64,000 nucleotides of DNA from Butyrivibrio sp. Su6 (GTDB taxonomy: Bacteria > Bacillota > Clostridia > Lachnospirales > Lachnospiraceae). Under the pieces are notes generated by a model. It made no database searches and was not told the origin of the DNA. It saw only the letters and a list, made by a program, of their open reading frames with translations. Positions within the stretch are counted from its first letter, which is position 1. Every line of letters begins with the position of its first letter. Positions 1 through 64,000 of this stretch are shown here, one piece after another. Position numbers and translations under genes: made by a program. The stretch lies in the NCBI RefSeq assembly GCF_900108105.1, contig NZ_FNUR01000006.1:124001-188000 (forward strand). Direction: 5' to 3'.

Positions 1-2
1 CT

Positions 3-980
3 TACAGGATGCGTGAACCCTGGAGTTTTGGCAACATGAAGCTGAAAGTGGACGGGCAGCTCTTTTTGCTTCATTATCCTGTACATTACAAGACTACAGC
101 TGATCTCATAAACAAGATAGAGATGATGGTTGAGCATGTAAACGATGACCACAATCTTATTATTGATGTGGATAAGGTTGACTTTGAGGCTATCAGAAGA
201 GAAAGCGACTATGATAATCTTGCGAGGGGCAATCTCGACAGCAAGCTGGCGACAATAAAGTTCCAACCATTTTTATCCAAGATCTATAAGATCAATTATT
301 GTGCTGATGTACTTTGTTTCCTTCATGATGCAGCCGGAAACGAAATTGATATGAGGGGAAAGATTCCTGATATTAAAGTTACTCAGGCACTTATGGACGC
401 GGATGAGTTTGTTTTCAGAAGGGCTTGCAGGGCGCTTTCATTTTGGAATGCCGGCGACAAAAACGGCAAATACAGGGCTGTTGTCGCAATGTCTCAGGGT
501 GAAATATCAAAGAATGATTTCATAAAGCGTATAAAGAAAATACTGCGCGAAGAGAATGCTGTAGCATCATGGATCAGCATCAAGCTCACTGAGACAACAA
601 TTTCTACCATGAACTCCATCGCTGAGCGAAATATAAAGATGCTTGGCGATTTAAAGAGCTCTATCATTGTTGATAAATTTGGAAGCGGCTATGGAGACCT
701 CAACAGAGTACTCTCACTCCCAGTTTCCCAGATTAACTTAGACAGCTCAATCCTTCACTCTGCCATGGAATCTGAGAAGATGATGCTGGTCGTACAGGGC
801 ATTGTCAATCTTTTCCATGACATAAGCATATTTGTCTGTGCCACAGATATTGAGAATGAGACAGACAAAAAAATGGCTGAAGAGCTGGGTTGCGACTATC
901 TTATCGGAGATTATATGGGAGCTCCGATGAAGGATAGTTCTTACGTTAAGTTTATTGATGCATATTTTGAGGAAAATTGA
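3..980 (+). CDS. Degenerate GGDEF/EAL-domain protein, C-terminal part (partial at left edge)
   Basis: Sequence shows the end of a GGDEF-like fold (the stretch beginning REPWSFGNMKL) followed by an EAL-like domain from about residue 150. The frame stays open to the window edge and the first ATG (position 9) has no convincing ribosome site, so the true start most likely lies upstream. The adjacent paralogue has a membrane region plus GGDEF-like domain at the equivalent place, so the missing part is probably the same. The EAL catalytic residues are lost: DDFG is replaced by DKFG, the lysine loop reads INLDSS, and the AEGVE glutamate segment reads CATDIEN. It is therefore expected to be a non-catalytic c-di-GMP receptor or regulatory partner. 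It lies directly upstream of an EAL gene whose motifs are intact, probably in one operon. Confidence 0.75.
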   Translation, partial: YRMREPWSFGNMKLKVDGQLFLLHYPVHYKTTADLINKIEMMVEHVNDDHNLIIDVDKVDFEAIRRESDYDNLARGNLDSKLATIKFQPFLSKIYKINYCADVLCFLHDAAGNEIDMRGKIPDIKVTQALMDADEFVFRRACRALSFWNAGDKNGKYRAVVAMSQGEISKNDFIKRIKKILREENAVASWISIKLTETTISTMNSIAERNIKMLGDLKSSIIVDKFGSGYGDLNRVLSLPVSQINLDSSILHSAMESEKMMLVVQGIVNLFHDISIFVCATDIENETDKKMAEELGCDYLIGDYMGAPMKDSSYVKFIDAYFEEN

Positions 981-982
981 TT

Positions 983-2938
983 ATGACTCTTTTAACAAAT
1001 CCACAAAACTACGAAATATGCTTTGCTATATGCTCAATGGTGGTTCTGCTTATCACTGTTTTTGTGCATCTTTTTGGAGAGCATTACTACAGCAGGCAAA
1101 ATGACATATTTGGCGGGCTGCTCTTTAATGCTTTTTGCATGAATTTATTGGGACTAATACATAAAGTTTGGATACAGTCTGATTTTTTTAAAATGTCCCT
1201 CAGCTATGAGGCAGTCTGTGTTCTTGTAATGCTTGAAAAAGTGTGCATTTATATAATGCCTCTTTTATCGGTCATCTATGGGATGGCTATTTTCCGCATT
1301 GAGTTCCAGAGCTTTGTCAAAAAGATCCTTATTGGTATTCCTACTATCTGCTCGCAGGTTGTTATCTTCAGCGTTATTTTTACCGGATTCTTTTACAGGT
1401 TTGATGAAAATGCTGAAACCAGGTACATATATCCGCAGGCTGTCACCATATATCTGAGTGTCTGGTTCTATCTCATTGTTGCAGCTTACATGATCATTAA
1501 GTACAAAAAGTCTTTGAGCACTGAGAAACAGATGGCCCTTGTGGTCTATTATTTTTTGATGGCAGCAGGGGTTCCTATCAGAATACTGACAAGGTCCAGC
1601 TCAATCTTTGAGTTTTCAGTTTCGATAGCTCTTTTGCTGTGCGTCTATACATTCCAGAATCCAAGTGAGTTTGTGGACTTAACTTCCGGTGCAGGAACAA
1701 AGAAAGCTCTGGATTTCACCATTTCTACCAATCTTTTACAGAAAAAGACATTTTCACTTCTGGGAATATATGTGGATAAGCTTGATGTGTTCCTGAGCGA
1801 AGAATCCATTGAGAACTCCTCAGAGCTCCTTAGACACATATCGGATTATCTAAAGAAAATGTGTCCGGAAGGAGGATTGTTTTATCCGTTTGACAGCACG
1901 TTTATTCTAATGCTTCCCGGGGCAGACCCAGATGAAACAGTGATAGAAAAAACTGTAGAACAGATAAAGATAAGGTTTAAAGATCCGTGGGTACTAAAAA
2001 ATGAGGAAATAAAATTATTCCAGAGCCCGTGTGTTTTGGGCTTCCCTACAGAAGTAGATTCTCTTGAGAGATTTAATGAGATATGGAATGTAATGCAGAA
2101 GGCTTTCCTGAGGCACAATAGGGATGTTTTAAGGCTTTCTGATCTGAATCTTAAATATGTTGAACATGACAAGAAGATTGATGGGATAGTGAAAAGAGCT
2201 CTCGAAGACGGGCTTTTGGATGTTTACTATCAACCGATATATTCTCCGGCTGACGGCAAATATACATCCTGTGAAGCCCTTGTGCGTCTAAAGGACCCTA
2301 AGCTTGGATTCATCTCACCTGCAGTATTCATGCCTGTTGCCGAGAGGAACGGAAGTGTTCTTGAAATAGACAGATATGTGCTGGACAGGGTGTGCGAGAT
2401 GATATCTTCATCCCGGATCATGGACTATGGAATAGAATACGTGGAGGTTAATCTTTCCATAGTTGATTGCATACAGACCAACCTCGCAGAGAATATACTT
2501 GGAACTCTTGAAAAATATAATGTCGATCCCAAGTTGATAAATCTGGAGATAACAGAGACCTGGGAAAAGAATATTACTGATGTAATGGACATGAATCTGG
2601 GAAGACTGTTAAAATCAGGAATTACTTTTTCTATGGATGACTTTGGAACCGGGTATTCCAATCTTTCAAGGATTGCCATGCTTCCTTTAAAGCTCTTTAA
2701 ACTTGACAAGAGCATTGTCCAGTCTGTATTTGACTCAGAGACATCCTATATGGTGATGCTCAATATGATCAGGATAATCAAGTCCCTTGGAAAAGAAATT
2801 GTTGCCGAGGGCGTGGAAACCGCAGAGCAGGCAAAGCAGATCATAAGGCTTGGCTGTGACCACGTGCAGGGCTTCTTTTACGCAAGGCCCATGTCAAAAG
2901 AAAGCTTTATAGAGTTCATAAAAGAGCACAACGCTTAA
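983..2938 (+). CDS. Membrane GGDEF-like/EAL c-di-GMP phosphodiesterase
   Basis: About 651 aa. The first ~220 residues are a multi-span membrane sensor (around seven hydrophobic segments), followed by a degenerate GGDEF domain (~240-390, no GGDEF signature) and a complete EAL domain (~400-650). All catalytic EAL motifs are visible: EALVRL, VNLS, LEITET, MDDFGTGYS, KLDKS, AEGVE and QGFF. It should therefore hydrolyse c-di-GMP to pGpG at the inner membrane face in response to an unknown signal. The ATG at 983 is preferred because GAGG at 969-972 is well spaced for it; a TTG at 977, which would overlap the upstream stop, is the alternative. A paralogue of the same architecture lies at 32119. Confidence 0.85.
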   Translation: MTLLTNPQNYEICFAICSMVVLLITVFVHLFGEHYYSRQNDIFGGLLFNAFCMNLLGLIHKVWIQSDFFKMSLSYEAVCVLVMLEKVCIYIMPLLSVIYGMAIFRIEFQSFVKKILIGIPTICSQVVIFSVIFTGFFYRFDENAETRYIYPQAVTIYLSVWFYLIVAAYMIIKYKKSLSTEKQMALVVYYFLMAAGVPIRILTRSSSIFEFSVSIALLLCVYTFQNPSEFVDLTSGAGTKKALDFTISTNLLQKKTFSLLGIYVDKLDVFLSEESIENSSELLRHISDYLKKMCPEGGLFYPFDSTFILMLPGADPDETVIEKTVEQIKIRFKDPWVLKNEEIKLFQSPCVLGFPTEVDSLERFNEIWNVMQKAFLRHNRDVLRLSDLNLKYVEHDKKIDGIVKRALEDGLLDVYYQPIYSPADGKYTSCEALVRLKDPKLGFISPAVFMPVAERNGSVLEIDRYVLDRVCEMISSSRIMDYGIEYVEVNLSIVDCIQTNLAENILGTLEKYNVDPKLINLEITETWEKNITDVMDMNLGRLLKSGITFSMDDFGTGYSNLSRIAMLPLKLFKLDKSIVQSVFDSETSYMVMLNMIRIIKSLGKEIVAEGVETAEQAKQIIRLGCDHVQGFFYARPMSKESFIEFIKEHNA

Positions 2939-3016
2939 AGCCATTGCAAAGAAAATGCGGTAAGTGTAAAATATTTCGTGTTTATTATTTATTTCAAGAA
3001 TTAAGGATGGTTATTT

Positions 3017-4282
3017 ATGGCACTTATTAAGAAACCGGTTACCGGAATGAAGGATATTCTGCCTTCAGAAATGCAGCTTAGAGATTACTGCATCGGAGTT
3101 ATTAAAAAGACATATGCAGAATTTGGTTTTACTTCTATAGAGACACCTTGTGTTGAATCACTTGCCAATCTTAACAGCAAGCAGGGTGGAGAAAATGAAA
3201 AGCTTATCTTCAAAGTTATGAAAAGAGGAGAAAAGCTGAATTTAGAAACTGCCAAGGCGGAAAATGATCTTACAGATTCAGGTCTTCGCTATGACCTTAC
3301 TGTTCCTCTTGTTCGTTTTTATGCAAATCATGCAAGCGAACTTCCTTCTCCATTTAAGGCGCTTCAGATGGGCAATGTGTGGAGAGCTGACAGACCACAG
3401 AAGGGCAGATACCGTCAGTTCATGCAGTGCGATATCGATATTCTCGGCGAAGCAACCAATCTCGCAGAGATAGAGCTTATCCTTGCAACAACAACAACTC
3501 TTGGAAGACTTGGATTCAAGGATTTTAAGATAAGAATAAACGAGCGTCGTATTCTTAAGGCTATGGCAGCTTACAGTGGATTTCCTGAAGAGAGCTACGA
3601 TGATGTGTTCATAACTCTCGACAAAATGGACAAGATCGGTATCGATGGTGTTTCAGAAGAGCTTGAAAAAGAGGGCTTTGAAAGAGCATCAATAGACAAA
3701 TATCTTGATCTTTTCAGAAGTGTTGAAGGTAAGACTGATATCTCAGGTCTTAAGATAATCGCTGATAAATTAGGTGACTTCCTTGACGCAGAGGTAAGAG
3801 AAAGCCTTGAAGAGATCATCACAAGTGTTGATGCTACCAAGACAGCTCAGTTTGAAATGGTATTTGATCCTACACTTGTAAGAGGAATGTCCTATTATAC
3901 CGGTACTATTTTCGAAGTATCAATGCCTCAGTACGGCGGAAGCTGCGGTGGCGGCGGACGCTATGACAAGATGGTTGGAAAGTTCCTTGGACAGGACACT
4001 CCTGCATGTGGATTCTCAATCGGTTTTGAGCGTATCATCATGATCATGATGGATGAAGGCTTTAAGATCCCTGGGGAGGGAAATAGAAAGGCTTACCTCA
4101 TCGAGAAAGGAATCAAGGGAGAGAGACTTTCCGAGATCATCTCAGAAGCTCAGAAAGAAAGACTTGAGGGCAATCAGGTTCTTGTTGTTCGCATGAATAA
4201 GAATAAAAAGTTCCAGAAACAGCAGCTTTCAGAGCAGGGTTACGAAGATGTTAAGGAGTTCTATCTCAATCCGCTTAACTGA
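3017..4282 (+). CDS. hisS: Histidyl-tRNA synthetase (histidine--tRNA ligase)
   Basis: 421 aa, class II synthetase fold. Visible are the N-terminal GMKDILP motif, the motif 2 region (NVWRADRPQKGRYRQF), the histidine-binding block RGMSYYTGTIFEV, and the glycine-rich GGGGRYD motif. It charges tRNA-His in the cytoplasm. Two points are unusual. The histidine-binding block reads RGMSYY where the usual form is RGLDYY. The C-terminal anticodon-binding part after about residue 350 is short and not a clear match to the typical domain. AAGGATGG at 3003-3010 sets the start. HisZ, the ATP-phosphoribosyltransferase subunit, is the alternative but is less likely because motif 2 is intact and no his biosynthesis genes are nearby. 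Confidence 0.85.
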   Translation: MALIKKPVTGMKDILPSEMQLRDYCIGVIKKTYAEFGFTSIETPCVESLANLNSKQGGENEKLIFKVMKRGEKLNLETAKAENDLTDSGLRYDLTVPLVRFYANHASELPSPFKALQMGNVWRADRPQKGRYRQFMQCDIDILGEATNLAEIELILATTTTLGRLGFKDFKIRINERRILKAMAAYSGFPEESYDDVFITLDKMDKIGIDGVSEELEKEGFERASIDKYLDLFRSVEGKTDISGLKIIADKLGDFLDAEVRESLEEIITSVDATKTAQFEMVFDPTLVRGMSYYTGTIFEVSMPQYGGSCGGGGRYDKMVGKFLGQDTPACGFSIGFERIIMIMMDEGFKIPGEGNRKAYLIEKGIKGERLSEIISEAQKERLEGNQVLVVRMNKNKKFQKQQLSEQGYEDVKEFYLNPLN

Positions 4283-4347
4283 CAGGTCTTTTGCTAAAAA
4301 CAGCCATTGGCTGTATGAATAAGAGAATAAAAGGGGAGTAAGAAGGT

Positions 4348-4662
4348 ATGATCAGAAAAGGTTTTAAAATGAAGCTTTATAAGGGGATGGAAAAGGAGTA
4401 TGAGAAGAGACACAATGAGTTGTGGCCTGAGATGCAGGAAATGATCCATGAGCATGGTGGACGCAACTACAGCATATTCCTTGATGAAGAGACAGATGTT
4501 CTCTATGGCTATATCGAAATAGAGGATGAAGAGCTTTGGGCTAAAGGAGCTGATACAGCTATCAACCGCAAGTGGTGGGATTTTATGGCCGACATTATGG
4601 AGACCAATCCGGACAATAGCCCTGTAGCTATCGATCTTCACCCGGTATTTCATTTGGATTGA
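4348..4662 (+). CDS. rhaM: L-rhamnose mutarotase
   Basis: 104 aa, the normal size for the RhaM/YiiL family. It has the N-terminal KLYKGMEKEYEKRHNELWPE block with the conserved His and Trp-Pro-Glu, and a tail containing HPVFHLD. The family interconverts alpha and beta anomers of L-rhamnose in the cytoplasm. No other rhamnose genes lie nearby, so the real substrate may differ. The start is supported by AAAAGGGGAG upstream. It sits 12 bp ahead of the CNNM/CBS gene, suggesting co-transcription. Confidence 0.82.
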   Translation: MIRKGFKMKLYKGMEKEYEKRHNELWPEMQEMIHEHGGRNYSIFLDEETDVLYGYIEIEDEELWAKGADTAINRKWWDFMADIMETNPDNSPVAIDLHPVFHLD

Positions 4663-4674
4663 TAGGAGGAAGTT

Positions 4675-5955
4675 TTGGACACTCACGCGATACAGCTCGC
4701 AGTATTAATTGTACTTGTTTTGTTATCTGCGTTTTTTTCATCTGCTGAAACAGCCTTTATGACTGTTAACAAGGTGAAAATGAAATCCCTTTCAGATGAA
4801 GGGAACAAGCGGGCAAAAAGAGTTCTCTCAATTTGTGAAGATACTCAGAAAATTTTGTCTGCGATCCTGATTGGTAACAATATCGTCAACCTCAGTGCAT
4901 CTGCTTTGATGACGGTTTATGTTACGGATGTGTTTGGCAGTTTTGCAATCGGCATTGGTACCGGTGTACTTACTTTAATCGTTCTTATATTTGGAGAGAT
5001 CATTCCCAAAACGGTAGCGACAGCCTATGCAGAGAAAATGTCATTGTGGTATGTGAATGTTATCTTGTTTATCATGGCCATAATACATCCTTTAAGCTTT
5101 ATCATAAACGGTGTTGCAACACTGATACTAAGGCTCTTCAGGATCGATACCAAAAATAAGCAGACCATGACTGAGACAGAACTTAAGACTTATGTGGATG
5201 TCAGTCATGAGGATGGCGTTATCGAGAGCGGAGAAAAAGAAATCATTTACAATGTATTTGATTTTAGCGATGCTCATGCAAAAGATATCATGATACCCAG
5301 GATCGATATGTGCTGTGTCAGCTCTGATGCTGATTACAATGAGGTCATGAGAGTTTTCCGCGAGGATATGTACACAAGAATTCCTGTTTATGAAGGCGGA
5401 GAGCAGGACAATATCATTGGTCTTATAAATGTAAAGGACCTGGTGCTTATTCAGGACAAAGACAATTTCAAGATAAAGGACTGTCTGAGGAAAGCTTATT
5501 ATACCTATGAGTATAAAAAGACTGCCGACCTTCTCATGGAAATGAGAGAAAGAAGCCAGAATGTTGCTTTCGTTTTATCAGAATACGGTACTACAGTCGG
5601 AATGATCACTTTGGAGGACCTTCTTGAAGAGATCGTAGGAGAGATCAGAGATGAGTATGATTCTGATGAAGAAGAGCTTATAAGGCATGTGGGCGGCAAT
5701 AAGTATCTCGTCGAAGGAAACATGAAGCTGGACGATATAAATGATGCTCTTGGAACAGAACTTGATTCAGAGGATTATGATTCCATAGGCGGACTTATGA
5801 TCGAAAAGCTTGACAGACTGCCGGGATATGGTGAGACCGTTACACTTGATAATGGAATTACGCTAACAGCCCGTGGAATAAAGCGAAACAGAATTACCAA
5901 AGTTCTGTTAACTGCTAATACTGTCGCAAAAGAGGATGAAAAAGAAACACTTTAA
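4675..5955 (+). CDS. CNNM/HlyC-CorC family membrane protein with CBS domains
   Basis: 426 aa. The N-terminal DUF21/CNNM region has about four membrane segments (residues 5-150) and begins with the typical SAFFSSAETAF motif. A CBS pair follows (about 200-330, with the DIMIPRIDM entry motif), then a CorC_HlyC transporter-associated domain (about 345-420, FxxVEG-like LVEGNMKLDDIN). Members act in magnesium or cobalt homeostasis; the name hemolysin is historical. The start is a TTG at 4675, directly behind AGGAGGA (4664-4670). Confidence 0.85.
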   Translation: MDTHAIQLAVLIVLVLLSAFFSSAETAFMTVNKVKMKSLSDEGNKRAKRVLSICEDTQKILSAILIGNNIVNLSASALMTVYVTDVFGSFAIGIGTGVLTLIVLIFGEIIPKTVATAYAEKMSLWYVNVILFIMAIIHPLSFIINGVATLILRLFRIDTKNKQTMTETELKTYVDVSHEDGVIESGEKEIIYNVFDFSDAHAKDIMIPRIDMCCVSSDADYNEVMRVFREDMYTRIPVYEGGEQDNIIGLINVKDLVLIQDKDNFKIKDCLRKAYYTYEYKKTADLLMEMRERSQNVAFVLSEYGTTVGMITLEDLLEEIVGEIRDEYDSDEEELIRHVGGNKYLVEGNMKLDDINDALGTELDSEDYDSIGGLMIEKLDRLPGYGETVTLDNGITLTARGIKRNRITKVLLTANTVAKEDEKETL

Positions 5956-5970
5956 TAATTTACCAATATA

Positions 5971-5979
5971 TGGTATACT
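5971..5979 (+). promoter_or_regulatory. Extended -10 promoter for scfA
   Basis: TGGTATACT is an extended -10 element (TGn plus TATACT) about 55 bp ahead of the scfA start. The -35 region (around 5951) is weak, as is common for extended -10 promoters. Confidence 0.5.
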
Positions 5980-6036
5980 AGGTCGATGTAAAAACTCGAA
6001 AGTGGAACAGTTCACATTTCAAGTAGGAGGCAATTT

Positions 6037-6183
6037 ATGAAGCACGTAAAGTCATTAGTAACAAGAAATCTTAAAGAGTCAATGAAAAAGGGCGGATGTG
6101 GCGAGTGCCAGACATCATGCCAGTCAGCATGCAAGACATCTTGCACAGTAGGAAACCAGAGCTGCGAGCAGCTTAGCAAGTAA
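6037..6183 (+). CDS. scfA: SCIFF precursor peptide (six cysteines in forty-five residues)
   Basis: A 48-aa peptide starting MKHVKSLVTRNLKES and carrying exactly six cysteines in the SCIFF pattern (GGCGECQTSC, SACKTSC, then one before the C-terminus). The ribosome site is AGTAGGAGG at 6022-6030. SCIFF peptides are ribosomally made substrates of a dedicated radical SAM/SPASM enzyme that installs cysteine-to-threonine thioether bridges. That enzyme is the next gene. SCIFF is nearly universal in Clostridia and its biological role is still unclear. A hairpin after the gene probably keeps precursor mRNA in excess over the maturase. Confidence 0.95.
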   Translation: MKHVKSLVTRNLKESMKKGGCGECQTSCQSACKTSCTVGNQSCEQLSK

Positions 6184-6224
6184 TCTAACTGGAAGAATAT
6201 TGGTTTTTGTAGGATTAAGTTATC

Positions 6225-6256
6225 GGGCAGCGGCCGAGGCCGCTGCCTAGTTTTTG
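6225..6256 (+). terminator. Hairpin terminator/attenuator between scfA and scfB
   Basis: GGCAGCGGCC and GGCCGCTGCC form a near-perfect GC-rich hairpin followed by TAGTTTTTG. It lies between precursor and maturase genes, so it probably lets only part of the transcription reach the enzyme gene. Confidence 0.8.
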
Positions 6257-6289
6257 CACAACTCGCAGAGTTTAGTTTTAGGAGATTTT

Positions 6290-7720
6290 ATGATTCACGC
6301 TTATAAGAACAACGGTTATAACATTGTTCTGGATGTTAACAGCGGTTCAGTACACGTTGTTGATGATGTTGTTTTTGATTTAGTAAATATTGTAGAGGAG
6401 AAGCTTGCTGCCAAGTATGGTACTGCAGCAGTTTCAGACGGACAGGAAGAAGCTTCAAAAGAGGATTTTGGATGGCTGTTTGATGAAGTTAAAAAGCTTT
6501 CAGAGATAACAGACAAGTACTCTGTAGAAGATATCAAAGAGGCAGTTGATGAGCTTTTAGAGCTCAGAGCTGCACAGGTTCTTTATACTGACGATGTATA
6601 TGAGAACTATGTAGATGAATTCCAGAACAGAGAGACAGTTATCAAGGCTCTTTGCCTTAACATAGCACATGACTGTAATCTCAGATGTAAATATTGTTTT
6701 GCCGATGAGGGAGAGTATCACGGAAGAAGAGCTCTCATGACAGAAGAGGTCGGTAAGGCAGCACTTGATTTCCTTGTTAAGAATTCAGGAAATCGCAGAA
6801 ATCTGGAAGTAGATTTCTTTGGCGGTGAGCCACTTATGAACTGGGAGGTCGTTAAAAAGATCGTTGAGTACGGCCGCCAGATTGAAAAAGAACACAATAA
6901 GAATTTCCGTTTCACAATAACAACAAACGGAACTCTTTTAAACGATGAGATCCTTGAGTATGTAAATAAGGAAATGGGCAATATTGTCCTTTCAATTGAC
7001 GGACGTAAGGAAGTACATGATGCTATGCGTCCTAAGCGCGGCGGACAGGGAAGCTATGATGAGATAGTTCCTAAATTCCAGAAAGTTGCAGAGAGCCGTC
7101 ATCAGCTCAGATACTTTGTAAGAGGAACATTTACTCACAATAATCTTGATTTCTCAGAGGATGTTAAGCATCTTGCAGATCTTGGATTTAAGCAGATCTC
7201 GGTTGAGCCTGTAGTTGCCAAGCCTGAGGACTGGTACTCATTAAAGGATGAGGATATTCCAAAGCTTTGCGAAGAGTACGACAAGCTTGCCAAGTTCTAT
7301 CTTGAGAGACAGAAAGAGGGAAAGGGATTTAATTTCTTCCACTTCAACATCGATCTTGAGGGTGGCCCTTGCGTAGCCAAGAGACTTTCAGGATGTGGTT
7401 CAGGATGCGAGTATTTGGGAGTTACACCATGGGGTGATCTTTATCCTTGCCATCAGTTCGTTGGTAATGAAGACTTCATCATGGGTAATGTATTTGAAGG
7501 TATTACCAGACCTGATATTCAGGAAACATTCAAAAAGAGCAATGTTTATTCAAGACCTGAATGTGAGAAATGTTTTGCCAGATATTACTGCAGCGGTGGA
7601 TGTGCTGCAAACGCCTATAATTTCAACGGCAATATCAATACGACATATAAGCACGGTTGTGAGCTTCAGAGAAAGCGTATCGAGTGTGCGATTATGATAA
7701 AGGCGGCTATGGCCGAATAA
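6290..7720 (+). CDS. scfB: SCIFF maturase, radical SAM/SPASM thioether-forming enzyme
   Basis: 476 aa. The N-terminal ~110 residues form a precursor-recognition (RRE-like) region starting MIHAYKNNGYNIVLDVNSG. The radical SAM core carries CNLRCKYC for the SAM-binding 4Fe-4S cluster. A C-terminal SPASM domain is rich in cysteines (CGSGCEYLG, PCHQF, CEKCFARYYCSGGCAAN) for two auxiliary clusters. It makes thioether crosslinks in the ScfA peptide upstream. The ATG at 6290 follows TAGGAGA closely; an in-frame TTG at 6254 lies inside the terminator region and is not favoured. Downstream is secDF, a neighbour I recall as common for SCIFF loci. Confidence 0.95.
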   Translation: MIHAYKNNGYNIVLDVNSGSVHVVDDVVFDLVNIVEEKLAAKYGTAAVSDGQEEASKEDFGWLFDEVKKLSEITDKYSVEDIKEAVDELLELRAAQVLYTDDVYENYVDEFQNRETVIKALCLNIAHDCNLRCKYCFADEGEYHGRRALMTEEVGKAALDFLVKNSGNRRNLEVDFFGGEPLMNWEVVKKIVEYGRQIEKEHNKNFRFTITTNGTLLNDEILEYVNKEMGNIVLSIDGRKEVHDAMRPKRGGQGSYDEIVPKFQKVAESRHQLRYFVRGTFTHNNLDFSEDVKHLADLGFKQISVEPVVAKPEDWYSLKDEDIPKLCEEYDKLAKFYLERQKEGKGFNFFHFNIDLEGGPCVAKRLSGCGSGCEYLGVTPWGDLYPCHQFVGNEDFIMGNVFEGITRPDIQETFKKSNVYSRPECEKCFARYYCSGGCAANAYNFNGNINTTYKHGCELQRKRIECAIMIKAAMAE

Positions 7721-7751
7721 GTTAATAAGCTATATGGGAGGATGTATTACA

Positions 7752-10040
7752 ATGAAACGCTTAAAGTCAGTTTTAGCGCTTATCATCGTTCTGTTACTGC
7801 TGGGGGGAGTTGGATATTCAGCAGTGTACGGACTTGGTGAAGACAAGTCAGGTTCTTTATCCAGTATCAATTTAGGACTTGATCTTGCAGGTGGTGTCAG
7901 CATCACTTACGAAGTTGTTGGAGATGAGAATCCTGATAAGGAGGATATGTCTGATACAATCTACAAGCTTCAGCAGCGTGTAGATCAGTACAGCACAGAG
8001 GCTCTTGTTTATCAGGAAGGTTCTAACAGAATCAATATAGAGATTCCTGGTGTCTCAGATGCCAATGCGATCTTAGAGGATCTCGGACAGCCCGGTAACC
8101 TTTACTTTATTGCCCAGACTGATGCAGAAGGCAATGAAAACTACACATACCACTCAGGATTTACAGCAGAAGGTGGTCTTGAGACTGATGAAGATGGCAA
8201 CATTCTTTTTGGTTATGTTCTCAACAAGACACTTGAAGAGCTTCAGGCAGATGGTTCTATAGTTCTTTCAGGAGATCAGGTATCAGTTGCTCAGGCTGCA
8301 GCTCAGCAGGATTCATATGGTTCACAGGAACCTGTTGTTTCTCTTGAGTTTACAGAAGAGGGCAAGACAGCGTTTGCTGAGGCTACCAAGAAGGCATATG
8401 CAGCTGGAGAGACAATCGGTATCTACTATGATGGCCAGTTCATTTCTGTTCCTAAGGTTCAGGCAGAAATTACTGATGGTAAGGCCGTTATCACTGGAAT
8501 GAGCTCATATGAAGAGGCTCAGAACCTTGCTTCTATGATCAGAATCGGTGGACTTAAGCTTCAGCTTAACGAACTTAGATCAAACGTTGTAGGTGCTCAG
8601 CTTGGTTCAGATGCTATCAGAACATCACTTATTGCAGCAGCTGTTGGTTTCGCTCTTATAGCAGTTCTGATGATCATATTCTTCAGACTCCTTGGTTTTT
8701 CAGCTACACTTGCACTTGCATTCTACTGCGGACTTATGGTATTCCTTCTTTCCGCATTTGATATGACACTTACTCTTCCTGGTATAGCAGGTATTATTCT
8801 TTCAATCGGTATGGCGGTTGATGCTAACGTACTTGTTTTCTCCAGAATTAAAGAAGAGCTTGCTGTTGGCAAGACAGTTGATGAAGCTAGAAAGAACGGT
8901 TACAACAAGGCTCTTTCATCAATCCTTGATGGTAACATCACAACTCTTATCGTAGCTATCGTTCTTAGAATTGGCGGAACAGGTTCAATCAAGGGATTTG
9001 CTGAGACACTTATGCTTGGTATCATCCTTTCAATGTTCACAGCTCTTGTAGTTACAAGACTTATTACTTCAATACTTTATGGCCTTGGACTTGAGAATCC
9101 TGTTCTCTACGGTAAGGCAAAGGCAGTTAAGAAATTTGATTTCGTTGGAAAGAGAAGAATCTTCTATCTCGTTTCATGTGCAGTACTTGTAGTTGGTATT
9201 ATCACAATGGCAGTTAACGCATCAGCAGGAAAGGGGGCATTCAACTACAGCCTTGACTTCGTTGGTGGTACATCAACAACAGTTACTTTTGACAGATCAT
9301 ATGAGCTTGCTGAGCTTGAGAGCACAGTAGCAAATGATATCAAGAGCGCTGCAGGAATCAATGAGATTCAGATCCAGACAGTATCTGGTACAAATCAGGT
9401 AATCTTTAAGACATCTACTCTTAATGTTTCTCAGAGAGAAGCAGTAGAGGATGTACTTGAGAGCAATTACGGAGTATCTGCTGATAATGTTGCAGCTGAG
9501 ACAATCAGTTCAACAATCAGTGGTGAGATGAGATCAAGCGCCATCAAAGCTCTCCTTGTAGCCCTTATCCTTATGCTTATCTACATTTGGATCAGATTCA
9601 AGGATATCAAGTTTGGTGCAGCTGCTATCATCGCCCTTGCACACGATACACTTATTGTAATTACAGCTTATGCACTTACAAGACTTTCAGTTGGTAATAC
9701 ATTCATCGCTGTAATCCTTACAATCATCGGTTACTCAATCAACGATACAATCGTTACATTCGATCGTATCCGTGAGAACCTTCACAATGCAACAAACAGA
9801 AAAGAAGAGGCAGAGCTTGTTAATAGCAGTGTAGCTCAGACAGTAACAAGAAGTATCTTTACTTCAGCAACAACATTCTTCACTGTAGCTGCCCTTTATG
9901 TATTTGGTGTAGCAGATATTAAGGCATTTGCACTTCCACTTATGGTTGGTGTTGTTTGTGGTACATATTCATCAATCTTTATTGCATCACCAATGTGGTA
10001 TGATCTTAAGACAAAGTTCAAAACATTGTTTGCAAAGTAA
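7752..10040 (+). CDS. secDF: Protein translocase subunit SecDF (fused SecD-SecF)
   Basis: 762 aa. The SecD half has an N-terminal membrane helix, the LDLAGGVSITYEV motif, a large external domain (about 50-270) and five membrane helices. The SecF half starts near residue 470 with its own helix and the SLDFVGGTSTTVTF motif. The protein uses the proton gradient to pull exported proteins through SecYEG. GGGAGG at 7737-7742 favours the ATG at 7752 over the one at 7734. A strong terminator follows. Closeness to the SCIFF genes is suggestive but no functional link is established. Confidence 0.93.
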   Translation: MKRLKSVLALIIVLLLLGGVGYSAVYGLGEDKSGSLSSINLGLDLAGGVSITYEVVGDENPDKEDMSDTIYKLQQRVDQYSTEALVYQEGSNRINIEIPGVSDANAILEDLGQPGNLYFIAQTDAEGNENYTYHSGFTAEGGLETDEDGNILFGYVLNKTLEELQADGSIVLSGDQVSVAQAAAQQDSYGSQEPVVSLEFTEEGKTAFAEATKKAYAAGETIGIYYDGQFISVPKVQAEITDGKAVITGMSSYEEAQNLASMIRIGGLKLQLNELRSNVVGAQLGSDAIRTSLIAAAVGFALIAVLMIIFFRLLGFSATLALAFYCGLMVFLLSAFDMTLTLPGIAGIILSIGMAVDANVLVFSRIKEELAVGKTVDEARKNGYNKALSSILDGNITTLIVAIVLRIGGTGSIKGFAETLMLGIILSMFTALVVTRLITSILYGLGLENPVLYGKAKAVKKFDFVGKRRIFYLVSCAVLVVGIITMAVNASAGKGAFNYSLDFVGGTSTTVTFDRSYELAELESTVANDIKSAAGINEIQIQTVSGTNQVIFKTSTLNVSQREAVEDVLESNYGVSADNVAAETISSTISGEMRSSAIKALLVALILMLIYIWIRFKDIKFGAAAIIALAHDTLIVITAYALTRLSVGNTFIAVILTIIGYSINDTIVTFDRIRENLHNATNRKEEAELVNSSVAQTVTRSIFTSATTFFTVAALYVFGVADIKAFALPLMVGVVCGTYSSIFIASPMWYDLKTKFKTLFAK

Positions 10041-10060
10041 TTTTCGTAGTATAAAATGTT

Positions 10061-10092
10061 GGAGATATGGTTTATCCATATCTCCATTTTTT
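10061..10092 (+). terminator. Rho-independent terminator after secDF
   Basis: GGAGATATGG, a 5-nt loop, then CCATATCTCC and a run of Ts: a perfect 10-bp stem. Confidence 0.9.
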
Positions 10093-10107
10093 ATGTAATT
10101 GGAAAAT

Positions 10108-10157
10108 GAATGCTAAAGCATTCGCGCTCGGCGCGAGAATGTCGCAAGCGACATTCT
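10108..10157. repeat. Cluster of three adjacent perfect hairpins
   Basis: Three inverted repeats lie back to back: GAATGC/GCATTC with a 4-nt loop, CGCGC/GCGCG with a 3-nt loop, and AGAATGTCGC/GCGACATTCT with a 2-nt loop. The first and third share the GAATG/CATTC ends. There is no T-run, so this is not an ordinary terminator. It sits in the leader of msrA, 27 bp before the start codon. Confidence 0.75.
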
Positions 10158-10183
10158 AATTAAACTAGAAAGGATTTCAGATT

Positions 10184-10669
10184 ATGAAAGAGGCATATTT
10201 TGCAGGGGGATGTTTTTGGTGTGTGACACCTATTTATAAGATGTACGGCGTTGATAAGGTTATTTGCGGCTACGCAGGTGGTGATGAGGAGAATCCAACC
10301 TACGAACAGGTTAAACATCAGGAGACTGGCCATCGTGAGACCATAAAGCTTGTATATGACCCTGAGAAGGTATCATATGATAAGTTACTGGATATTTATT
10401 TTGCAAATGTAGATCCATTTGATGCTGAGGGACAGTTTATCGACAAGGGATTTTCTTATACTCTGGCAATTTTCTATGGCAATGAAGAGGAAAAGGCTCT
10501 TGCCCAATCTAAACTTGATAAAATAGCAGCAGATTCAGGCAAGGAAACATTTGTTGAACTGTTGCCTTATAAAAACTTCTATGAAGCAGAAGAGTATCAC
10601 CAGGATTATTACTTGAAAAATCCTGAGGCCTTTGAAAAGGAACTCATCGAATCCGGAAGAAAGAAGTAA
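10184..10669 (+). CDS. msrA: Peptide methionine sulfoxide reductase MsrA
   Basis: 161 aa, full family length. The catalytic GCFWC motif is at residues 9-13, followed by GYAGG, YEQVKHQETGHRE and the YHQDYYLKNP tail motif. It reduces methionine-S-sulfoxide in proteins using thioredoxin. There is no fused MsrB domain. It lies between two terminators and so is probably transcribed alone. The leader contains a cluster of three small hairpins that could affect translation. Confidence 0.95.
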   Translation: MKEAYFAGGCFWCVTPIYKMYGVDKVICGYAGGDEENPTYEQVKHQETGHRETIKLVYDPEKVSYDKLLDIYFANVDPFDAEGQFIDKGFSYTLAIFYGNEEEKALAQSKLDKIAADSGKETFVELLPYKNFYEAEEYHQDYYLKNPEAFEKELIESGRKK

Positions 10670-10748
10670 CAATGGGCTGATTTGAAAGACTTGCATCAAT
10701 TTTAGGCAGTGAGGTAGTAAAATAATCAAACATAAATGATTTATTCAT

Positions 10749-10787
10749 GATGCGGAACGGATAGTATAATCTGTTCCGCATCTTTTT
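10749..10787 (+). terminator. Rho-independent terminator after msrA
   Basis: GATGCGGAAC and GTTCCGCATC form a long stem with inner pairs, followed by TTTTT. Confidence 0.9.
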
Positions 10788-10871
10788 ATAAAATATGGTA
10801 ATATATACAAAGCGCACCGCATAAAATACAAGGTGGTGCGCATTTATTATTATGTAACAAAGAGGATAGAT

Positions 10872-12734
10872 ATGGCAAAATGGATGATAGCAAATAAGAA
10901 GGCTGATTTTGATGGAATCGCTGCTAAATATGGCATTTCCAATATCACAGCCAGACTTATTGCTAATAGACTTATAAATTCCAGAGAGACAGAAAAAGAA
11001 GACTGTTCCTTGGAAAAGGTGGATGAGTATCTGAACGGCGGCGTTTCGATGCTCCATGATCCATTTAAAATGGCAGACATGGAAAAGGGCGCCAGGGTGA
11101 TGCTCTCCAGAATAGCTGAGGGAGCAAAGATCCGTGTTATAGGCGACTATGACGTAGATGGTATATGTTCTTCATACATACTTGTTGATGGACTAAGGCT
11201 CTTTGGAGCAGATGTGGACTGTGTTCTTCCTGACAGGATCAAGGATGGCTATGGCCTTAGTATCAAGCTTGTTGATGCTGCTATTGAAGACGGTATTGAT
11301 ACTATCATTACCTGCGACAATGGAATTGCAGCTTTTGAGCAGATCAAACATGCAAAAGAAAAAGGCATGACTGTAGTTGTTACAGATCACCACGAAGTTC
11401 CTTTTGAGACGGCTCAGGATGAAGCAGGTGATGATTCATTTGGACCTGAGACTTGTGTGAAAAAAGAGATATTACCGCCTGCAGATGCGGTTATAGACCC
11501 CAAGAGAGCTGAGGGTGAGTATCCTTTTAAAGAGATTTGCGGAGCAGTTGTTGCTTATAAGTTCCTGCAGGTTATGGCGCAGATAAAGGCTTCTGAAAAA
11601 GAAGACCCAGAGTTTGATGAGCTGATTGGAAGATTTTTTGCTGAAAAGATCATCTTTGCGGGCATTGCAACAGTTTGCGATGTCATGGAACTTAAGGATG
11701 AGAACAGGATAATCGTAAAAGAGTCTTTAAAGCGCATCAGATTTACAGAAAATAAGGGTCTTAAAGCTCTTATTGATGTAAATAGCATTGATGCGAGCGC
11801 TATGACTGGATATCACTATGGTTTCATCATAGGTCCCTGTCTTAATGCCACAGGAAGGCTTGATCTGGCCACAAGAGCATTATCATTGTTTTTTGCTGAA
11901 GATGAGGCTGAGGCCGCTATGATTGCCGGAGATTTAAAGGCCCTTAACGACAGCAGAAAAGACATGACTAAAGAGGGTGTTGATGCGGCTATAGAAATTG
12001 TGGATGAAGAGGCTGGTAAGGGCGAACTTCCCAAGGTTATTGTGCTGTATCTTCCCAATGTCCACGAATCTATCGCAGGTATAATAGCAGGTAAGATAAA
12101 GGAAAAGTACTACAGGCCTACGATCGTTCTTACAAAGGCAGCTGATGGAGGCGCAAAGGGCTCCGGAAGGTCTATTGAAAGCTATGATATGTTCCAGCAT
12201 CTTTCAGCATGTAAAGAGCTCTTTACAAAGTTTGGCGGACATAAGATGGCTGCGGGACTATCACTTCCTGAAGAAAACATTGAGACCCTTCGCACAAGAC
12301 TCAATAATGAGTGTGAGCTTACAGCCAGCGACTATGAGAGAATAGTCCATCTTGATATGGTAATGCCCCTTAAGTATGCGAGCATGGAGCTTGTTAAGGA
12401 ATTTAGTAAGTTGGAACCTTTTGGAACAGGTAATACCAAGCCTATGTTTGCCCAAAAGGATGTAAAGCTTTTATCGGGAAGAATCCTTGGTAAAAACAAA
12501 AATTGTGGAAAATACAGAGTATCTGATGATTCAAATAATTATTTTGATATGATGTATTTTGGAGATATGGATAAGTGGCATGAATTCCTCAGAGAAAAAT
12601 ATGGCCAGAACGCTGTAGATGAGCTTTATGATGGAAGAGCTTACAATATGAAGGTGAGCATTGCGTATTATCCGGATATTAACAGCTATCAGGGAAGAGA
12701 ATCAGTTCAGATAGTTATGAGCGACTTCACATGA
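10872..12734 (+). CDS. recJ: Single-stranded-DNA-specific exonuclease RecJ
   Basis: 620 aa. The DHH phosphoesterase core shows GDYDVDG near residue 91 and TDHHEVP near residue 171. A DHHA1 part follows with the GGHKMAAGLSL motif, and the C-terminal OB-like domain includes LEPFGTGNTKPMF. It degrades single-stranded DNA 5' to 3' in recombination and mismatch repair. The ATG at 10872 has AGAGGA at 10861-10866; an upstream in-frame GTG at 10833 lacks a ribosome site. Confidence 0.93.
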   Translation: MAKWMIANKKADFDGIAAKYGISNITARLIANRLINSRETEKEDCSLEKVDEYLNGGVSMLHDPFKMADMEKGARVMLSRIAEGAKIRVIGDYDVDGICSSYILVDGLRLFGADVDCVLPDRIKDGYGLSIKLVDAAIEDGIDTIITCDNGIAAFEQIKHAKEKGMTVVVTDHHEVPFETAQDEAGDDSFGPETCVKKEILPPADAVIDPKRAEGEYPFKEICGAVVAYKFLQVMAQIKASEKEDPEFDELIGRFFAEKIIFAGIATVCDVMELKDENRIIVKESLKRIRFTENKGLKALIDVNSIDASAMTGYHYGFIIGPCLNATGRLDLATRALSLFFAEDEAEAAMIAGDLKALNDSRKDMTKEGVDAAIEIVDEEAGKGELPKVIVLYLPNVHESIAGIIAGKIKEKYYRPTIVLTKAADGGAKGSGRSIESYDMFQHLSACKELFTKFGGHKMAAGLSLPEENIETLRTRLNNECELTASDYERIVHLDMVMPLKYASMELVKEFSKLEPFGTGNTKPMFAQKDVKLLSGRILGKNKNCGKYRVSDDSNNYFDMMYFGDMDKWHEFLREKYGQNAVDELYDGRAYNMKVSIAYYPDINSYQGRESVQIVMSDFT

Positions 12735-12744
12735 TATAAAAAAA

Positions 12745-12832
12745 CTCCCCCTAAAACCACAAAAACACACGCGAAGCGTGTGTCTGCGGTTTCTTATGAG
12801 GGGGAGATAGTGAGCCTTAGCTCATATCTTTA
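12745..12832 (+). terminator. Double-hairpin terminator region after recJ
   Basis: An outer CTCCCCCT/AGGGGGAG stem encloses a CACACGC-GAA-GCGTGTG hairpin. A second hairpin (AGATA, TGAGC, GCTCA, TATCT) follows and runs into TTTAAATA. The first hairpin has its A-tract on the 5' side, so it would act better on the minus strand. Confidence 0.6.
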
Positions 12833-12896
12833 AATATATATTACTCCTAAATTGTGAATAAAATGTGACGAAAAAATAAAAAATGGGAGGGCTTAC

Positions 12897-14384
12897 ATGA
12901 AGCTTAGTAAATTACTGGAAAATCTCGAATACAAAATCACAAAAGGAAACTCTTTTGAAGAAATCAGTGCTGATTCAGTAGAGATAAGGGACGTTGTAAA
13001 CGATAACCGTAAAATTTCAGAAGGATCTCTTTTCATCTGTATCAAGGGAGCAAATTTTGACGGACATTCCTGTGCAAAAGAAGCGGCAGAAAAAAAGGCT
13101 GCAGCAATTGTTGTAAGTCAGGATGTTGAGCTTCCTGAAAATTCAGAAATAGCAGTTGTCAGAGTTGAGGACACAAGATATGCAATGGCCTTTATTTCAG
13201 CAGCATATTTTGACCATCCTGCAAGAAAACTTAAGACAATCGGTATCACAGGAACAAAGGGTAAGACTACAACAACATATCTTATCAGAAACATGCTTGA
13301 GAATGCCGGACACAAGGTTGGCCTTATCGGAACAATAGAAGTAATTATCGGTGATGAGCATATCCATGCAGAAAACACAACACCTGAGTCCTATAATCTT
13401 CAGGAGTACATGGCTAAAATGGTAGAAGCAGGCTGTGACAGTGTTGTTATGGAGGTTTCTTCACAGGGACTTATGCTACACAGAACACAGGGCTTCATAT
13501 TCGATATCGGCATCTTTACAAACATTGAGCCAGATCATATCGGACCTAATGAGCACAAGGATTTCGACGATTATATGCACTGCAAAGGTCTTTTGTTCAA
13601 ACAGTGTAAGGTAGGTATCTGCAATGGTGATGATATTCACACAGACGACATTTTGGAAGGCCATACCTGCGAAGTTGAAACCTATGGATTTGGTGAGGGC
13701 AATGATATAAGAGCTATAAATCTTGCTTATATCCACAAACCGGGCCAGCTTGGCGTGTTCTTTGATACAGACGGACTTATAAAGGTTCATGCTGAGGTTG
13801 AAACTCCCGGTAAGTTCAGCGTTTTAAATGCTCTTTGCGCAATTGCTGTTGCAAGACACTTTGGCTGCAGTGAAGCTGAGATTGCGCCAGCCCTTAAGGG
13901 AGCCAAGGTAAAGGGAAGGATCGAGATGGTAAAGGTTTCTGATGACTTTACACTTATGATCGACTATGCCCACAACGCTATGGCACTTAAGAGTCTTCTT
14001 ACTACACTTAGAGATTATCATCCAAACAGACTTATCTGCCTCTTTGGATGCGGTGGAAACAGAAGTAAGCTCCGCAGATTTGAGATGGGCGAAGTGAGCG
14101 GTAAGTATGCTGACTTTACAATCATTACTTCAGATAACCCAAGATTTGAGGAGCCTGAAGATATCATGAACGATATTGAGACAGGTATGAAAAAGACAGA
14201 TGGTAAATACATTAAGATCACTGACAGAAAAGAGGCTATTGCTTATGCCATTGATCACGGCGAGCAGGGCGATATCATAGTTCTTGCAGGTAAGGGCCAT
14301 GAGGACTATCAGGAGATCAAAGGTGTGAAATACCACATGGATGAACGTGAACTCATTCAGGAAATCCTTGAAGAACGTAAGTAA
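12897..14384 (+). CDS. murE: UDP-N-acetylmuramyl-tripeptide synthetase (MurE)
   Basis: 495 aa Mur ligase. The ATP-binding loop GTKGKTTTT is near residue 117, and the central and C-terminal domains are complete. The DNPR motif near residue 412 (SDNPRFEEPEDI) is typical of enzymes that add meso-diaminopimelate, so a DAP-type peptidoglycan is inferred. The reaction joins the third residue to UDP-MurNAc-L-Ala-D-Glu in the cytoplasm. GGGAGG precedes the ATG. No other mur genes flank it, so it is dispersed from the dcw cluster. Confidence 0.93.
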   Translation: MKLSKLLENLEYKITKGNSFEEISADSVEIRDVVNDNRKISEGSLFICIKGANFDGHSCAKEAAEKKAAAIVVSQDVELPENSEIAVVRVEDTRYAMAFISAAYFDHPARKLKTIGITGTKGKTTTTYLIRNMLENAGHKVGLIGTIEVIIGDEHIHAENTTPESYNLQEYMAKMVEAGCDSVVMEVSSQGLMLHRTQGFIFDIGIFTNIEPDHIGPNEHKDFDDYMHCKGLLFKQCKVGICNGDDIHTDDILEGHTCEVETYGFGEGNDIRAINLAYIHKPGQLGVFFDTDGLIKVHAEVETPGKFSVLNALCAIAVARHFGCSEAEIAPALKGAKVKGRIEMVKVSDDFTLMIDYAHNAMALKSLLTTLRDYHPNRLICLFGCGGNRSKLRRFEMGEVSGKYADFTIITSDNPRFEEPEDIMNDIETGMKKTDGKYIKITDRKEAIAYAIDHGEQGDIIVLAGKGHEDYQEIKGVKYHMDERELIQEILEERK

Positions 14385-14408
14385 TGAGAAGCATATAAAA
14401 TAACTTGA

Positions 14409-14454
14409 AAAATGTGTATCTGTTTTTTACATAAGTGGATACACATTTTTTTAT
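14409..14454 (+). terminator. Rho-independent terminator after murE
   Basis: AAATGTGTATC and GGATACACATTT pair as a stem, followed by a T-run. Confidence 0.85.
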
Positions 14455-14535
14455 TAATGACTGTCATGAGAGCTTTTACGTTATGATAAAATAATCTTTG
14501 TAAGTTGGATCAGAGGAGAAATAAAGGTTAGATTT

Positions 14536-16782
14536 ATGTACGCTAACGTTATTATAGATATTTCACATGAAAAAGTTGATAGGACGTTTCAGTATAGGAT
14601 ACCGGACAGGCTCCTTGAGGTGTGTGATATTGGAATGCCTGTGAAGGTTCCTTTCGGAAGGGGAGATAATGTACGAACCGGGTATATTGTTGAACTTACA
14701 GAGGAACCCAATTGGGACCCTGACAAGATTAAAGAGATAATTGATGTGGAAAGGGACCTTATTTCCGCAGAGGATATTTCAATAAGGCTTGCTGCCTGGA
14801 TGAAAAGACAGTACGGCTCTACCATGATAGCTGCCCTTAAGACTGTTCTTCCTGCTTCTAAAAAGCAGGCAAGACAGATACACAAATTTATTTCTTTAAG
14901 ACTTCCTGAAAGGGAGGCAAGAGACCTCTACAACGAGTGCGTAAGGAAAAAGCAAAAGGCTAGAGAGCGTCTTTTGAAGGAGCTTATAGATAATCCCGAT
15001 GACAGGATTCCCTATGAATTTATCACAGGCAAGCTAAATGTGTCTTCACAGGCCATAAAGAGCCTTAGTGACAAAGGAATCATTGCCATAGAAAGTGAAG
15101 AGTATTACAGAAAACCCATAGCTGCTGATGGTGAAAGGTATGGCAAAAAGACTTTGAGCGATGAGCAGCAGCATATCGTAGATACTGTTAAAAGAGATTA
15201 TGACGAGGGCAAAAGAGATACTTACCTTATCCACGGAATAACAGGAAGTGGTAAGACAGAAGTGTACATTGCCCTTATTGATGATGTGATAAAAAGAGGA
15301 AAGCAGGCGATTGTCCTGATTCCAGAAATTGCCCTTACTTATCAGACTCTGATGCGCTTTTACAGGCACTTTGGCGACAGAGTATCAGTAATGAATTCCA
15401 CGCTTTCACCGGGAGAAAAGTTTGATCAGATGGAGAGAGCCAGAAATGGGGATATTGATATTATCATCGGCCCAAGGTCAGCTCTTTTCACACCATTTCC
15501 AAACACAGGAATTATTATTATCGATGAGGAACATGAGGCCACTTACAAGAGCGAGACTATGCCCAAATACCACGCAAGGGAAGTAGCAATAGAACTATCA
15601 CACCTTCTTCCTGACGGGGCGGCAGTTGTGCTTGGCTCAGCTACGCCTTCACTTGAGGCCTACTACAAGGCAAAGACCGGGCAGATAAAGCTCTTTGAGC
15701 TTAATAAGAGACTTACAGGCGGAACGCTTCCTACCGTTGAGATTGCGGATTTAAGGGAAGAGCTTCGGGCCGGAAATCGGTCCATTTTTTCCAGAAGGCT
15801 CTTTGAACTTATGGAGGACAGATTCCAAAAAGACGAGCAGGTCATGCTGTTTATCAACAGAAGAGGACTTGCGGGATTTATCTCCTGCAGGGGCTGCGGC
15901 CATGTATTTAAGTGCCCGCACTGCGATGTTTCTTTGTCAGAGCATCGGGGTGGAAGACTTGTATGCCACTACTGCGGATATGAGCAGGCACGGCCCAAAA
16001 TATGCCCTGAATGCGGCTCAAAATACGTCTCATCTTTCAGAGCAGGAACGCAGCAGATTGAAGATGAGGTAAAAAAATATTTTCCGGATGCTAAGGTCCT
16101 TAGGATGGATGCTGATACCACGAGGACAAAGGGAAGCTATGAAAAGATCCTTGGAGCTTTTGCCAACAAGGAAGCAAATGTACTGGTAGGAACTCAGATG
16201 ATAGTAAAGGGCCATGATTTCCCTGACGTTACCCTGGTGGGGATACTTGCAGCGGATATGTCACTTTATGCCAGCGACTACAGGGCAAGTGAGAGAACTT
16301 TCCAGCTGCTTACCCAGGCTGCGGGAAGAGCCGGCAGAGGAGAGAAAAGAGGAAACGTGGTGATCCAGAGCTATCAGCCTGACCACTACAGCATTCTTGC
16401 GGCAGCAGATCAGGATTACAAAGGCTTTTACGAGGAAGAGATTGCTTACAGAGACCTTCTAAGGTACCCACCGGTTTCACATATGATGTCTGTTCAGATC
16501 CAGTGTAAAAATGAGGCAGAAGGGATTGCATTTGCCACAAAGCTGAGGGCAGTCATGGAACAAAAAAAGATTCCTAATGTTGTCTATATAGGCCCTGCAT
16601 CAGCAGCTATAGGAAAGATAAACGACATATACCGAATGGCTATCTATGTCAAGGCAGATGATATGGACATTTTGGTGAAGTTAAAAGATATGGTCGAAAA
16701 GTATATAAGAATGCTTGAAGACAGGGGATATCTTAAGAATATCACTACCCAGTTTGATTTTGATCCAGTCAATGGATTCTAA
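14536..16782 (+). CDS. priA: Primosomal protein N' (replication restart helicase PriA)
   Basis: 748 aa. It has an N-terminal DNA-binding domain (MYANVIIDISHEKVDRTFQY), a Walker A box GITGSGKTEVY near residue 233, and a DEEH box near 329. Two zinc-binding cysteine clusters lie near residues 450-490 (CRGCGHVFKCPHC, CHYCGY, CPECGS), and the helicase C-terminal motifs GTQMIVKGHDFP and QAAGRAGRG follow. It restarts collapsed replication forks. The following gene is def, and fmt lies further downstream, a common Firmicute grouping (priA-def-fmt), here interrupted by an ABC transporter. Confidence 0.95.
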   Translation: MYANVIIDISHEKVDRTFQYRIPDRLLEVCDIGMPVKVPFGRGDNVRTGYIVELTEEPNWDPDKIKEIIDVERDLISAEDISIRLAAWMKRQYGSTMIAALKTVLPASKKQARQIHKFISLRLPEREARDLYNECVRKKQKARERLLKELIDNPDDRIPYEFITGKLNVSSQAIKSLSDKGIIAIESEEYYRKPIAADGERYGKKTLSDEQQHIVDTVKRDYDEGKRDTYLIHGITGSGKTEVYIALIDDVIKRGKQAIVLIPEIALTYQTLMRFYRHFGDRVSVMNSTLSPGEKFDQMERARNGDIDIIIGPRSALFTPFPNTGIIIIDEEHEATYKSETMPKYHAREVAIELSHLLPDGAAVVLGSATPSLEAYYKAKTGQIKLFELNKRLTGGTLPTVEIADLREELRAGNRSIFSRRLFELMEDRFQKDEQVMLFINRRGLAGFISCRGCGHVFKCPHCDVSLSEHRGGRLVCHYCGYEQARPKICPECGSKYVSSFRAGTQQIEDEVKKYFPDAKVLRMDADTTRTKGSYEKILGAFANKEANVLVGTQMIVKGHDFPDVTLVGILAADMSLYASDYRASERTFQLLTQAAGRAGRGEKRGNVVIQSYQPDHYSILAAADQDYKGFYEEEIAYRDLLRYPPVSHMMSVQIQCKNEAEGIAFATKLRAVMEQKKIPNVVYIGPASAAIGKINDIYRMAIYVKADDMDILVKLKDMVEKYIRMLEDRGYLKNITTQFDFDPVNGF

Positions 16783-16789
16783 TGGGATA

Positions 16790-16822
16790 TTGACATTTCT
16801 GCTTAAATTGATATCATATAAT
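16790..16822 (+). promoter_or_regulatory. Possible promoter upstream of def
   Basis: TTGACA at 16790 is a perfect -35 box. The only perfect TATAAT (16817) lies 21 bp further on, which is too far. TATCAT at 16812 gives 16-bp spacing and is the more plausible -10. Confidence 0.4.
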
Positions 16823-16872
16823 GAATTGTATAAAATCTAATGTTTTTTGAACAATAAATAAAGGAGGCCAAA

Positions 16873-17376
16873 ATGGCACTTAGAACTATTAGAGAATATG
16901 GCGATGAAGTACTTGAGCGTCGCTGCAAAGAAGTTAAGGAAGTAACACCAAGGATCAGAGAGCTTGTAGAGGATATGCTCGAGACTATGTATGATGCAAA
17001 CGGAGTTGGTCTTGCAGCTCCTCAGGTTGGAATTTTAAAGAGAATAGTAGTTATTGATGTTTCACCTGAAGCTGATGATCCTATAGTTATGATAAATCCT
17101 GAGATCCTTGAGACTTCAGGCGAGCAGACAGGATATGAGGGATGTCTTTCTATTCCTGGTAAGTCCGGCGTTGTTACAAGACCTAACTATGTTAAGGCAA
17201 AAGCATTTGACCTTGATATGAACGAATTTGTTATTGAAGGAGAGGAACTCCTTGCAAGAGCTATCTGCCATGAGCTCGATCACCTTGACGGACACATGTA
17301 TGTGGAGAAGGTTGAGGGCGAACTTGTAGACAACGAGGAACTCATGCAGGAGCAGGAGTCAGAGGACGAAGAATAA
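16873..17376 (+). CDS. def: Peptide deformylase
   Basis: 167 aa with all three active-site motifs: GVGLAAPQVG, EGCLSIPG, and HELDH near residue 131, which hold the catalytic metal. It removes the formyl group from new polypeptides at the ribosome exit. AAAGGAGG precedes the ATG. It lies just upstream of an amino-acid ABC permease, while fmt, the enzyme that adds the formyl group, is 2.4 kb further on. The C-terminal tail is acidic (EEQ- and E-rich), which is unremarkable. Confidence 0.95.
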   Translation: MALRTIREYGDEVLERRCKEVKEVTPRIRELVEDMLETMYDANGVGLAAPQVGILKRIVVIDVSPEADDPIVMINPEILETSGEQTGYEGCLSIPGKSGVVTRPNYVKAKAFDLDMNEFVIEGEELLARAICHELDHLDGHMYVEKVEGELVDNEELMQEQESEDEE

Positions 17377-17382
17377 TAATAC

Positions 17383-18057
17383 ATGTTTAATGCGCAGACA
17401 TTGGAGCTTTTGATCAGCTCTTTTCCCAAGATATTAGTATATGGACTTAAGGTTTCGGTACCTCTTGCACTAATAGCTTTCGTGCTTTCAACTGTCATTG
17501 CTGTATTTGTGGCAATGGTTCAATATGCAGGGGTTCCGGTAGTCAGACAGATCTGCAGATTTTATATCTGGATCATCAGAGGAACACCGCTTTTGGTACA
17601 GCTTATGGTGGCATTTTACGGACTTCCCTTATTCGGTATAAATGCCAATCCCTTTTTGGTAGCGGTAATAGTTTTTTCGATATGTGAAGGTGCTTACAGT
17701 GCTGAGACTATGAGAGCAGCCATGGAGGCAGTTCCCGCCGGACAGCTTGAGGCAGGCTACTGCGTTGGAATGAGCTATATGCAGATCATGTGGCACATTA
17801 TATTGCCACAGGCCTTCAGAACAGCTTTTCCATCTCTTTTCAATGCGCTTATCAGTATGGTAAAAGATACATCACTGGCATCAAGCATAACTGTGGTCGA
17901 GATGTTTACAAGGACCAAGCAGATTGCAGGACAGTCCTACAATTATTTTCCTTTGTACATAGAAGTTGCAGCTATATATCTGCTCTTTTGTACAGTTCTT
18001 ACCTTTGTTCAGAAAAAAGGTGAGAGAAGACTTGGAAATTACGGAGTTCGCAAATAA
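17383..18057 (+). CDS. Polar amino-acid ABC transporter permease (HisM/GlnP type)
   Basis: 224 aa with about five membrane helices and the EAA cytoplasmic loop ([21 protein letters not shown]). The [10 protein letters not shown] motif is typical of the His/Glu/Arg/opine permease family. It forms the membrane channel with the ATPase that starts 3 bp after its stop and the binding lipoprotein downstream. There is only one permease gene, so the channel is probably a homodimer. The substrate cannot be decided from sequence. Confidence 0.9.
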
Positions 18058-18059
18058 GT

Positions 18060-18800
18060 ATGGCATTACTAGAGGTAAAAAATCTAAAAAAGTCTTTTGA
18101 CAAAACTGAGGTTTTGAAAGGCATAGATTTAAAAGTAAATAAAGGCGATGTGGTTTCAATACTGGGACCATCGGGCTCGGGCAAGACGACACTTCTTCGC
18201 TGCATAAATTTTCTTGAAAAGCCTGACGGAGGAAAGCTTTCTTTTGATGGGAAAGACTATGATCTTTCCGGGATTTCCAAAAGTGATATAGCTGCCATCA
18301 GGAAAAAGACGGGATTTGTTTTTCAGGGCTACAATCTTTTTGCCAATAAGAACGTATTGGAAAATGTGACTTTGGGTCTTACATCTGCGAGAAAGATTCC
18401 TAAAAATGAGGCTGACGAGAAGGCTCTTGAAGTATTAAAAAAGGTCGGAATGGACGGCTATACTGACTACTATCCCAGTCAGCTTTCAGGCGGACAGCAG
18501 CAGAGAGTTGCAATAGCAAGGGCACTTGCCACTGACCCGAGCATAATATATTTTGATGAGCCCACATCGGCTCTTGATCCGGAACTGACTTCAGAAGTTC
18601 TTGAGGTTATGAGAGAACTTGCAGATGAGGGTATGACTATGATAGTTGTCACCCATGAAATGGGCTTTGCAAAAGAAGTATCATCCCATGTGGTATTCAT
18701 GGCAGATGGAAATGTTGTTGAAGAGGGCAGCTCAGCAGACTTTTTTGACAATCCAAAAGAAGTAAGAACAAGAGAATTTTTAAGACTAACTGAGCACTAA
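18060..18800 (+). CDS. Polar amino-acid ABC transporter ATP-binding protein
   Basis: 246 aa ABC ATPase. The Walker A box is [12 protein letters not shown], the signature [15 protein letters not shown], the Walker [13 protein letters not shown], and the switch histidine sits in [11 protein letters not shown]. The last pattern is typical of GlnQ/HisP-like ATPases. It starts 3 bp after the permease stop, consistent with a single operon with translational coupling. Confidence 0.93.
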
Positions 18801-18883
18801 TCTATAAGAAATATAATTACCAGCTGTGATAATTTAAGCTAGGTTTTTATATACATTGTTTGTACTCACAAAGGAGGATATTT

Positions 18884-19678
18884 ATGAAAAGGATTCTATC
18901 ACTGGCACTGACAACAATTCTTGCAACATCTCTTTTGGCCGGATGCGGCGCTAAAAAAAGTGATGACCACCTGGCTCGTATCAAAGAGGCCGGCAAGATC
19001 ACAATAGCTACTGAAGGTGTGTGGGCGCCATTTACATACCATGACCCTGATACAGATGAGCTCGTTGGATTTGACGTAGAAGTGGCAGCAGCTATCGCTG
19101 AGAAGCTCGGTGTTACACCTGAGTTTAAGGAAGTTGCTTTCGACGGCGGTCTTACAGGTGTTTCAACAGGTACATTTGACATGATGGCTAACGGCGTTGA
19201 TGTTACTGATGAGCGTTCCAAGACCTATGATTTTACTGAGGCCTACGCCTATGACCACGCTGTGGTTGTTACTCTTGCATCCAATACAGATATCGCATCT
19301 TTTGAGGATCTTAAGGGACACACAACAGCCAATTCTGCAGGCTCAACCTACGAGGCTATGGGAATCGAGTATGGAGCAGCAGTTTCAAACGTTGATACCA
19401 TCGGTGAGACAATGACTCTCGTACTTAATGGTACAGTTGATGCTACTATAAATGCCAACACTTCAGCTCAGGACTACTTCAATACAACAGGAACTACAGA
19501 GCTTAAGGTTGCAGCTGTTGATCCAGAAGTTACAAAGTACGCAGTTCCTCTTGCAAAGGGAAGTGATAATGATTCTCTCAGAGAAGCTATCAATCAGGCA
19601 ATTGCTGATCTTCGCGCAGAGGGAAAGCTTGCTGAGATTTCAAAGAAATACTTTGGCGCAGATATTACTGCAGAGTGA
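18884..19678 (+). CDS. Amino-acid ABC transporter substrate-binding lipoprotein
   Basis: 264 aa. The lipoprotein signal ends in LLAGCG, so the mature protein is anchored by its Cys outside the membrane. The rest is a family 3 solute-binding fold (EAGKITIATEGVWAPFTY, VGFDVEVAAAIAEKLG, DMMANGVDVTDERSKTYDF). It delivers a polar amino acid to the permease upstream. AAAGGAGG fixes the ATG at 18884 rather than an upstream TTG. Confidence 0.93.
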   Translation: MKRILSLALTTILATSLLAGCGAKKSDDHLARIKEAGKITIATEGVWAPFTYHDPDTDELVGFDVEVAAAIAEKLGVTPEFKEVAFDGGLTGVSTGTFDMMANGVDVTDERSKTYDFTEAYAYDHAVVVTLASNTDIASFEDLKGHTTANSAGSTYEAMGIEYGAAVSNVDTIGETMTLVLNGTVDATINANTSAQDYFNTTGTTELKVAAVDPEVTKYAVPLAKGSDNDSLREAINQAIADLRAEGKLAEISKKYFGADITAE

Positions 19679-19710
19679 TTTGCTTAAGCACCTTGTCGAT
19701 GTACAAAAGA

Positions 19711-19754
19711 AGCCTGAAATGGTAAACTAATATTTACCGTTTTAGGTTTTTTTT
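19711..19754 (+). terminator. Rho-independent terminator after the amino-acid ABC operon
   Basis: AGCCTGAAATGGTAAA pairs with TTTACCGTTTTAGGTT (two mismatches), followed by a long T-run. Confidence 0.85.
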
Positions 19755-19770
19755 ATTAAGGAGATTTGAT

Positions 19771-20715
19771 ATGAAGATAATATTTATGGGCACTCCGGAC
19801 TTTGCAAGGACGGCGCTTGAGAAAATTATAGAGGCAGGGCACGAAGTTACTTTAGTTGTTACTCAGCCCGATAAACCAAAGGGAAGAAGCGGAGAGCTTC
19901 AGGTATCTGACGTTAAGGCATGTGCTCTTGAGCACAATATCCCTGTATTTCAGCCTGTAAGGATAAAGCTTCCTGAGAACGTTGCGGAGCTGAAAAAATA
20001 TGAGGCTGATATTTACGTGGTTGCAGCCTTTGGACAGATCCTTTCACAGGAAATCCTTGATATTCCTAAATTTGGATGTGTAAATATCCATGCATCTCTT
20101 TTACCAAAATACAGAGGAGCTGCGCCTATTCAGCAGGCAATTCTTGATGGTGAGGAGAAAACAGGCGTGACTATCATGCAGATGGCAGCAGGTATGGACA
20201 CCGGTGATATTCTGATCCAGAGAGAGATCACAATTGACCGCGATGAAACAGGCGGCGGCCTTTTTGACAAGCTTTCAGTTCTTGGAGGAGAGCTCATTGT
20301 AGATGCGCTTCCTATGATCGAAAGAGGCGAGCTCACACCTGTTCCACAGGATGAGGCAAAGGCTACAAAGTGCGGCAAGCTTTCAAAGGACATGGGAAGG
20401 ATTGATTTTAATAAAGACGCTGAGACTATTTTCAATCTTGTGCGTGGTCTTAATCCATGGCCTTCAGCCTTCACTTCACTCAATGGCAAGATGCTTAAGA
20501 TCTGGAAGGCAGAGGTGGTAAAAGAGCTTGATGGCGTAGATGGAGCTGATGCAGCGCCGGGAGAAGTTGTGGCAGTTTATAAGGACAGCTTTGCTGTTAA
20601 GACAGGCTGTGATTATCTGAAAGTTGAGGAGCTTCAGCTTGAAGGTAAAAAGCGCATGCTTGTAAAGGACTTCCTTCTTGGATATAAGCTTGAAGAGGGC
20701 ACTAGATTAGGCTGA
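19771..20715 (+). CDS. fmt: Methionyl-tRNA formyltransferase
   Basis: 314 aa, standard length. It has the N-terminal MKIIFMGTPDFA motif, the hydrolase/transferase core with NIHASLLPKYRGAAPIQQAI, and the C-terminal OB-like domain. It formylates the initiator Met-tRNA using 10-formyl-tetrahydrofolate. AAGGAGA lies 7 bp before the ATG. It is the functional counterpart of def. Confidence 0.95.
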   Translation: MKIIFMGTPDFARTALEKIIEAGHEVTLVVTQPDKPKGRSGELQVSDVKACALEHNIPVFQPVRIKLPENVAELKKYEADIYVVAAFGQILSQEILDIPKFGCVNIHASLLPKYRGAAPIQQAILDGEEKTGVTIMQMAAGMDTGDILIQREITIDRDETGGGLFDKLSVLGGELIVDALPMIERGELTPVPQDEAKATKCGKLSKDMGRIDFNKDAETIFNLVRGLNPWPSAFTSLNGKMLKIWKAEVVKELDGVDGADAAPGEVVAVYKDSFAVKTGCDYLKVEELQLEGKKRMLVKDFLLGYKLEEGTRLG

Positions 20716-20727
20716 TAGCATTATATG

Positions 20728-20736
20728 TGGTAGAAT
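20728..20736 (+). promoter_or_regulatory. Possible extended -10 promoter upstream of the metalloprotease gene
   Basis: TGGTAGAAT resembles an extended -10; no clear -35. Support is limited to this motif. Confidence 0.35.
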
Positions 20737-20766
20737 TAATTTATTCATAGGAAAGAGGCGATTTGA

Positions 20767-21477
20767 ATGTATTACGGATATGGTTATGGATATGGATATG
20801 GCATGGACCCAATGTACATATTGGTCATTATTATGGCGATACTTTGCATGGTTGCCAGCTATAGAGTTAATTCAGTTTATAAAAAATACAACAGAGTCCG
20901 CAGCATGAGTGGTATGACAGGTGCACAGGTCGCAATGGAGATACTGAGGCGAAACGGCGTAAGTGATGTAACTGTTCAGCATGTTCCCGGGGATCTTACA
21001 GATCACTATGATCCAAGGACCAGAGTTGTGAATTTATCAGATGCAACCTATGGTTCCAATTCAGTAGCAGCTATAGGGGTAGCTGCCCATGAATGTGGCC
21101 ATGTAATGCAGCATCAGAATGGATACCTTCCGCTTCAGATAAGGTCAGCCCTTGTTCCTGCAGCCAATATTGGTTCCAAGGCAGGTGTTCCCCTTATCAT
21201 TTTGGGAATGTTCCTTAGTATTTCACCGCTTATTTCTATAGGAATCTGGGTATTTTCATTGGCAGTTCTTTTTCAGGTTGTAACACTTCCTGTTGAGTTC
21301 GATGCATCTCACAGAGCTCTTGTGATGCTTGAAGAGTATGGAATCCTTGGTCACGAGGAAGTAGCGGATTCAAGAAAAGTGTTATCTGCTGCAGCCATGA
21401 CATATGTGGCAAGTGCAGCGGCAGCAGTTGTTCAGCTTTTAAGGCTTGTAATGCTGAACAACAGAAGAAGAGACTGA
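20767..21477 (+). CDS. YugP-type neutral zinc metallopeptidase, membrane protein
   Basis: 236 aa. It begins with an unusual glycine/tyrosine repeat (MYYGYGYGYGYG), then one membrane helix (about 16-36). The zinc motif HECGH is preceded by AAIGVAA, and two more helices lie in the C-terminal half. This matches the small DUF/peptidase family that includes B. subtilis YugP, whose function is unknown. It is transcribed with rsmB and rlmN in many Firmicutes, which holds here. Confidence 0.88.
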   Translation: MYYGYGYGYGYGMDPMYILVIIMAILCMVASYRVNSVYKKYNRVRSMSGMTGAQVAMEILRRNGVSDVTVQHVPGDLTDHYDPRTRVVNLSDATYGSNSVAAIGVAAHECGHVMQHQNGYLPLQIRSALVPAANIGSKAGVPLIILGMFLSISPLISIGIWVFSLAVLFQVVTLPVEFDASHRALVMLEEYGILGHEEVADSRKVLSAAAMTYVASAAAAVVQLLRLVMLNNRRRD

Positions 21478-21543
21478 TGAGTTTTTTTACGGTATCAGAT
21501 CTTTTTTGATCAAATGAGGGGAGTTCCCGTTTAGGGAGAGGTT

Positions 21544-22941
21544 ATGAGTAATATCAGAGAAATAGTTTTAAGTATACTAATGGAATATGACAGGGATGGC
21601 AAAAAAAAGCCATCCCTTTTAAAGGATGCGCTGGAAAAGTATGACTACCTTGAGACAAGGGACAAGGCCTTTATCAAAAGAGTTGTAGACGGATGCCTTG
21701 AAAGACAGATACAGGTAGATTACGTTATTGATCAGTTTTCCAAGACGAAAGTTTTAAAGATGCAGCCACTTATCAGAAACATCATCAGGATGGGAACCTA
21801 TCAGATAATGTTTATGGATCAGGTCCCTGACAGTGCTGCCTGCAACGAGGCTGTAAAGCTTGCTTCAAAGCACAAGTTTGATGGATTAAAGGGCTTTGTC
21901 AACGGTGTTCTGCGAAATATAGCAAGGAACAAAGACAACATAAAGTATCCTGATAAGGATGGCTCTTCGAGCATAGAGTATCTGTCAGTATTTTATTCAA
22001 TGCCGCAGTGGCTCTGCAAAATGTGGGTTCAGGAATACGGTTTTGAGAAAACTGAAAAGATTCTTCAGTTCTTTTTAGAGACAAGACCAACTGTCCTTAG
22101 GATCAACATGTATGAGGCAAAAGACACAGAGTCTCAAAAGAAGATCAAGGATGAGCTGGTAGAAGAGATCAGGAAGGCAGGCGCACAGGTTAAGGACAAT
22201 AATCTCCTTTCCTATGCGATAGAACTTGAAAAGACTGATAATATCAAGTTTTTACCGGGCTTTGATGAGGGCAGATTTGCTGTGCAGGATGTAAGCTCCA
22301 TGCTTGTTGCGGAGATTGCAGGAGTAACTGAAGGCCAGACTGTAGTGGATGTATGTGCAGCTCCCGGTGGAAAAACCACCCACGCTGCAGAAAAAGTGGG
22401 GAAAAGTGGCCGTGTTCTTTCAAGAGATGTATCAGACAGAAAGTGTGAGCTGATACTTGAAAATGCCGAGAGACTTGGCCTTGATAATATCGAAGTAAAG
22501 GTTTCAGATGCAAGGATCCATGATGGAAACCTTGGTGATATGGCGGATGTTCTGTATCTGGATGTTCCCTGCTCAGGCCTTGGTATCATCGGAAGAAAGA
22601 GCGATATAAAGCTTAATACTTCTCAGAAAGCTCTGAGCGAGATTGAAGCTTTGCAGTGGGAAATCGTAAAGGCTTCCTGGGATTATGTGAAAAAAGGCGG
22701 TACAATGATCTACTCAACCTGTACTGTCAACAGGGCTGAAAATCAGAAAGTAGTTGAGAAAATTTGTCGCGAGTTTCCTTTCGAAATGGTGGATATCTCA
22801 GATGTTGTTTCAGATATCTTTAAGCCTGAAAAAGACTCAGATATCCTGAAGTCCGCCAAAAAAGGATATATTCAGCTGCTCCCGGGGGAGTATGGCACTG
22901 ACGGATTCTTTATTGCAAGACTTCGAAGGAAAAGTGATTGA
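21544..22941 (+). CDS. rsmB: 16S rRNA (cytosine-C5) methyltransferase RsmB
   Basis: 465 aa. An N-terminal NusB-like RNA-binding domain (about 1-140) is followed by a Rossmann methyltransferase domain. The SAM-binding block is VCAAPGGKTTHAAE. The two catalytic cysteines lie in PCSGLG (near 342) and STCTVNRAENQ (near 391). It methylates C967 of 16S rRNA. GGGAGAGG precedes the ATG and rlmN begins 18 bp after its stop. Confidence 0.93.
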   Translation: MSNIREIVLSILMEYDRDGKKKPSLLKDALEKYDYLETRDKAFIKRVVDGCLERQIQVDYVIDQFSKTKVLKMQPLIRNIIRMGTYQIMFMDQVPDSAACNEAVKLASKHKFDGLKGFVNGVLRNIARNKDNIKYPDKDGSSSIEYLSVFYSMPQWLCKMWVQEYGFEKTEKILQFFLETRPTVLRINMYEAKDTESQKKIKDELVEEIRKAGAQVKDNNLLSYAIELEKTDNIKFLPGFDEGRFAVQDVSSMLVAEIAGVTEGQTVVDVCAAPGGKTTHAAEKVGKSGRVLSRDVSDRKCELILENAERLGLDNIEVKVSDARIHDGNLGDMADVLYLDVPCSGLGIIGRKSDIKLNTSQKALSEIEALQWEIVKASWDYVKKGGTMIYSTCTVNRAENQKVVEKICREFPFEMVDISDVVSDIFKPEKDSDILKSAKKGYIQLLPGEYGTDGFFIARLRRKSD

Positions 22942-22959
22942 AGAAATAAGGTAAGTATA

Positions 22960-24027
22960 GTGAATAAAGATTTAATAAAAGCACCAAATGGAAAAACAGA
23001 TATCAAATCCCTTACGCTTCCTGAACTTACAGAATGCGTAAAAGAGATGGGCGAGCCTAAGTTTAGGGCTGGTCAGCTCTATGAGTGGATGCATAAAAAG
23101 CATGCTGCGGGCTATGATGATATGTCAAATATATCAAAGGCCCTGAAAGAAAAATGCCGTGAAAATTTTGAGTACACTTCACTTAAGGTTGTGGAAGTTC
23201 TTGAGTCAAAAGTAGATGAGACCAAAAAGTTTTTGTTCGGGCTTTCTGACGGAAACATAATTGAGAGCGTGTACATGAAGTATAAGTTTGGCGTCAGTGT
23301 ATGTATCTCATCTCAGGTAGGATGCAGGATGGGATGCAGGTTCTGTGCATCAACACTTGATGGCGTTGTGAGGAATCTTTTACCCTCAGAGATGCTGGAT
23401 CAGATCTATTCGATCTCAAGATATACAGGTCAGAAGATTTCCCGTGTGGTTGTTATGGGAAGCGGAGAACCCTTGGATAACTATGACAATCTCTTAAGGT
23501 TCATAGATCTTTTGACCAATGAGGATGGACTTAATCTTGGCCAGAGAAATCTTACGGTTTCCACATGCGGAATCGTGCCAAATATCCTTAAGCTTGCAGA
23601 CAAGAATCTGTCCATAAATCTGGCCCTTTCTCTCCATGCATCCAACAATGACAAGAGAAAAGAGCTGATGCCTATTGCCAATAAATATAGCCTGGATGAG
23701 GTTCTTTCTGCCTGCAGGACTTATTTTGAGAAAACAGGAAGACAGCTTACTTTTGAGTACTCCCTTGTAAGTGGTGTCAATGACACGGATGCAGATGCAA
23801 AAGAACTGTCGGAGCTTTTATCGGGATTTAACTGCGTGGTGAATCTTATTCCCGTAAACCCTATAAAGGAGAGAAGTTATCAGCCTACAGACAGGACAGG
23901 AGCGCTTGCTTTTAAAAATAAACTTGAAAAAAGCCGAATAAATGTTACTATTAGAAGAGAAATGGGCAGGGATATTAATGGAGCCTGTGGACAACTTCGT
24001 AGGCGCCATTTGGAGGAGACAAATTAA
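22960..24027 (+). CDS. rlmN: Dual-specificity rRNA/tRNA adenine-C2 methyltransferase RlmN
   Basis: 355 aa radical SAM enzyme. The cluster motif CRMGCRFC is at residues 121-128, and the catalytic C-terminal Cys sits in GACGQLRR. It methylates A2503 of 23S rRNA and A37 of some tRNAs. The start is a GTG at 22960; the ribosome site is weak (AAGGTAAG), consistent with coupling to rsmB. Confidence 0.95.
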   Translation: MNKDLIKAPNGKTDIKSLTLPELTECVKEMGEPKFRAGQLYEWMHKKHAAGYDDMSNISKALKEKCRENFEYTSLKVVEVLESKVDETKKFLFGLSDGNIIESVYMKYKFGVSVCISSQVGCRMGCRFCASTLDGVVRNLLPSEMLDQIYSISRYTGQKISRVVVMGSGEPLDNYDNLLRFIDLLTNEDGLNLGQRNLTVSTCGIVPNILKLADKNLSINLALSLHASNNDKRKELMPIANKYSLDEVLSACRTYFEKTGRQLTFEYSLVSGVNDTDADAKELSELLSGFNCVVNLIPVNPIKERSYQPTDRTGALAFKNKLEKSRINVTIRREMGRDINGACGQLRRRHLEETN

Positions 24028-24078
24028 GTACCTGCTTATTTTGTTTGATGAAAAAAGTAATTGCTTGGGAGGCAGGAT

Positions 24079-24840
24079 TTGCTAAAAACTTTTTCCGTTA
24101 CGGATATTGGAAAGAAGCGAAAACTTAATCAGGATTATGTATTTTCTTCTGACAGGAAAATAGGAAATCTTTCTAATGTGTTTATTGTTGCTGATGGTAT
24201 GGGCGGACATAATGCCGGTGATTACGCATCAAGGTTCACAGTGGACACAATGGTTGAAGAGATAGAAAAGTCTTTTGAACAGAGCCCTGTTAAGATTCTT
24301 GAAAATGCTATCAAGACTGCTAATCACAAATTGAGGGAAAAGGCAGCAGAAAATCCCAGCTTATTTGGTATGGGAACGACAGTTGTGGCGTGTACCGTCC
24401 TTGGCAGATATCTTCAGGTAGCGAATGTTGGAGATTCAAGGCTCTACGTCATCAATGACAAAATCACCCAGATTACCAGAGACCATTCGCTTGTGGAGGA
24501 AATGGTCAGGATGGGAGGCATTGACAGAGAAACAGCCAGAACCCATCTTGATAAAAATATAATAACCAGGGCAATCGGTGCCACTGAAACAGTAGACATC
24601 GACTTTTTTAACGTTGAATTAAACCGTGGTGATATTGTGCTCATGTGCTCTGACGGACTTACGAATATGCTTGAAGATGAAGAGATACGAATGATTGTAA
24701 GTGGTCAGAGAGATATTATAGAGAAGGCCCAGAAACTTGTTGTGGCAGCTAATAACAATGGAGGTAAGGATAATATAGCCGTTATCCTGATTGAACCCTT
24801 TGCTGAAGAACTGACACGCGACGGAGGACTTAATGATTAA
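24079..24840 (+). CDS. prpC: PP2C-type Ser/Thr protein phosphatase (Stp/PrpC)
   Basis: About 253 aa PP2C phosphatase. The motifs are TDIGKKRKLNQD, VADGMGGHNAGDYAS, ANVGDSRLYV, and MCSDGLTNML, with a C-terminal GGKDNIAVILIE holding the metal ligands. It reverses phosphorylation by the kinase gene that overlaps its end by 8 bp. GGGAGG at 24067-24072 supports a TTG start at 24079; a TTG at 24061 is also in frame. Confidence 0.92.
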   Translation: MLKTFSVTDIGKKRKLNQDYVFSSDRKIGNLSNVFIVADGMGGHNAGDYASRFTVDTMVEEIEKSFEQSPVKILENAIKTANHKLREKAAENPSLFGMGTTVVACTVLGRYLQVANVGDSRLYVINDKITQITRDHSLVEEMVRMGGIDRETARTHLDKNIITRAIGATETVDIDFFNVELNRGDIVLMCSDGLTNMLEDEEIRMIVSGQRDIIEKAQKLVVAANNNGGKDNIAVILIEPFAEELTRDGGLND

Positions 24841-26869
24841 GATAGGAATGATTATCGGCGACCGATATGAGGTACTTGAAAAAATAGGTACCGGCGGAAT
24901 GTCCGATGTTTATAAAGCAAAAGATCATAAATTAAATCGTTTGGTTGCAGTTAAGATTCTCAAACAGGAATTTTCCGAGAATGAGAACTTTGTATCCAAG
25001 TTCCGCGTAGAGGCGCAGTCTACCGCCGGACTTATGCATCCAAATATTGTTAATGTGTATGATGTTGGAGATGAGGATGGCGTCAACTACATTGTTATGG
25101 AGCTGGTTGATGGCATTACCCTCAAAAAATATATCGAGAAAAAAGCACGTCTTTCTGTTAAGGAAGCAGTCAGCATAGCTATTCAGGTAGCTATGGGACT
25201 TGAGGCAGCTCATAACAACAATATTATCCACAGAGATATCAAGCCTCAGAATATTATGATCTCCAAAGATGGTAAGGTTAAGGTTACAGATTTTGGTATT
25301 GCTAAGGCTGCAACCAGCAACACTATCACTTCCAACGTTATGGGATCCGTGCATTATACTTCACCTGAGCAGGCAAGAGGCGGATATAGCGATGCCAAGA
25401 GTGATATTTATTCACTTGGTATCACACTTTTTGAGATGCTTACAGGAAGGGTTCCGTTTAACGGAGACACCACAGTAGCTATCGCGATCAAGCATATCCA
25501 GGAGGATCTTCCAAGTCCTGCTGATTACAACGATGATATTCCTATCAGTGTTGAGAAAATTGTACTTAAGTGCTGCCAGAAGAGCCCTGACAGAAGATAT
25601 CAGAGCGCAGCAGAGCTTATTACAGACCTTAAAAAGTCCCTTATCACTCCGGATAAGGATTTTGTTTCACTTGTTGATCCTGATGAAGAGGGAGCAACAA
25701 GAGTTGCCACAGCAGAAGAGAGCAAGGCAGTTAAGGGTGAGGACAGATTATCTGATACAGAGCAGATGCGTCTTAACCGCGATGTTGTCAGAGAGTATGA
25801 CAACAAGGATTATGATGACTACGACAGGGATAAAAAGAAATCCCGCAGAGACTATGATGATTTTGATGATGATTACTACTACGAAGAGAGAAGAAAACGT
25901 TCATCATCAAATAGTGGAAGCCAGGATAGCAGCAGAATAGAAAAGATGACAGTTGTCATGGCGATTATTTCAGCTATACTGATCGGCTTTATAGTTATAG
26001 TGCTTGTAGGAAGAAGCATCGGAGTATTTGGCTCGGAAAGTGCCAGCGAGAGCTCTACGGATGCTTCAAGTGCAGCTTCATCTGCCACATCAGAGGCAGA
26101 AACAGCTGATGGTATCTTGATACCTGATGTAAATGGCAAGACCTATGCTGAAGCCAAGTCAATTCTTGATGAAAAGGGCTTTAATGTAGAAAAGGCTGAG
26201 GATACAGCCAATACAGCTGCCAAGGATACTGTAGTATCCACAAGTCCGGCAGCGGGAGATCGTGCAAAAGCAGGTTCCAAGATCACTGTTTATGTTAGTA
26301 ATGGAGCCAACTACAGCGCAAGTGCTGCAACTGAAGTTTCTGTTGCAAAGGCTGATGGACAGGTTACTGTTCCAAATATTATCGGAATGACTTCTGAAGA
26401 GGCTGTTATTACTCTTGTCGAGGCAGGACTTCAGGAAGGCACAATTGTAGAAACCAACAATGAAGATTCAAATCTTACAGGTCTTATCTGTGCACAGAGC
26501 ATAGCTTTTGGTACCTCTGTTTCTGCGGGAACAGTTATCAATATGGAACTTTCAATTGGACCTGCAAGTGTTACATACAGTTATAACGCTGATATATCAG
26601 CACCAACTGAAGGTGAGAATTATACCTATGGTATCCCGGTCAAGGTTACACTTGTAACATCTGATGGAACAACACTTCTTAGCACAACAACGTCAGATTT
26701 CCCGGTTCAGGGAACTTATAAGGGTATCACATCACCTACCGGAACTATTACTTTTGTTTATACTGCAACTACTCCGACAACTACCAATGCTGAGACTGGT
26801 GAGACTACCGGCGGAGAAAGTGTAGAATATACAGTTACAAGAGCTGTTACATTCACCCAGGAGAGTTGA
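24833..26869 (+). CDS. prkC: PASTA-domain Ser/Thr protein kinase
   Basis: 678 aa. The kinase domain (about 10-275) has GTGGMSDVYKA, the Lys in VAVKIL, HRDIKPQN and DFGIAK. An acidic, Asp/Tyr-rich linker (about 315-365) leads to one membrane helix (about 372-395). A Ser/Ala-rich spacer and two extracellular PASTA repeats (about 430-575) follow, then a Thr-rich tail. It senses cell-wall fragments and phosphorylates division and wall proteins. It overlaps the cognate phosphatase and precedes rsgA, the standard Firmicute order. Confidence 0.94.
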   Translation: MIKIGMIIGDRYEVLEKIGTGGMSDVYKAKDHKLNRLVAVKILKQEFSENENFVSKFRVEAQSTAGLMHPNIVNVYDVGDEDGVNYIVMELVDGITLKKYIEKKARLSVKEAVSIAIQVAMGLEAAHNNNIIHRDIKPQNIMISKDGKVKVTDFGIAKAATSNTITSNVMGSVHYTSPEQARGGYSDAKSDIYSLGITLFEMLTGRVPFNGDTTVAIAIKHIQEDLPSPADYNDDIPISVEKIVLKCCQKSPDRRYQSAAELITDLKKSLITPDKDFVSLVDPDEEGATRVATAEESKAVKGEDRLSDTEQMRLNRDVVREYDNKDYDDYDRDKKKSRRDYDDFDDDYYYEERRKRSSSNSGSQDSSRIEKMTVVMAIISAILIGFIVIVLVGRSIGVFGSESASESSTDASSAASSATSEAETADGILIPDVNGKTYAEAKSILDEKGFNVEKAEDTANTAAKDTVVSTSPAAGDRAKAGSKITVYVSNGANYSASAATEVSVAKADGQVTVPNIIGMTSEEAVITLVEAGLQEGTIVETNNEDSNLTGLICAQSIAFGTSVSAGTVINMELSIGPASVTYSYNADISAPTEGENYTYGIPVKVTLVTSDGTTLLSTTTSDFPVQGTYKGITSPTGTITFVYTATTPTTTNAETGETTGGESVEYTVTRAVTFTQES

Positions 26870-26876
26870 TCATTAG

Positions 26877-27797
26877 ATGCGAGGAAAGATTTTAAAGGGG
26901 ATTGCCGGCTTTTACTACATAGAGACTGTTGAAGAAAAAATCTATGAGTGTAAGGCAAAAGGCATCTTTCGCAAAGACAATATAAAACCCCTTGTTGGTG
27001 ATGATGCCAATATCGACATCATTGATGAGGAAAAGAGGTTAGGCAATATAACCGAAATTCTTCCAAGAAAGAGTCAGCTACTTAGACCGCCTGTTGCCAA
27101 TGTGGATCAGGCGGTTATTTTGTTTGCTATAGTTAAGCCTAATCCGAGCTTTAATCTTTTGGACAGATTCCTTATCATGATGAGGGGTCAGAACCTTCCT
27201 GTCATCATTTGCTTTAATAAGCAGGATATAGCCACAAAAGAGGAACAGGAAGAACTCACAAAAGCCTATGAAAAATGTGGATATAAGGTTCTTTTCATAA
27301 GTGTAAAAGAGGAAAAAGGGTTAGATGAGCTTAAGGCTCTTTTAAAGGGAAAGACAACTACTCTTGCTGGTCCAAGCGGCGTTGGCAAGTCGTCTCTTTT
27401 GAATAAGCTGGTTCCGGATGCTGATATGCAGACAGGAGAGCTAAGTAAAAAGATTGAAAGAGGAAAAAATACTACCAGGCATTCAGAGCTCTTTTACGTA
27501 AAAGAGCTATCTGATGGTGACGGATTTGATACATTTGTCATAGATACTCCGGGATTTACATCACTTGAGCTTCGTGATGTTACCAAGGAAAATCTGATGG
27601 AGTACTATCCGGAGTTTGAAGAGTATGAGCCCCAGTGCAGATTTGGAGGCTGTTCTCATATAGCAGAGCCTGATTGCGGTGTAAAAAAAGCCCTTGAAGA
27701 AGGCAAAATTTCAAAAGTAAGATATGAGAACTATAAGGTTTTGTATGATGAGCTTAGAAATGCAAGACCGGATTACAGCAAGAAAGCAAGGAGATAA
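26877..27797 (+). CDS. rsgA: Small ribosomal subunit biogenesis GTPase RsgA
   Basis: 306 aa. An N-terminal OB domain is followed by a circularly permuted GTPase: NKQD comes first, then GPSGVGKSSLLNKL near residue 164, then DTPGF. A C-terminal zinc-binding segment has CRFGGCSH and DCGV. It helps mature the 30S subunit. Seven bases separate it from the kinase gene. The usual downstream rpe and thiN genes are absent here and a histidine phosphatase gene follows instead. Confidence 0.95.
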   Translation: MRGKILKGIAGFYYIETVEEKIYECKAKGIFRKDNIKPLVGDDANIDIIDEEKRLGNITEILPRKSQLLRPPVANVDQAVILFAIVKPNPSFNLLDRFLIMMRGQNLPVIICFNKQDIATKEEQEELTKAYEKCGYKVLFISVKEEKGLDELKALLKGKTTTLAGPSGVGKSSLLNKLVPDADMQTGELSKKIERGKNTTRHSELFYVKELSDGDGFDTFVIDTPGFTSLELRDVTKENLMEYYPEFEEYEPQCRFGGCSHIAEPDCGVKKALEEGKISKVRYENYKVLYDELRNARPDYSKKARR

Positions 27798-27808
27798 GAA
27801 AAGCTTTT

Positions 27809-28384
27809 ATGAAGATATATGTAACAAGACATGGACAGACTGATTACAACGCAGAGAGCAGAATGCAGGGAAGACTTGATATTCCTCTTAATGAAAAGGG
27901 TAAAGAGCAGGCAAGAGCTACCAGAGAAAAGGTTAAGGATATAAAGTTCGATGCTGTTTACAGCAGCCCTCTTATCAGAGCAGTTGAGACTGCTTCGATC
28001 GTAGGAAATATTGCAGAAGATCAGATCATAAAGGATGAGAGGATCTTAGAGGCAAATTTTGGAAAATATGAAGGTGTTGTGTATGGTAAGGTTGGCCTTC
28101 CTATGACAGGATACTGGGGAATACCTGAAATATTCCCGGCACCACAGGGAGTTGAGACAATTCCTGAAATGATAGAACGTACAAGTTCATTTTTGTCTGA
28201 ACTTGAAAAGAAGGATTATGAGAATGTTCTTGTGGTTTGTCATGGCGGTATCATCAGAGTTTTAAGAGGATATCTTCAGGATATTAAAAGAGGTTATATC
28301 TGGAGACCTCGTCCAAAGAACTGCGAGATTTTTGTTTATGAATCAATTGATGGAAAACACAGACTTGTAGATGACATTAAGTGA
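27809..28384 (+). CDS. Histidine phosphatase family protein (phosphoglycerate mutase-like)
   Basis: 191 aa. The catalytic RHG motif is at the N-terminus (VTRHGQTDYN), followed by YSSPLIRAVETA, a Glu at EANFGKYEG, and the second catalytic His in VVCHGGIIRVL. The residues fit a metal-independent phosphatase more than the glycolytic mutase, but the substrate cannot be named. The 3' end of the gene is duplicated in the DNA just downstream. Confidence 0.88.
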   Translation: MKIYVTRHGQTDYNAESRMQGRLDIPLNEKGKEQARATREKVKDIKFDAVYSSPLIRAVETASIVGNIAEDQIIKDERILEANFGKYEGVVYGKVGLPMTGYWGIPEIFPAPQGVETIPEMIERTSSFLSELEKKDYENVLVVCHGGIIRVLRGYLQDIKRGYIWRPRPKNCEIFVYESIDGKHRLVDDIK

Positions 28385-28486
28385 TGAATTAATCAGGCAG
28401 ATATAGAGTCATAGATGGCATTAGATGATGAATTGATTAGTGACAGATATAGAGTTATAGATGACATTAAGTGATGAATTGATGGG
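28369..28486. repeat. Three imperfect ~45-bp tandem repeats copying the gene's 3' end
   Basis: AGATGACATTAAGTGATGAA recurs at about 28369, 28413 (AGATGGCATTAGATGATGAA) and 28459, with the intervening CAGATATAGAGTTAT also repeated once. The first copy includes the last codons and stop of the phosphatase gene. It looks like replication slippage. Confidence 0.8.
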
Positions 28487-28497
28487 AGGAAGATGTC

Positions 28498-29652
28498 ATG
28501 ATCATTGCTAATGGATATGTTTATAGAGATAACAGTGAATTTGAAGATTGTAACGTAGTGGTGAGTGATGGCAGGATAAGCAGGATATCACCTAAAGCTG
28601 TGACTGGTGAAGATGAGATCATTGATGCTTCAGACTGTTTTGTTATCCCGGGGCTTATTGATCTGCATTTTCACGGTGCTGTAGGCGAGGATGTATGCGA
28701 TGGCACCATAGAGGGTTTTAAGAAAATCGCAGAGTACGAGTTGAAAAACGGTATTACATCCATTTGCCCTGCAATGATGACACTTCCTGAGGAAGAACTC
28801 ATAAGTGATATAAAAACCGGTAAAGAGTTCAGGGATGGTGATGGCAAAGATCATAGTCGCTATGCCGAGCTTCTTGGCTTTAATATGGAGGGACCCTTTA
28901 TCAGCCCTGTCAAAAAAGGAGCGCAGAATGAGGAATTCATAAAGAAAGCCGATGTAGCTATGGCAGAGCGTTTCATAGAAGCAGGTGATGGGCTTGTTAA
29001 GATAATAGGCCTTGCTCCGGAAGAATCGCCAAACTATGAGAGCTACATAGATGCTGTAAAGGACAAGGTTATTATATCTTTGGCACATACTGATTCCGAC
29101 TATGACACAGCTATGAATGCCATTAAGCATGGAGCAAGCCATGTGGTTCACCTGTATAATGCTATGACCGGCCTTACACATAGAGCTCCCGGAGTTGTCG
29201 GAGCTGCTTTTGACAGCAAGAAGGTCACCAGTGAGATCATCTGTGATGGAATCCATATTGCTCCGGCAGCAGTGAGGATTGCCTTTAATGAAATAGGTGC
29301 CGACAAAATGGTGCTTATTAGTGACAGCATGAGAGCGACAGGCCTTGAAGATGGCATCTATACTCTTGGAGGACTTGACGTTGAGAAAAAAGGAAGCCTT
29401 TGCACCCTTAAAGGCACAGACACCATTGCAGGTTCTGCGACAAATCTATTTGACTGCATGATAAACTGTCACACCAAGATGAACATTCCTCTTGGAACAG
29501 CGATTGGAGCTGCCACCTTTAATCCTGCCAAAGTCCTTGGAGTATCAGACAGACTTGGTAGCTTTTCAGAAGGCAAGCAGGCAGATATGCTTATTCTTGA
29601 TAAGAATTTCGGACTTAAGCATGTTATCAAGAATGGAATCGTCGTTTATTGA
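28498..29652 (+). CDS. nagA: N-acetylglucosamine-6-phosphate deacetylase
   Basis: 384 aa amidohydrolase. The motifs are GLIDLHFHGAVGED, the metal-binding Glu in NMEGPFIS, LAHTDSD, HLYNAMTGLTHRAPG and the catalytic Asp in LISDSMRATG. It converts GlcNAc-6-phosphate to glucosamine-6-phosphate and acetate in amino-sugar use and wall recycling. GGGAGGA precedes the ATG. No nagB is adjacent. Confidence 0.95.
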   Translation: MIIANGYVYRDNSEFEDCNVVVSDGRISRISPKAVTGEDEIIDASDCFVIPGLIDLHFHGAVGEDVCDGTIEGFKKIAEYELKNGITSICPAMMTLPEEELISDIKTGKEFRDGDGKDHSRYAELLGFNMEGPFISPVKKGAQNEEFIKKADVAMAERFIEAGDGLVKIIGLAPEESPNYESYIDAVKDKVIISLAHTDSDYDTAMNAIKHGASHVVHLYNAMTGLTHRAPGVVGAAFDSKKVTSEIICDGIHIAPAAVRIAFNEIGADKMVLISDSMRATGLEDGIYTLGGLDVEKKGSLCTLKGTDTIAGSATNLFDCMINCHTKMNIPLGTAIGAATFNPAKVLGVSDRLGSFSEGKQADMLILDKNFGLKHVIKNGIVVY

Positions 29653-29724
29653 TTGATAGATGAGTTATTAGAATCAATTTTTAGACAGATACATTCGAAA
29701 TAAGCTTCACTACAGAATCAGTGA

Positions 29725-29772
29725 GAGTATTTTGTCGTAAACTATGTGTTTATGATAAAATGCTCTTTCTTT
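29725..29772 (+). terminator. Hairpin terminator after nagA
   Basis: GAGTATTTTGTCGTAAAC and GTTTATGATAAAATGCTC form a long stem with a TATGT loop, followed by TTTCTTT. Confidence 0.75.
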
Positions 29773-29829
29773 GTATATGCGTAAGTGACTTCTCTAACTC
29801 TCTAAAAATTTTAGATTGCGGCTGCGTAC

Positions 29830-30175
29830 GCCACCATTGACTGAGCCTGAGGAAAACGCCGTCTATACCTCGCCGACGGTGAGGATGATGGGAACAGTAG
29901 ATTTTCACGCACCGTCGGATTCAGCATTGTAGCGTTTTCCCCAGAACCAGTCAATGGCAAGCACCTGCGGTGTGGCTAGGTACAAGTTGCCTCGGGCTCT
30001 GAATCCGAGAACAGTAGGGATGGCTACTTTAAGGTGCTTCGGGCATATAGCTCGTTTTCAATAGCTCAGCCACCTGCAACAAAACTGTTTTTGGCCTCGC
30101 AAAAAGTTGCTATAAGGACAAATTATTAAAAATCAAAGGTGGCTGGAAGCTTTAAAAAGCACTATATGCCCAAAG
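29830..30175 (+). ncRNA. Candidate large structured RNA, family not recognised
   Basis: No reading frame of note, but many perfectly paired segments. Domain 1 is three nested stems: 29834-29843 with 29948-29957 (10 bp), 29851-29859 with 29932-29940 (9 bp), and 29873-29881 with 29910-29918 (9 bp). Domain 2 pairs 29959-29965 with 30033-30039 around a CTCGG/CCGAG hairpin. Domain 3 nests 30041-30050 with 30162-30171 (10 bp), 30067-30075 with 30137-30145 (9 bp), and 30076-30080 with 30106-30110. The strand is assumed + because both neighbours are +. It did not match RNase P RNA, tmRNA, SRP RNA or group II intron hallmarks as I know them. Confidence 0.6.
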
Positions 30176-30203
30176 CAATTGCTATTGGTTACCGATTCAA
30201 ATT

Positions 30204-30451
30204 GGATAAACGTGAGATTAACTGAGATGTGGGATAAAACCTGAAATTCTATCGAAGTTATCCTACAATTTCGGCCTTCTGAACACTACGATTGAACGAA
30301 AAGTAGGATAATCCTGACCGAAAACCATTGATTTATCCCACATTTTTCAGTCAGAACTATGAGAAATGTGGGATAAAAGAATAAAAAGTCGGTCATTTAT
30401 CCTACTCATGAGCAAAATTCACTATCAGAATGGTTAAGTCTATAGGATAAA
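30204..30451. repeat. Array of alternating GGATAA boxes forming inverted repeats
   Basis: Boxes of the form G-T-(G/A)-GGATAA(A) occur at 30229, 30303, 30368 and 30443 on the + strand and at 30258, 30332 and 30396 on the minus strand, strictly alternating. A further GGATAAA is at 30204. They can pair: 30229-30238 with 30332-30341, inner 30258-30266 with 30303-30311, or alternatively 30332-30341 with 30368-30377. The rest of 29653-30591 shows only the terminator, the RNA candidate and a promoter. Confidence 0.8.
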
Positions 30452-30544
30452 AAACGATAAAGACTCATGTAATAGTATGGCATATTTCTTGGCATATTTA
30501 TTTTACGCTTTTCGCTATAGTAGCTGGTATTAAAATGCATTGTA

Positions 30545-30553
30545 TGGTATTAT
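30545..30553 (+). promoter_or_regulatory. Possible extended -10 promoter for the NSS transporter gene
   Basis: TGGTATTAT lies about 40 bp before the start codon, without a clear -35. Confidence 0.4.
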
Positions 30554-30591
30554 GAAGGTCTGTGTAAAAAATAATTTAGGGGTTTAAAGCG

Positions 30592-31962
30592 ATGAAAGAA
30601 CGTGAAAGTTTGGGAAGCAGACTTGGATTTATTCTGTTATCAGCCGGATGTGCTATAGGTATTGGGAATGTTTGGAGATTTCCTTACATGGTTGGTGAAA
30701 ATGGTGGTGGGATCTTTGTTTTATTCTATATACTGTTTTTGCTGATCCTGGGAGTTCCAATCATGACTATGGAGTATTCCATGGGCAGAGCCTCGAGAAA
30801 GAGTATCATGCCGGCCTATAAGATGCTTGAAAAAAAGGGCAGTAAATGGCATTTGGTCGGATACATGGCCATGGCAGGTAACTACATTCTGCTTATGTTT
30901 TATTCAGTGGTTTCGGGGTGGATGCTTAGATATTTTGTGCTTATGGTGACAGGAGCTTTTGATAAGGCTGATCCTGATGGAGTACAAAATATATACAAGA
31001 ACATGATGAGTAGTCCGTATATCATGATACTGTACATGGTCATTACTATGGTGATCACGATTGTCATTTGTTCATCAGGACTTCAAAACGGTGTTGAGAA
31101 GATCACCAAGTTTATGATGATAGCTCTTATATGCATCATGATAGTTCTTGGAATCAATTCACTTATACTTCCATCTGCAAAAGAGGGCATAGCTTTTTAT
31201 TTAAAGCCTAACATTGCTAATGTAAAGGCAGTGGGAATTGGAAAAGTTTTGTATGCTGCACTTAACCAGAGCTTTTTTACTCTTAGTCTGGGAATAGGCA
31301 GCATGGAGATTTTTGGAAGTTATATCGAAAAGGACAGGAGCCTTGCTGGCGAAGCCATTCTTGTAGCAGGTCTTGATACCTTTGTTGCGGTAGTGGCAGG
31401 ACTCATTACTATCCCTGCATGTTTTGCCTATGGTGTTGCACCAAATAGTGGACCAAGTCTTATATTCCTTACACTTCCTAACGTATTTATCTCACTTCCT
31501 GCAGGAAGAGTATGGGGAAGTTTGTTCTTTCTCTTTATGTATTTTGCGGCGCTTTCTACTATGGTAGGTGTATTCGAAAATGACGTAAGCTTTTTCATAG
31601 ATATACATAACACAAACAGAAAAAAAGCTGCATTTATTGCAGGGGCCATAATTACAGTAGGTTCTGTGCCATGTGCCCTTGGCTTTAATATTCTTAGTGA
31701 TTTTCAGCCTCTTAAGGCAGGAAATACAGTGATGGATCTTGAGGATTTTATACTGAGTAACCTTATGCTTCCGATTGGAGCGCTGATATGCTGTATTTTC
31801 TGTACGACCAAATATGGCTGGGGATTTGATAACTATCTTAATGAGGTCAACTGTGGCCAAGGACTTAAGATAAGCAGGAAGCTAAGCTGGTATTTTAAGT
31901 ATGTTCTTCCTGTGATCATAGCATTCTTGATAGTATATGGACTGGTAACATATTTTAAGTAA
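30592..31962 (+). CDS. Sodium-dependent transporter, NSS/SNF family
   Basis: 456 aa with about 11-12 membrane helices. The family hallmark SLGSRLGFILLSAGCAIGIGNVWRFPYM is at the N-terminus (sodium and substrate site), and the FFTLSLGIGSM block is helix 6-like. Bacterial members move amino acids such as tyrosine, tryptophan or leucine with sodium. A terminator follows, so it is probably a single-gene unit. Its long upstream region with repeats may hold its control sites. Confidence 0.92.
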   Translation: MKERESLGSRLGFILLSAGCAIGIGNVWRFPYMVGENGGGIFVLFYILFLLILGVPIMTMEYSMGRASRKSIMPAYKMLEKKGSKWHLVGYMAMAGNYILLMFYSVVSGWMLRYFVLMVTGAFDKADPDGVQNIYKNMMSSPYIMILYMVITMVITIVICSSGLQNGVEKITKFMMIALICIMIVLGINSLILPSAKEGIAFYLKPNIANVKAVGIGKVLYAALNQSFFTLSLGIGSMEIFGSYIEKDRSLAGEAILVAGLDTFVAVVAGLITIPACFAYGVAPNSGPSLIFLTLPNVFISLPAGRVWGSLFFLFMYFAALSTMVGVFENDVSFFIDIHNTNRKKAAFIAGAIITVGSVPCALGFNILSDFQPLKAGNTVMDLEDFILSNLMLPIGALICCIFCTTKYGWGFDNYLNEVNCGQGLKISRKLSWYFKYVLPVIIAFLIVYGLVTYFK

Positions 31963-31965
31963 TAT

Positions 31966-32023
31966 AAAAATCCTGACTTCTTTGAGAAACTAAAAAGAGT
32001 TTTTCAAGAAGTTAGGATTTTTT
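31966..32023 (+). terminator. Rho-independent terminator after the NSS transporter gene
   Basis: AATCCTGACTTCTT pairs with AAGAAGTTAGGATT, followed by TTTTT. Confidence 0.85.
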
Positions 32024-32118
32024 AATAGTATTAGTATAAAAAGAGGTGTATCATGATTGTATGAATAAATATACTTAAAAACGACTATATTATTGTGTAA
32101 CTCTTAGGGAGAGTTCTT

Positions 32119-34011
32119 ATGTACGATTTGAGCTATGCAATTCCAAGTTTATTGCTTTTGAGTCTTTTTGTTGGGTATTTTTTCTTGCTCCCACGAGTTC
32201 CCAACAGAATGAATCATACTTTTTTCATGCTTCTTCTCGTGGAAGTGAGTACAATTGTTCTTAATCTTATTTCCTCATGGGCAGATATGTATTACATGGA
32301 CTACTCAAAGGAAATCGTTGCTATTTCTAATGCGTTATTCTTTTGCATGTTCTATCTTAGAGGCTACGTGTTCTTTTTGTTTACCTTGTCAGCTGTCAAA
32401 GTAGAAGAGTATTATACAGGGGCTTTGGGTTTCCTTAAGCGTATCCCGCTTCAGCTTTGCATGTTGCTTGCCATTACAAGTCCGTGGACCCATTATATCT
32501 TTTGGATTGGTGATGACGGGTATCATTCAGGACCGTATTATAAGGTTCTTTATCTTGAATTCTGGATGTATATATTGCTTTCTGTACTTATTATCCTAAT
32601 CAACAAAAATATGATCCAAAGAAGAGAAAAGATAAGTCTCTTGTGGTGCAATGCAATTCTTTTTCTAGGCACTTTGTTCAGACTGTTTCTTCCGCAGATA
32701 CTTATGATGAATACTTTCTGCGTTTTAGCAGTTACCATTTTGTACCTTTCATTTCAAAATCCTGATCTCTATCTGGAAAGACGGTCAAAAGTATTTAACT
32801 CAAGGGCTCTTAGAGACTATATTGAAGAGGTAAACGGAAAAAGACCTTACAGGATACTATCATTAGTCATCCATAATTACAGGGACATAAGAGACATATA
32901 TGGCGCAAGGCAGATGAATGAAGGCATTGACATGATCGGAAGCTATCTTAGAGAAACCTTTCCTAAGGTCATGGTATTCTATTTCAGCAACGGACGATTT
33001 GCTCTTATTGCAGGCGAGGAATTAGAACTTGAGAATGAAAAGATCAGACATACCATTGAAGAGAGATTTGATTCCCCATGGATTTCTGATAATGCAGAGC
33101 TGTATCTGGATGTGAGTATGGTATATATATATCCCGGAAATAAGGCTCAGTCTGCAGATGTTGTATTTAATGTCCTTACAGAGAGTCTTTCACAGGTTTC
33201 AAGGGCAGGAAGTGAGTCTTTTGTTACTTTAGGTGAAAAAGAAATTCGTGACAGCGAAAAAGGAACAGTAGTAAAAAGAAATCTTGAAGCAGCAATTGAT
33301 AACGATCTTGTTGAGGCATTTCTTCAGCCTATAGTCGAAGTAAAGACCCATAAGATCGTTGGGGCAGAAGCACTTGCAAGGATCAGGGATAGTGAAGGTA
33401 AGCTTATTCCCCCTGGACTTTTTATTCCTATAGCAGAGAGAAATGGCAGCATAAATCAGCTTGGAGAACAGGTCCTTGACAAGGTATGTAAATTTATTGC
33501 CGAGAATGACATTAAAAAGATGGGCCTTAACTGGATAAATGTTAATCTTTCCCCTATTCAGTTTATGAGGCAGGATCTTAATCAGAGGCTGACTTCAATA
33601 GTATCTGCGCAAGGAATAAACTCGTCATACATACATTTAGAGGTGACGGAGGAATCCATGGTAGACGATTATCTTTTGTTAAAGCAGATCAAGTCTATTC
33701 AGGAAAGCGGATTCTATTTTGTTCTTGATGATTATGGAAGCGGCTATTCTAACCTTGCAAGGCTCAGGAGATGCCCTTTTATCAATGTAAAAATAGATAT
33801 GAGTCTGGTGTGGGAATATGTAAAGTGCCCGGATGAGATGCTTCCCAATATGGTCTCTACCTTCAAAAATCTTGGTTTCTCCATTACAGCAGAGGGAATA
33901 GAAGATGAAGGAATGGCCAAAATGATGGCCGATATCGGGTGCGATTATCTACAGGGATACTATTTTGACAAAGCCCTTACTATGGATGAATTTATCGCAA
34001 AATATTCATAG
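32119..34011 (+). CDS. Membrane GGDEF-like/EAL c-di-GMP phosphodiesterase
   Basis: 630 aa with the same plan as the protein at 983. Seven or so hydrophobic segments fill the first ~215 residues, a GGDEF-like domain without the signature follows, and an EAL domain begins near residue 395. Catalytic motifs are present: AEALAR, VNLSP, LEVTEE, LDDYGSGYS (a Tyr replaces Phe), VKIDMS, AEGIE and QGYY. It is likely an active phosphodiesterase. AGGGAGAG precedes the ATG. A hairpin follows, so it appears monocistronic. Confidence 0.85.
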   Translation: MYDLSYAIPSLLLLSLFVGYFFLLPRVPNRMNHTFFMLLLVEVSTIVLNLISSWADMYYMDYSKEIVAISNALFFCMFYLRGYVFFLFTLSAVKVEEYYTGALGFLKRIPLQLCMLLAITSPWTHYIFWIGDDGYHSGPYYKVLYLEFWMYILLSVLIILINKNMIQRREKISLLWCNAILFLGTLFRLFLPQILMMNTFCVLAVTILYLSFQNPDLYLERRSKVFNSRALRDYIEEVNGKRPYRILSLVIHNYRDIRDIYGARQMNEGIDMIGSYLRETFPKVMVFYFSNGRFALIAGEELELENEKIRHTIEERFDSPWISDNAELYLDVSMVYIYPGNKAQSADVVFNVLTESLSQVSRAGSESFVTLGEKEIRDSEKGTVVKRNLEAAIDNDLVEAFLQPIVEVKTHKIVGAEALARIRDSEGKLIPPGLFIPIAERNGSINQLGEQVLDKVCKFIAENDIKKMGLNWINVNLSPIQFMRQDLNQRLTSIVSAQGINSSYIHLEVTEESMVDDYLLLKQIKSIQESGFYFVLDDYGSGYSNLARLRRCPFINVKIDMSLVWEYVKCPDEMLPNMVSTFKNLGFSITAEGIEDEGMAKMMADIGCDYLQGYYFDKALTMDEFIAKYS

Positions 34012-34040
34012 AAGTGTGATAGAATAGTTAAGAAAGCTAA

Positions 34041-34073
34041 AAGAGCTGTCCTTTAGTGGGACGGCTCTTATTT
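34041..34073 (+). terminator. Hairpin terminator after the EAL gene
   Basis: AGAGCTGTCC and GGACGGCTCT pair around TTTAGTG, followed by TATTT; a short T-run. Confidence 0.65.
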
Positions 34074-34097
34074 GGGTAAGAGACTTTGGAGAATCAT

Positions 34098-34925
34098 ATG
34101 AAGACAGCACTGGTTATGGAAGGCGGCGCAATGCGCGGTATGTTTACCTGCGGCGTGTTGGATGTCCTTATGGAGAATGGTATTTCTTTTGACGGGGCAG
34201 TAGGAGTGTCCGCCGGCGCGACATTTGGATGCAATATCAAGTCTAGGCAGATTGGAAGAGCTTTAAGGTACAACAAAAAGTACTGTAAAGACAAAAGGTA
34301 TCACAGTATAAGATCTCTTTTAACTACAGGTGATATCTACAACGTGCCATTTTGCTACGATGAACTTCCCTATAAACTCGATAAATGGGATATAGAGACT
34401 TTCAGTAAAAACCCAATGGAGTTTTACTGCGTTGCGACTGACATAAATACAGGAAAGCCTGTTTACCACAAGTGCGAGACAGGTGGAAAAGAAGATATCA
34501 TATGGATCCAGGCCTCTGCGTCAATGCCGCTGGTTTCAAGACCTGTCGAGATAGACGGAGGAGTTTACCTGGATGGAGGCATATCAGATTCCATTCCTCT
34601 TAAGTTTATGGAGGGCCTTGGATATGATAAAATCTTAGTTATCGAGACCCAGCCCAAAGACTATGTCAAGGGCAGGCAGAAGTACATGCCGCTTGTCAGA
34701 TGGATGCTCAGAAAGTATCCCAATATGATAAAGGCCATGGAAGAGAGATATCTCATGTACAATGAGCAGAAAAGGTATGTGAGAGAAAAGGAAGAAAAGG
34801 GTGAGATTGAGGTTATAAGACCGCTTGCGCCCCTTAATATCAGTCCTGTTGAGACTGATGAAAAAGAGCTGGAAAGAGTATATCAGCTTGGAAGAGCTGA
34901 AGCTTTAAAATACTTAAACAAATAG
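34098..34925 (+). CDS. Patatin-like phospholipase family protein
   Basis: 275 aa. The oxyanion loop EGGAMRGMF is followed by the nucleophile elbow GVSAG (Ser near residue 38) and the catalytic Asp in DGGISDSIPL (near 158). These form the Ser-Asp dyad of patatin lipases. The closest general type is the cytoplasmic YjjU-like group, whose substrate is unknown. GGAGA supports the ATG at 34098; an in-frame TTG at 34086 overlaps that ribosome site. Confidence 0.88.
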   Translation: MKTALVMEGGAMRGMFTCGVLDVLMENGISFDGAVGVSAGATFGCNIKSRQIGRALRYNKKYCKDKRYHSIRSLLTTGDIYNVPFCYDELPYKLDKWDIETFSKNPMEFYCVATDINTGKPVYHKCETGGKEDIIWIQASASMPLVSRPVEIDGGVYLDGGISDSIPLKFMEGLGYDKILVIETQPKDYVKGRQKYMPLVRWMLRKYPNMIKAMEERYLMYNEQKRYVREKEEKGEIEVIRPLAPLNISPVETDEKELERVYQLGRAEALKYLNK

Positions 34926-34938
34926 ACGGAGGTAGTGT

Positions 34939-35949
34939 ATGAAGAGGTTTGACGGATTTATGTTTGGCGCCAATCTTGGTGGCTGGCTGTCACAGTTCGA
35001 TGAAGACACAAAAGAGCATTTTGACAGCTTTATCACAGAAAAGGATATTGTAAGGATCAAGGAGGCTGGTTTTGACCATGTCCGTGTTCCTGTTGATTAT
35101 GTAGTGATCGAAGATGAGCAAGGGGAGCCCATCGAGAGCGGCTACGAGTATCTTGAGAATTGCGTTGAGTGGTGCAGGCGCGCAGGACTTAACATGGTTC
35201 TTGATCTTCATAAGGCATATGGTTATTCTTTTGATCCACTTGATAAGGGAGAGAGTAAGGAAGCTTTCTTCTATGATGAGAAGCTTCAGAAGCGTTTTTA
35301 CAATACATGGGACACAATCTCAAAGAGATTTGCAAAAGACGCTGATATGATGGCTTTAGAGCTTCTTAACGAGATTGTATCACCTAAGGTTGTTAAGGAG
35401 TGGAACGAGATAGCAAAGCAGGCAGCTCTTACTATCAGAAAGAATGCGCCTACTGCCTATATCATCATCGGCGGTGTATGCTACAACAACGTAACAAGCG
35501 TACCGCTCCTTGATAAACCAATTGATGACAGGATCGTTTACAATTTCCACTGCTACGAGCCATTTATCTTTACTCATCAGAGAGCTTACTGGGTAGAGAA
35601 TATGCCTAAGGACTTCGTGGTTGAGTATCCTGGCTCACTTGAGGATTACAGAGAAAAGTCCAAAGAGCTTTCACCTGATCTTGCAGATGCAATCAACAGA
35701 GGAGAGATCACTGAGATCGGACCATCATATTTTGAGAGGATCTTTGTTCCTGCAGTTGAGAAGGCAAAGGCTGAGAATGTATGCCTTTACTGCGGCGAGT
35801 ATGGCGTTATCGAGCTTGCTGATGTGGAGTCTGCAAAGAGATGGTTTGCTGATATCCACAGCGTTTTTGAGAAGTATGAGATAGGCCATGCTGTTTGGAA
35901 TTACAAGGAAAAAGATTTTGGAGCAACAGTAAATAAGTGCTTTTTTTAA
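34939..35949 (+). CDS. Glycoside hydrolase family 5 (cellulase-like), cytoplasmic
   Basis: 336 aa TIM barrel. Visible are GANLGGWLSQF, the RVPVDY strand, HKAYGYSF, the acid/base Glu in LLNEI (near 144), HCYEPFIFTHQRAYW, and the nucleophile Glu in YCGEYGV (near 288). There is no signal peptide, so it probably acts on imported oligosaccharides such as cello-oligosaccharides or other beta-glucosides. CGGAGG precedes the ATG. It is packed between a patatin and an Old Yellow Enzyme gene, so an operon is likely. Confidence 0.88.
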   Translation: MKRFDGFMFGANLGGWLSQFDEDTKEHFDSFITEKDIVRIKEAGFDHVRVPVDYVVIEDEQGEPIESGYEYLENCVEWCRRAGLNMVLDLHKAYGYSFDPLDKGESKEAFFYDEKLQKRFYNTWDTISKRFAKDADMMALELLNEIVSPKVVKEWNEIAKQAALTIRKNAPTAYIIIGGVCYNNVTSVPLLDKPIDDRIVYNFHCYEPFIFTHQRAYWVENMPKDFVVEYPGSLEDYREKSKELSPDLADAINRGEITEIGPSYFERIFVPAVEKAKAENVCLYCGEYGVIELADVESAKRWFADIHSVFEKYEIGHAVWNYKEKDFGATVNKCFF

Positions 35950-35977
35950 TAAATTGACTTTGGGAGATTTACAGGCT

Positions 35978-38041
35978 ATGGATAAGAGATTAGAACCACT
36001 TTTTACAAAATGGAAGATTGGAAATGTGGAGATTAAAAACCGTATTGTTTTAACTTCCATGGGTGGAACTGATTTATTTGGATGGATGGAAAAGAACCAT
36101 TTCGACAAGGCTGGAGCTGACTTCATACTTGAAGTGGCTAAAAATAATGCGGGACTTGTTCTTCCCGGATGTCAGCCTGTTTACAATCCAATGTTTGGTC
36201 AGTGGCTCTACAGCAATAAAAAAATGTATCAGGAACTAAAAGAATGGATGCCAAAGCTTCATGAGACAGGCGCCAAGCTTTTTGTTCAGCTTACTGCCGG
36301 CTTTGGCAGGTCTTTTACCGTAAGTACCATGATGGAGACCTTGTACAATAATAAGGCACTCAGAGTTTTATCAAAGCCATTTATGGACCTTGATAAGATA
36401 ACAGCTTCCGCAAGTGCTTCACCTAACAGATGGTCTGATAAGCTGCCTTCAAGGGCACTTACTGTAGAGGAGATCAGGGAGTATGTCACAGCCTTTGGTA
36501 AGACTGCGCTTCTTTTGAAAGAAGCCGGAGTTGACGGCGTGGAAGTACATGCTGTTCATGAAGGTTACCTCCTTGATCAGTTTACTTTGCCTTACGTGAA
36601 TAAAAGAACTGACGAATACGGTGGAAGTTTTGAGAACAGATACAGGTTTGCTGTGGATATCGTAAAAGAAATAAAGAAAACCTGTGGAAAAGACTTCCCG
36701 GTTTCTCTGCGTTACAGCGTTGTCTCCAAGACAAAAGGCTTTAGAGAAGGCGCACTTCCCGGTGAAGACTATGTAGAAGCAGGAAGAGATTTTGAGGAGT
36801 CCAAAAGAGCTGCAAAGTACCTTCAGGATGCCGGCTATGATATGCTCAACTGCGACAATGGTACGTATGATGCCTGGTACTGGGCTCATCCACCAATCTA
36901 TATGCCTGAAAACTGTAACCTGGAAGATGTTGAGAATCTTAAAAAGTACGTGGATATCCCTGTTGTCTGTGCAGGACGACTGGATCCAAGAGTTGCTGCA
37001 AATTCAATAAATGAAGGAAAGCTCGATGGAGCCGGTTTTGCAAGATCATTCCTTGCTGATCCTGAATGGGTTACAAAACTCATAGCAGGAAAAGAAGAGG
37101 ATATAAGACCATGTATTCTTTGTCATAATGGCTGCTTTAACATGTGCCATTATAAGGGCGTTCCTAATGATCAGAAATTATCTGATTCTCTTCACCTTGC
37201 AAGATGTGCTGTAAATGCCGAAACTATGCAGAAGGACAAGCATCACATCAAACCTACCAAACACCCAAAGAAGGTTTATATCATCGGCGGTGGAATTGGC
37301 GGAATGGAAGCAGCAAGAGTCCTTAAGCTCAGAGGCCATGAGCCTGTTATTTATGAAAAAGCGGACAGACTTGGCGGAACATTTATTGCTGCAAGTGCTG
37401 AGTCATATAAGGGAAAGCTCAGAGATCTTTTGGCGTGGTATCTTAGAAAAATGGATGAGCTTGGAATAGAAGTTCATTTGAATGAAGAGATAACTGATCT
37501 TAAGAAGTTTGGTAAGAGCGATATCCTGATCGCCACAGGTTCCAAGGCAAGGGTGTTGAGAAGCGTTCCGGGACATGAAAAAATGGTGGAAGCATGCGAG
37601 TTCCTTACCGGTACAGAGGTCGGAGAGACAGTAGCTGTAATAGGCGGTGGACTTACAGGATGCGAGATTGCATATGAGCTTGCACTTAAGGGCAAAAAGC
37701 CTGTTATTGTAGAAATGAAGGACGACCTTGTTTCACAACCGGGAGTATGCCTTGCAAACAGCTCATACCTCAGAGAATGGTTTGCTCTTCACAAAGTTCC
37801 GGTTTACCTTGAGACTTCTCTTAAAGAAGTCAGGGATGGCAATATCCTTGTAAAGGACAAAGAAGGCAAAGAATTTGAAATAGAGTGTGATAGTGTTATC
37901 AGCTCTGCGGGTTATATTCCTAATCCTCTCATAAAGGACAGTGATAGAACCAGCAATATTGATTTTATTGGTGACTGTAAACAGATAGGTAATCTTAGAA
38001 GCGTAATCTGGAGAGCTTATGAAGTTGCCATGAGAATATGA
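35978..38041 (+). CDS. NADH:flavin oxidoreductase, Old Yellow Enzyme family (2,4-dienoyl-CoA reductase-like)
   Basis: 687 aa. An N-terminal FMN TIM barrel has VEVHAVHEGYLLDQF, NKRTDEYGGSFENRYRF. A 4Fe-4S site follows (CILCHNGCFNMC plus a later Cys in RCAVN). The C-terminal half carries FAD- and NAD-binding folds (VYIIGGGIGGMEAARVLKLRGH, VAVIGGGLTGCEIA). This is the FadH/BaiCD architecture, which reduces activated double bonds. The substrate is unknown. GGGAG at 35962 supports the ATG at 35978; a TTG at 35954 is also in frame. A terminator follows. Confidence 0.9.
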   Translation: MDKRLEPLFTKWKIGNVEIKNRIVLTSMGGTDLFGWMEKNHFDKAGADFILEVAKNNAGLVLPGCQPVYNPMFGQWLYSNKKMYQELKEWMPKLHETGAKLFVQLTAGFGRSFTVSTMMETLYNNKALRVLSKPFMDLDKITASASASPNRWSDKLPSRALTVEEIREYVTAFGKTALLLKEAGVDGVEVHAVHEGYLLDQFTLPYVNKRTDEYGGSFENRYRFAVDIVKEIKKTCGKDFPVSLRYSVVSKTKGFREGALPGEDYVEAGRDFEESKRAAKYLQDAGYDMLNCDNGTYDAWYWAHPPIYMPENCNLEDVENLKKYVDIPVVCAGRLDPRVAANSINEGKLDGAGFARSFLADPEWVTKLIAGKEEDIRPCILCHNGCFNMCHYKGVPNDQKLSDSLHLARCAVNAETMQKDKHHIKPTKHPKKVYIIGGGIGGMEAARVLKLRGHEPVIYEKADRLGGTFIAASAESYKGKLRDLLAWYLRKMDELGIEVHLNEEITDLKKFGKSDILIATGSKARVLRSVPGHEKMVEACEFLTGTEVGETVAVIGGGLTGCEIAYELALKGKKPVIVEMKDDLVSQPGVCLANSSYLREWFALHKVPVYLETSLKEVRDGNILVKDKEGKEFEIECDSVISSAGYIPNPLIKDSDRTSNIDFIGDCKQIGNLRSVIWRAYEVAMRI

Positions 38042-38045
38042 TAAT

Positions 38046-38074
38046 AGCCCCCTATGGAAACATAGGGGGTTTAT
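38046..38074 (+). terminator. Rho-independent terminator after the Old Yellow Enzyme gene
   Basis: GCCCCCTATG, GAAA loop, CATAGGGGGT, then TTATT. Confidence 0.85.
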
Positions 38075-38136
38075 TAAATTTTAATATAATTTTAATCGAA
38101 ATACAGTATTTGAGCGAACGTTTTTTTTCATATTGA

Positions 38137-38145
38137 TGGTACAAT
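38137..38145 (+). promoter_or_regulatory. Possible extended -10 promoter for the FIST-chemoreceptor operon
   Basis: TGGTACAAT about 40 bp before the start codon; no clear -35. Confidence 0.4.
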
Positions 38146-38185
38146 ATTTATGATGCCTTTTAAATATTTTCAAAGGAGATGTTCT

Positions 38186-39241
38186 ATGAAGACCTTTTAT
38201 GGAAAAAACGCTCAAGGTAGCGTATCAGAAGCAGTACATGGGCTTGTTTCGCCTAAGCTTATTATCATGATGAGCAATGCCGATAAGTTTGAAGCAAATG
38301 TTGAGACACTTGAGAAACTCTATCCGGGTGTGCCAAGTATTGGCTGTATTGCCATGGGATATGATACAACAGTTGTAGAAAACGGCGTTGCAATCACAGC
38401 ATTTACTGATGGGGTTACAGTCTGCACAGGTGTTCTTGAAAATGTTTCTAAGGCGCCTGCAAGGTATATCAAAAGAATTACCGCTGACGTTGAATCAGTA
38501 AGACCCGGAAAAGACAACACAGCAATCATCGATTTCTGCGCTGCCAATGATGCTGCAGTTCTTACAACTCTTTCAACTCTTGTAGAAAAATATAATCTAC
38601 AGGTCATGGGAGCTACAGGTGATGCCGGAAAGGTATCAGTTAATGGCAAAGTATATGAAGATGCCATGGTATATGCAGTAATTAAGAATAACGGCGGCAA
38701 GGTAAAAACATATAAGGAAAACATTTACGCTCCACGAGATAATACTCAGCTTATCGCATCTAAGACAGATAAGAGCAAATATTATCTTGGAGAATTAAAC
38801 GGACGCCCTGCAAAGCAGGTATATATCGAGCTTACGGGAGCTCCTGAGAACGACGTTGTAAACCAGACCTTCAAAAATCCTTTTGGAAAAATGGTCGGTG
38901 ATGACGTTTGTATCGTTTCATTAAAGGACGTATCAGGAAATGGTCTTATTCTGTACAGACAGATCAACGACTCGGATATCCTCACAATTCTTGAGATGCG
39001 TGATCCTTCTGAAGTAGCTCAGGCTACCATAAATAAGATCAAGAATGATTTCAATCATGTATCAGCTATCTTTTCAGTTAATTGCATATTCAGATATCTT
39101 GTATTTGAGGAGAGAGGTGGCCTTTCTACATACCTTAACAAGATAGGAACCCTTGGAGCCTCATGTGGACTTGTAGGATTTGGCGAACATTATAACACGC
39201 AGTTTGTTAATCAGACCATGACATGTGTGGTATTCGAATAA
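38186..39241 (+). CDS. FIST domain signal-sensing protein
   Basis: 351 aa with FIST N and FIST C domains, no signal peptide and no membrane helix. Recognisable parts are [32 protein letters not shown] for FIST N, and a C-terminal [22 protein letters not shown], typical of FIST C. The family is proposed to bind small molecules such as amino acids. AAAGGAGA supports the ATG at 38186. The soluble chemoreceptor gene begins 11 bp after the stop, so the pair probably forms a ligand sensor and signalling output. Confidence 0.85.
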
Positions 39242-39252
39242 GGGAGATAAAT

Positions 39253-40218
39253 ATGTTTGAAATGTTTGGTAAAAAGAAAATTGAGACAGTAAACGAGAAT
39301 GTAAATAAAAACGCTGAAGAGAAAAAGGCGATGGAAGAAAAGATGGATTCTTTGGTTTATATCGCAGATTCCATTAAGAGTTTCCAAAAAGACCTGGTTC
39401 AGAATGAAGTGAATTCTCTTACTGAGATTCATGACATGGGAGAAGCTGTTGATGATGTAATTGACAGCAACACCAAATTAAGAGACAGGATGGAAAACTT
39501 TAACGAGAAGTTTGCTGAGGTTAATCAGAGCGCTTCTAAGTTTGAAGATGTTAAGCAGAATATCTTAAACAGTGTTCATAACGCACAGGATAAGGTTGGA
39601 GAGCTTAAAGACAATTCCAATGAAGTAAGAGCCAGCTTCGATGAGATGGCGCAGGGCTTTGAAAACTTCAAGGAATCGGTTAATCAGATTTCTGATTATA
39701 TGAAAAAGATCATCAGCATTGCATCTCAGACAAACCTTCTTGCTCTTAATGCTTCAATTGAGGCTGCAAGAGCAGGTGCTGCAGGAAAAGGATTTGCTGT
39801 AGTTGCTACAGAAGTAAGAGAGCTTGCAGATGAGATCAAGGTAATGATTGATCAGGTAAATGCTTCTATTGACAATGCAAATACTGAGAGTGAGAAGTTA
39901 TCTGTTCTTATGGAAAATTCCATTGCAGCAATGGACAAGTCACTTCAGGGCGTGGAAGAGACAAAAGAGACTTTCGATGAGATCATCGAGAGTACCGACG
40001 GAGCCAATGCCGTTCAGCAGGAGATTGCAGATACCACTGATGTAGCTGCAGATGAGCTTCATCTCATCGGATCAAATATCGATGACATCAACAGAAAGTA
40101 CGATGCCCTCGTAAACCAGCTTGAAAGAGTTAATCAGCTTGGAACTACAAAGAGTAGCGTATTTGAGCACATCGATAACCTGGTTTCCCAGATCGAACCT
40201 ATCGTAAAGTCCAAATAA
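39253..40218 (+). CDS. Cytoplasmic methyl-accepting chemotaxis-type protein
   Basis: 321 aa, mostly long coiled coil, with no membrane helix. The MCP signalling tip is complete: [38 protein letters not shown]. It would signal to CheA/CheW. There is no ligand-binding domain, so the co-transcribed FIST protein may supply the sensing. AGGGAGA precedes the ATG. The gene ends just before the quasi-palindromic repeat. Confidence 0.88.
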
Positions 40219-40237
40219 GTAGTAAGAACTTCTAAGT

Positions 40238-40852
40238 CGGAGCAGTCGCCAGGCCAAGAGCCATTTGCGTGACATTTCGAGTTTAGAAGTTCATGGCAAC
40301 AAATTTTTACTTTGGGATTCCTTGGATCAAACTCACCGCTGACTACCGGCGCTTTTGGACAGTGGGCTCCATTTTTCTCTGTCGCAAGAAAACGCCATTT
40401 TTCCTGTGCTCTTGGGCACCTTTGAACCGCGCATGTGGAAGCACATGTTTGAGCAGGGCGTATAGATATGAATAACGTGGTCTTGGCCCGCTAAAGCGGG
40501 CAACAAGGCAAAATAAAAGAATCATCTCTCAAACTCATGAGTTTGGAGAGTGATTCTTTTTTTATTGCCTATGGTGCGTACGCACCGTAGACCACGTTAT
40601 TCATATTAGCCCTGCGAGTTTTTGCTGTAACATGCGCATTAAAGAAAAAGGTGCCTGAGCACTTGGAAAAAGTTTCGTTTTCTTGTCAGAGAAAAATGGA
40701 GCCCACTGTACCTAAAAGTGTCTGGTGTCAGCGGCTCAGACATGTGATCCAAAAACGGAATCCCAAAGTAAAAATTTGAATGCTCATGAACTTAACTAAA
40801 CTCTCTTAGACACGCAAATGGCTCTTGTCCGGCGGTTGCTCTCTCTTTGGAT
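40238..40852. repeat. Quasi-palindromic ~0.6-kb repeat element, copy 1
   Basis: The element fills the gap between two convergent genes. It consists of two diverged ~300-bp arms in inverted orientation. Perfect pairs between the arms include ATATGAATAACGTGGTCT with its complement, ACTTTGGGATTCC, GGGCTCCATTTTTCTC and the outer GCCATTTGCGTG. Each arm has a small hairpin before the centre: GCCCGC-TAAA-GCGGGC at 40486 and GGTGCGTACGCACC at 40573, alike in shape but not in sequence. The centre is a bidirectional terminator. No transposase is inside. Copy 2, reverse complement in order, is at 42680. Confidence 0.9.
40515..40563. terminator. Bidirectional terminator at the centre of repeat copy 1
   Basis: GAATCATCTCTCAAACTC pairs with GAGTTTGGAGAGTGATTC; A-run on the left and T-run on the right allow use from both sides, for the chemoreceptor gene and the rpn gene. 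Confidence 0.85.
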
Positions 40853-40855
40853 TTC

Positions 40856-41737
40856 TTAAGATTTTATATTATTAAGGAGCATGTCTTCTGTAACTCCGGT
40901 GAGTTCCATAGCTTCTTCTTTGGAGTGACCTTTGTTTATCAGATTGTTGAATATAGCAATTGCTGCATTATCATAACCTGTGTCGTATCCTTCATCATAG
41001 CCTTCTTTTTTGACATTTTTAAGGTGGAGTTCTTCATTATAGTCCCACATACTTGCCTCCTGAACTTTGGCTCTATGCTTTTTTAAGAATATAGATAGAG
41101 TTCCATCTGCAATGCATTTATCAATTGCTTTACTTATAGCATTACCAACCGCGTCGTTTCGGTCATCAACATTTTTAGGAATCTCTTTTATATATTGTCG
41201 CACAATGGAGACAAAAAGTGAATATTCCTTTAAGGTGTCACATGCTTCCATAAGCTCCTTATTGTGACCATTGTTTATATTGAGTGCAGTGACAATAAGC
41301 TCAAGTTCAGGCTCTTCTATGATAGTCTCAAATTGTTCGGATAATTTGTATACTTTCCTGTCTTGCATTGGAGAAGTACCATTATAAAACACAAAAAATT
41401 TTGGCGCAGGAATCTTTATGAGTTTACTGGTATATAAGTCTTCTTCGGTTGTGATCTTTTTGAGAAGCTTTGCCACATAGAAAAAATCCCTTAAAGGCAT
41501 ATTGGGGCATAACGATGATTGATGTTCAAAAATGTTGAGCTGTGAGTTGAAGATAAATGATACATCATTTTTTACCTTCATAAAGGTGCTGTCACCTATA
41601 GTATTGATGATAAGGTCATCTTCGTTGGTGTAGGATGTTTTATTTAAGGCATTATACAGTGATAATAGCTCTTTTTTGTTGTTAAATAACATCCTGAATA
41701 CTGTGTCTCGGTAGTTTTTGTTTTCGATTTCTGACAT
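40856..41737 (-). CDS. Rpn family recombination-promoting nuclease/putative transposase (PD-(D/E)XK)
   Basis: 293 aa on the minus strand. The PD-(D/E)XK core shows Asp58 in KNDVSF and the Glu71-x-Gln73 motif in FEHQSS, then CPNMPLRDFFYVAKLL. The C-terminal part has a short repeat EGYDEGYDTGYDNA, common in the family. E. coli Rpn proteins nick DNA and promote RecA-independent recombination. AGGAGGAC precedes the ATG. It is enclosed by two inverted copies of a palindromic repeat, with its stop 3 bp from copy 1. Rpn genes are plentiful in Lachnospiraceae and usually lie alone. Confidence 0.85.
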   Translation of the reverse strand: MSEIENKNYRDTVFRMLFNNKKELLSLYNALNKTSYTNEDDLIINTIGDSTFMKVKNDVSFIFNSQLNIFEHQSSLCPNMPLRDFFYVAKLLKKITTEEDLYTSKLIKIPAPKFFVFYNGTSPMQDRKVYKLSEQFETIIEEPELELIVTALNINNGHNKELMEACDTLKEYSLFVSIVRQYIKEIPKNVDDRNDAVGNAISKAIDKCIADGTLSIFLKKHRAKVQEASMWDYNEELHLKNVKKEGYDEGYDTGYDNAAIAIFNNLINKGHSKEEAMELTGVTEDMLLNNIKS

Positions 41738-41979
41738 AAATGTCCTCCTAAAGTTTGTTTTTTGCTAAAGGAATTATCCGGCTGAAATGCCTTAAGAATA
41801 TCCAATAGAATATGCATGAAATTGCATTTACTGATAAGAAAATCAGCAAGAGATAAATTATCATAGATCAAGTTATATGTAAAGGAGTTTTTAATATAAG
41901 CGTAGGAATGGTATTATTTAATATGGTTTAAAGAAATAAGCTTATTATTTTAGGACTACAATGAACAGGGAGAAGATTT

Positions 41980-42102
41980 ATGGACAGCAGATTTAAGCAG
42001 CTTTTGGAGATGGCGAAGGTTTACAGAATGCCGATGGACAGGGTTATACGATACATTTATATTCCTGAGTTTTTTAATATGTTCAGGAGGAAAGACAAAT
42101 GA
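41980..42102 (+). pseudogene. 40-aa peptide resembling the EAA loop of an ABC permease (remnant or microprotein)
   Basis: The 40-codon frame MDSRFKQLLEMAKVYRMP... continues with MDRVIRYIYIPEFFNMF, which matches the cytoplasmic coupling (EAA) loop of SsuC/nitrate-type ABC permeases. It lacks any membrane helix. Its own ribosome site, AGGGAGAAG, is present and it overlaps the ATPase start by 4 bp (ATGA), so it is likely translated. It may be what is left of a deleted permease, or a retained docking peptide. Confidence 0.65.
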
Positions 42103-42680
42103 TCATTGAGGTAAAAGATGTATCGAAATCCTATGGTGAAAAGAAAGTACTTGATAAGTTTAATCTGAATATAGAGGATGAACACAGCTATATAATTACA
42201 GGCGGAAGCGAATCAGGAAAGACAACTTTGCTTCGCCTCATTTTAGGACTTGAAAATCCAGATTCAGGAAAAGTGGGACTTCTTGGAGATTACAAGTACC
42301 CCTATATAAACGCAGGAGTAGTCTTTCAGGAAGACAGGCTTTGTGAGAGCTTTTCAGCAGTAACCAACTGCGCAATGGTAAGCAAGAAGGTCTTCAAGCA
42401 AACAGTAAGAGAAGAACTTTTAAAACTCCTTCCTTCAGACAAGGTTGATATTCCTGTCAAAAAACTCTCAAGCGCAGAGAGGCGCATGGTCTGCATAGCC
42501 AGAGCCTGCTGCATTCCAAGCGATGTCCTCGTTATGGATGAGCCCATCAAAGGCCTTAACGCCTCCCAAAAAGAAAAGGCAATTGCCTTCATCAGGGACA
42601 AGCAGGGCTCAGGCTCCCTCGTAATAGCCACAGAAGACGTTTCAGGGCTCGACTTTGGCAGAACCATTACCTTGCAGTAA
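42099..42680 (+). CDS. Orphan ABC transporter ATP-binding protein, degenerate signature
   Basis: 193 aa, short for the family. The Walker A box is [12 protein letters not shown] and the Walker B is VLVMDEPIKGL. The signature is altered to LSSAERRMVCIARA, where LSGGQ is usual, and the switch histidine region reads VIATEDVSG. It resembles the SsuB/nitrate ATPase group. There is no permease or binding-protein gene nearby, only the 40-aa EAA peptide. The stop codon coincides with the start of repeat copy 2, so the tail may have been shortened by that insertion. Confidence 0.75.
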   Translation: MIIEVKDVSKSYGEKKVLDKFNLNIEDEHSYIITGGSESGKTTLLRLILGLENPDSGKVGLLGDYKYPYINAGVVFQEDRLCESFSAVTNCAMVSKKVFKQTVREELLKLLPSDKVDIPVKKLSSAERRMVCIARACCIPSDVLVMDEPIKGLNASQKEKAIAFIRDKQGSGSLVIATEDVSGLDFGRTITLQ

Positions 42681-43325
42681 AGCAGCCAAAAGCCTCTCGC
42701 AGACCGCCCCGCCCGTGTAGAAGCCATTTGCGTGTCTAAGAGAGTTTAGTTAAGTTTATGAGCATTCAAATTTTTACTTTTGGATTCCGTTTTTGGATCA
42801 CATGTCTGAGCTGCTGACACCAGACACTTTTAGGTACAGTGGGCTCCATTTTTCTCTGACAAGAAAATGAAATTTTTTCCAAGTGCTCAGGCACCTTTTT
42901 CTTTAATGCGCATGCTACAGCAAAAACTCGCAGGGCTAATATGAATAACGTGGTCTACGGTGCGTACGCACCATAGGCAAAAAAAGAATCACTCTCCAAA
43001 CTCATGAGTTTGAGAGATGATTCTTTTATTTTGCCTTGGTGCCCGCTTTAGCGGGCCAAGACCACGTTATTCATATCTATACGCCCTGCTCAAACATGTG
43101 CTTCCACATGCGCGGTTCAAAGGTGCCCAAGAGCACAGGAAAAATGGCGTTTTCTTGCGACAGAGAAAAATGGAGCCCACTGTCCAAAAGTGCCGGTAGT
43201 CAGCGGTGAGTCTGATCCAAGGAATCCCAAAGCAAAAATTTGTTGCCATAAACTTCTAAACTCGAAACGTCACGCAAATGGCTTCTACACGGGCGGGGCA
43301 GTCTGCGAGGGGCTTTTGGCTGCTT
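42680..43325. repeat. Quasi-palindromic ~0.6-kb repeat element, copy 2 (inverted relative to copy 1)
   Basis: The ends are a ~55-bp terminal inverted repeat beginning AAGCAGCCAAAAGCC with two mismatches, running to GCCATTTGCGTG. The order of arms is the reverse complement of copy 1. The same blocks recur: ATATGAATAACGTGGTCT, GGTGCGTACGCACC, GCCCGCTTTAGCGGGC and GGGCTCCATTTTTCTC. No target-site duplication is obvious. The outermost 40 bp differ from those of copy 1. The rest of the gap up to 43449 shows only a promoter. Confidence 0.9.
42981..43030. terminator. Bidirectional terminator at the centre of repeat copy 2
   Basis: GAATCACTCTCCAAACTC pairs with GAGTTTGAGAGATGATTC; flanked by an A-run and a T-run. 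Confidence 0.8.
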
Positions 43326-43350
43326 GAGAATCGTAATAATGGTATGTGAA

Positions 43351-43379
43351 TAGACCATAAACCGTTTGTTTGGTATAAT
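43351..43379 (+). promoter_or_regulatory. Promoter ahead of the signalling/export island
   Basis: TATAAT at 43374 with extended TGG; 17 bp upstream is TAGACC, a partial -35 match. It lies ~70 bp ahead of the histidine kinase. Confidence 0.6.
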
Positions 43380-43449
43380 AAAATAGAAGTGATTGTCGGT
43401 TGAATTATGTGAGGATACGTGAGACGGCGGCTTTTGTGGAGGTAGTGGC

Positions 43450-46263
43450 GTGAAGAGAACGCTGATCATTATTGTTGATCTTTTGATAATGGGATTGATA
43501 CTTTTCTTCATAGTTCAGTATGCCAATACTAAGATGAGGGAAAGCAATGAGAGAGTCGTTGAGGATTTTGAGAAGATGACGATCACTGCGGAACAGATCA
43601 TTACGAATTACCTGGAGGATGAGCAACATCTTTGCGATATTTGGGCGAACTATATTAATCGGTCCGCTGAGGCTGGATCGCCAATGACCGGTGAAGAAGC
43701 AATTTCTTTTATCAGAAAGGCAAAGATATCTTCGAGTATTTATGGACATCTTATATTTCTTGATAAGACCACTCAAAGTGGGATATCTACTCATGCGAGC
43801 TCAAAGGATGCAAATGATTATTCGGTTTCATACCGCAATATTAACATTTTTGACAACATTGATGAGATAAGTAGAGAAGATGGTAAGATCAGCTTAACAA
43901 GAGCGTATACTAATCCCCAGAATGGAGTGCAGTCAATTGCATTTCTTAATTACGTAAAAGTTCTGGATGAGTCAGACGGGCAGCTTTCAGAGGCAATTCT
44001 TATGCGCGTGGAGCCTGTCAGTATGCTTGAGGATAAGCTTGTATTTCTTAAAGGTGAGTATGAAAACGTTGAGATTTCTCTCATTAACAAGGAGGGAGAA
44101 TATCTGGTCCATGGTAAATCGCTGAAAAATTCCAACTTTTTTGAATATTATAAATCCTATAACGAAGGTGACATTGCAGATTACAACGAAATGACAGTCA
44201 AGGTAACTTCGGAGACAGGAACCATGACAATGCTTAACTCAAAAGGAGAGGAATGTGTAATATCCTACACTCCTTTGAAATCAATGAATACATGGTTTCT
44301 TTTGGCTTATATACCAGCAGGTGAACTTAAGGCGGCAAATACAGTTGTTGACTGGCTGTTGCTGGGAATGGTGACACTTGGTCTTTTATCCCTCCTTACC
44401 TTCAATTACCTGATACTGATGCTCTATAACAAAAAGCTTGCTGAGGCGGCGGAGGCTGCTAATCAGGCAAATGAGGCAAAATCACATTTCCTGTCCACTA
44501 TGTCCCACGATATCCGCACTCCTATGAATGCAATCCTGGGACTTAATGAGATGGTGCTGAGAGACAGCCATGAAGATGATATTGTTGCCTATTCTGAGAG
44601 CATAAGGACTGCAGGTAAGACTCTCATGGGAATCATCAATGACATTCTTGATTTTTCAAAGATAGAAGCAGGAAAAATGGATATCATCAATGTGGACTAC
44701 AGCTTTGTATCCATGCTAAATGACCTTGTGAATATGGTTCAGGGAAAAGCACAGGATAAAGGCCTTTCTTTTGACCTTGAAGTAGACAGGAATATTCCGG
44801 TTATATTGCACGGAGATGAGATACGTATTAAACAAATCATCACCAATATTCTTTCAAATGCCGTTAAATACACGAAAGAGGGTTCGATCACCTTTAAAGC
44901 GGGATTTGAAAAGATGGAAGAAGCTCCCGATTCTGTAAAACTCATGATAAGTGTAAAAGACACAGGAATCGGAATAAAACCCGAAGATATGGACCGCTTG
45001 TTTGTTGCTTTTGAACGTATTGATGAGAATAAGAACAGAAACGTAGAAGGAACCGGCCTTGGCATGAGCATTGCCCAGAGCTTTCTGCGAATGATGGGAA
45101 GCAGCATCGAGGTTGAAAGCCAATATGGTAAGGGTTCAACTTTCTCTTTTGAACTGGTTCAGGGGGTAAAAGACTGGAGTCCTATTGGCAATTATGAGGA
45201 GACCTTTAAGCGAGCTGTTTCTGAGAGAAAGAGATATCGTGAAAGCTTTACAGCACCTGATGCAAGACTTTTGGTTGTTGATGATACAGAGGTCAATCTT
45301 TCAGTTTTCAAGAATCTGCTAAAACGTACTAAATTGCAGATAGATACGGCAACAAGTGGAAATGAAGGAATAGCATTATATAAACGAAATAAGTACGATG
45401 CTATTTTTCTTGATCATATGATGCCTGATAAGGATGGAATAGAGACTCTTACGGAGATGAAAGGAATCCAGGATTCGCCTAATACCCTGACGCCGATCAT
45501 ATGTCTTACCGCCAATGCAATTTCAGGAATGCGTGAAATGTATATAAACGCAGGCTTTGACGATTATATTACAAAGCCCATTGATCCCGAGAGGCTTGAA
45601 GTGCTGCTTTTTGAATATCTGCCAAAAGACAAGATTGCTCCTGCATCCGGCGATGGCGATGAGGAAGACTATTATATCCCGGATTTTGTTTGGAAGATCG
45701 GATCTCTTGATGTAAATGCAGGGATCATTCACTGCGGAAGCCAGAAATCCTATATGGATACGCTGAAGACTTATTATGATTCCGGGCAAAAAAATGCAGA
45801 AGAAATTGAAAAGTACTGGAATGAAAAAGATATTAAGAATACTACTGTAAAAATACATGCACTTAAGAGCACCTCCCGTGTAATAGGTGCGATGGAGCTT
45901 GGAGAATTTGCTGCCCGCCTTGAAAAGGCAGGAGAAAAAGGGAATGTAAGGCTCCTTGAAACAGAGATAGGAAATCTTTTGACAATGTATCGGAAGCTGC
46001 TTACAGAGATGGAGCTTTTGGGAAGTACAGATGGAGAAGAGGCGGGGAGTGATGTGCCTCTGATTTCAGAACAGGATATGAAAAAGACCTATGAAACTAT
46101 TGCTGAGCTATGTGAAGCTTTTGATTTTGACGGCGTGGCAGAAACTGTGAAATCCCTTGAAAAGTATAGATTTCCGGAGAGCGAAGCTGCAAAATTTGAA
46201 ACCATAAAAAAGGCTGTCGACAATTTTGATTATGATCTGATACCTGAAATCATATCAGGCTAA
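43450..46263 (+). CDS. Hybrid sensor histidine kinase (sensor, HisKA, HATPase, REC, HPt)
   Basis: 937 aa. An N-terminal membrane helix (about 4-24), an extracellular Cache-like sensor (about 30-285) and a second helix (about 300-322) lead into the kinase. The phosphoacceptor is His353 in MSHDIRTPMNAILG. HATPase boxes are GTGLGMSI and DTGIGI. A REC domain has Asp655 in FLDHMMPDKDG. A C-terminal HPt domain has His803 in KIHALKSTSR. It is a phosphorelay sensor. The start is a GTG at 43450, behind GGAGG. The HD-GYP regulator downstream is the likely partner. Confidence 0.9.
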   Translation: MKRTLIIIVDLLIMGLILFFIVQYANTKMRESNERVVEDFEKMTITAEQIITNYLEDEQHLCDIWANYINRSAEAGSPMTGEEAISFIRKAKISSSIYGHLIFLDKTTQSGISTHASSKDANDYSVSYRNINIFDNIDEISREDGKISLTRAYTNPQNGVQSIAFLNYVKVLDESDGQLSEAILMRVEPVSMLEDKLVFLKGEYENVEISLINKEGEYLVHGKSLKNSNFFEYYKSYNEGDIADYNEMTVKVTSETGTMTMLNSKGEECVISYTPLKSMNTWFLLAYIPAGELKAANTVVDWLLLGMVTLGLLSLLTFNYLILMLYNKKLAEAAEAANQANEAKSHFLSTMSHDIRTPMNAILGLNEMVLRDSHEDDIVAYSESIRTAGKTLMGIINDILDFSKIEAGKMDIINVDYSFVSMLNDLVNMVQGKAQDKGLSFDLEVDRNIPVILHGDEIRIKQIITNILSNAVKYTKEGSITFKAGFEKMEEAPDSVKLMISVKDTGIGIKPEDMDRLFVAFERIDENKNRNVEGTGLGMSIAQSFLRMMGSSIEVESQYGKGSTFSFELVQGVKDWSPIGNYEETFKRAVSERKRYRESFTAPDARLLVVDDTEVNLSVFKNLLKRTKLQIDTATSGNEGIALYKRNKYDAIFLDHMMPDKDGIETLTEMKGIQDSPNTLTPIICLTANAISGMREMYINAGFDDYITKPIDPERLEVLLFEYLPKDKIAPASGDGDEEDYYIPDFVWKIGSLDVNAGIIHCGSQKSYMDTLKTYYDSGQKNAEEIEKYWNEKDIKNTTVKIHALKSTSRVIGAMELGEFAARLEKAGEKGNVRLLETEIGNLLTMYRKLLTEMELLGSTDGEEAGSDVPLISEQDMKKTYETIAELCEAFDFDGVAETVKSLEKYRFPESEAAKFETIKKAVDNFDYDLIPEIISG

Positions 46264-46303
46264 AGCAAAAGAGAAATTCTTTTGGATACGGAAAGGAGTC
46301 AGC

Positions 46304-47617
46304 ATGAAGATTAAAACAGTGAGAATGGCAAAAAGGATGCTGGGATTAACATCGGCTGTAGCAATGGCGTTTTGCTTTACTGCCTGCGGACAAAAAGCGG
46401 AAGAAAGTACTGAGTTTAAACCTGCCTTGTCTTCTGAAACATCATGCCAGATAAAGGTGGCTGGAAACTATTCAAATTTTGAATCCCTTGAGAGCGAGTT
46501 TGAACGCTTTTATGAGTATTATCCGAATGTCAGTCTCAATTACGTAAATCTTGATGATTATAATAACACGATCACAAGCGCGATTATGAGCGATGAGGCT
46601 CCTGATATATATGTAACGGCAACATGGATGCTGGAAGATGATAAAATGGCTCCTGTTTTTGAAAATGCGGAGGTGCTTTCGGATCCGTCGCTTAATATCA
46701 ATCTGGATTGTCTCAGAAAAGGCACCTGCTGGACACTGGAAAATGGAGATGTAGTCATGCTCCCTATTTTTACAAGGACCTATGGAATGCTTGTGAATAT
46801 GGACCTTTTTGAGATGAACGGGCTTGAAGTTCCCAAGAATTACAATGAACTTGTTGATGTTTGTGACAAGCTCAAGGCAGCAGGCTATGAAGTTCCTATT
46901 ATGGGAGCAAATGGCATGACAGTAGCGGGAATGTACTATGCTTTTGCTTTTCCGTATTTTTGTGATTATGTCATTAAAAATCCTGAATCAGTCGAAGCCC
47001 TCAACTCTATGGAAAAGTCTTCAGGGGAAATGATGAGGCCTGCGCTTGAGAAAATAAAAGCTTTTGTGGATGCAGGGTATCTGAATCCGGGGCTTTGCTC
47101 AGAACAGATAGAAGATGATTATAATGCAGTGATCATGCGCTTTTTCGAGGGTGATGTTCCCATAATGCTCGGAAGCGGAGATATGGTTTCCGGTACGCAA
47201 AAGCGCGAGAGCAAGTCTGAAGCTTTTTTGGCAAATTCTTTTAAGTATAAATTTTTCATAGTGCCAACCGGGGATGACGGCGGGTATTTTCTTGATTCTG
47301 TAAACCTGTTTTTTAGTGTAAATAAAAACAGTCAGAACCTTGATATGACTAATGAATTTATAAGGTTTCTTATGAGAGAAGAAGAGCTTGGTAACATGGC
47401 TGCAATTAAGCGACTTACCACACCGACAAACGATTTTTCTTTTGATGAAGTCTATTCATCACTTGAAGGGTTCCCTGAGGATAAGACTTTTAGCTATCAG
47501 GAGACAGGTCTAAATGATGCTGTTAACAAGGAGTTCAGGGCAGCGGCATATAATGTTGCAAATGGCATTATGACTGTAGATGAAGCTATAAGCGGGTACG
47601 GCAGTTTGTGGGAGTAA
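46304..47617 (+). CDS. Extracellular solute-binding lipoprotein (family 1, sugar type)
   Basis: 437 aa. A lipoprotein signal ends in FTACGQ. The mature part resembles family 1 sugar-binding proteins (FERFYEYYPNVSLNYVNLDD, AGYEVPIMGANG). There are no permease or ATPase genes in the cluster. It sits between a sensor kinase with an extracellular domain and a response regulator, so it may deliver a ligand to the sensor rather than to a transporter. This is inference. Confidence 0.82.
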   Translation: MKIKTVRMAKRMLGLTSAVAMAFCFTACGQKAEESTEFKPALSSETSCQIKVAGNYSNFESLESEFERFYEYYPNVSLNYVNLDDYNNTITSAIMSDEAPDIYVTATWMLEDDKMAPVFENAEVLSDPSLNINLDCLRKGTCWTLENGDVVMLPIFTRTYGMLVNMDLFEMNGLEVPKNYNELVDVCDKLKAAGYEVPIMGANGMTVAGMYYAFAFPYFCDYVIKNPESVEALNSMEKSSGEMMRPALEKIKAFVDAGYLNPGLCSEQIEDDYNAVIMRFFEGDVPIMLGSGDMVSGTQKRESKSEAFLANSFKYKFFIVPTGDDGGYFLDSVNLFFSVNKNSQNLDMTNEFIRFLMREEELGNMAAIKRLTTPTNDFSFDEVYSSLEGFPEDKTFSYQETGLNDAVNKEFRAAAYNVANGIMTVDEAISGYGSLWE

Positions 47618-47642
47618 CTGCTGCCTGCGGAAAGGAAATAGA

Positions 47643-48659
47643 ATGGAAGAGCGCGTAGTTGTTGTGGATGATGATGTGATCATATTGAAAAATGCGAACA
47701 CGGTTCTTTCGGAAGCGGGTTTTAAGGTTACATGCCTTAAGAGTGGCAAACTTTTACTGGACTATGTAAAAAAGAATGAGATAGATATGCTTCTTTTGGA
47801 TATCAAAATGCCGGAACTTGACGGCTTTGAGACCATGAGGCTTTTAAGGAAATGGGAAAGAGAAAACGGGGTAAAAGAGATACCGGTGATCTTTTTTACT
47901 GCTAATGATGACTGCGAATCGGAGACTATCGGTTTATCACTTGGGGCAATGGATTTCATCAGAAAGCCCTTTGTTGCAGATGTTTTAACCCTTCGTGTAA
48001 GGCACCTTCTAGACCTTATCAGATTTCAAAATGATCTCCATGCAGAGGTGGAACGCAAGACCAAGGAAATAGAAGGGCTCTCACTCCATGTGGTACATAC
48101 ACTTGCAGATGCGATTGATGCCAAGGATGCCTATACTAAGGGCCATTCAGGGCGAGTTGCCGAGTATGCGAGAGAAATAGCAAAAAGAGCCGGTTATTCT
48201 TTTGACAGGCAGGAAGAAATATACATGATGGGGCTTCTTCACGATGTAGGCAAGATCGGCGTGCCTGACGCGGTGATCAATAAACCGGGTAAGCTTACGG
48301 ATGAAGAGTTTGAAATAATAAAGACACATCCCGGAAGGGGTGCAAGGATCCTTCAGAATATTGAAGAAATGCCGAAGCTTGCCATAGGAGCCAGGTGGCA
48401 CCATGAGCGCTACGACGGAAAAGGTTATCCTGACGGACTATCAGGCGAGGAGATTCCGGAAGAGGCCAGGATCATAGCTGTTGCTGATGCCTATGATGCA
48501 ATGACCAGTAACAGAAGCTACAGAGGCATTATCCCTCAGGATGTGGTCAAAGGAGAGTTTGAGAAGGGCTTGGGAACCCAGTTTGATCCGCGTTTTGCGG
48601 CTATTATGCTTGAAATAATAAGTGAAGACGTGGATTACAAACTTCATGAGGGGACATAA
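47643..48659 (+). CDS. Response regulator with HD-GYP c-di-GMP phosphodiesterase domain
   Basis: 338 aa. The N-terminal receiver domain has the phosphoacceptor in LLLDIKMPELDG. A linker leads to the HD-GYP domain with LLHDVGKIGVPD, HPGRGARIL and HHERYDGKGYPDGL. It should degrade c-di-GMP when phosphorylated by the hybrid kinase. GGAAAGGAAAT precedes the ATG. A STAS gene follows 49 bp after its stop. Confidence 0.92.
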   Translation: MEERVVVVDDDVIILKNANTVLSEAGFKVTCLKSGKLLLDYVKKNEIDMLLLDIKMPELDGFETMRLLRKWERENGVKEIPVIFFTANDDCESETIGLSLGAMDFIRKPFVADVLTLRVRHLLDLIRFQNDLHAEVERKTKEIEGLSLHVVHTLADAIDAKDAYTKGHSGRVAEYAREIAKRAGYSFDRQEEIYMMGLLHDVGKIGVPDAVINKPGKLTDEEFEIIKTHPGRGARILQNIEEMPKLAIGARWHHERYDGKGYPDGLSGEEIPEEARIIAVADAYDAMTSNRSYRGIIPQDVVKGEFEKGLGTQFDPRFAAIMLEIISEDVDYKLHEGT

Positions 48660-48707
48660 GAAGGCGTGCCTTTGAGTTCAATAAATGTATGGCAGGAGAG
48701 ATCAAAG

Positions 48708-49007
48708 ATGCTGAATATTGAAAAAAGAATGGATGGACAGGAACTGATCGTGGAGCTTGAAGGAAGGCTTGATACCTTGACTGCACCACAGCTTGAAAAG
48801 GCTGTCAGCGAGGATATTGAAAAGGCGGAGTCGATTCTTTTTGACTTCGGAAAGCTTGAGTATATTTCAAGTGCAGGCCTTCGTGTAATAAATGCTGTTG
48901 ATATTGAAATGAGTGAAAAGAAGGGAATGGCACTTAAAGACGTACATGGAAGTGTCATGGATGTTTTGGAGCTTACCGGTCTTTCTAATGAGCTTAAGAT
49001 AATCTGA
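48708..49007 (+). CDS. STAS domain protein (anti-sigma factor antagonist type)
   Basis: 99 aa, a single STAS domain. The core is IVELEGRLDTLTAPQLEKAV and FDFGKLEYISSAGLRVI, where the second Ser of YISSAG is the usual phosphorylation site. Such proteins switch partners with anti-sigma kinases and are dephosphorylated by SpoIIE-type phosphatases. A phosphatase of that type lies 5.7 kb downstream in the same island. No anti-sigma kinase or sigma factor gene is in the window. AGGAGAG supports the ATG at 48708. Confidence 0.88.
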   Translation: MLNIEKRMDGQELIVELEGRLDTLTAPQLEKAVSEDIEKAESILFDFGKLEYISSAGLRVINAVDIEMSEKKGMALKDVHGSVMDVLELTGLSNELKII

Positions 49008-49039
49008 TGACCGGTGGCAGAGCTAAAACGGAGGTAATC

Positions 49040-49474
49040 ATGGGTAGTAGCGAAAAAAAAGCTGGTGGTCCATTGTTTAGAAAAAAGGCACTTACAAGGA
49101 TCGCATCTCCGGAGGAACTAAACGATTATCTAAAGGTTACAAATCCGGCTAACTGGATGATACTTGGATCCATCATTGCTATTCTTATTGGAATCATTGT
49201 GTGGTCATTTGCGGGTAACTTAAATACCTATGTATCAGGTGAAGCTGTAGCAGAGGATGGCCAGATCACAGCTCATATAGTAAATGATAATGCCCGGTAT
49301 ATAAGGGAAGGGCAGACCATAATGATAGGTGAAAAGACATCCAAAGTTTTTAAAGTTGAACAGGATGAGTTTGGAAGGACCAGGGTGGAAGCATCTATGG
49401 ATATTCCGGACGGTGAGTACATGGTAAAGATAGTGATTGAGCAGATAACACCATTTGAGCTTTTATTCAATTAG
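49040..49474 (+). CDS. NHLM/NHLP-type bacteriocin system secretion protein, short adaptor
   Basis: 144 aa. A cytoplasmic start (LFRKKALTRIASPEELNDYLKVTNPANW) is followed by one membrane helix (about 38-58) and a short extracellular beta-rich part. The beginning matches the HlyD-like adaptor of NHLM export systems, but the long coiled-coil section of full-length members (I expect ~300-400 aa) is missing. It probably assists the C39-peptidase transporter that starts 17 bp downstream. CGGAGG supports the ATG at 49040. Confidence 0.75.
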   Translation: MGSSEKKAGGPLFRKKALTRIASPEELNDYLKVTNPANWMILGSIIAILIGIIVWSFAGNLNTYVSGEAVAEDGQITAHIVNDNARYIREGQTIMIGEKTSKVFKVEQDEFGRTRVEASMDIPDGEYMVKIVIEQITPFELLFN

Positions 49475-49490
49475 ATACCGGAGATGACGG

Positions 49491-51668
49491 ATGAATAAAA
49501 AAATAAAGCAGCCAGTTGGTGCCGGCGTTGCTAAGGTTCCGGTAATAATGCAAATGGAAACTTTGGAATGCGGGGCTGCATCACTGGCCATGGTAATGGC
49601 ATATTACGATAAATGGATACCCTTGGAGCAGGTTCGCGTGGACTGCGGCGTTTCAAGGGATGGTTCAAATGGAAAAAATATAATGCTGGCGGCAAGGAAC
49701 TATGGCTTTGAAGCAAAGGGATTTTTTTATGAGCCGGAAACACTGAAGAAGAAAGGTGTATTTCCTTGCATTATCCACTGGGACTTTAACCATTTTGTTG
49801 TTCTTGATGGCTTTAAGGGCAGCTCGGTATATATCAATGATCCCGCAAGAGGGGCCATCAAGGTGTCCATGGAGGAATTTGATGAGTCTTTTACGGGAGG
49901 CTGTATAAAAATAAAGCCCGGAGAAAACTTCGTTCCTGAGGGCAGAAGAAAGAGTACGCTTGAGTTTGCACAAAAAAGACTAAAGGGCGCAGGTGCCGCT
50001 GTTGTACTTGCTACGCTTACGACCATTATCACATATCTTTTTGGAATCATAAATCCGGTCATGTCCAAGGTCTTTATAGACAGACTTCTCACAGGCAAGA
50101 ACCCGGAGTGGCTCTATCCATTTACGGGAATAATGACAGGGCTTGCTTTGCTTCAGCTTATTGCCCAGTGGGTGGGGACAACAAGTTCACTTAAGGTAAA
50201 CGGAAAAATGGCGATGGTCGGAAGTACTTCCTATATGTGGAAAGTACTGAGGATGCCAATGGAGTTCTTTTCACAGAGGCTGACGGGTGACATTATCCAA
50301 AGGCAGGCTACCAATGAAACTATCGCAGGAACACTGGTGAGCACGGTTGCCCCTTTGGCACTAAATACCATAATGATGATATTTTATCTGGTGGTGATGC
50401 TAAGGTACAGTGTGATGCTTACCTTTGTGGGGATCACTACGATAGTGATAGATCTGATAATTGCCAGATTTATGTCAGAGAAAAGAGTTAACATCACCAG
50501 GGTCCAGATGAGGGACAAAGGCAAGCTTTCAAGTGCCACTGTTTCAGGAATGAGTATGGCTGAGACCATAAAGGCCAGCGGCGCTGAGGATAGTTTTTTT
50601 GCCAAATGGGCAGGACTTCAGGCATCGGTTAATTCACAGGAGTGCAGATATGATGAGCTCAATGTATCCCTTGGAATGATCCCGCAGCTTGTGGGAATGC
50701 TGGCTAGTGATGTTGTAATGCTTTTGGGAATATGGCTTTCCATGAACGGAGAGTTTACTGTCGGCGGGATCATGACCTTTCAGGGGTTCCTACAAGCCTT
50801 CATGAGCCCTGCGCTGACACTTATTTCAGCCGGGCAGACCGTGCAGGAGATGCGCACCGAGATGGAGAGAATAGAGGATGTAATGAATTATCCTCTTGAT
50901 CCTTTTGTTAAGGATGAGCCTGTTTCTGAGGATGAGGATTACAGTAAGCTTCCTGGTGAGCTGGAGCTTAAAAACGTTACTTTTGGTTACAATAAGCTAA
51001 GGGAACCAATCATAAAAGACTTTTCAATAAAGCTTGAGCCCGGCAGCAGGGTTGCCTTTGTAGGCAGCAGCGGATGTGGAAAATCTACACTTTCCAAGCT
51101 TATTTCAGGACTTTACAGACCCTGGAGCGGGGAGATTCTCTTTTCCGGGAAACCCATTGAAAGTATCGACAGAAGCGTATTTACCGGATCTTTAGCAGTT
51201 GTGGATCAGGATATTATTCTTTTTGAGGATACAATAGCCAATAACATAAAAATGTGGGACAACTCCATAAAGGACTACGAAATGGTCCTGGCGGCCAGGG
51301 ATGCCCAGCTCCATGAGGATATCATGCAAAGAGATGGCGGATATCAGTATGTACTTACGGAGGGAGGAAAGGATTTCTCAGGCGGTCAGAGACAGAGACT
51401 TGAGATAGCACGTGTCCTTGCGCAGGATCCTTCTGTAATAATCCTTGATGAAGCGACCAGCGCGCTTGATGCCAAAACTGAATATGATGTGGTAAGTGCA
51501 ATTAAGGACAGAGGAATTACCTGCATAGTTATTGCTCACAGACTGTCAACCATACGTGACTGTGACGAGATAGTTGTACTGGATAAGGGAGTTGTGGTCG
51601 AGCGTGGAACACATGAAGAACTAATGAAATTAGGCGGTTATTACACAGAGCTTGTAACAAGTGAGTGA
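49491..51668 (+). CDS. NHLM-type peptide exporter: C39 peptidase, permease and ATPase in one chain
   Basis: 725 aa. The N-terminal C39 peptidase has Cys27 in LECGAAS, the His in WDFNHFVVL and Asp in NDPA. A six-helix transmembrane domain follows (about 165-440), then an ATPase with GSSGCGKST, FSGGQRQRLEIARVL and VIILDEATSALD. It should cut leader peptides after a double glycine and export the core. Three double-glycine peptides lie downstream. Confidence 0.93.
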   Translation: MNKKIKQPVGAGVAKVPVIMQMETLECGAASLAMVMAYYDKWIPLEQVRVDCGVSRDGSNGKNIMLAARNYGFEAKGFFYEPETLKKKGVFPCIIHWDFNHFVVLDGFKGSSVYINDPARGAIKVSMEEFDESFTGGCIKIKPGENFVPEGRRKSTLEFAQKRLKGAGAAVVLATLTTIITYLFGIINPVMSKVFIDRLLTGKNPEWLYPFTGIMTGLALLQLIAQWVGTTSSLKVNGKMAMVGSTSYMWKVLRMPMEFFSQRLTGDIIQRQATNETIAGTLVSTVAPLALNTIMMIFYLVVMLRYSVMLTFVGITTIVIDLIIARFMSEKRVNITRVQMRDKGKLSSATVSGMSMAETIKASGAEDSFFAKWAGLQASVNSQECRYDELNVSLGMIPQLVGMLASDVVMLLGIWLSMNGEFTVGGIMTFQGFLQAFMSPALTLISAGQTVQEMRTEMERIEDVMNYPLDPFVKDEPVSEDEDYSKLPGELELKNVTFGYNKLREPIIKDFSIKLEPGSRVAFVGSSGCGKSTLSKLISGLYRPWSGEILFSGKPIESIDRSVFTGSLAVVDQDIILFEDTIANNIKMWDNSIKDYEMVLAARDAQLHEDIMQRDGGYQYVLTEGGKDFSGGQRQRLEIARVLAQDPSVIILDEATSALDAKTEYDVVSAIKDRGITCIVIAHRLSTIRDCDEIVVLDKGVVVERGTHEELMKLGGYYTELVTSE

Positions 51669-51674
51669 GGGAAT

Positions 51675-53876
51675 ATGCTTAATTGGTTTGATAAACAGAT
51701 TAGACAGAGAAAACAAAGTGATCAGGAAGTGTTTGAGGATTCCATTGTCCAGATTGCTGCTGTAGTTATGGGCGGCAGGGCTGCTGATGATATAAACGAT
51801 GAGCGTATTATCACTAAAAATGCAATAGATGATATCCTGAAATATTATCACTTCAAGCCCTCTGAAATCCCTGCAGGAATAAATGACAGGGAAGAGGAGA
51901 TGGAATGGGCATTCAGACCTCACGGTTTTATGAAAAGAGAGGTGAAGCTTTCGGACGGATGGTACAAAAATGCTTTCGGCCCGATGATTGCCTTTACAAA
52001 AGAGGGAAATGAACCGGCAGCGCTCCTTCCTGGTGAATTTGGTGGTTATCATCTTATAGATCACAAAAGCAGCAAAAAGATCAAGATCAGTTCGAAAAAT
52101 GCCGGTGAGCTTTCTGATATGGCCTATTGTTTTTACAGACCCCTTCCACTTAGGAAAATCGGGATACCTGATTTGCTCCTTTATATGAAAAGCTGTATCG
52201 AATTTAATGACTATGCAGTTTTGCTAATAGCATCCCTGTTTGTGACTTTACTTGGAATGATCGCTCCAAGACTATCAAAGCTCCTCACAGGACCGGTACT
52301 TATAAGTGGCAGTAGAAGGCTTCTACTTGGCATTGCACTTCTTATGGTATGTACAGCCATTACATCCCAGCTTGTGAGCACTATCAGAGAAATTGTGATA
52401 AAGCGTATAGGGCGAAAGGCTTCACTTCAGGTCGAAGCGGCGGTTATGATGAGAATAATATCTCTGCCCTCGGATTTTTTTAGAAAATATGGGGCAGGCA
52501 ATCTGGCAGAAAGAGCCGATGCGGTCAGTTCTCTCTGTGACATGCTGATCGGGGATGTTCTTTCAATTGGTATAACGAGTATCTTTTCGCTGCTTTATAT
52601 CTTTCAGATTGCAAATTTCGCTCCGGAGCTTGCAGGACCAGCTGTTTTGATCATTCTTGTGACAGTAGTTGTTGGTCTTATCACCTCGCTTATGCAGATG
52701 CAGCTTTCGAGTAATCAGATGCAGCTAAGTGTAAGAGAGTCTGGTTTAAAGTATGCGATTGTTTCGGGAATCCAGAAGATAAAGCTTGCAGGGGCAGAGA
52801 AAAGAGTTTTTGCAAAGTGGGCAGGAATTTATGCCAAAGAGGCAGAATTTCAGTATAGTCCACCTCTTTTCATAAAACTCAATACAGTAATCACAACAGC
52901 CATTTCTTTGTTTGGAACAATAATCCTGTATTTTCTTGCGGTAAAAAGTGGTATTGGAGTATCGGGATATTATGCTTTTTCCATTTCCTATGGAATGGTC
53001 ATGGGCGCTTTTTCTGCACTTAGCGGTATCGCTATTTCAATTGCTCAGATACCGCCTGTCCTTGAAATAGCGGATCCTATTCTTAAGGCCGGGCCGGAAG
53101 TTATGGAGGATAAGGAGGTACTTACAAAGATTTCTGGAGGCATCGAACTGAACAATGTTTCTTTTCGTTATAATGACCAGATGCCATATGTTATAGATGA
53201 TCTTTCACTTAGGATAAAACCCGGAGAATACGTAGGACTGGTTGGAAAGACCGGTTGCGGAAAATCCACACTTATGAGGATACTGTTGGGATTTGAAAAG
53301 CCTTCAAAGGGCGCTGTCTACTATGATGGAAAAGATATCAATAGCATTGATCTTAGATCTCTTAGAAGAAAAATTGGTTCCGTGATGCAAAATGGGGAGC
53401 TGTTCCAGGGAGATATTTATGAAAATATAGTTATCTCGGCGCCACAGCTTACACTTGATGATGCGTGGGAAGCCGCCGAGCTTGCGGGAATTGCAGACGA
53501 TATACGGGACATGCCTATGGGAATGCAGACGCTTGTTAGTGAAGGGCAAGGCGGCATATCGGGAGGCCAAAGGCAGCGCATAATGATAGCCCGCGCCATT
53601 GCTCCAAAGCCTAAGATTCTCATTTTTGATGAAGCTACCTCAGCCCTTGATAATTTAACTCAGAAGAAGGTCTCTAAGGCTCTAGATAGCCTTAGGTGCA
53701 CAAGGATAGTTATTGCTCACAGGCTGTCAACAATCAGAAACTGCGACAGGATACTGGTACTTGATAAAGGAAAAATTGTCGAAGAGGGCAGTTACGACCA
53801 GCTTATTGAAAAGAATGGCTTTTTTGCAGAACTGATAAAGAGGCAGCGCGTAGATGTAAGCACCGAATGTAGCTAA
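51675..53876 (+). CDS. NHLM-type second ABC transporter (permease-ATPase)
   Basis: 733 aa. An unusual ~160-residue cytoplasmic N-terminal region without a recognised peptidase motif is followed by a six-helix domain and an ATPase (GKTGCGKST, ISGGQRQRIMIARAI, ILIFDEATSALDN). This is the second exporter subunit found next to the C39 transporter in NHLM systems, and the two probably form a heterodimer. It begins 6 bp after the first transporter's stop. Confidence 0.92.
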   Translation: MLNWFDKQIRQRKQSDQEVFEDSIVQIAAVVMGGRAADDINDERIITKNAIDDILKYYHFKPSEIPAGINDREEEMEWAFRPHGFMKREVKLSDGWYKNAFGPMIAFTKEGNEPAALLPGEFGGYHLIDHKSSKKIKISSKNAGELSDMAYCFYRPLPLRKIGIPDLLLYMKSCIEFNDYAVLLIASLFVTLLGMIAPRLSKLLTGPVLISGSRRLLLGIALLMVCTAITSQLVSTIREIVIKRIGRKASLQVEAAVMMRIISLPSDFFRKYGAGNLAERADAVSSLCDMLIGDVLSIGITSIFSLLYIFQIANFAPELAGPAVLIILVTVVVGLITSLMQMQLSSNQMQLSVRESGLKYAIVSGIQKIKLAGAEKRVFAKWAGIYAKEAEFQYSPPLFIKLNTVITTAISLFGTIILYFLAVKSGIGVSGYYAFSISYGMVMGAFSALSGIAISIAQIPPVLEIADPILKAGPEVMEDKEVLTKISGGIELNNVSFRYNDQMPYVIDDLSLRIKPGEYVGLVGKTGCGKSTLMRILLGFEKPSKGAVYYDGKDINSIDLRSLRRKIGSVMQNGELFQGDIYENIVISAPQLTLDDAWEAAELAGIADDIRDMPMGMQTLVSEGQGGISGGQRQRIMIARAIAPKPKILIFDEATSALDNLTQKKVSKALDSLRCTRIVIAHRLSTIRNCDRILVLDKGKIVEEGSYDQLIEKNGFFAELIKRQRVDVSTECS

Positions 53877-53987
53877 TTCTTAATATTGTGTTTAGAAACA
53901 TATTAGAGGGTTTTTACATTCATACTGTAAAATATCTGCATGAATTACTATATTTCATGGCTTTGAAATCTTTTTTAGGAGGATTTA

Positions 53988-54299
53988 ATGATGAGAATTG
54001 ATGAACTTACACCTGAACTATTAGAAAAGGCAAAAAAATGCGAAAGCTACGAAGAAAGAATGGCATTTATCAGTGAAAATGAAATTGAACTTTCAGATGA
54101 GCAGATGGAAGCATTGAGTGGTGGCGGTGGAAAAGCAATAGAAAGAGGATTAGTTAAAGGAAAAATTATGACTTGCCGCGAATGCAAAGAAGGACAAATG
54201 GTTAAGACTGGAAGAACCAAACCTGGAAAAATCTTTGGTGATTTTTGGCCGGATGAAGAGTGGAAATGCAACAGTTGCGGATTTATTAAATGGATTTGA
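53988..54299 (+). CDS. Double-glycine leader precursor peptide with Cys4 zinc-ribbon-like core (1)
   Basis: 103 aa. The leader (about 1-46) is Nif11-like (ELTPELLEKAKKCESYEER) and ends in LSDEQMEALSGG, the cut site for the C39 peptidase upstream. The core has CREC and CNSC, 26 residues apart, in a zinc-ribbon or rubredoxin-knuckle-like pattern, with GKIFGDFWPDEEW between. No modifying enzyme is nearby, so it may be exported unmodified. AGGAGG precedes two adjacent ATGs (53988, 53991). It is almost a twin of the next gene. Confidence 0.85.
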   Translation: MMRIDELTPELLEKAKKCESYEERMAFISENEIELSDEQMEALSGGGGKAIERGLVKGKIMTCRECKEGQMVKTGRTKPGKIFGDFWPDEEWKCNSCGFIKWI

Positions 54300-54341
54300 A
54301 ATTAAACAATCATTTTCTATAAATATCAGGAGGACATAAAA

Positions 54342-54653
54342 ATGAAATTAAATGAACTTACACCTGAACTTTTAGAAAAGGCCAAAAAATGCGAAAGCTA
54401 TGAAGAAAAAATGGCATTTATCAGTGAGAATGAAATTGAGCTGTCAGATGAGCAAATGGAAGCATTGAGTGGCGGCGGAACGCCTCAAAACGGAGAAAAA
54501 GCAAGAGATGCCAAATATACTTGCCGTAAATGTAAAAAAGGAACCATGCAAAAGACTGGTAAAACCAGACCCGGAAAGATTTTTGGAGATTTATGGCCTG
54601 ATGTAGAAATGAAATGTAATGCATGTGGTTTCACAAAATTCTGGAATTGGTAA
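54342..54653 (+). CDS. Double-glycine leader precursor peptide with Cys4 zinc-ribbon-like core (2)
   Basis: 103 aa, tandem duplicate of the previous gene. The leader is nearly identical at both DNA and protein level (MKLNELTPELLEKAKKCESY). The core has diverged more but keeps CRKC and CNAC, the GKIFGDLWPD loop, and aromatic residues at the end (FTKFWNW). Conservation of the four cysteines against wider drift suggests selection on the core fold. AGGAGG is 10 bp upstream. Confidence 0.85.
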   Translation: MKLNELTPELLEKAKKCESYEEKMAFISENEIELSDEQMEALSGGGTPQNGEKARDAKYTCRKCKKGTMQKTGKTRPGKIFGDLWPDVEMKCNACGFTKFWNW

Positions 54654-54726
54654 TCCATAAACATCGGCAATCAGGGACAGGATATGGCTCTATGCTGCCG
54701 TGGTGGAATGTTTTGTGGAGAACGAA

Positions 54727-56415
54727 ATGAATCGCGCAAAAAAGAGAAAAAAAAGATATGTTTCGTTACAGGTCAAGACGTTCAGGGCAATCATGATTGG
54801 CGCACTTGTCCTTATACTTGCAGGGACTGCTACGGGTCTTTTACTGCATATTTACTTGTTCCTGCGGCAATATAAAGTCGAGTCCCGTCATCAGCTTGAG
54901 AGTATGTTGGCGCTTCAGGACAGTGCCTATATAGAAAAAATCTATCAGGAAACCAGAGAAATATATGACAATCTTCCGGAGGAAATCAGAAGTGATCAGA
55001 TGTCAGATGAGTTTTATAATGCATTCAGACCTCTGGTGGATGATGATTTTTTGGCTGCCAGAGATATCCTTGTGATATTTCGTGAAAAGATGGAGCAGCG
55101 CAATGTGTTTTTAATGTTTCCGGATAGGGAAAATAACCGCGTAGTGTATGTTGTTGACGGTGATGAAGCGGAGTGGGCTTACCTTCCCGGGCAGTGGACA
55201 GATGCGGATATTGAAGATACGGAAAAAATAGTTGATTCATCATGGCGCCTTGCAATTACCCATGACAGTGAGTATGGGTGGATTGGTTCAGAAGTCTTAC
55301 CTGTTTACGGACAAAATGGTGATATGCTGGGATATGCCGTGGCAGATATTGATCTGAATGACTTTCTTAAGTCGATACTTCGTTTTCTTGTGATCCTTGT
55401 GATTGTCGCGGTTCTGCTGGTAGTTCTTTTGGCATTTGTATTTGCTAAGATGCTAAAGAATCATATTATCAGGTATTTGGTTTCAATGGCCTGTGCTGCG
55501 CGGAACTATACGCAGATGGACAAAGTGAATTTGGATATGGAGACTCCCTCTGTATACGAGCCTCTTGCAATTGAAACAGCTGACGAGATTGAGGATCTTT
55601 GGAAGAACATGATCGAGATGGAATCTGATATAAAGGATTCCATTGTAAGGCTCAGAGACATTACTGCGCAGCAGGAGAGGATAGAAGCAGAGCTGGCAAT
55701 TGCCACCAGAATACAGATGGGTATGCTCCCTGATAAATTCCCGGATAGCTCTGAGTATGAGCTTTTTGCGTCAATGGAGCCTGCATTGGAGGTCGGCGGA
55801 GATCTGTATGACTTTTTTATGGTGGATGATACTCATCTGGCCATGGTAATCGCTGATGTTTCAGACAAGGGCGTTTCTGCAGCTCTTTTTATGGTTATCA
55901 CAAAGACACTGATACGAAGCCAGGCTGAGCAGGGAGTTCAGGATCCTGCTCAGATTTTTGCAATCGTGAATAGAAAACTGATGGAAGTGAACCGTGCCCA
56001 TATGTTTGTTACGGCATGGCTTGGAATTCTTGACCTTCAAAGCGGCAGAGTTGTTTATGTCAACGCAGGTCATGAATATCCCGCTGTCAGGAGAGCAGGT
56101 GAATCCTTTGAAATCCTCAAGGATGTGCACTGTCTGCCTCTTGCTGCAAGATTGAAAGTGGAATTCAGATCGGGAGAGTTTATGCTTAGCCCAGGCGATG
56201 CGCTTTTTCTTTATACGGATGGAGTACCTGAGGCAAATAACGAGAATAATGAACTTTTGGGCGTAGATAAGATGATTGAGATATTGAACAGTATTCCGGA
56301 TGCTGATCCTAAAGAAGTAATTGCAAATGTGAAGGAGGGCATTGCGGAATTTGTTAAAGATTCAAAGCAGTTTGATGATACGACCATGCTGTGTCTTAGG
56401 TTTAAAGGAAATTAA
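54727..56415 (+). CDS. SpoIIE-type PP2C serine phosphatase, membrane-anchored
   Basis: 562 aa. A membrane helix (about 22-46) is followed by an extracellular segment (about 50-215), a second helix, a HAMP-like linker and a coiled coil. A SpoIIE/RsbU PP2C domain completes it (about 330-560): VGGDLYDFFMVDD, IADVSDKGVSAALFM, LYTDGVPEANN, FDDTTML. It should dephosphorylate a STAS protein, and the one at 48708 is a candidate. GGAG supports the ATG at 54727. Confidence 0.9.
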   Translation: MNRAKKRKKRYVSLQVKTFRAIMIGALVLILAGTATGLLLHIYLFLRQYKVESRHQLESMLALQDSAYIEKIYQETREIYDNLPEEIRSDQMSDEFYNAFRPLVDDDFLAARDILVIFREKMEQRNVFLMFPDRENNRVVYVVDGDEAEWAYLPGQWTDADIEDTEKIVDSSWRLAITHDSEYGWIGSEVLPVYGQNGDMLGYAVADIDLNDFLKSILRFLVILVIVAVLLVVLLAFVFAKMLKNHIIRYLVSMACAARNYTQMDKVNLDMETPSVYEPLAIETADEIEDLWKNMIEMESDIKDSIVRLRDITAQQERIEAELAIATRIQMGMLPDKFPDSSEYELFASMEPALEVGGDLYDFFMVDDTHLAMVIADVSDKGVSAALFMVITKTLIRSQAEQGVQDPAQIFAIVNRKLMEVNRAHMFVTAWLGILDLQSGRVVYVNAGHEYPAVRRAGESFEILKDVHCLPLAARLKVEFRSGEFMLSPGDALFLYTDGVPEANNENNELLGVDKMIEILNSIPDADPKEVIANVKEGIAEFVKDSKQFDDTTMLCLRFKGN

Positions 56416-56498
56416 GTAGAGAATTAAAAATTGCCACGGTGGTTCTTTTTTCGTATCAATATGTGAAACGACGATCAGGTAAAAAAGGAGCGTTAGCC

Positions 56499-56702
56499 AT
56501 GAGTAAAGATAGTATAAAAAAAGAAAAACTTAGTCTTGATGAACTCGGAACAGTTTCCGGCGGAAATGCAATTTTTGAGCCGATAGGGGAATCTGGTTTT
56601 GATTACGATTCAATTTCTGCTCCTGATGCTTATACGCCTTTTAAGAATAATTCAGGTCCCCATGACCATTCCAAAAAGCAAAAAGGCAGGATGAAACCCT
56701 GA
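56499..56702 (+). CDS. Third double-glycine leader peptide, cysteine-free
   Basis: 67 aa. The leader MSKDSIKKEKLSLDELGTVSGG ends in a double glycine suited to the C39 peptidase upstream. The ~45-residue core has no cysteine and is rich in Asp, Pro, Ser and a basic tail (KKQKGRMKP). AAAAAAGGAG is well placed before the ATG at 56499; a longer in-frame form would start at 56439. It resembles no known bacteriocin that I can name. Confidence 0.7.
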   Translation: MSKDSIKKEKLSLDELGTVSGGNAIFEPIGESGFDYDSISAPDAYTPFKNNSGPHDHSKKQKGRMKP

Positions 56703-56717
56703 AGAGGGATAAATCTA

Positions 56718-56746
56718 TTGACAAAAAAATTTAAGGCTTTTATACT
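56718..56746 (+). promoter_or_regulatory. Sigma-A promoter of the T-box/trpXYZ operon
   Basis: TTGACA, 17 bp, TATACT: close to consensus. It directs transcription into the leader starting near 56753. Confidence 0.85.
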
Positions 56747-56756
56747 TTAACTTAAT

Positions 56757-57037
56757 AAACCGTTGCGGGAGAGTAAGTAACCGATATGTGAGCATCACAG
56801 CTAGTCGCAGATGGTGAGAGTGCGATATGCAGCATGACGGCGAATGGACTTCCAAGGGCAAACAGAAAAGGGTTACACCTTAGTATGGGCGACGGGGCAG
56901 GACTCCCCGTTATAAAAGGTCAGCATATGTATGTATGCGTTAAGAGGGCGTCTATGACGTCAAGCAGGGTGGCACCGCAGATGATTATATTATCTGTCCC
57001 GGCATTTTAACAATGCAGGGGGCAGATTTTTTTTTGC
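56757..57037 (+). promoter_or_regulatory. Tryptophan-responsive T-box leader
   Basis: A ~280-nt leader with the T-box hallmarks: the AGAGAGT-like GAGAGTAAGTAA near the start, GGTGAGAG in the stem I head, and AGGGTGGCACCGC at 56967-56979. The specifier follows GAA and reads TGG at 56845-56847, matching tRNA-Trp. The antiterminator competes with a terminator at 56992-57037. Uncharged tRNA-Trp should turn on the transporter genes downstream. Confidence 0.93.
56992..57037 (+). terminator. Regulated terminator of the T-box leader
   Basis: ATCTGTCCC pairs with GGGGGCAGAT with inner pairs, followed by eight or more Ts. Confidence 0.88.
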
Positions 57038-57081
57038 TTTAAGAAATCTGCTCCGAAACAAAAACCCAAAGGAGAAAAGAT

Positions 57082-58152
57082 ATGAAAAAAGCACAGATCA
57101 CAAAGAAACTAATGTCAATTGGAATGGCCGCAGCTATCGGCCTTGTAGCAGCAGGGTGCGGCTCTTCCGGCGCTGGCACCACAGGAACTAGTGAACAGGC
57201 AGGTACAGGAGCTAAAGAGTACAAGATCGGCATATGCAATTATGTTGATGATGCTTCTCTTAATCAGATCGTAGATAATATTCAGAGTGAGCTAAGTGCC
57301 ATAGCAGAGAAGGAAGGCGTCACATTTAATATCAAATATGACAACTGTAATGCAGATGCCAATGTACTTAATCAGATCGTAGCTAATTTCCAGGCTGATA
57401 ATGTAGACCTGATGATAGGTGTAGCTACACCTGTTGCTATGGCAATGCAGGGAGCAACTGATGGTCAGGATACACCTGTTGTATTTTCTGCTGTATCTGA
57501 TCCTATTTCAACAGGACTTGTAGCTTCTATGGATGCTCCCGGAGCAAATGTTACAGGTACATCAGATATGCTCAATACAGAGGCAATCATGAACATGATC
57601 CTGGCAGCAGATCCTGATATTTCAAAGGTTGGTCTTTTATATGATGCAGGTCAGGATGCATCCACAACAGCCATCAAAGATGCAAAAGAATTTCTTGAAG
57701 CACATAATATCGAAGTCGTTGAGCAGACAGGAACCAATGTAGAAGAGGTTACTCTTGCAGCCAATGCACTGGTTTCTGCCGGAGTAGAAGCGATTTTCAC
57801 ACCAACAGACAATACTATTATGACAGCTGAGCTTTCAATCTATGAGCTCTTCCGCGAAGCAGGTATCCCTCACTACTGCGGAGCTGACTCTTTTGCACTT
57901 AACGGAGCTTTCCTTGGATTTGGTGTTAACTATGCAGACCTTGGAAAAGAGACTGCTGATATGGCAGCTGACATTCTGCTAAATGCAAAGGATCCGGGCA
58001 GCGTTGCAGTTAAGACTTTTGACAATGGTATCGTAACGCTCAATGAAGAAATGATGGAGGCTCTTGGCATGGACATGGAGAGCGCAGAAAAAGCTTTTGG
58101 AGCCTATGCTTCATCAATCCAGACCATCAAGACCGCAGAGAGTTTTGAATAA
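57082..58152 (+). CDS. trpX: Tryptophan ABC transporter substrate-binding lipoprotein (TrpX-like)
   Basis: 356 aa. A lipoprotein signal ends in AAGCGSS. The mature protein belongs to the ABC_sub_bind group (KIGICNYVDDASLNQIVDN, DLMIGVATPVAMAMQ, FSAVSDPISTGLV, VGLLYDAGQDASTTAI). The Trp-specific T-box upstream supports tryptophan as substrate. GGAG precedes the ATG. Confidence 0.9.
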   Translation: MKKAQITKKLMSIGMAAAIGLVAAGCGSSGAGTTGTSEQAGTGAKEYKIGICNYVDDASLNQIVDNIQSELSAIAEKEGVTFNIKYDNCNADANVLNQIVANFQADNVDLMIGVATPVAMAMQGATDGQDTPVVFSAVSDPISTGLVASMDAPGANVTGTSDMLNTEAIMNMILAADPDISKVGLLYDAGQDASTTAIKDAKEFLEAHNIEVVEQTGTNVEEVTLAANALVSAGVEAIFTPTDNTIMTAELSIYELFREAGIPHYCGADSFALNGAFLGFGVNYADLGKETADMAADILLNAKDPGSVAVKTFDNGIVTLNEEMMEALGMDMESAEKAFGAYASSIQTIKTAESFE

Positions 58153-58174
58153 TTATTTATAGAGGTTAAAAGAA

Positions 58175-59068
58175 ATGATATCCCTTATTCAAACTGCTGT
58201 TGAGCTGGGACTTATCAGCTCTCTTACAGTACTTGCTTTGTATATGAGTTATACCATGTTGAATGTATGTGATCTGTCAACAGACGGAGCATTCACCATG
58301 GGTGCTGCAGTAGGAGCAGTGGTTACACTGGCAGGCCATCCTTTTCTTGCGCTTCCTGCAGCAATGCTGTCAGGTATGCTGTCCGGCTTTGTGACAGCTC
58401 TTTTACAGACTAAAATGGGCGTTGACAGCCTTCTTGCGGGTATTACTGTCAACACAGCTTTGTATTCCGTTAATATTGCTGTAATGGGAAAGTCTTCGCT
58501 GCTTAATCTTAACAGTTCAGGAAGCATTTTTTCATTTGCTTCAGACCTGTTGGATGGCAGTGCTGCGGATCCTTATTCCAAACTTATAGTGATAACCCTT
58601 ATAGTTATGCTGGTTATGATCTGTATCATTACATTCTTAAGGACAAGACTTGGACTTGCCATAAGGGCAACGGGAGACAATCCGGATATGGTCAGATCTT
58701 CATCAATCAATACTGTTGCTATCACTATTACAGGGCTTTGTTTGTCCAATGCGCTTACAGCTCTTTCAGGATGTCTTTTGGCTCAATATAACAAATCCGC
58801 CAACATTGACATAGGAACCGGAATGCTGACAATTGCTCTTGCATCCCTTCTTATTGGCAGGCTCTTTTTTAGAAATAAGGGAGTAGGTCATGGAGTAATA
58901 GGAGCTGTGATCGGAGCCATATTCTTCAGACTTGTCTACACCATGGCGCTCAGGCTCAATATGCCTGCCTTTATGCTAAAACTTGTTTCTTCCGTAATTG
59001 TCATTCTGGCAATAAGCGGACCTTATTTCCTTGGAAAGATGAGGAAGAAAGGAGGGGCCAATGCTTAA
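58175..59068 (+). CDS. trpY: Tryptophan ABC transporter permease (TrpY-like)
   Basis: 297 aa with about eight or nine membrane helices, of the branched-chain/ribose permease type (DLSTDGAFTMGAAVGAV, GLAIRATGDNPDMVRSSSI). The latter motif is the coupling loop to the ATPase. It begins 22 bp after trpX and overlaps trpZ by 8 bp. Confidence 0.9.
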   Translation: MISLIQTAVELGLISSLTVLALYMSYTMLNVCDLSTDGAFTMGAAVGAVVTLAGHPFLALPAAMLSGMLSGFVTALLQTKMGVDSLLAGITVNTALYSVNIAVMGKSSLLNLNSSGSIFSFASDLLDGSAADPYSKLIVITLIVMLVMICIITFLRTRLGLAIRATGDNPDMVRSSSINTVAITITGLCLSNALTALSGCLLAQYNKSANIDIGTGMLTIALASLLIGRLFFRNKGVGHGVIGAVIGAIFFRLVYTMALRLNMPAFMLKLVSSVIVILAISGPYFLGKMRKKGGANA

Positions 59069-59846
59069 ACTTCAAGCTGTAAACAAGACCTTTGGCAAAG
59101 GCACAGTCAATGAGAAAAAAGCCCTTGGCAATATTGATCTTGATGTGAAAAAGGGAGATTTTATCAGCATCATCGGTTCAAATGGCGCAGGTAAGTCAAC
59201 TCTTTTAAACGCTATAAGCGGCGTGTTTGAGATAGATAGCGGAAGCATCATGCTGGACGGCGTGGATATCACCAGAATGTCCGAACACAAAAGGGCAGCA
59301 GTCATAGGCAGGCTCTTTCAGGATCCAATGAAGGGGTCAGCTCCTTCCATGAGCATAGAGGATAATCTGTACCTGGCATCAGGCAAAAGAGGCTGGTTTT
59401 CTCATATGACAAGCGCAGACAGAAAAGAATTCAGGGAAAGACTAGCACTTTTGGGCATGGGACTGGAAGACAGGATGAAGCATCCTGTAGGTCTTTTATC
59501 CGGTGGACAGAGGCAGGCGCTGACACTTTTGATGGCTACCTACAATGTTCCAAAGCTTCTTTTACTGGATGAGCATACGGCAGCCCTTGACCCGGCAACA
59601 GCGGAGAAAGTTCTTGCTCTGACTAAAGATGTCATAGAAAAGAACAATATAACCTGCCTTATGATCACTCACAATATGCAGTCCGCCCTTGATCTGGGCA
59701 ATCGTACGATCATGATGAATGATGGCGAGATCATATATGATGTTGAGGGCGAGAAAAGAGCTAAAACTACCGTTGAAGATCTTTTGCAGCTCTTTAAGGA
59801 CAAGGCAGGCGAAAAACTTACTAACGACAGGATGCTTCTTTCATAA
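59061..59846 (+). CDS. trpZ: Tryptophan ABC transporter ATP-binding protein (TrpZ-like)
   Basis: 261 aa ABC ATPase. The Walker A box is GSNGAGKSTLLNAI, signature LSGGQRQALTLLMA, Walker B LLLDEHTAALDP, and the switch His is in MITHNM. HTAALDP is typical of this subfamily. GGAGG lies before its ATG inside the end of trpY. Confidence 0.92.
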   Translation: MLKLQAVNKTFGKGTVNEKKALGNIDLDVKKGDFISIIGSNGAGKSTLLNAISGVFEIDSGSIMLDGVDITRMSEHKRAAVIGRLFQDPMKGSAPSMSIEDNLYLASGKRGWFSHMTSADRKEFRERLALLGMGLEDRMKHPVGLLSGGQRQALTLLMATYNVPKLLLLDEHTAALDPATAEKVLALTKDVIEKNNITCLMITHNMQSALDLGNRTIMMNDGEIIYDVEGEKRAKTTVEDLLQLFKDKAGEKLTNDRMLLS

Positions 59847-59900
59847 GAAATGCTATTTTTGTGTTTATGAGCCCTAGACATAGAGATAAATGAGAAAACG

Positions 59901-59909
59901 TGATATAAT
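59901..59909 (+). promoter_or_regulatory. Extended -10 promoter of the amino-acid permease gene
   Basis: TGATATAAT is an extended -10 box ~60 bp before the start codon; no matching -35. Confidence 0.5.
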
Positions 59910-59968
59910 CGAGAACGCTGCGTTTATATAAAATTAAATGCAGAATATATTTTTTAAAGGAAGTAGTA

Positions 59969-61465
59969 ATGAAAGAAGAAAAGAAATTAGGGCTCATGGC
60001 TCTCATACTGATGATCTTTACATCAGTATATGGCTTCAACAATATCCCGAGATCTTATTATTTAATGGGATATGCAGCAATACCATGGTTTGTTATTGCT
60101 GGTATTTTATTCTTTATACCATTTGCATTTATGGTAGCAGAGTTTGGCTCTGCATTTAAGGACGAAACAGGTGGTATGTATTCCTGGATGTGCAAGTCAG
60201 TAGGTCCAAAGTATGCATTCATCGGAACATTCATGTGGTACACATCATATGTACTTTGGATGGTAAATGTTTCATCAGGTATCTGGGTACCTGTATCAAA
60301 TCTTATTTTTGGTGAGGATTGCACATCAAGTTGGTCTTTCTTTGGCTCAAAAATCCTTTCCGGTTCAAGACTTCTTGGTGTCATGGCAATCATCTTTTTT
60401 ATCTTTATCACATACTTTGATTCAAAGGGTATTGATAAGATTAGCAAGGTAACATCAATTGGTGGTACAGCAGTTCTTGTGATCAACATCATGGTGGTTG
60501 TTGGTTCAGTAGTTATGATCATAGCTCGTCATGGTCAGCTTGAGCAGCCATTTTTAGGCACAGAGTCTTTAATGGTTCCTCTTAACGCAGCTTATCAGGG
60601 CAGCCCGATCATGATCTTATCATTTATTGTATATGCACTTTTCGCTTACGGCGGAATCGAAGCAGTTGGCGGACTTGTTGATAAGACAGAGAATCCAAAG
60701 AAGAACTTCCCTAAGGGAATTGTGGCAGCAGCTTTGGTAATCGTAGTTGGTTATGCTATTCTTATCCTGCTTGTAGGCTCATTTACAAACTACAACGAAA
60801 TCCTTGGAACAGATAGCATTACACTTGGAAACGTCTCATATGTGATCATGTCAAACTTTGCAGCAGCTTTTGGTAAGGTGTTTGGTGCTTCTGTTGCTAC
60901 TCAGGCTGCTCTTGCTCACGGATTTGCCAGAGTATACGCGCTTATTATGCTTCTTGCACTTATGGGTGCTATGTTTGCACTTGTTTATTCACCACTTAAG
61001 CAGATTATCGACGGAACTCCAAAGGAGCTTTGGCCGGGTAAGATGGGAGAAATTGCAGAGGATGGTATGCCAAAGAACGCCATGTGGATCCAGTGTGCAA
61101 TCGTTTGTACCATGATTCTTTTAGTCTCATTTGGTGGGGATACAATGCAGCAGTTCTTCGTGATCTTAACAGCAATGGTAAACGTTGGTATGACAGTGCC
61201 ATACATGTTTATTTCATTCGCATTCCCTAAGTTTAAGAAGATGAAGAACATTGACAGAAGTTTCGAAGTATTCAAGACTCAGAAGTCTGCAAATATCTGG
61301 GGCTATGTTGTAACACTTACATTGTTCTTTGCAAACGCTTTTGCTATTATTCAGCCAGCCATCGAAGGCGACTGGAAGACTACCTTCTGGTCATTAAGTG
61401 GTCCGGTTATCTTTGGACTTGCTGCATGGATCATTTATAAGCGTTATGAAAAGAAAACATTGTAA
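59969..61465 (+). CDS. yjeM: Amino-acid permease of the YjeM/glutamate-GABA antiporter type (APC superfamily)
   Basis: 498 aa with about 12-13 membrane helices. The start LGLMALILMIFTSVYGFNNIPRSYYLMGYAAIPW and the ETGGMYSW segment are typical of YjeM-like carriers. The substrate is not established; the family includes glutamate/GABA exchangers. It has its own promoter and ribosome site (AAGGAAG), and lies between the tryptophan transporter and a broken LysR gene. Confidence 0.88.
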   Translation: MKEEKKLGLMALILMIFTSVYGFNNIPRSYYLMGYAAIPWFVIAGILFFIPFAFMVAEFGSAFKDETGGMYSWMCKSVGPKYAFIGTFMWYTSYVLWMVNVSSGIWVPVSNLIFGEDCTSSWSFFGSKILSGSRLLGVMAIIFFIFITYFDSKGIDKISKVTSIGGTAVLVINIMVVVGSVVMIIARHGQLEQPFLGTESLMVPLNAAYQGSPIMILSFIVYALFAYGGIEAVGGLVDKTENPKKNFPKGIVAAALVIVVGYAILILLVGSFTNYNEILGTDSITLGNVSYVIMSNFAAAFGKVFGASVATQAALAHGFARVYALIMLLALMGAMFALVYSPLKQIIDGTPKELWPGKMGEIAEDGMPKNAMWIQCAIVCTMILLVSFGGDTMQQFFVILTAMVNVGMTVPYMFISFAFPKFKKMKNIDRSFEVFKTQKSANIWGYVVTLTLFFANAFAIIQPAIEGDWKTTFWSLSGPVIFGLAAWIIYKRYEKKTL

Positions 61466-61520
61466 CATAATAATAAATTGACTATTACAAAGCTATTTTG
61501 AGGCTGAAAAATGCCTTAAG

Positions 61521-62340
61521 TCAAAACGGAAAGGCAACAGCTTCGGTGTATAGCTTCTGCAGTACTTTAATAAAAGTATCAAGACTCTGACGCTGGTCTG
61601 CTTTATGAGTGCATAAGACGCAAGCGAAGGTATCATCACAGTCATAAGGAATCCATGCAAATTGTCCGCTGTGGTCGTTAAGAAAGCCGGGAGCCAGGCA
61701 GATGCCTTTACCGGAAGCAATGTTTGTAAGAGTGGTGTCATGATCCGGACTGTTAAAATACTCAATCTTTCCTGATGAAATAAGCTTTTGCTGTACGGAT
61801 CTAAGGAGCGCCGGTGAGCCGCCACCTACCATAAGAGTGCGGCCGTATATATCTTCATCAGTAATAAGATTTTTTGATGCAAGAGGATCATTTTTATCAC
61901 ATATTAAATAAATATGACTTTTAAACAGCTTGTGGACAGTAGTGCCTGCAAGCTGTTTTGTCTGTTCTTCCAAGGCAAATACAACATCAGATTCATTTTT
62001 TAGGAAGCTATCCATGCTGTTTCCGTATTGGAAAAGTGGTGTGATCTGAGTGCCTGGAGCTTTCTTTTCAAATTCCTTTATTGCTTCTGGCAGAAAGTAG
62101 AGAGCCTGCCGTACTGACATACTTATAGTGATGTTTTCTTTGTATCTTACGCTGAAGTTTTGCCCCTGCTCAATAGCTCTTTTCAGTTCTTCACGCATAT
62201 TTGAAAGAAAGGTTACAAACTGCTGACCGGCAGGAGTAAGTGTAGCACCCTTCCCATTTCTTACGAAAATTTCAAAACCAACTTCCTCTTCAAGTAGTTT
62301 TATCTGATATGAAAATGTAGGCTGACTTACGAACATTTCC
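61521..62340 (-). pseudogene. LysR-family transcriptional regulator lacking its N-terminal DNA-binding start
   Basis: On the minus strand the frame joins a normal LysR sequence at FVSQPTFSYQIKLLEEEVG, continues with TPAGQQF and a substrate-binding domain, and ends at 61521. The residues before FVSQP (roughly the first 25-30 of the wing-helix domain) are missing; what precedes them (MYKEEELFFRQ...) is antisense of the flavodoxin remnant. The frame stays open to 62408 by chance. It is likely non-functional as a DNA-binding protein. Confidence 0.8.
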
Positions 62341-62341
62341 A

Positions 62342-62560
62342 ATGGCAGTAGCGACATTCTTAGAGAAATACGATTTTGCCGGAAAAACAATTCTTCCTCT
62401 TTGTACAAATGAAGGAAGCGGAATGGGTTCCAGTGAACGTGATGTAAAAAAGTATGCTAAGGGCGCAGATGTGAAAAATGGACTTGCAATTACCGGAAGT
62501 CAGGCTGCAAATGCTAAGGCGGCTGTGGAAAAGTGGTTTTCTTCTAATAGATTGATATAA
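62342..62560 (+). pseudogene. Flavodoxin, C-terminal fragment
   Basis: 72 codons match the C-terminal end of clostridial flavodoxin-like proteins (PMAVATFLEKYDFAGKTILP, TNEGSGMGSSERDVKK). The FMN-binding N-terminal half is absent. The breakpoint is the same as that of the LysR remnant. No ribosome site precedes the ATG, which lies in the middle of the fold. A terminator follows, as expected for an originally intact gene. Confidence 0.78.
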
Positions 62561-62613
62561 GGCTTATTCAGTTTGCAGGATGGAAACCGGATTTTGAAAA
62601 ATAAGAGATTCAT

Positions 62614-62650
62614 AGGACAGTTATTTCGAAAGAGATAGCTGTCCTTTTTT
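62614..62650 (+). terminator. Rho-independent terminator after the flavodoxin remnant
   Basis: AGGACAGTTATTTC, GAAA loop, GAGATAGCTGTCCT, then a T-run. Confidence 0.9.
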
Positions 62651-62750
62651 GTTACTACTTTTGAATTGTGTATTCCGTGATGGTGGTTGATTCGATATAA
62701 TGAAAAACAGTTAAATTTTACAAATAATTGATTTATGACATGGGGATACA

Positions 62751-63326
62751 ATGCTTTTATACCATTATTTTGATAAGAAAACAGGTCCATTTCGGAATCT
62801 GTCGGATCTAAGCGAAGAAGAAGCCAAAAAGTTGCTTCTGACTATAAAGGCCGAAAAGCCTGAAACCATGTGCGCCAAAAGGCAAGACAGTTACATTGTG
62901 GATAGAAGGCGGTTCGAAGAGATACTAAGAACCGAGTTCCAGAAAAAGGGTGGGAAGATCGAACGAAAAGCCCCTCATTATCTGGTGATAGGTGAATGTC
63001 CGTGGTTACAGAGCTGGTTCGAAGACTGCGATCATATAGTGATAGATACAGCAGACTTGGATCTGAGCACAGTTTCTTTTACCTATGGAGATTCTCATCC
63101 AACATTCAGTGACCGGGTCAATGATGGAAAAGAGTACAGAAAGAAGCTCTACACATACGACGAGATAATAGGCGTGATTAAAAAATATGGTCTTCCCCAA
63201 GACTGGAACCCAGATGGGGAATATGGTCCTGAGAGATATGTCGAAGCTCATGTGTGGAGTGATAGAGGGATAAAAAAGATGGCCAAGGACAAGGATCTAT
63301 TAAAATATGAAAATGCTGACAAATAA
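62751..63326 (+). CDS. Conserved hypothetical protein
   Basis: 191 aa with no membrane segment or signal peptide. The sequence is rich in Trp, Tyr, Lys and Asp. Notable stretches are GGKIERKAPHYLVIGECPWLQSW, FTYGDSHPTFS, and NPDGEYGPERYVEAHVWSD. I recognise it as a type of conserved protein in Firmicutes but not as a named domain. GGGG precedes the ATG. It overlaps the acetyltransferase gene by about 20 bp, so the two are probably co-expressed. Confidence 0.75.
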   Translation: MLLYHYFDKKTGPFRNLSDLSEEEAKKLLLTIKAEKPETMCAKRQDSYIVDRRRFEEILRTEFQKKGGKIERKAPHYLVIGECPWLQSWFEDCDHIVIDTADLDLSTVSFTYGDSHPTFSDRVNDGKEYRKKLYTYDEIIGVIKKYGLPQDWNPDGEYGPERYVEAHVWSDRGIKKMAKDKDLLKYENADK

Positions 63327-64000
63327 AGAGATTAAAGAAATTGCAATGAGACAATCCGCTGAAGATATAGGATGTAAAGCAGAGGATTTCTTTTCTGAGA
63401 AAAATATAATCTGTAAGTTTCATTTGGGAGATAATGCACGCAGGTATTATAAAGAACCAATCACCTGCAACTTTGTTTCTTACGGGAATAATGTTGTAGC
63501 AGCTACAGGGGACGAAGTGACAGATCTGGTTTCAGAATACGTAGATAAATATGAGTTCTACCATCTTTTTGAGACTCCAAATATGCACTGGCTTGAGGAG
63601 CGTCTTTCGGAGCGCGGGTACAAGATATGTTTTATGGCGGAGTACTACCTTCCTGATGTGGAGAGGATTCACAATATACAATGCTTATATGAGACAAGAA
63701 TACTTGTACAGGATGATTTCAAGAACTTATATCTACCGGAGTGGAGCAATGCGTTATGCAGTGAGCGTAAAAATCTGGATGTTCTGGGAGTTGGAGCTTA
63801 TGACCAGGATAAGCTGATAGGATTTGCTGCATGTTCAGCTGATTGTGATGACATGTGGCAGATAGGGGTAGATGTTCTTCCTGAGTACAGGCAAAAGGGG
63901 ATAGCATCCGCTCTTACAAGCAGGTTGGCAAAAGAAATACTTGGAAGAGGAAAAGTGCCATTCTACTGTTCTGCATGGTCTAATATCAGGTCGGCGAGAA
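63307..64000 (+). CDS. GNAT family N-acetyltransferase (partial at right edge)
   Basis: At least 231 residues, cut by the window edge. The C-terminal half shows the acetyl-CoA-binding motif A: IGVDVLPEYRQKGIASALTSRLA, followed by PFYCSAWSNIRSAR. The first half (about 1-150) may be a second, degenerate GNAT domain. The start is ATG at 63307 or 63313; no strong ribosome site, consistent with coupling to the overlapping upstream gene. The substrate is unknown. Confidence 0.8.
   Translation, partial: MKMLTNKEIKEIAMRQSAEDIGCKAEDFFSEKNIICKFHLGDNARRYYKEPITCNFVSYGNNVVAATGDEVTDLVSEYVDKYEFYHLFETPNMHWLEERLSERGYKICFMAEYYLPDVERIHNIQCLYETRILVQDDFKNLYLPEWSNALCSERKNLDVLGVGAYDQDKLIGFAACSADCDDMWQIGVDVLPEYRQKGIASALTSRLAKEILGRGKVPFYCSAWSNIRSAR

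Follow-up and report, generated by a model that had tools for sequence, protein, structure and literature searches.

An NHLM-type export unit without a local maturase gene, with predicted Cys4 ribbon cargo and partner-switching genes, in Butyrivibrio sp. Su6

The three-gene NHLM exporter was defined through the genes found together with it, those for NHLP precursors and for modifying enzymes (Haft et al. 2010, PMC2887384), in an article whose accessible text does not use SpoIIE, STAS or sigma in the partner-switching sense. The accessible portions of two mining studies, one of anaerobes (PMC4289311) and one of rumen isolates (PMC13289728), describe no folded-domain cargo of the kind considered below. 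Nor is such a system described in the accessible literature on NHLM, double-glycine or bacteriocin export combined with a zinc ribbon or with partner switching, where subscription journals lay mostly outside the scope. Genome-mining pipelines file NHLM exporters under modified-peptide production.

Here we analyzed a stretch of 64,000 nucleotides (hereafter, the window) and propose that its positions 48,653–56,707 form a maturase-free NHLM-type unit that would export small Cys4 ribbon cores, gated by partner switching, a reading to which we assign a probability of roughly 0.6. If it is true, it would open a new group of small secreted proteins to testing, and if this branch of exporters secretes metal-binding mini-proteins in unmodified form, gut and rumen genomes would contain many mis-filed 'RiPP-like' calls. 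The pairing with partner switching would also offer a first regulatory handle on such exporters.

Gene content and limits of the export unit

Eleven genes occupy 43450–56702, all on the + strand, and searches with Pfam and NCBIfam (each covering 10 of the 11 proteins, peptide C with NCBIfam only and the kinase with Pfam only) confirmed the co-oriented set and the domains that a preliminary description had given for it. The first three genes (43450–48659) encode a hybrid kinase with HisKA, HATPase_c, REC and Hpt domains in Pfam, a solute-binding lipoprotein (SBP_bac_1) and a REC-HD-GYP protein (REC-HD), a neighbouring module that we judge to lie outside the export unit. They are followed by a STAS anti-sigma-antagonist-like protein (48708–49007; PF01740, 47.4 bits; ant_ant_sig, 59.2 bits, cut-off 53.45), whose reading frame opens at 48666 with a likely start at 48708, preceded by a ribosome-binding site. 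The next two large genes encode NHLM exporter subunit 1 (ABC1; 49491–51668), a C39 peptidase-permease-ATPase, and subunit 2 (ABC2; 51675–53876), a permease-ATPase that lacks the peptidase; both exceed the NCBI equivalog cut-offs (TIGR03796, 898.4 versus 853.3 bits; TIGR03797, 727.1 versus 709.4 bits), which bears out the assignment to the NHLM type. Downstream lie two double-glycine precursors with Cys4 cores, A (53988–54299) and B (54342–54653), a membrane SpoIIE-type (PP2C) phosphatase (54700–56415; PF07228, 154.2 bits; GTG start uncertain) with an N-terminal sensor region between two TM-like segments, and double-glycine peptide C (56499–56702), which has no Cys and a disordered-looking core and whose frame opens at 56439, with a ribosome-binding site indicating the likely start at 56499.

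Between STAS and ABC1 sits a short HlyD/membrane-fusion-like adaptor (49007–49474) with one TM-like segment and most of the HlyD body missing; it scores 35 bits against the NHLM HlyD model TIGR03794, below the cut-off of 156.2, and covers only positions 1–53 of 421. Homologues of similar length stand directly upstream of ABC1 in 66 loci, the short form being usual in this clade. Exporter loci of Lachnospiraceae carry the short adaptor only, unlike Selenomonas/Anaerovibrio loci (L041–L046, L049–L051), where the adaptor is often full-length and is joined by a sigma factor and an outer membrane efflux protein (OEP, confirmed at L044). At gathering score, Rfam gave no match within 40000–64000. Just 3′ of the export unit, a narrow search alone picked up a T-box-like leader (56754–57004; 69 bits against a gathering score of 93), which precedes an ABC transporter set with a sister substrate-binding protein resembling TrpX (201.8 bits, cut-off 390).

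The outer limits of the unit came from alignment with a locus (L217) of a sister genome (G012) that is syntenic with the window on both flanks, its upstream genes being 90–98% and its downstream genes 94–100% identical. The DNA of the two loci aligns over 43327–48652 (89.1%) and again over 56708–58400 (91.9%), and because the flanks align up to 48652 and from 56708 on, the block from STAS to peptide C is a separable unit. The stretch between these flanks measures 8.06 kb in the window and about 0.43 kb in L217, where it holds one precursor, and only the leaders of both window precursors match L217 (83%). The sister locus keeps the kinase, solute-binding protein, HD-GYP and one precursor, and is devoid of STAS, the adaptor, both ABC genes, SpoIIE and peptide C. 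Hence, STAS-adaptor-ABC1-ABC2-A-B-SpoIIE-C is gained or lost as a block, while the kinase, solute-binding and HD-GYP genes stay.

Homologues of the solute-binding protein, present in 20 of 36 other same-genus genomes, pointed the same way: by contig and position, as far as draft contigs allow, none in these 20 genomes stands beside an ABC1-detected exporter, and in G022 the two share a contig about 232 kb apart. Upon reading the ORF maps of 11 such loci, we found kinase, solute-binding protein and HD-GYP in six, kinase and solute-binding protein in four and the kinase alone in one, and the NHLM-like ABC pair absent from all 11, with generic ABC matches of 22–28% only. The extent of 43450–56702 that had been proposed for the island was therefore too wide, as its kinase, solute-binding and HD-GYP genes are separable both in L217 and at exporter-free homologue loci.

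Calling exporter genomes by an ABC1 search at E ≤ 1e-150, we obtained homologues in 23 genomes of the 61-member relatives set, every one of them from its 37 same-genus members, and in 35 of the 299 family-set genomes. With 51 loci from named public contigs added, our census came to 109 exporter loci after removal of duplicates and of loci without ABC1; as controls we took 40 exporter-distant stretches of the own and family genomes, each 20 kb long. Regulation and cargo counts omit two loci on the same contigs as others (L034 and L015, with L096 and L099), two continuations (L058, L060) and ABC1-less loci, and they are inflated by retained near-duplicates (e.g., L020/L022/L024, L013/L014 and L095/L098). 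The genome itself holds three NHLM exporters, namely the window unit and those on contigs C10 and C11. The C10 exporter, whose ABC1 is 94% identical to that of a G012 exporter, has genes for a sigma factor and a STAS protein nearby and no strict double-glycine peptide in its vicinity.

Ribbon peptides and other candidate cargo

The 45-residue leaders of precursors A and B are 91% identical and their cores 58%; both cores carry two CxxC knuckles, a CxxC-x(8-40)-CxxC arrangement that arose in 416 and 381 of 200,000 rounds when the two cores were shuffled. Their sole clear relative is the G012 precursor (E 1.7e-36; 64% to B), and the four Cys together with TG..xPGKIFGxxWPDxE are conserved in all three. 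Substitution was faster in the core (dN 0.38–0.47) than in the leader (dN 0.04–0.12); we rejected a hypervariable, positively selected core, as dN/dS was under 1 wherever it could be computed and dS was close to saturation. A folded core for A and B finds support in the shuffles, in dN/dS and in models, and both cores are weakly predicted to be zinc ribbons, with no curated zinc-ribbon family above cut-off for either. Of the earlier suggestion that the Cys4 cores fold around a metal, the conserved knuckle pattern thus holds, while the ribbon assignment leans on prediction. Leads to Ephrin_rec_like and an rSAM target leader (Pfam/NCBIfam) were dropped as below cut-off, and the A and B leaders also fall below the NHLP and Nif11 models (TIGR03793, 11.3–11.6 versus 50.9; TIGR03798, 13.5 versus 32.3).

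A profile built from four ribbon peptides, with matches listed to E of about 0.06, revealed a sister ribbon family that recurs with the exporter. Among the matches listed, leader-plus-core ribbons occur in 14 of 23 exporter-bearing same-genus genomes and in none of 14 exporter-free ones (p = 1.3e-4), and without the genomes that supplied query rows in 11 of 20 versus 0 of 14 (p = 5.9e-4). In the wider family, double-glycine ribbons were found in two genomes with an exporter (G253, G300) and one without (G195), that is, 2/34 versus 1/263 (p = 0.036). Partial matches starting after position 11 were excluded from the double-glycine counts; of nine that we read, six look Sec-type or, in the case of G023, have an ambiguous start, and three are unrelated larger zinc proteins. 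Cys4 cores were present at nine exporter loci (the window, L006, L012, L020, L022, L024, L096, L097 and L100), corresponding to seven independent cases since L020, L022 and L024 hold one peptide in three assemblies, and a Cys4 double-glycine peptide also occurred in one control stretch (L195). Within 10 kb, only one of these nine loci (L012) has a radical SAM gene. The ribbon loci L097 and L100 have in common a gene resembling metallophosphoesterases and another for a secreted protein of about 1150–1170 residues. At L252, in a genome of another genus without an ABC1-like exporter (G195), the double-glycine ribbon peptide adjoins a SARP-like response regulator.

By eye, ribbons with a Sec-type N-terminus occur in nine genomes (G003, G004, G005, G011, G013, G020, G027, G028 and G030), four of which (G004, G027, G028 and G030) have no exporter, and a double-glycine ribbon and one of Sec type share 58% identity across 36 residues. 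Because homologous ribbons carry Sec-type N-termini, the ribbon may act outside the cell and unmodified; this is our strongest hint in that direction, and it applies to the sister ribbon family, not to A and B themselves. Precursors also occur without a local exporter, in G012 and as orphans, such as a double-glycine ribbon elsewhere in the own genome (C20:114354), and exporters therefore appear to serve cargo in trans.

Strict double-glycine peptides accompany 50 of the 109 exporter loci and 4 of the 40 controls (p = 2.2e-5), and some carry other small domains: SH3 at L018 (two above cut-off) and L017 (below cut-off), and LysM at L027, about 8 kb downstream of ABC2. SH3 and LysM domains bind cell walls in known proteins, and such sister cargo suggests an envelope site. 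One recurrent double-glycine core (AFxDAWDKLxMExKGYTGxxRAELxDxW-like) was seen both near and away from exporters (L110, 4456–4722; L216, 1417–1713; L223, 2756–3037), and another family ends like DWxKYVWIExxGSLxGF (L020, 1144–1428; L123, 8534–8824, the latter copy without an NCBIfam match). Radical SAM genes were found at 11 of 17 loci with a leader of more than 50 residues versus 3 of 33 with shorter leaders only (p = 7.6e-5, with leader lengths depending on the chosen start codons).

Partner-switching genes and a proposed mechanism

Partner-switching genes are linked statistically to this type of exporter. Counting matches to home-made profiles of recurrent clusters within 10 kb of ABC1, in 85 loci of at least 14 kb and the 40 controls, we found STAS at 25/85 versus 0/40 (p = 1.7e-5), an RsbW-like ATPase at 17/85 versus 0/40 (p = 8e-4) and a sigma factor at 24/85 versus 0/40 (p = 2.8e-5), p-values that are weakened by the circularity of such profiles and by near-duplicate loci. 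The link to SpoIIE is weak (24/85 versus 5/40, p = 0.039), and neither histidine kinases (17/85 versus 12/40, p = 0.93) nor SARP-like regulators (22/85 versus 8/40) are enriched. Pfam recognized HATPase_c_2, Sigma70 regions 2 and 4 and Radical_SAM in cluster representatives, whereas the RsbW-like cluster 22 (~207 residues) matched no Pfam family and was named by eye. As an independent check, the Pfam STAS model placed two of the four STAS sites of the own genome next to exporters. The export unit of the window contains both a PP2C (SpoIIE) phosphatase and a STAS antagonist, and neither an RsbW-like kinase (HATPase_c_2) nor a sigma factor; the best RsbW-like candidate of the genome is on another contig (C13:12803, 76.7 bits). 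The preliminary description had expected control by c-di-GMP and partner switching, and only the latter gains support from these counts; c-di-GMP control is rejected, because the kinase, solute-binding and HD-GYP genes lie outside the export unit. Elsewhere, kinase and HD-GYP genes are indeed unlinked to the exporter, while STAS keeps its linkage.

We propose the following mechanism. A and B would be ribosomal precursors, each with a helical double-glycine leader ahead of its Cys4 core; cleavage behind GG would fall to the C39 domain of ABC1, and ABC1/ABC2 with the shortened adaptor would carry the core out of the cell, probably without modification. Outside, the four thiolates may coordinate Zn (or Fe) within a ribbon fold, as the reducing anaerobic milieu would permit, and peptide C would leave through ABC1/ABC2 as well. 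The membrane SpoIIE-type phosphatase may sense an outside cue and dephosphorylate the STAS protein, whose partner would then be an RsbW-like kinase, joined at sister loci by a sigma factor, and the exporter would be gated in this way. As to the role outside, our best guess is an envelope-associated one, or one in competition or communication. The scheme may extend to sister exporters, whose small folded cargo differs (SH3, LysM). In a broader form, for which we put the chances somewhat short of even, rumen Lachnospiraceae would have made NHLM exporters a general outlet, maturase-free and partner-switched, for small folded domains; these domains (zinc ribbons, SH3, LysM and others not yet named) would be encoded near the exporter or far from it, with short double-glycine leaders replacing Sec signals; within this reading, cargo would be defined by fold and not by modification, since homologous ribbons swap Sec and double-glycine leaders.

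Rival readings and described systems

As had been reported earlier, the island 43450–56702 holds no modifying enzyme, Pfam and NCBIfam (10 of 11 proteins each) showing no maturase family there. The cores could nevertheless be modified in trans, before export, by a maturase encoded elsewhere. A search for distant candidates found a SCIFF radical SAM maturase at 6254–7720, about 42 kb upstream of the export unit (TIGR03974, 762 bits, cut-off 425) and the only maturase among the 25 of 77 families listed for the rest of the window, as well as the C11 exporter locus, whose two Nif11-like, Cys-rich double-glycine peptides and three radical SAM-cluster genes (one Pfam-checked) are a classic RiPP layout. 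A SecD/SecF-type gene (7734–10040) follows the SCIFF maturase. The C11 peptides, however, share little with the window precursors (best leader match E 0.05), and radical SAM genes are generally absent from short-leader loci; moreover, the Cys4 spacing and inter-knuckle residues of the cores are conserved in the manner of a fold rather than as scattered modification sites, and homologues within the sister ribbon family would leave by Sec, with no RiPP leader. We regard modification in trans as improbable.

A multi-peptide antimicrobial, in which A and B (and C) would be unmodified class II-like bacteriocins with the four Cys as disulfides, is likewise an unlikely reading, even if a double-glycine leader with a C39 exporter is the standard bacteriocin route, two adjacent paralogues are joined by a third peptide, and the cores diverge faster than the leaders. 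No immunity-like gene was recognized in the export unit, sister cargo consists of SH3 and LysM domains, and the CxxC pairs and the ribbon-type prediction fit metal better than disulfides, although a metal ribbon could also be antimicrobial. The position of the phosphatase gene directly between B and C might instead suggest autocrine or quorum signals, sensed by the SpoIIE-type protein or the neighbouring kinase with feedback on export, and three orphan ribbon peptides (L227, L233 and L235) adjoin SpoIIE-type phosphatases with a sensor region 34–36% identical to that of the window protein. Yet just three of 11 orphan loci, read at about 3 kb or less, have such a neighbour, and sister-family ribbon cores are alike across species, unlike strain-specific pheromones, which makes self-sensing very doubtful to us. 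We thus favour the export of unmodified Cys4 ribbon cores under partner switching.

Several described systems resemble parts of this unit. Nif11-leader RiPP loci of the own genome and the family (e.g., L059, L120 and L122) use the same exporter superfamily but have long leaders and radical SAM genes, both missing from the window unit. With class II (unmodified) bacteriocins the unit shares the leader, the GG site, the C39 exporter and the lack of a maturase, and it differs in its NHLM-type two-ABC exporter, in cores resembling folded metal domains and in having no recognized immunity gene. On the regulatory side, we take SpoIIE/RsbU-STAS-RsbW and SiaABCD as the nearest likenesses, with a membrane PP2C phosphatase and a single-domain STAS protein, to which sister loci add RsbW-like kinases and sigma factors. 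SiaA is the best NCBIfam match of the phosphatase, far under the cut-off (62.4 versus 700); in contrast to those systems, the window unit adjoins a peptide exporter, has no kinase or sigma factor of its own, and shows no link to a diguanylate cyclase. The NHLM/NHLP export cluster is matched in a C39-ABC and a second ABC protein that pass the equivalog cut-offs and in the double-glycine precursors alongside, whereas the window unit departs from it in the HlyD-like fragment, in leaders below the NHLP/Nif11 cut-off, in the lack of a modifying enzyme, in Cys4 ribbon-like cores and in the partner-switching genes that accompany them.
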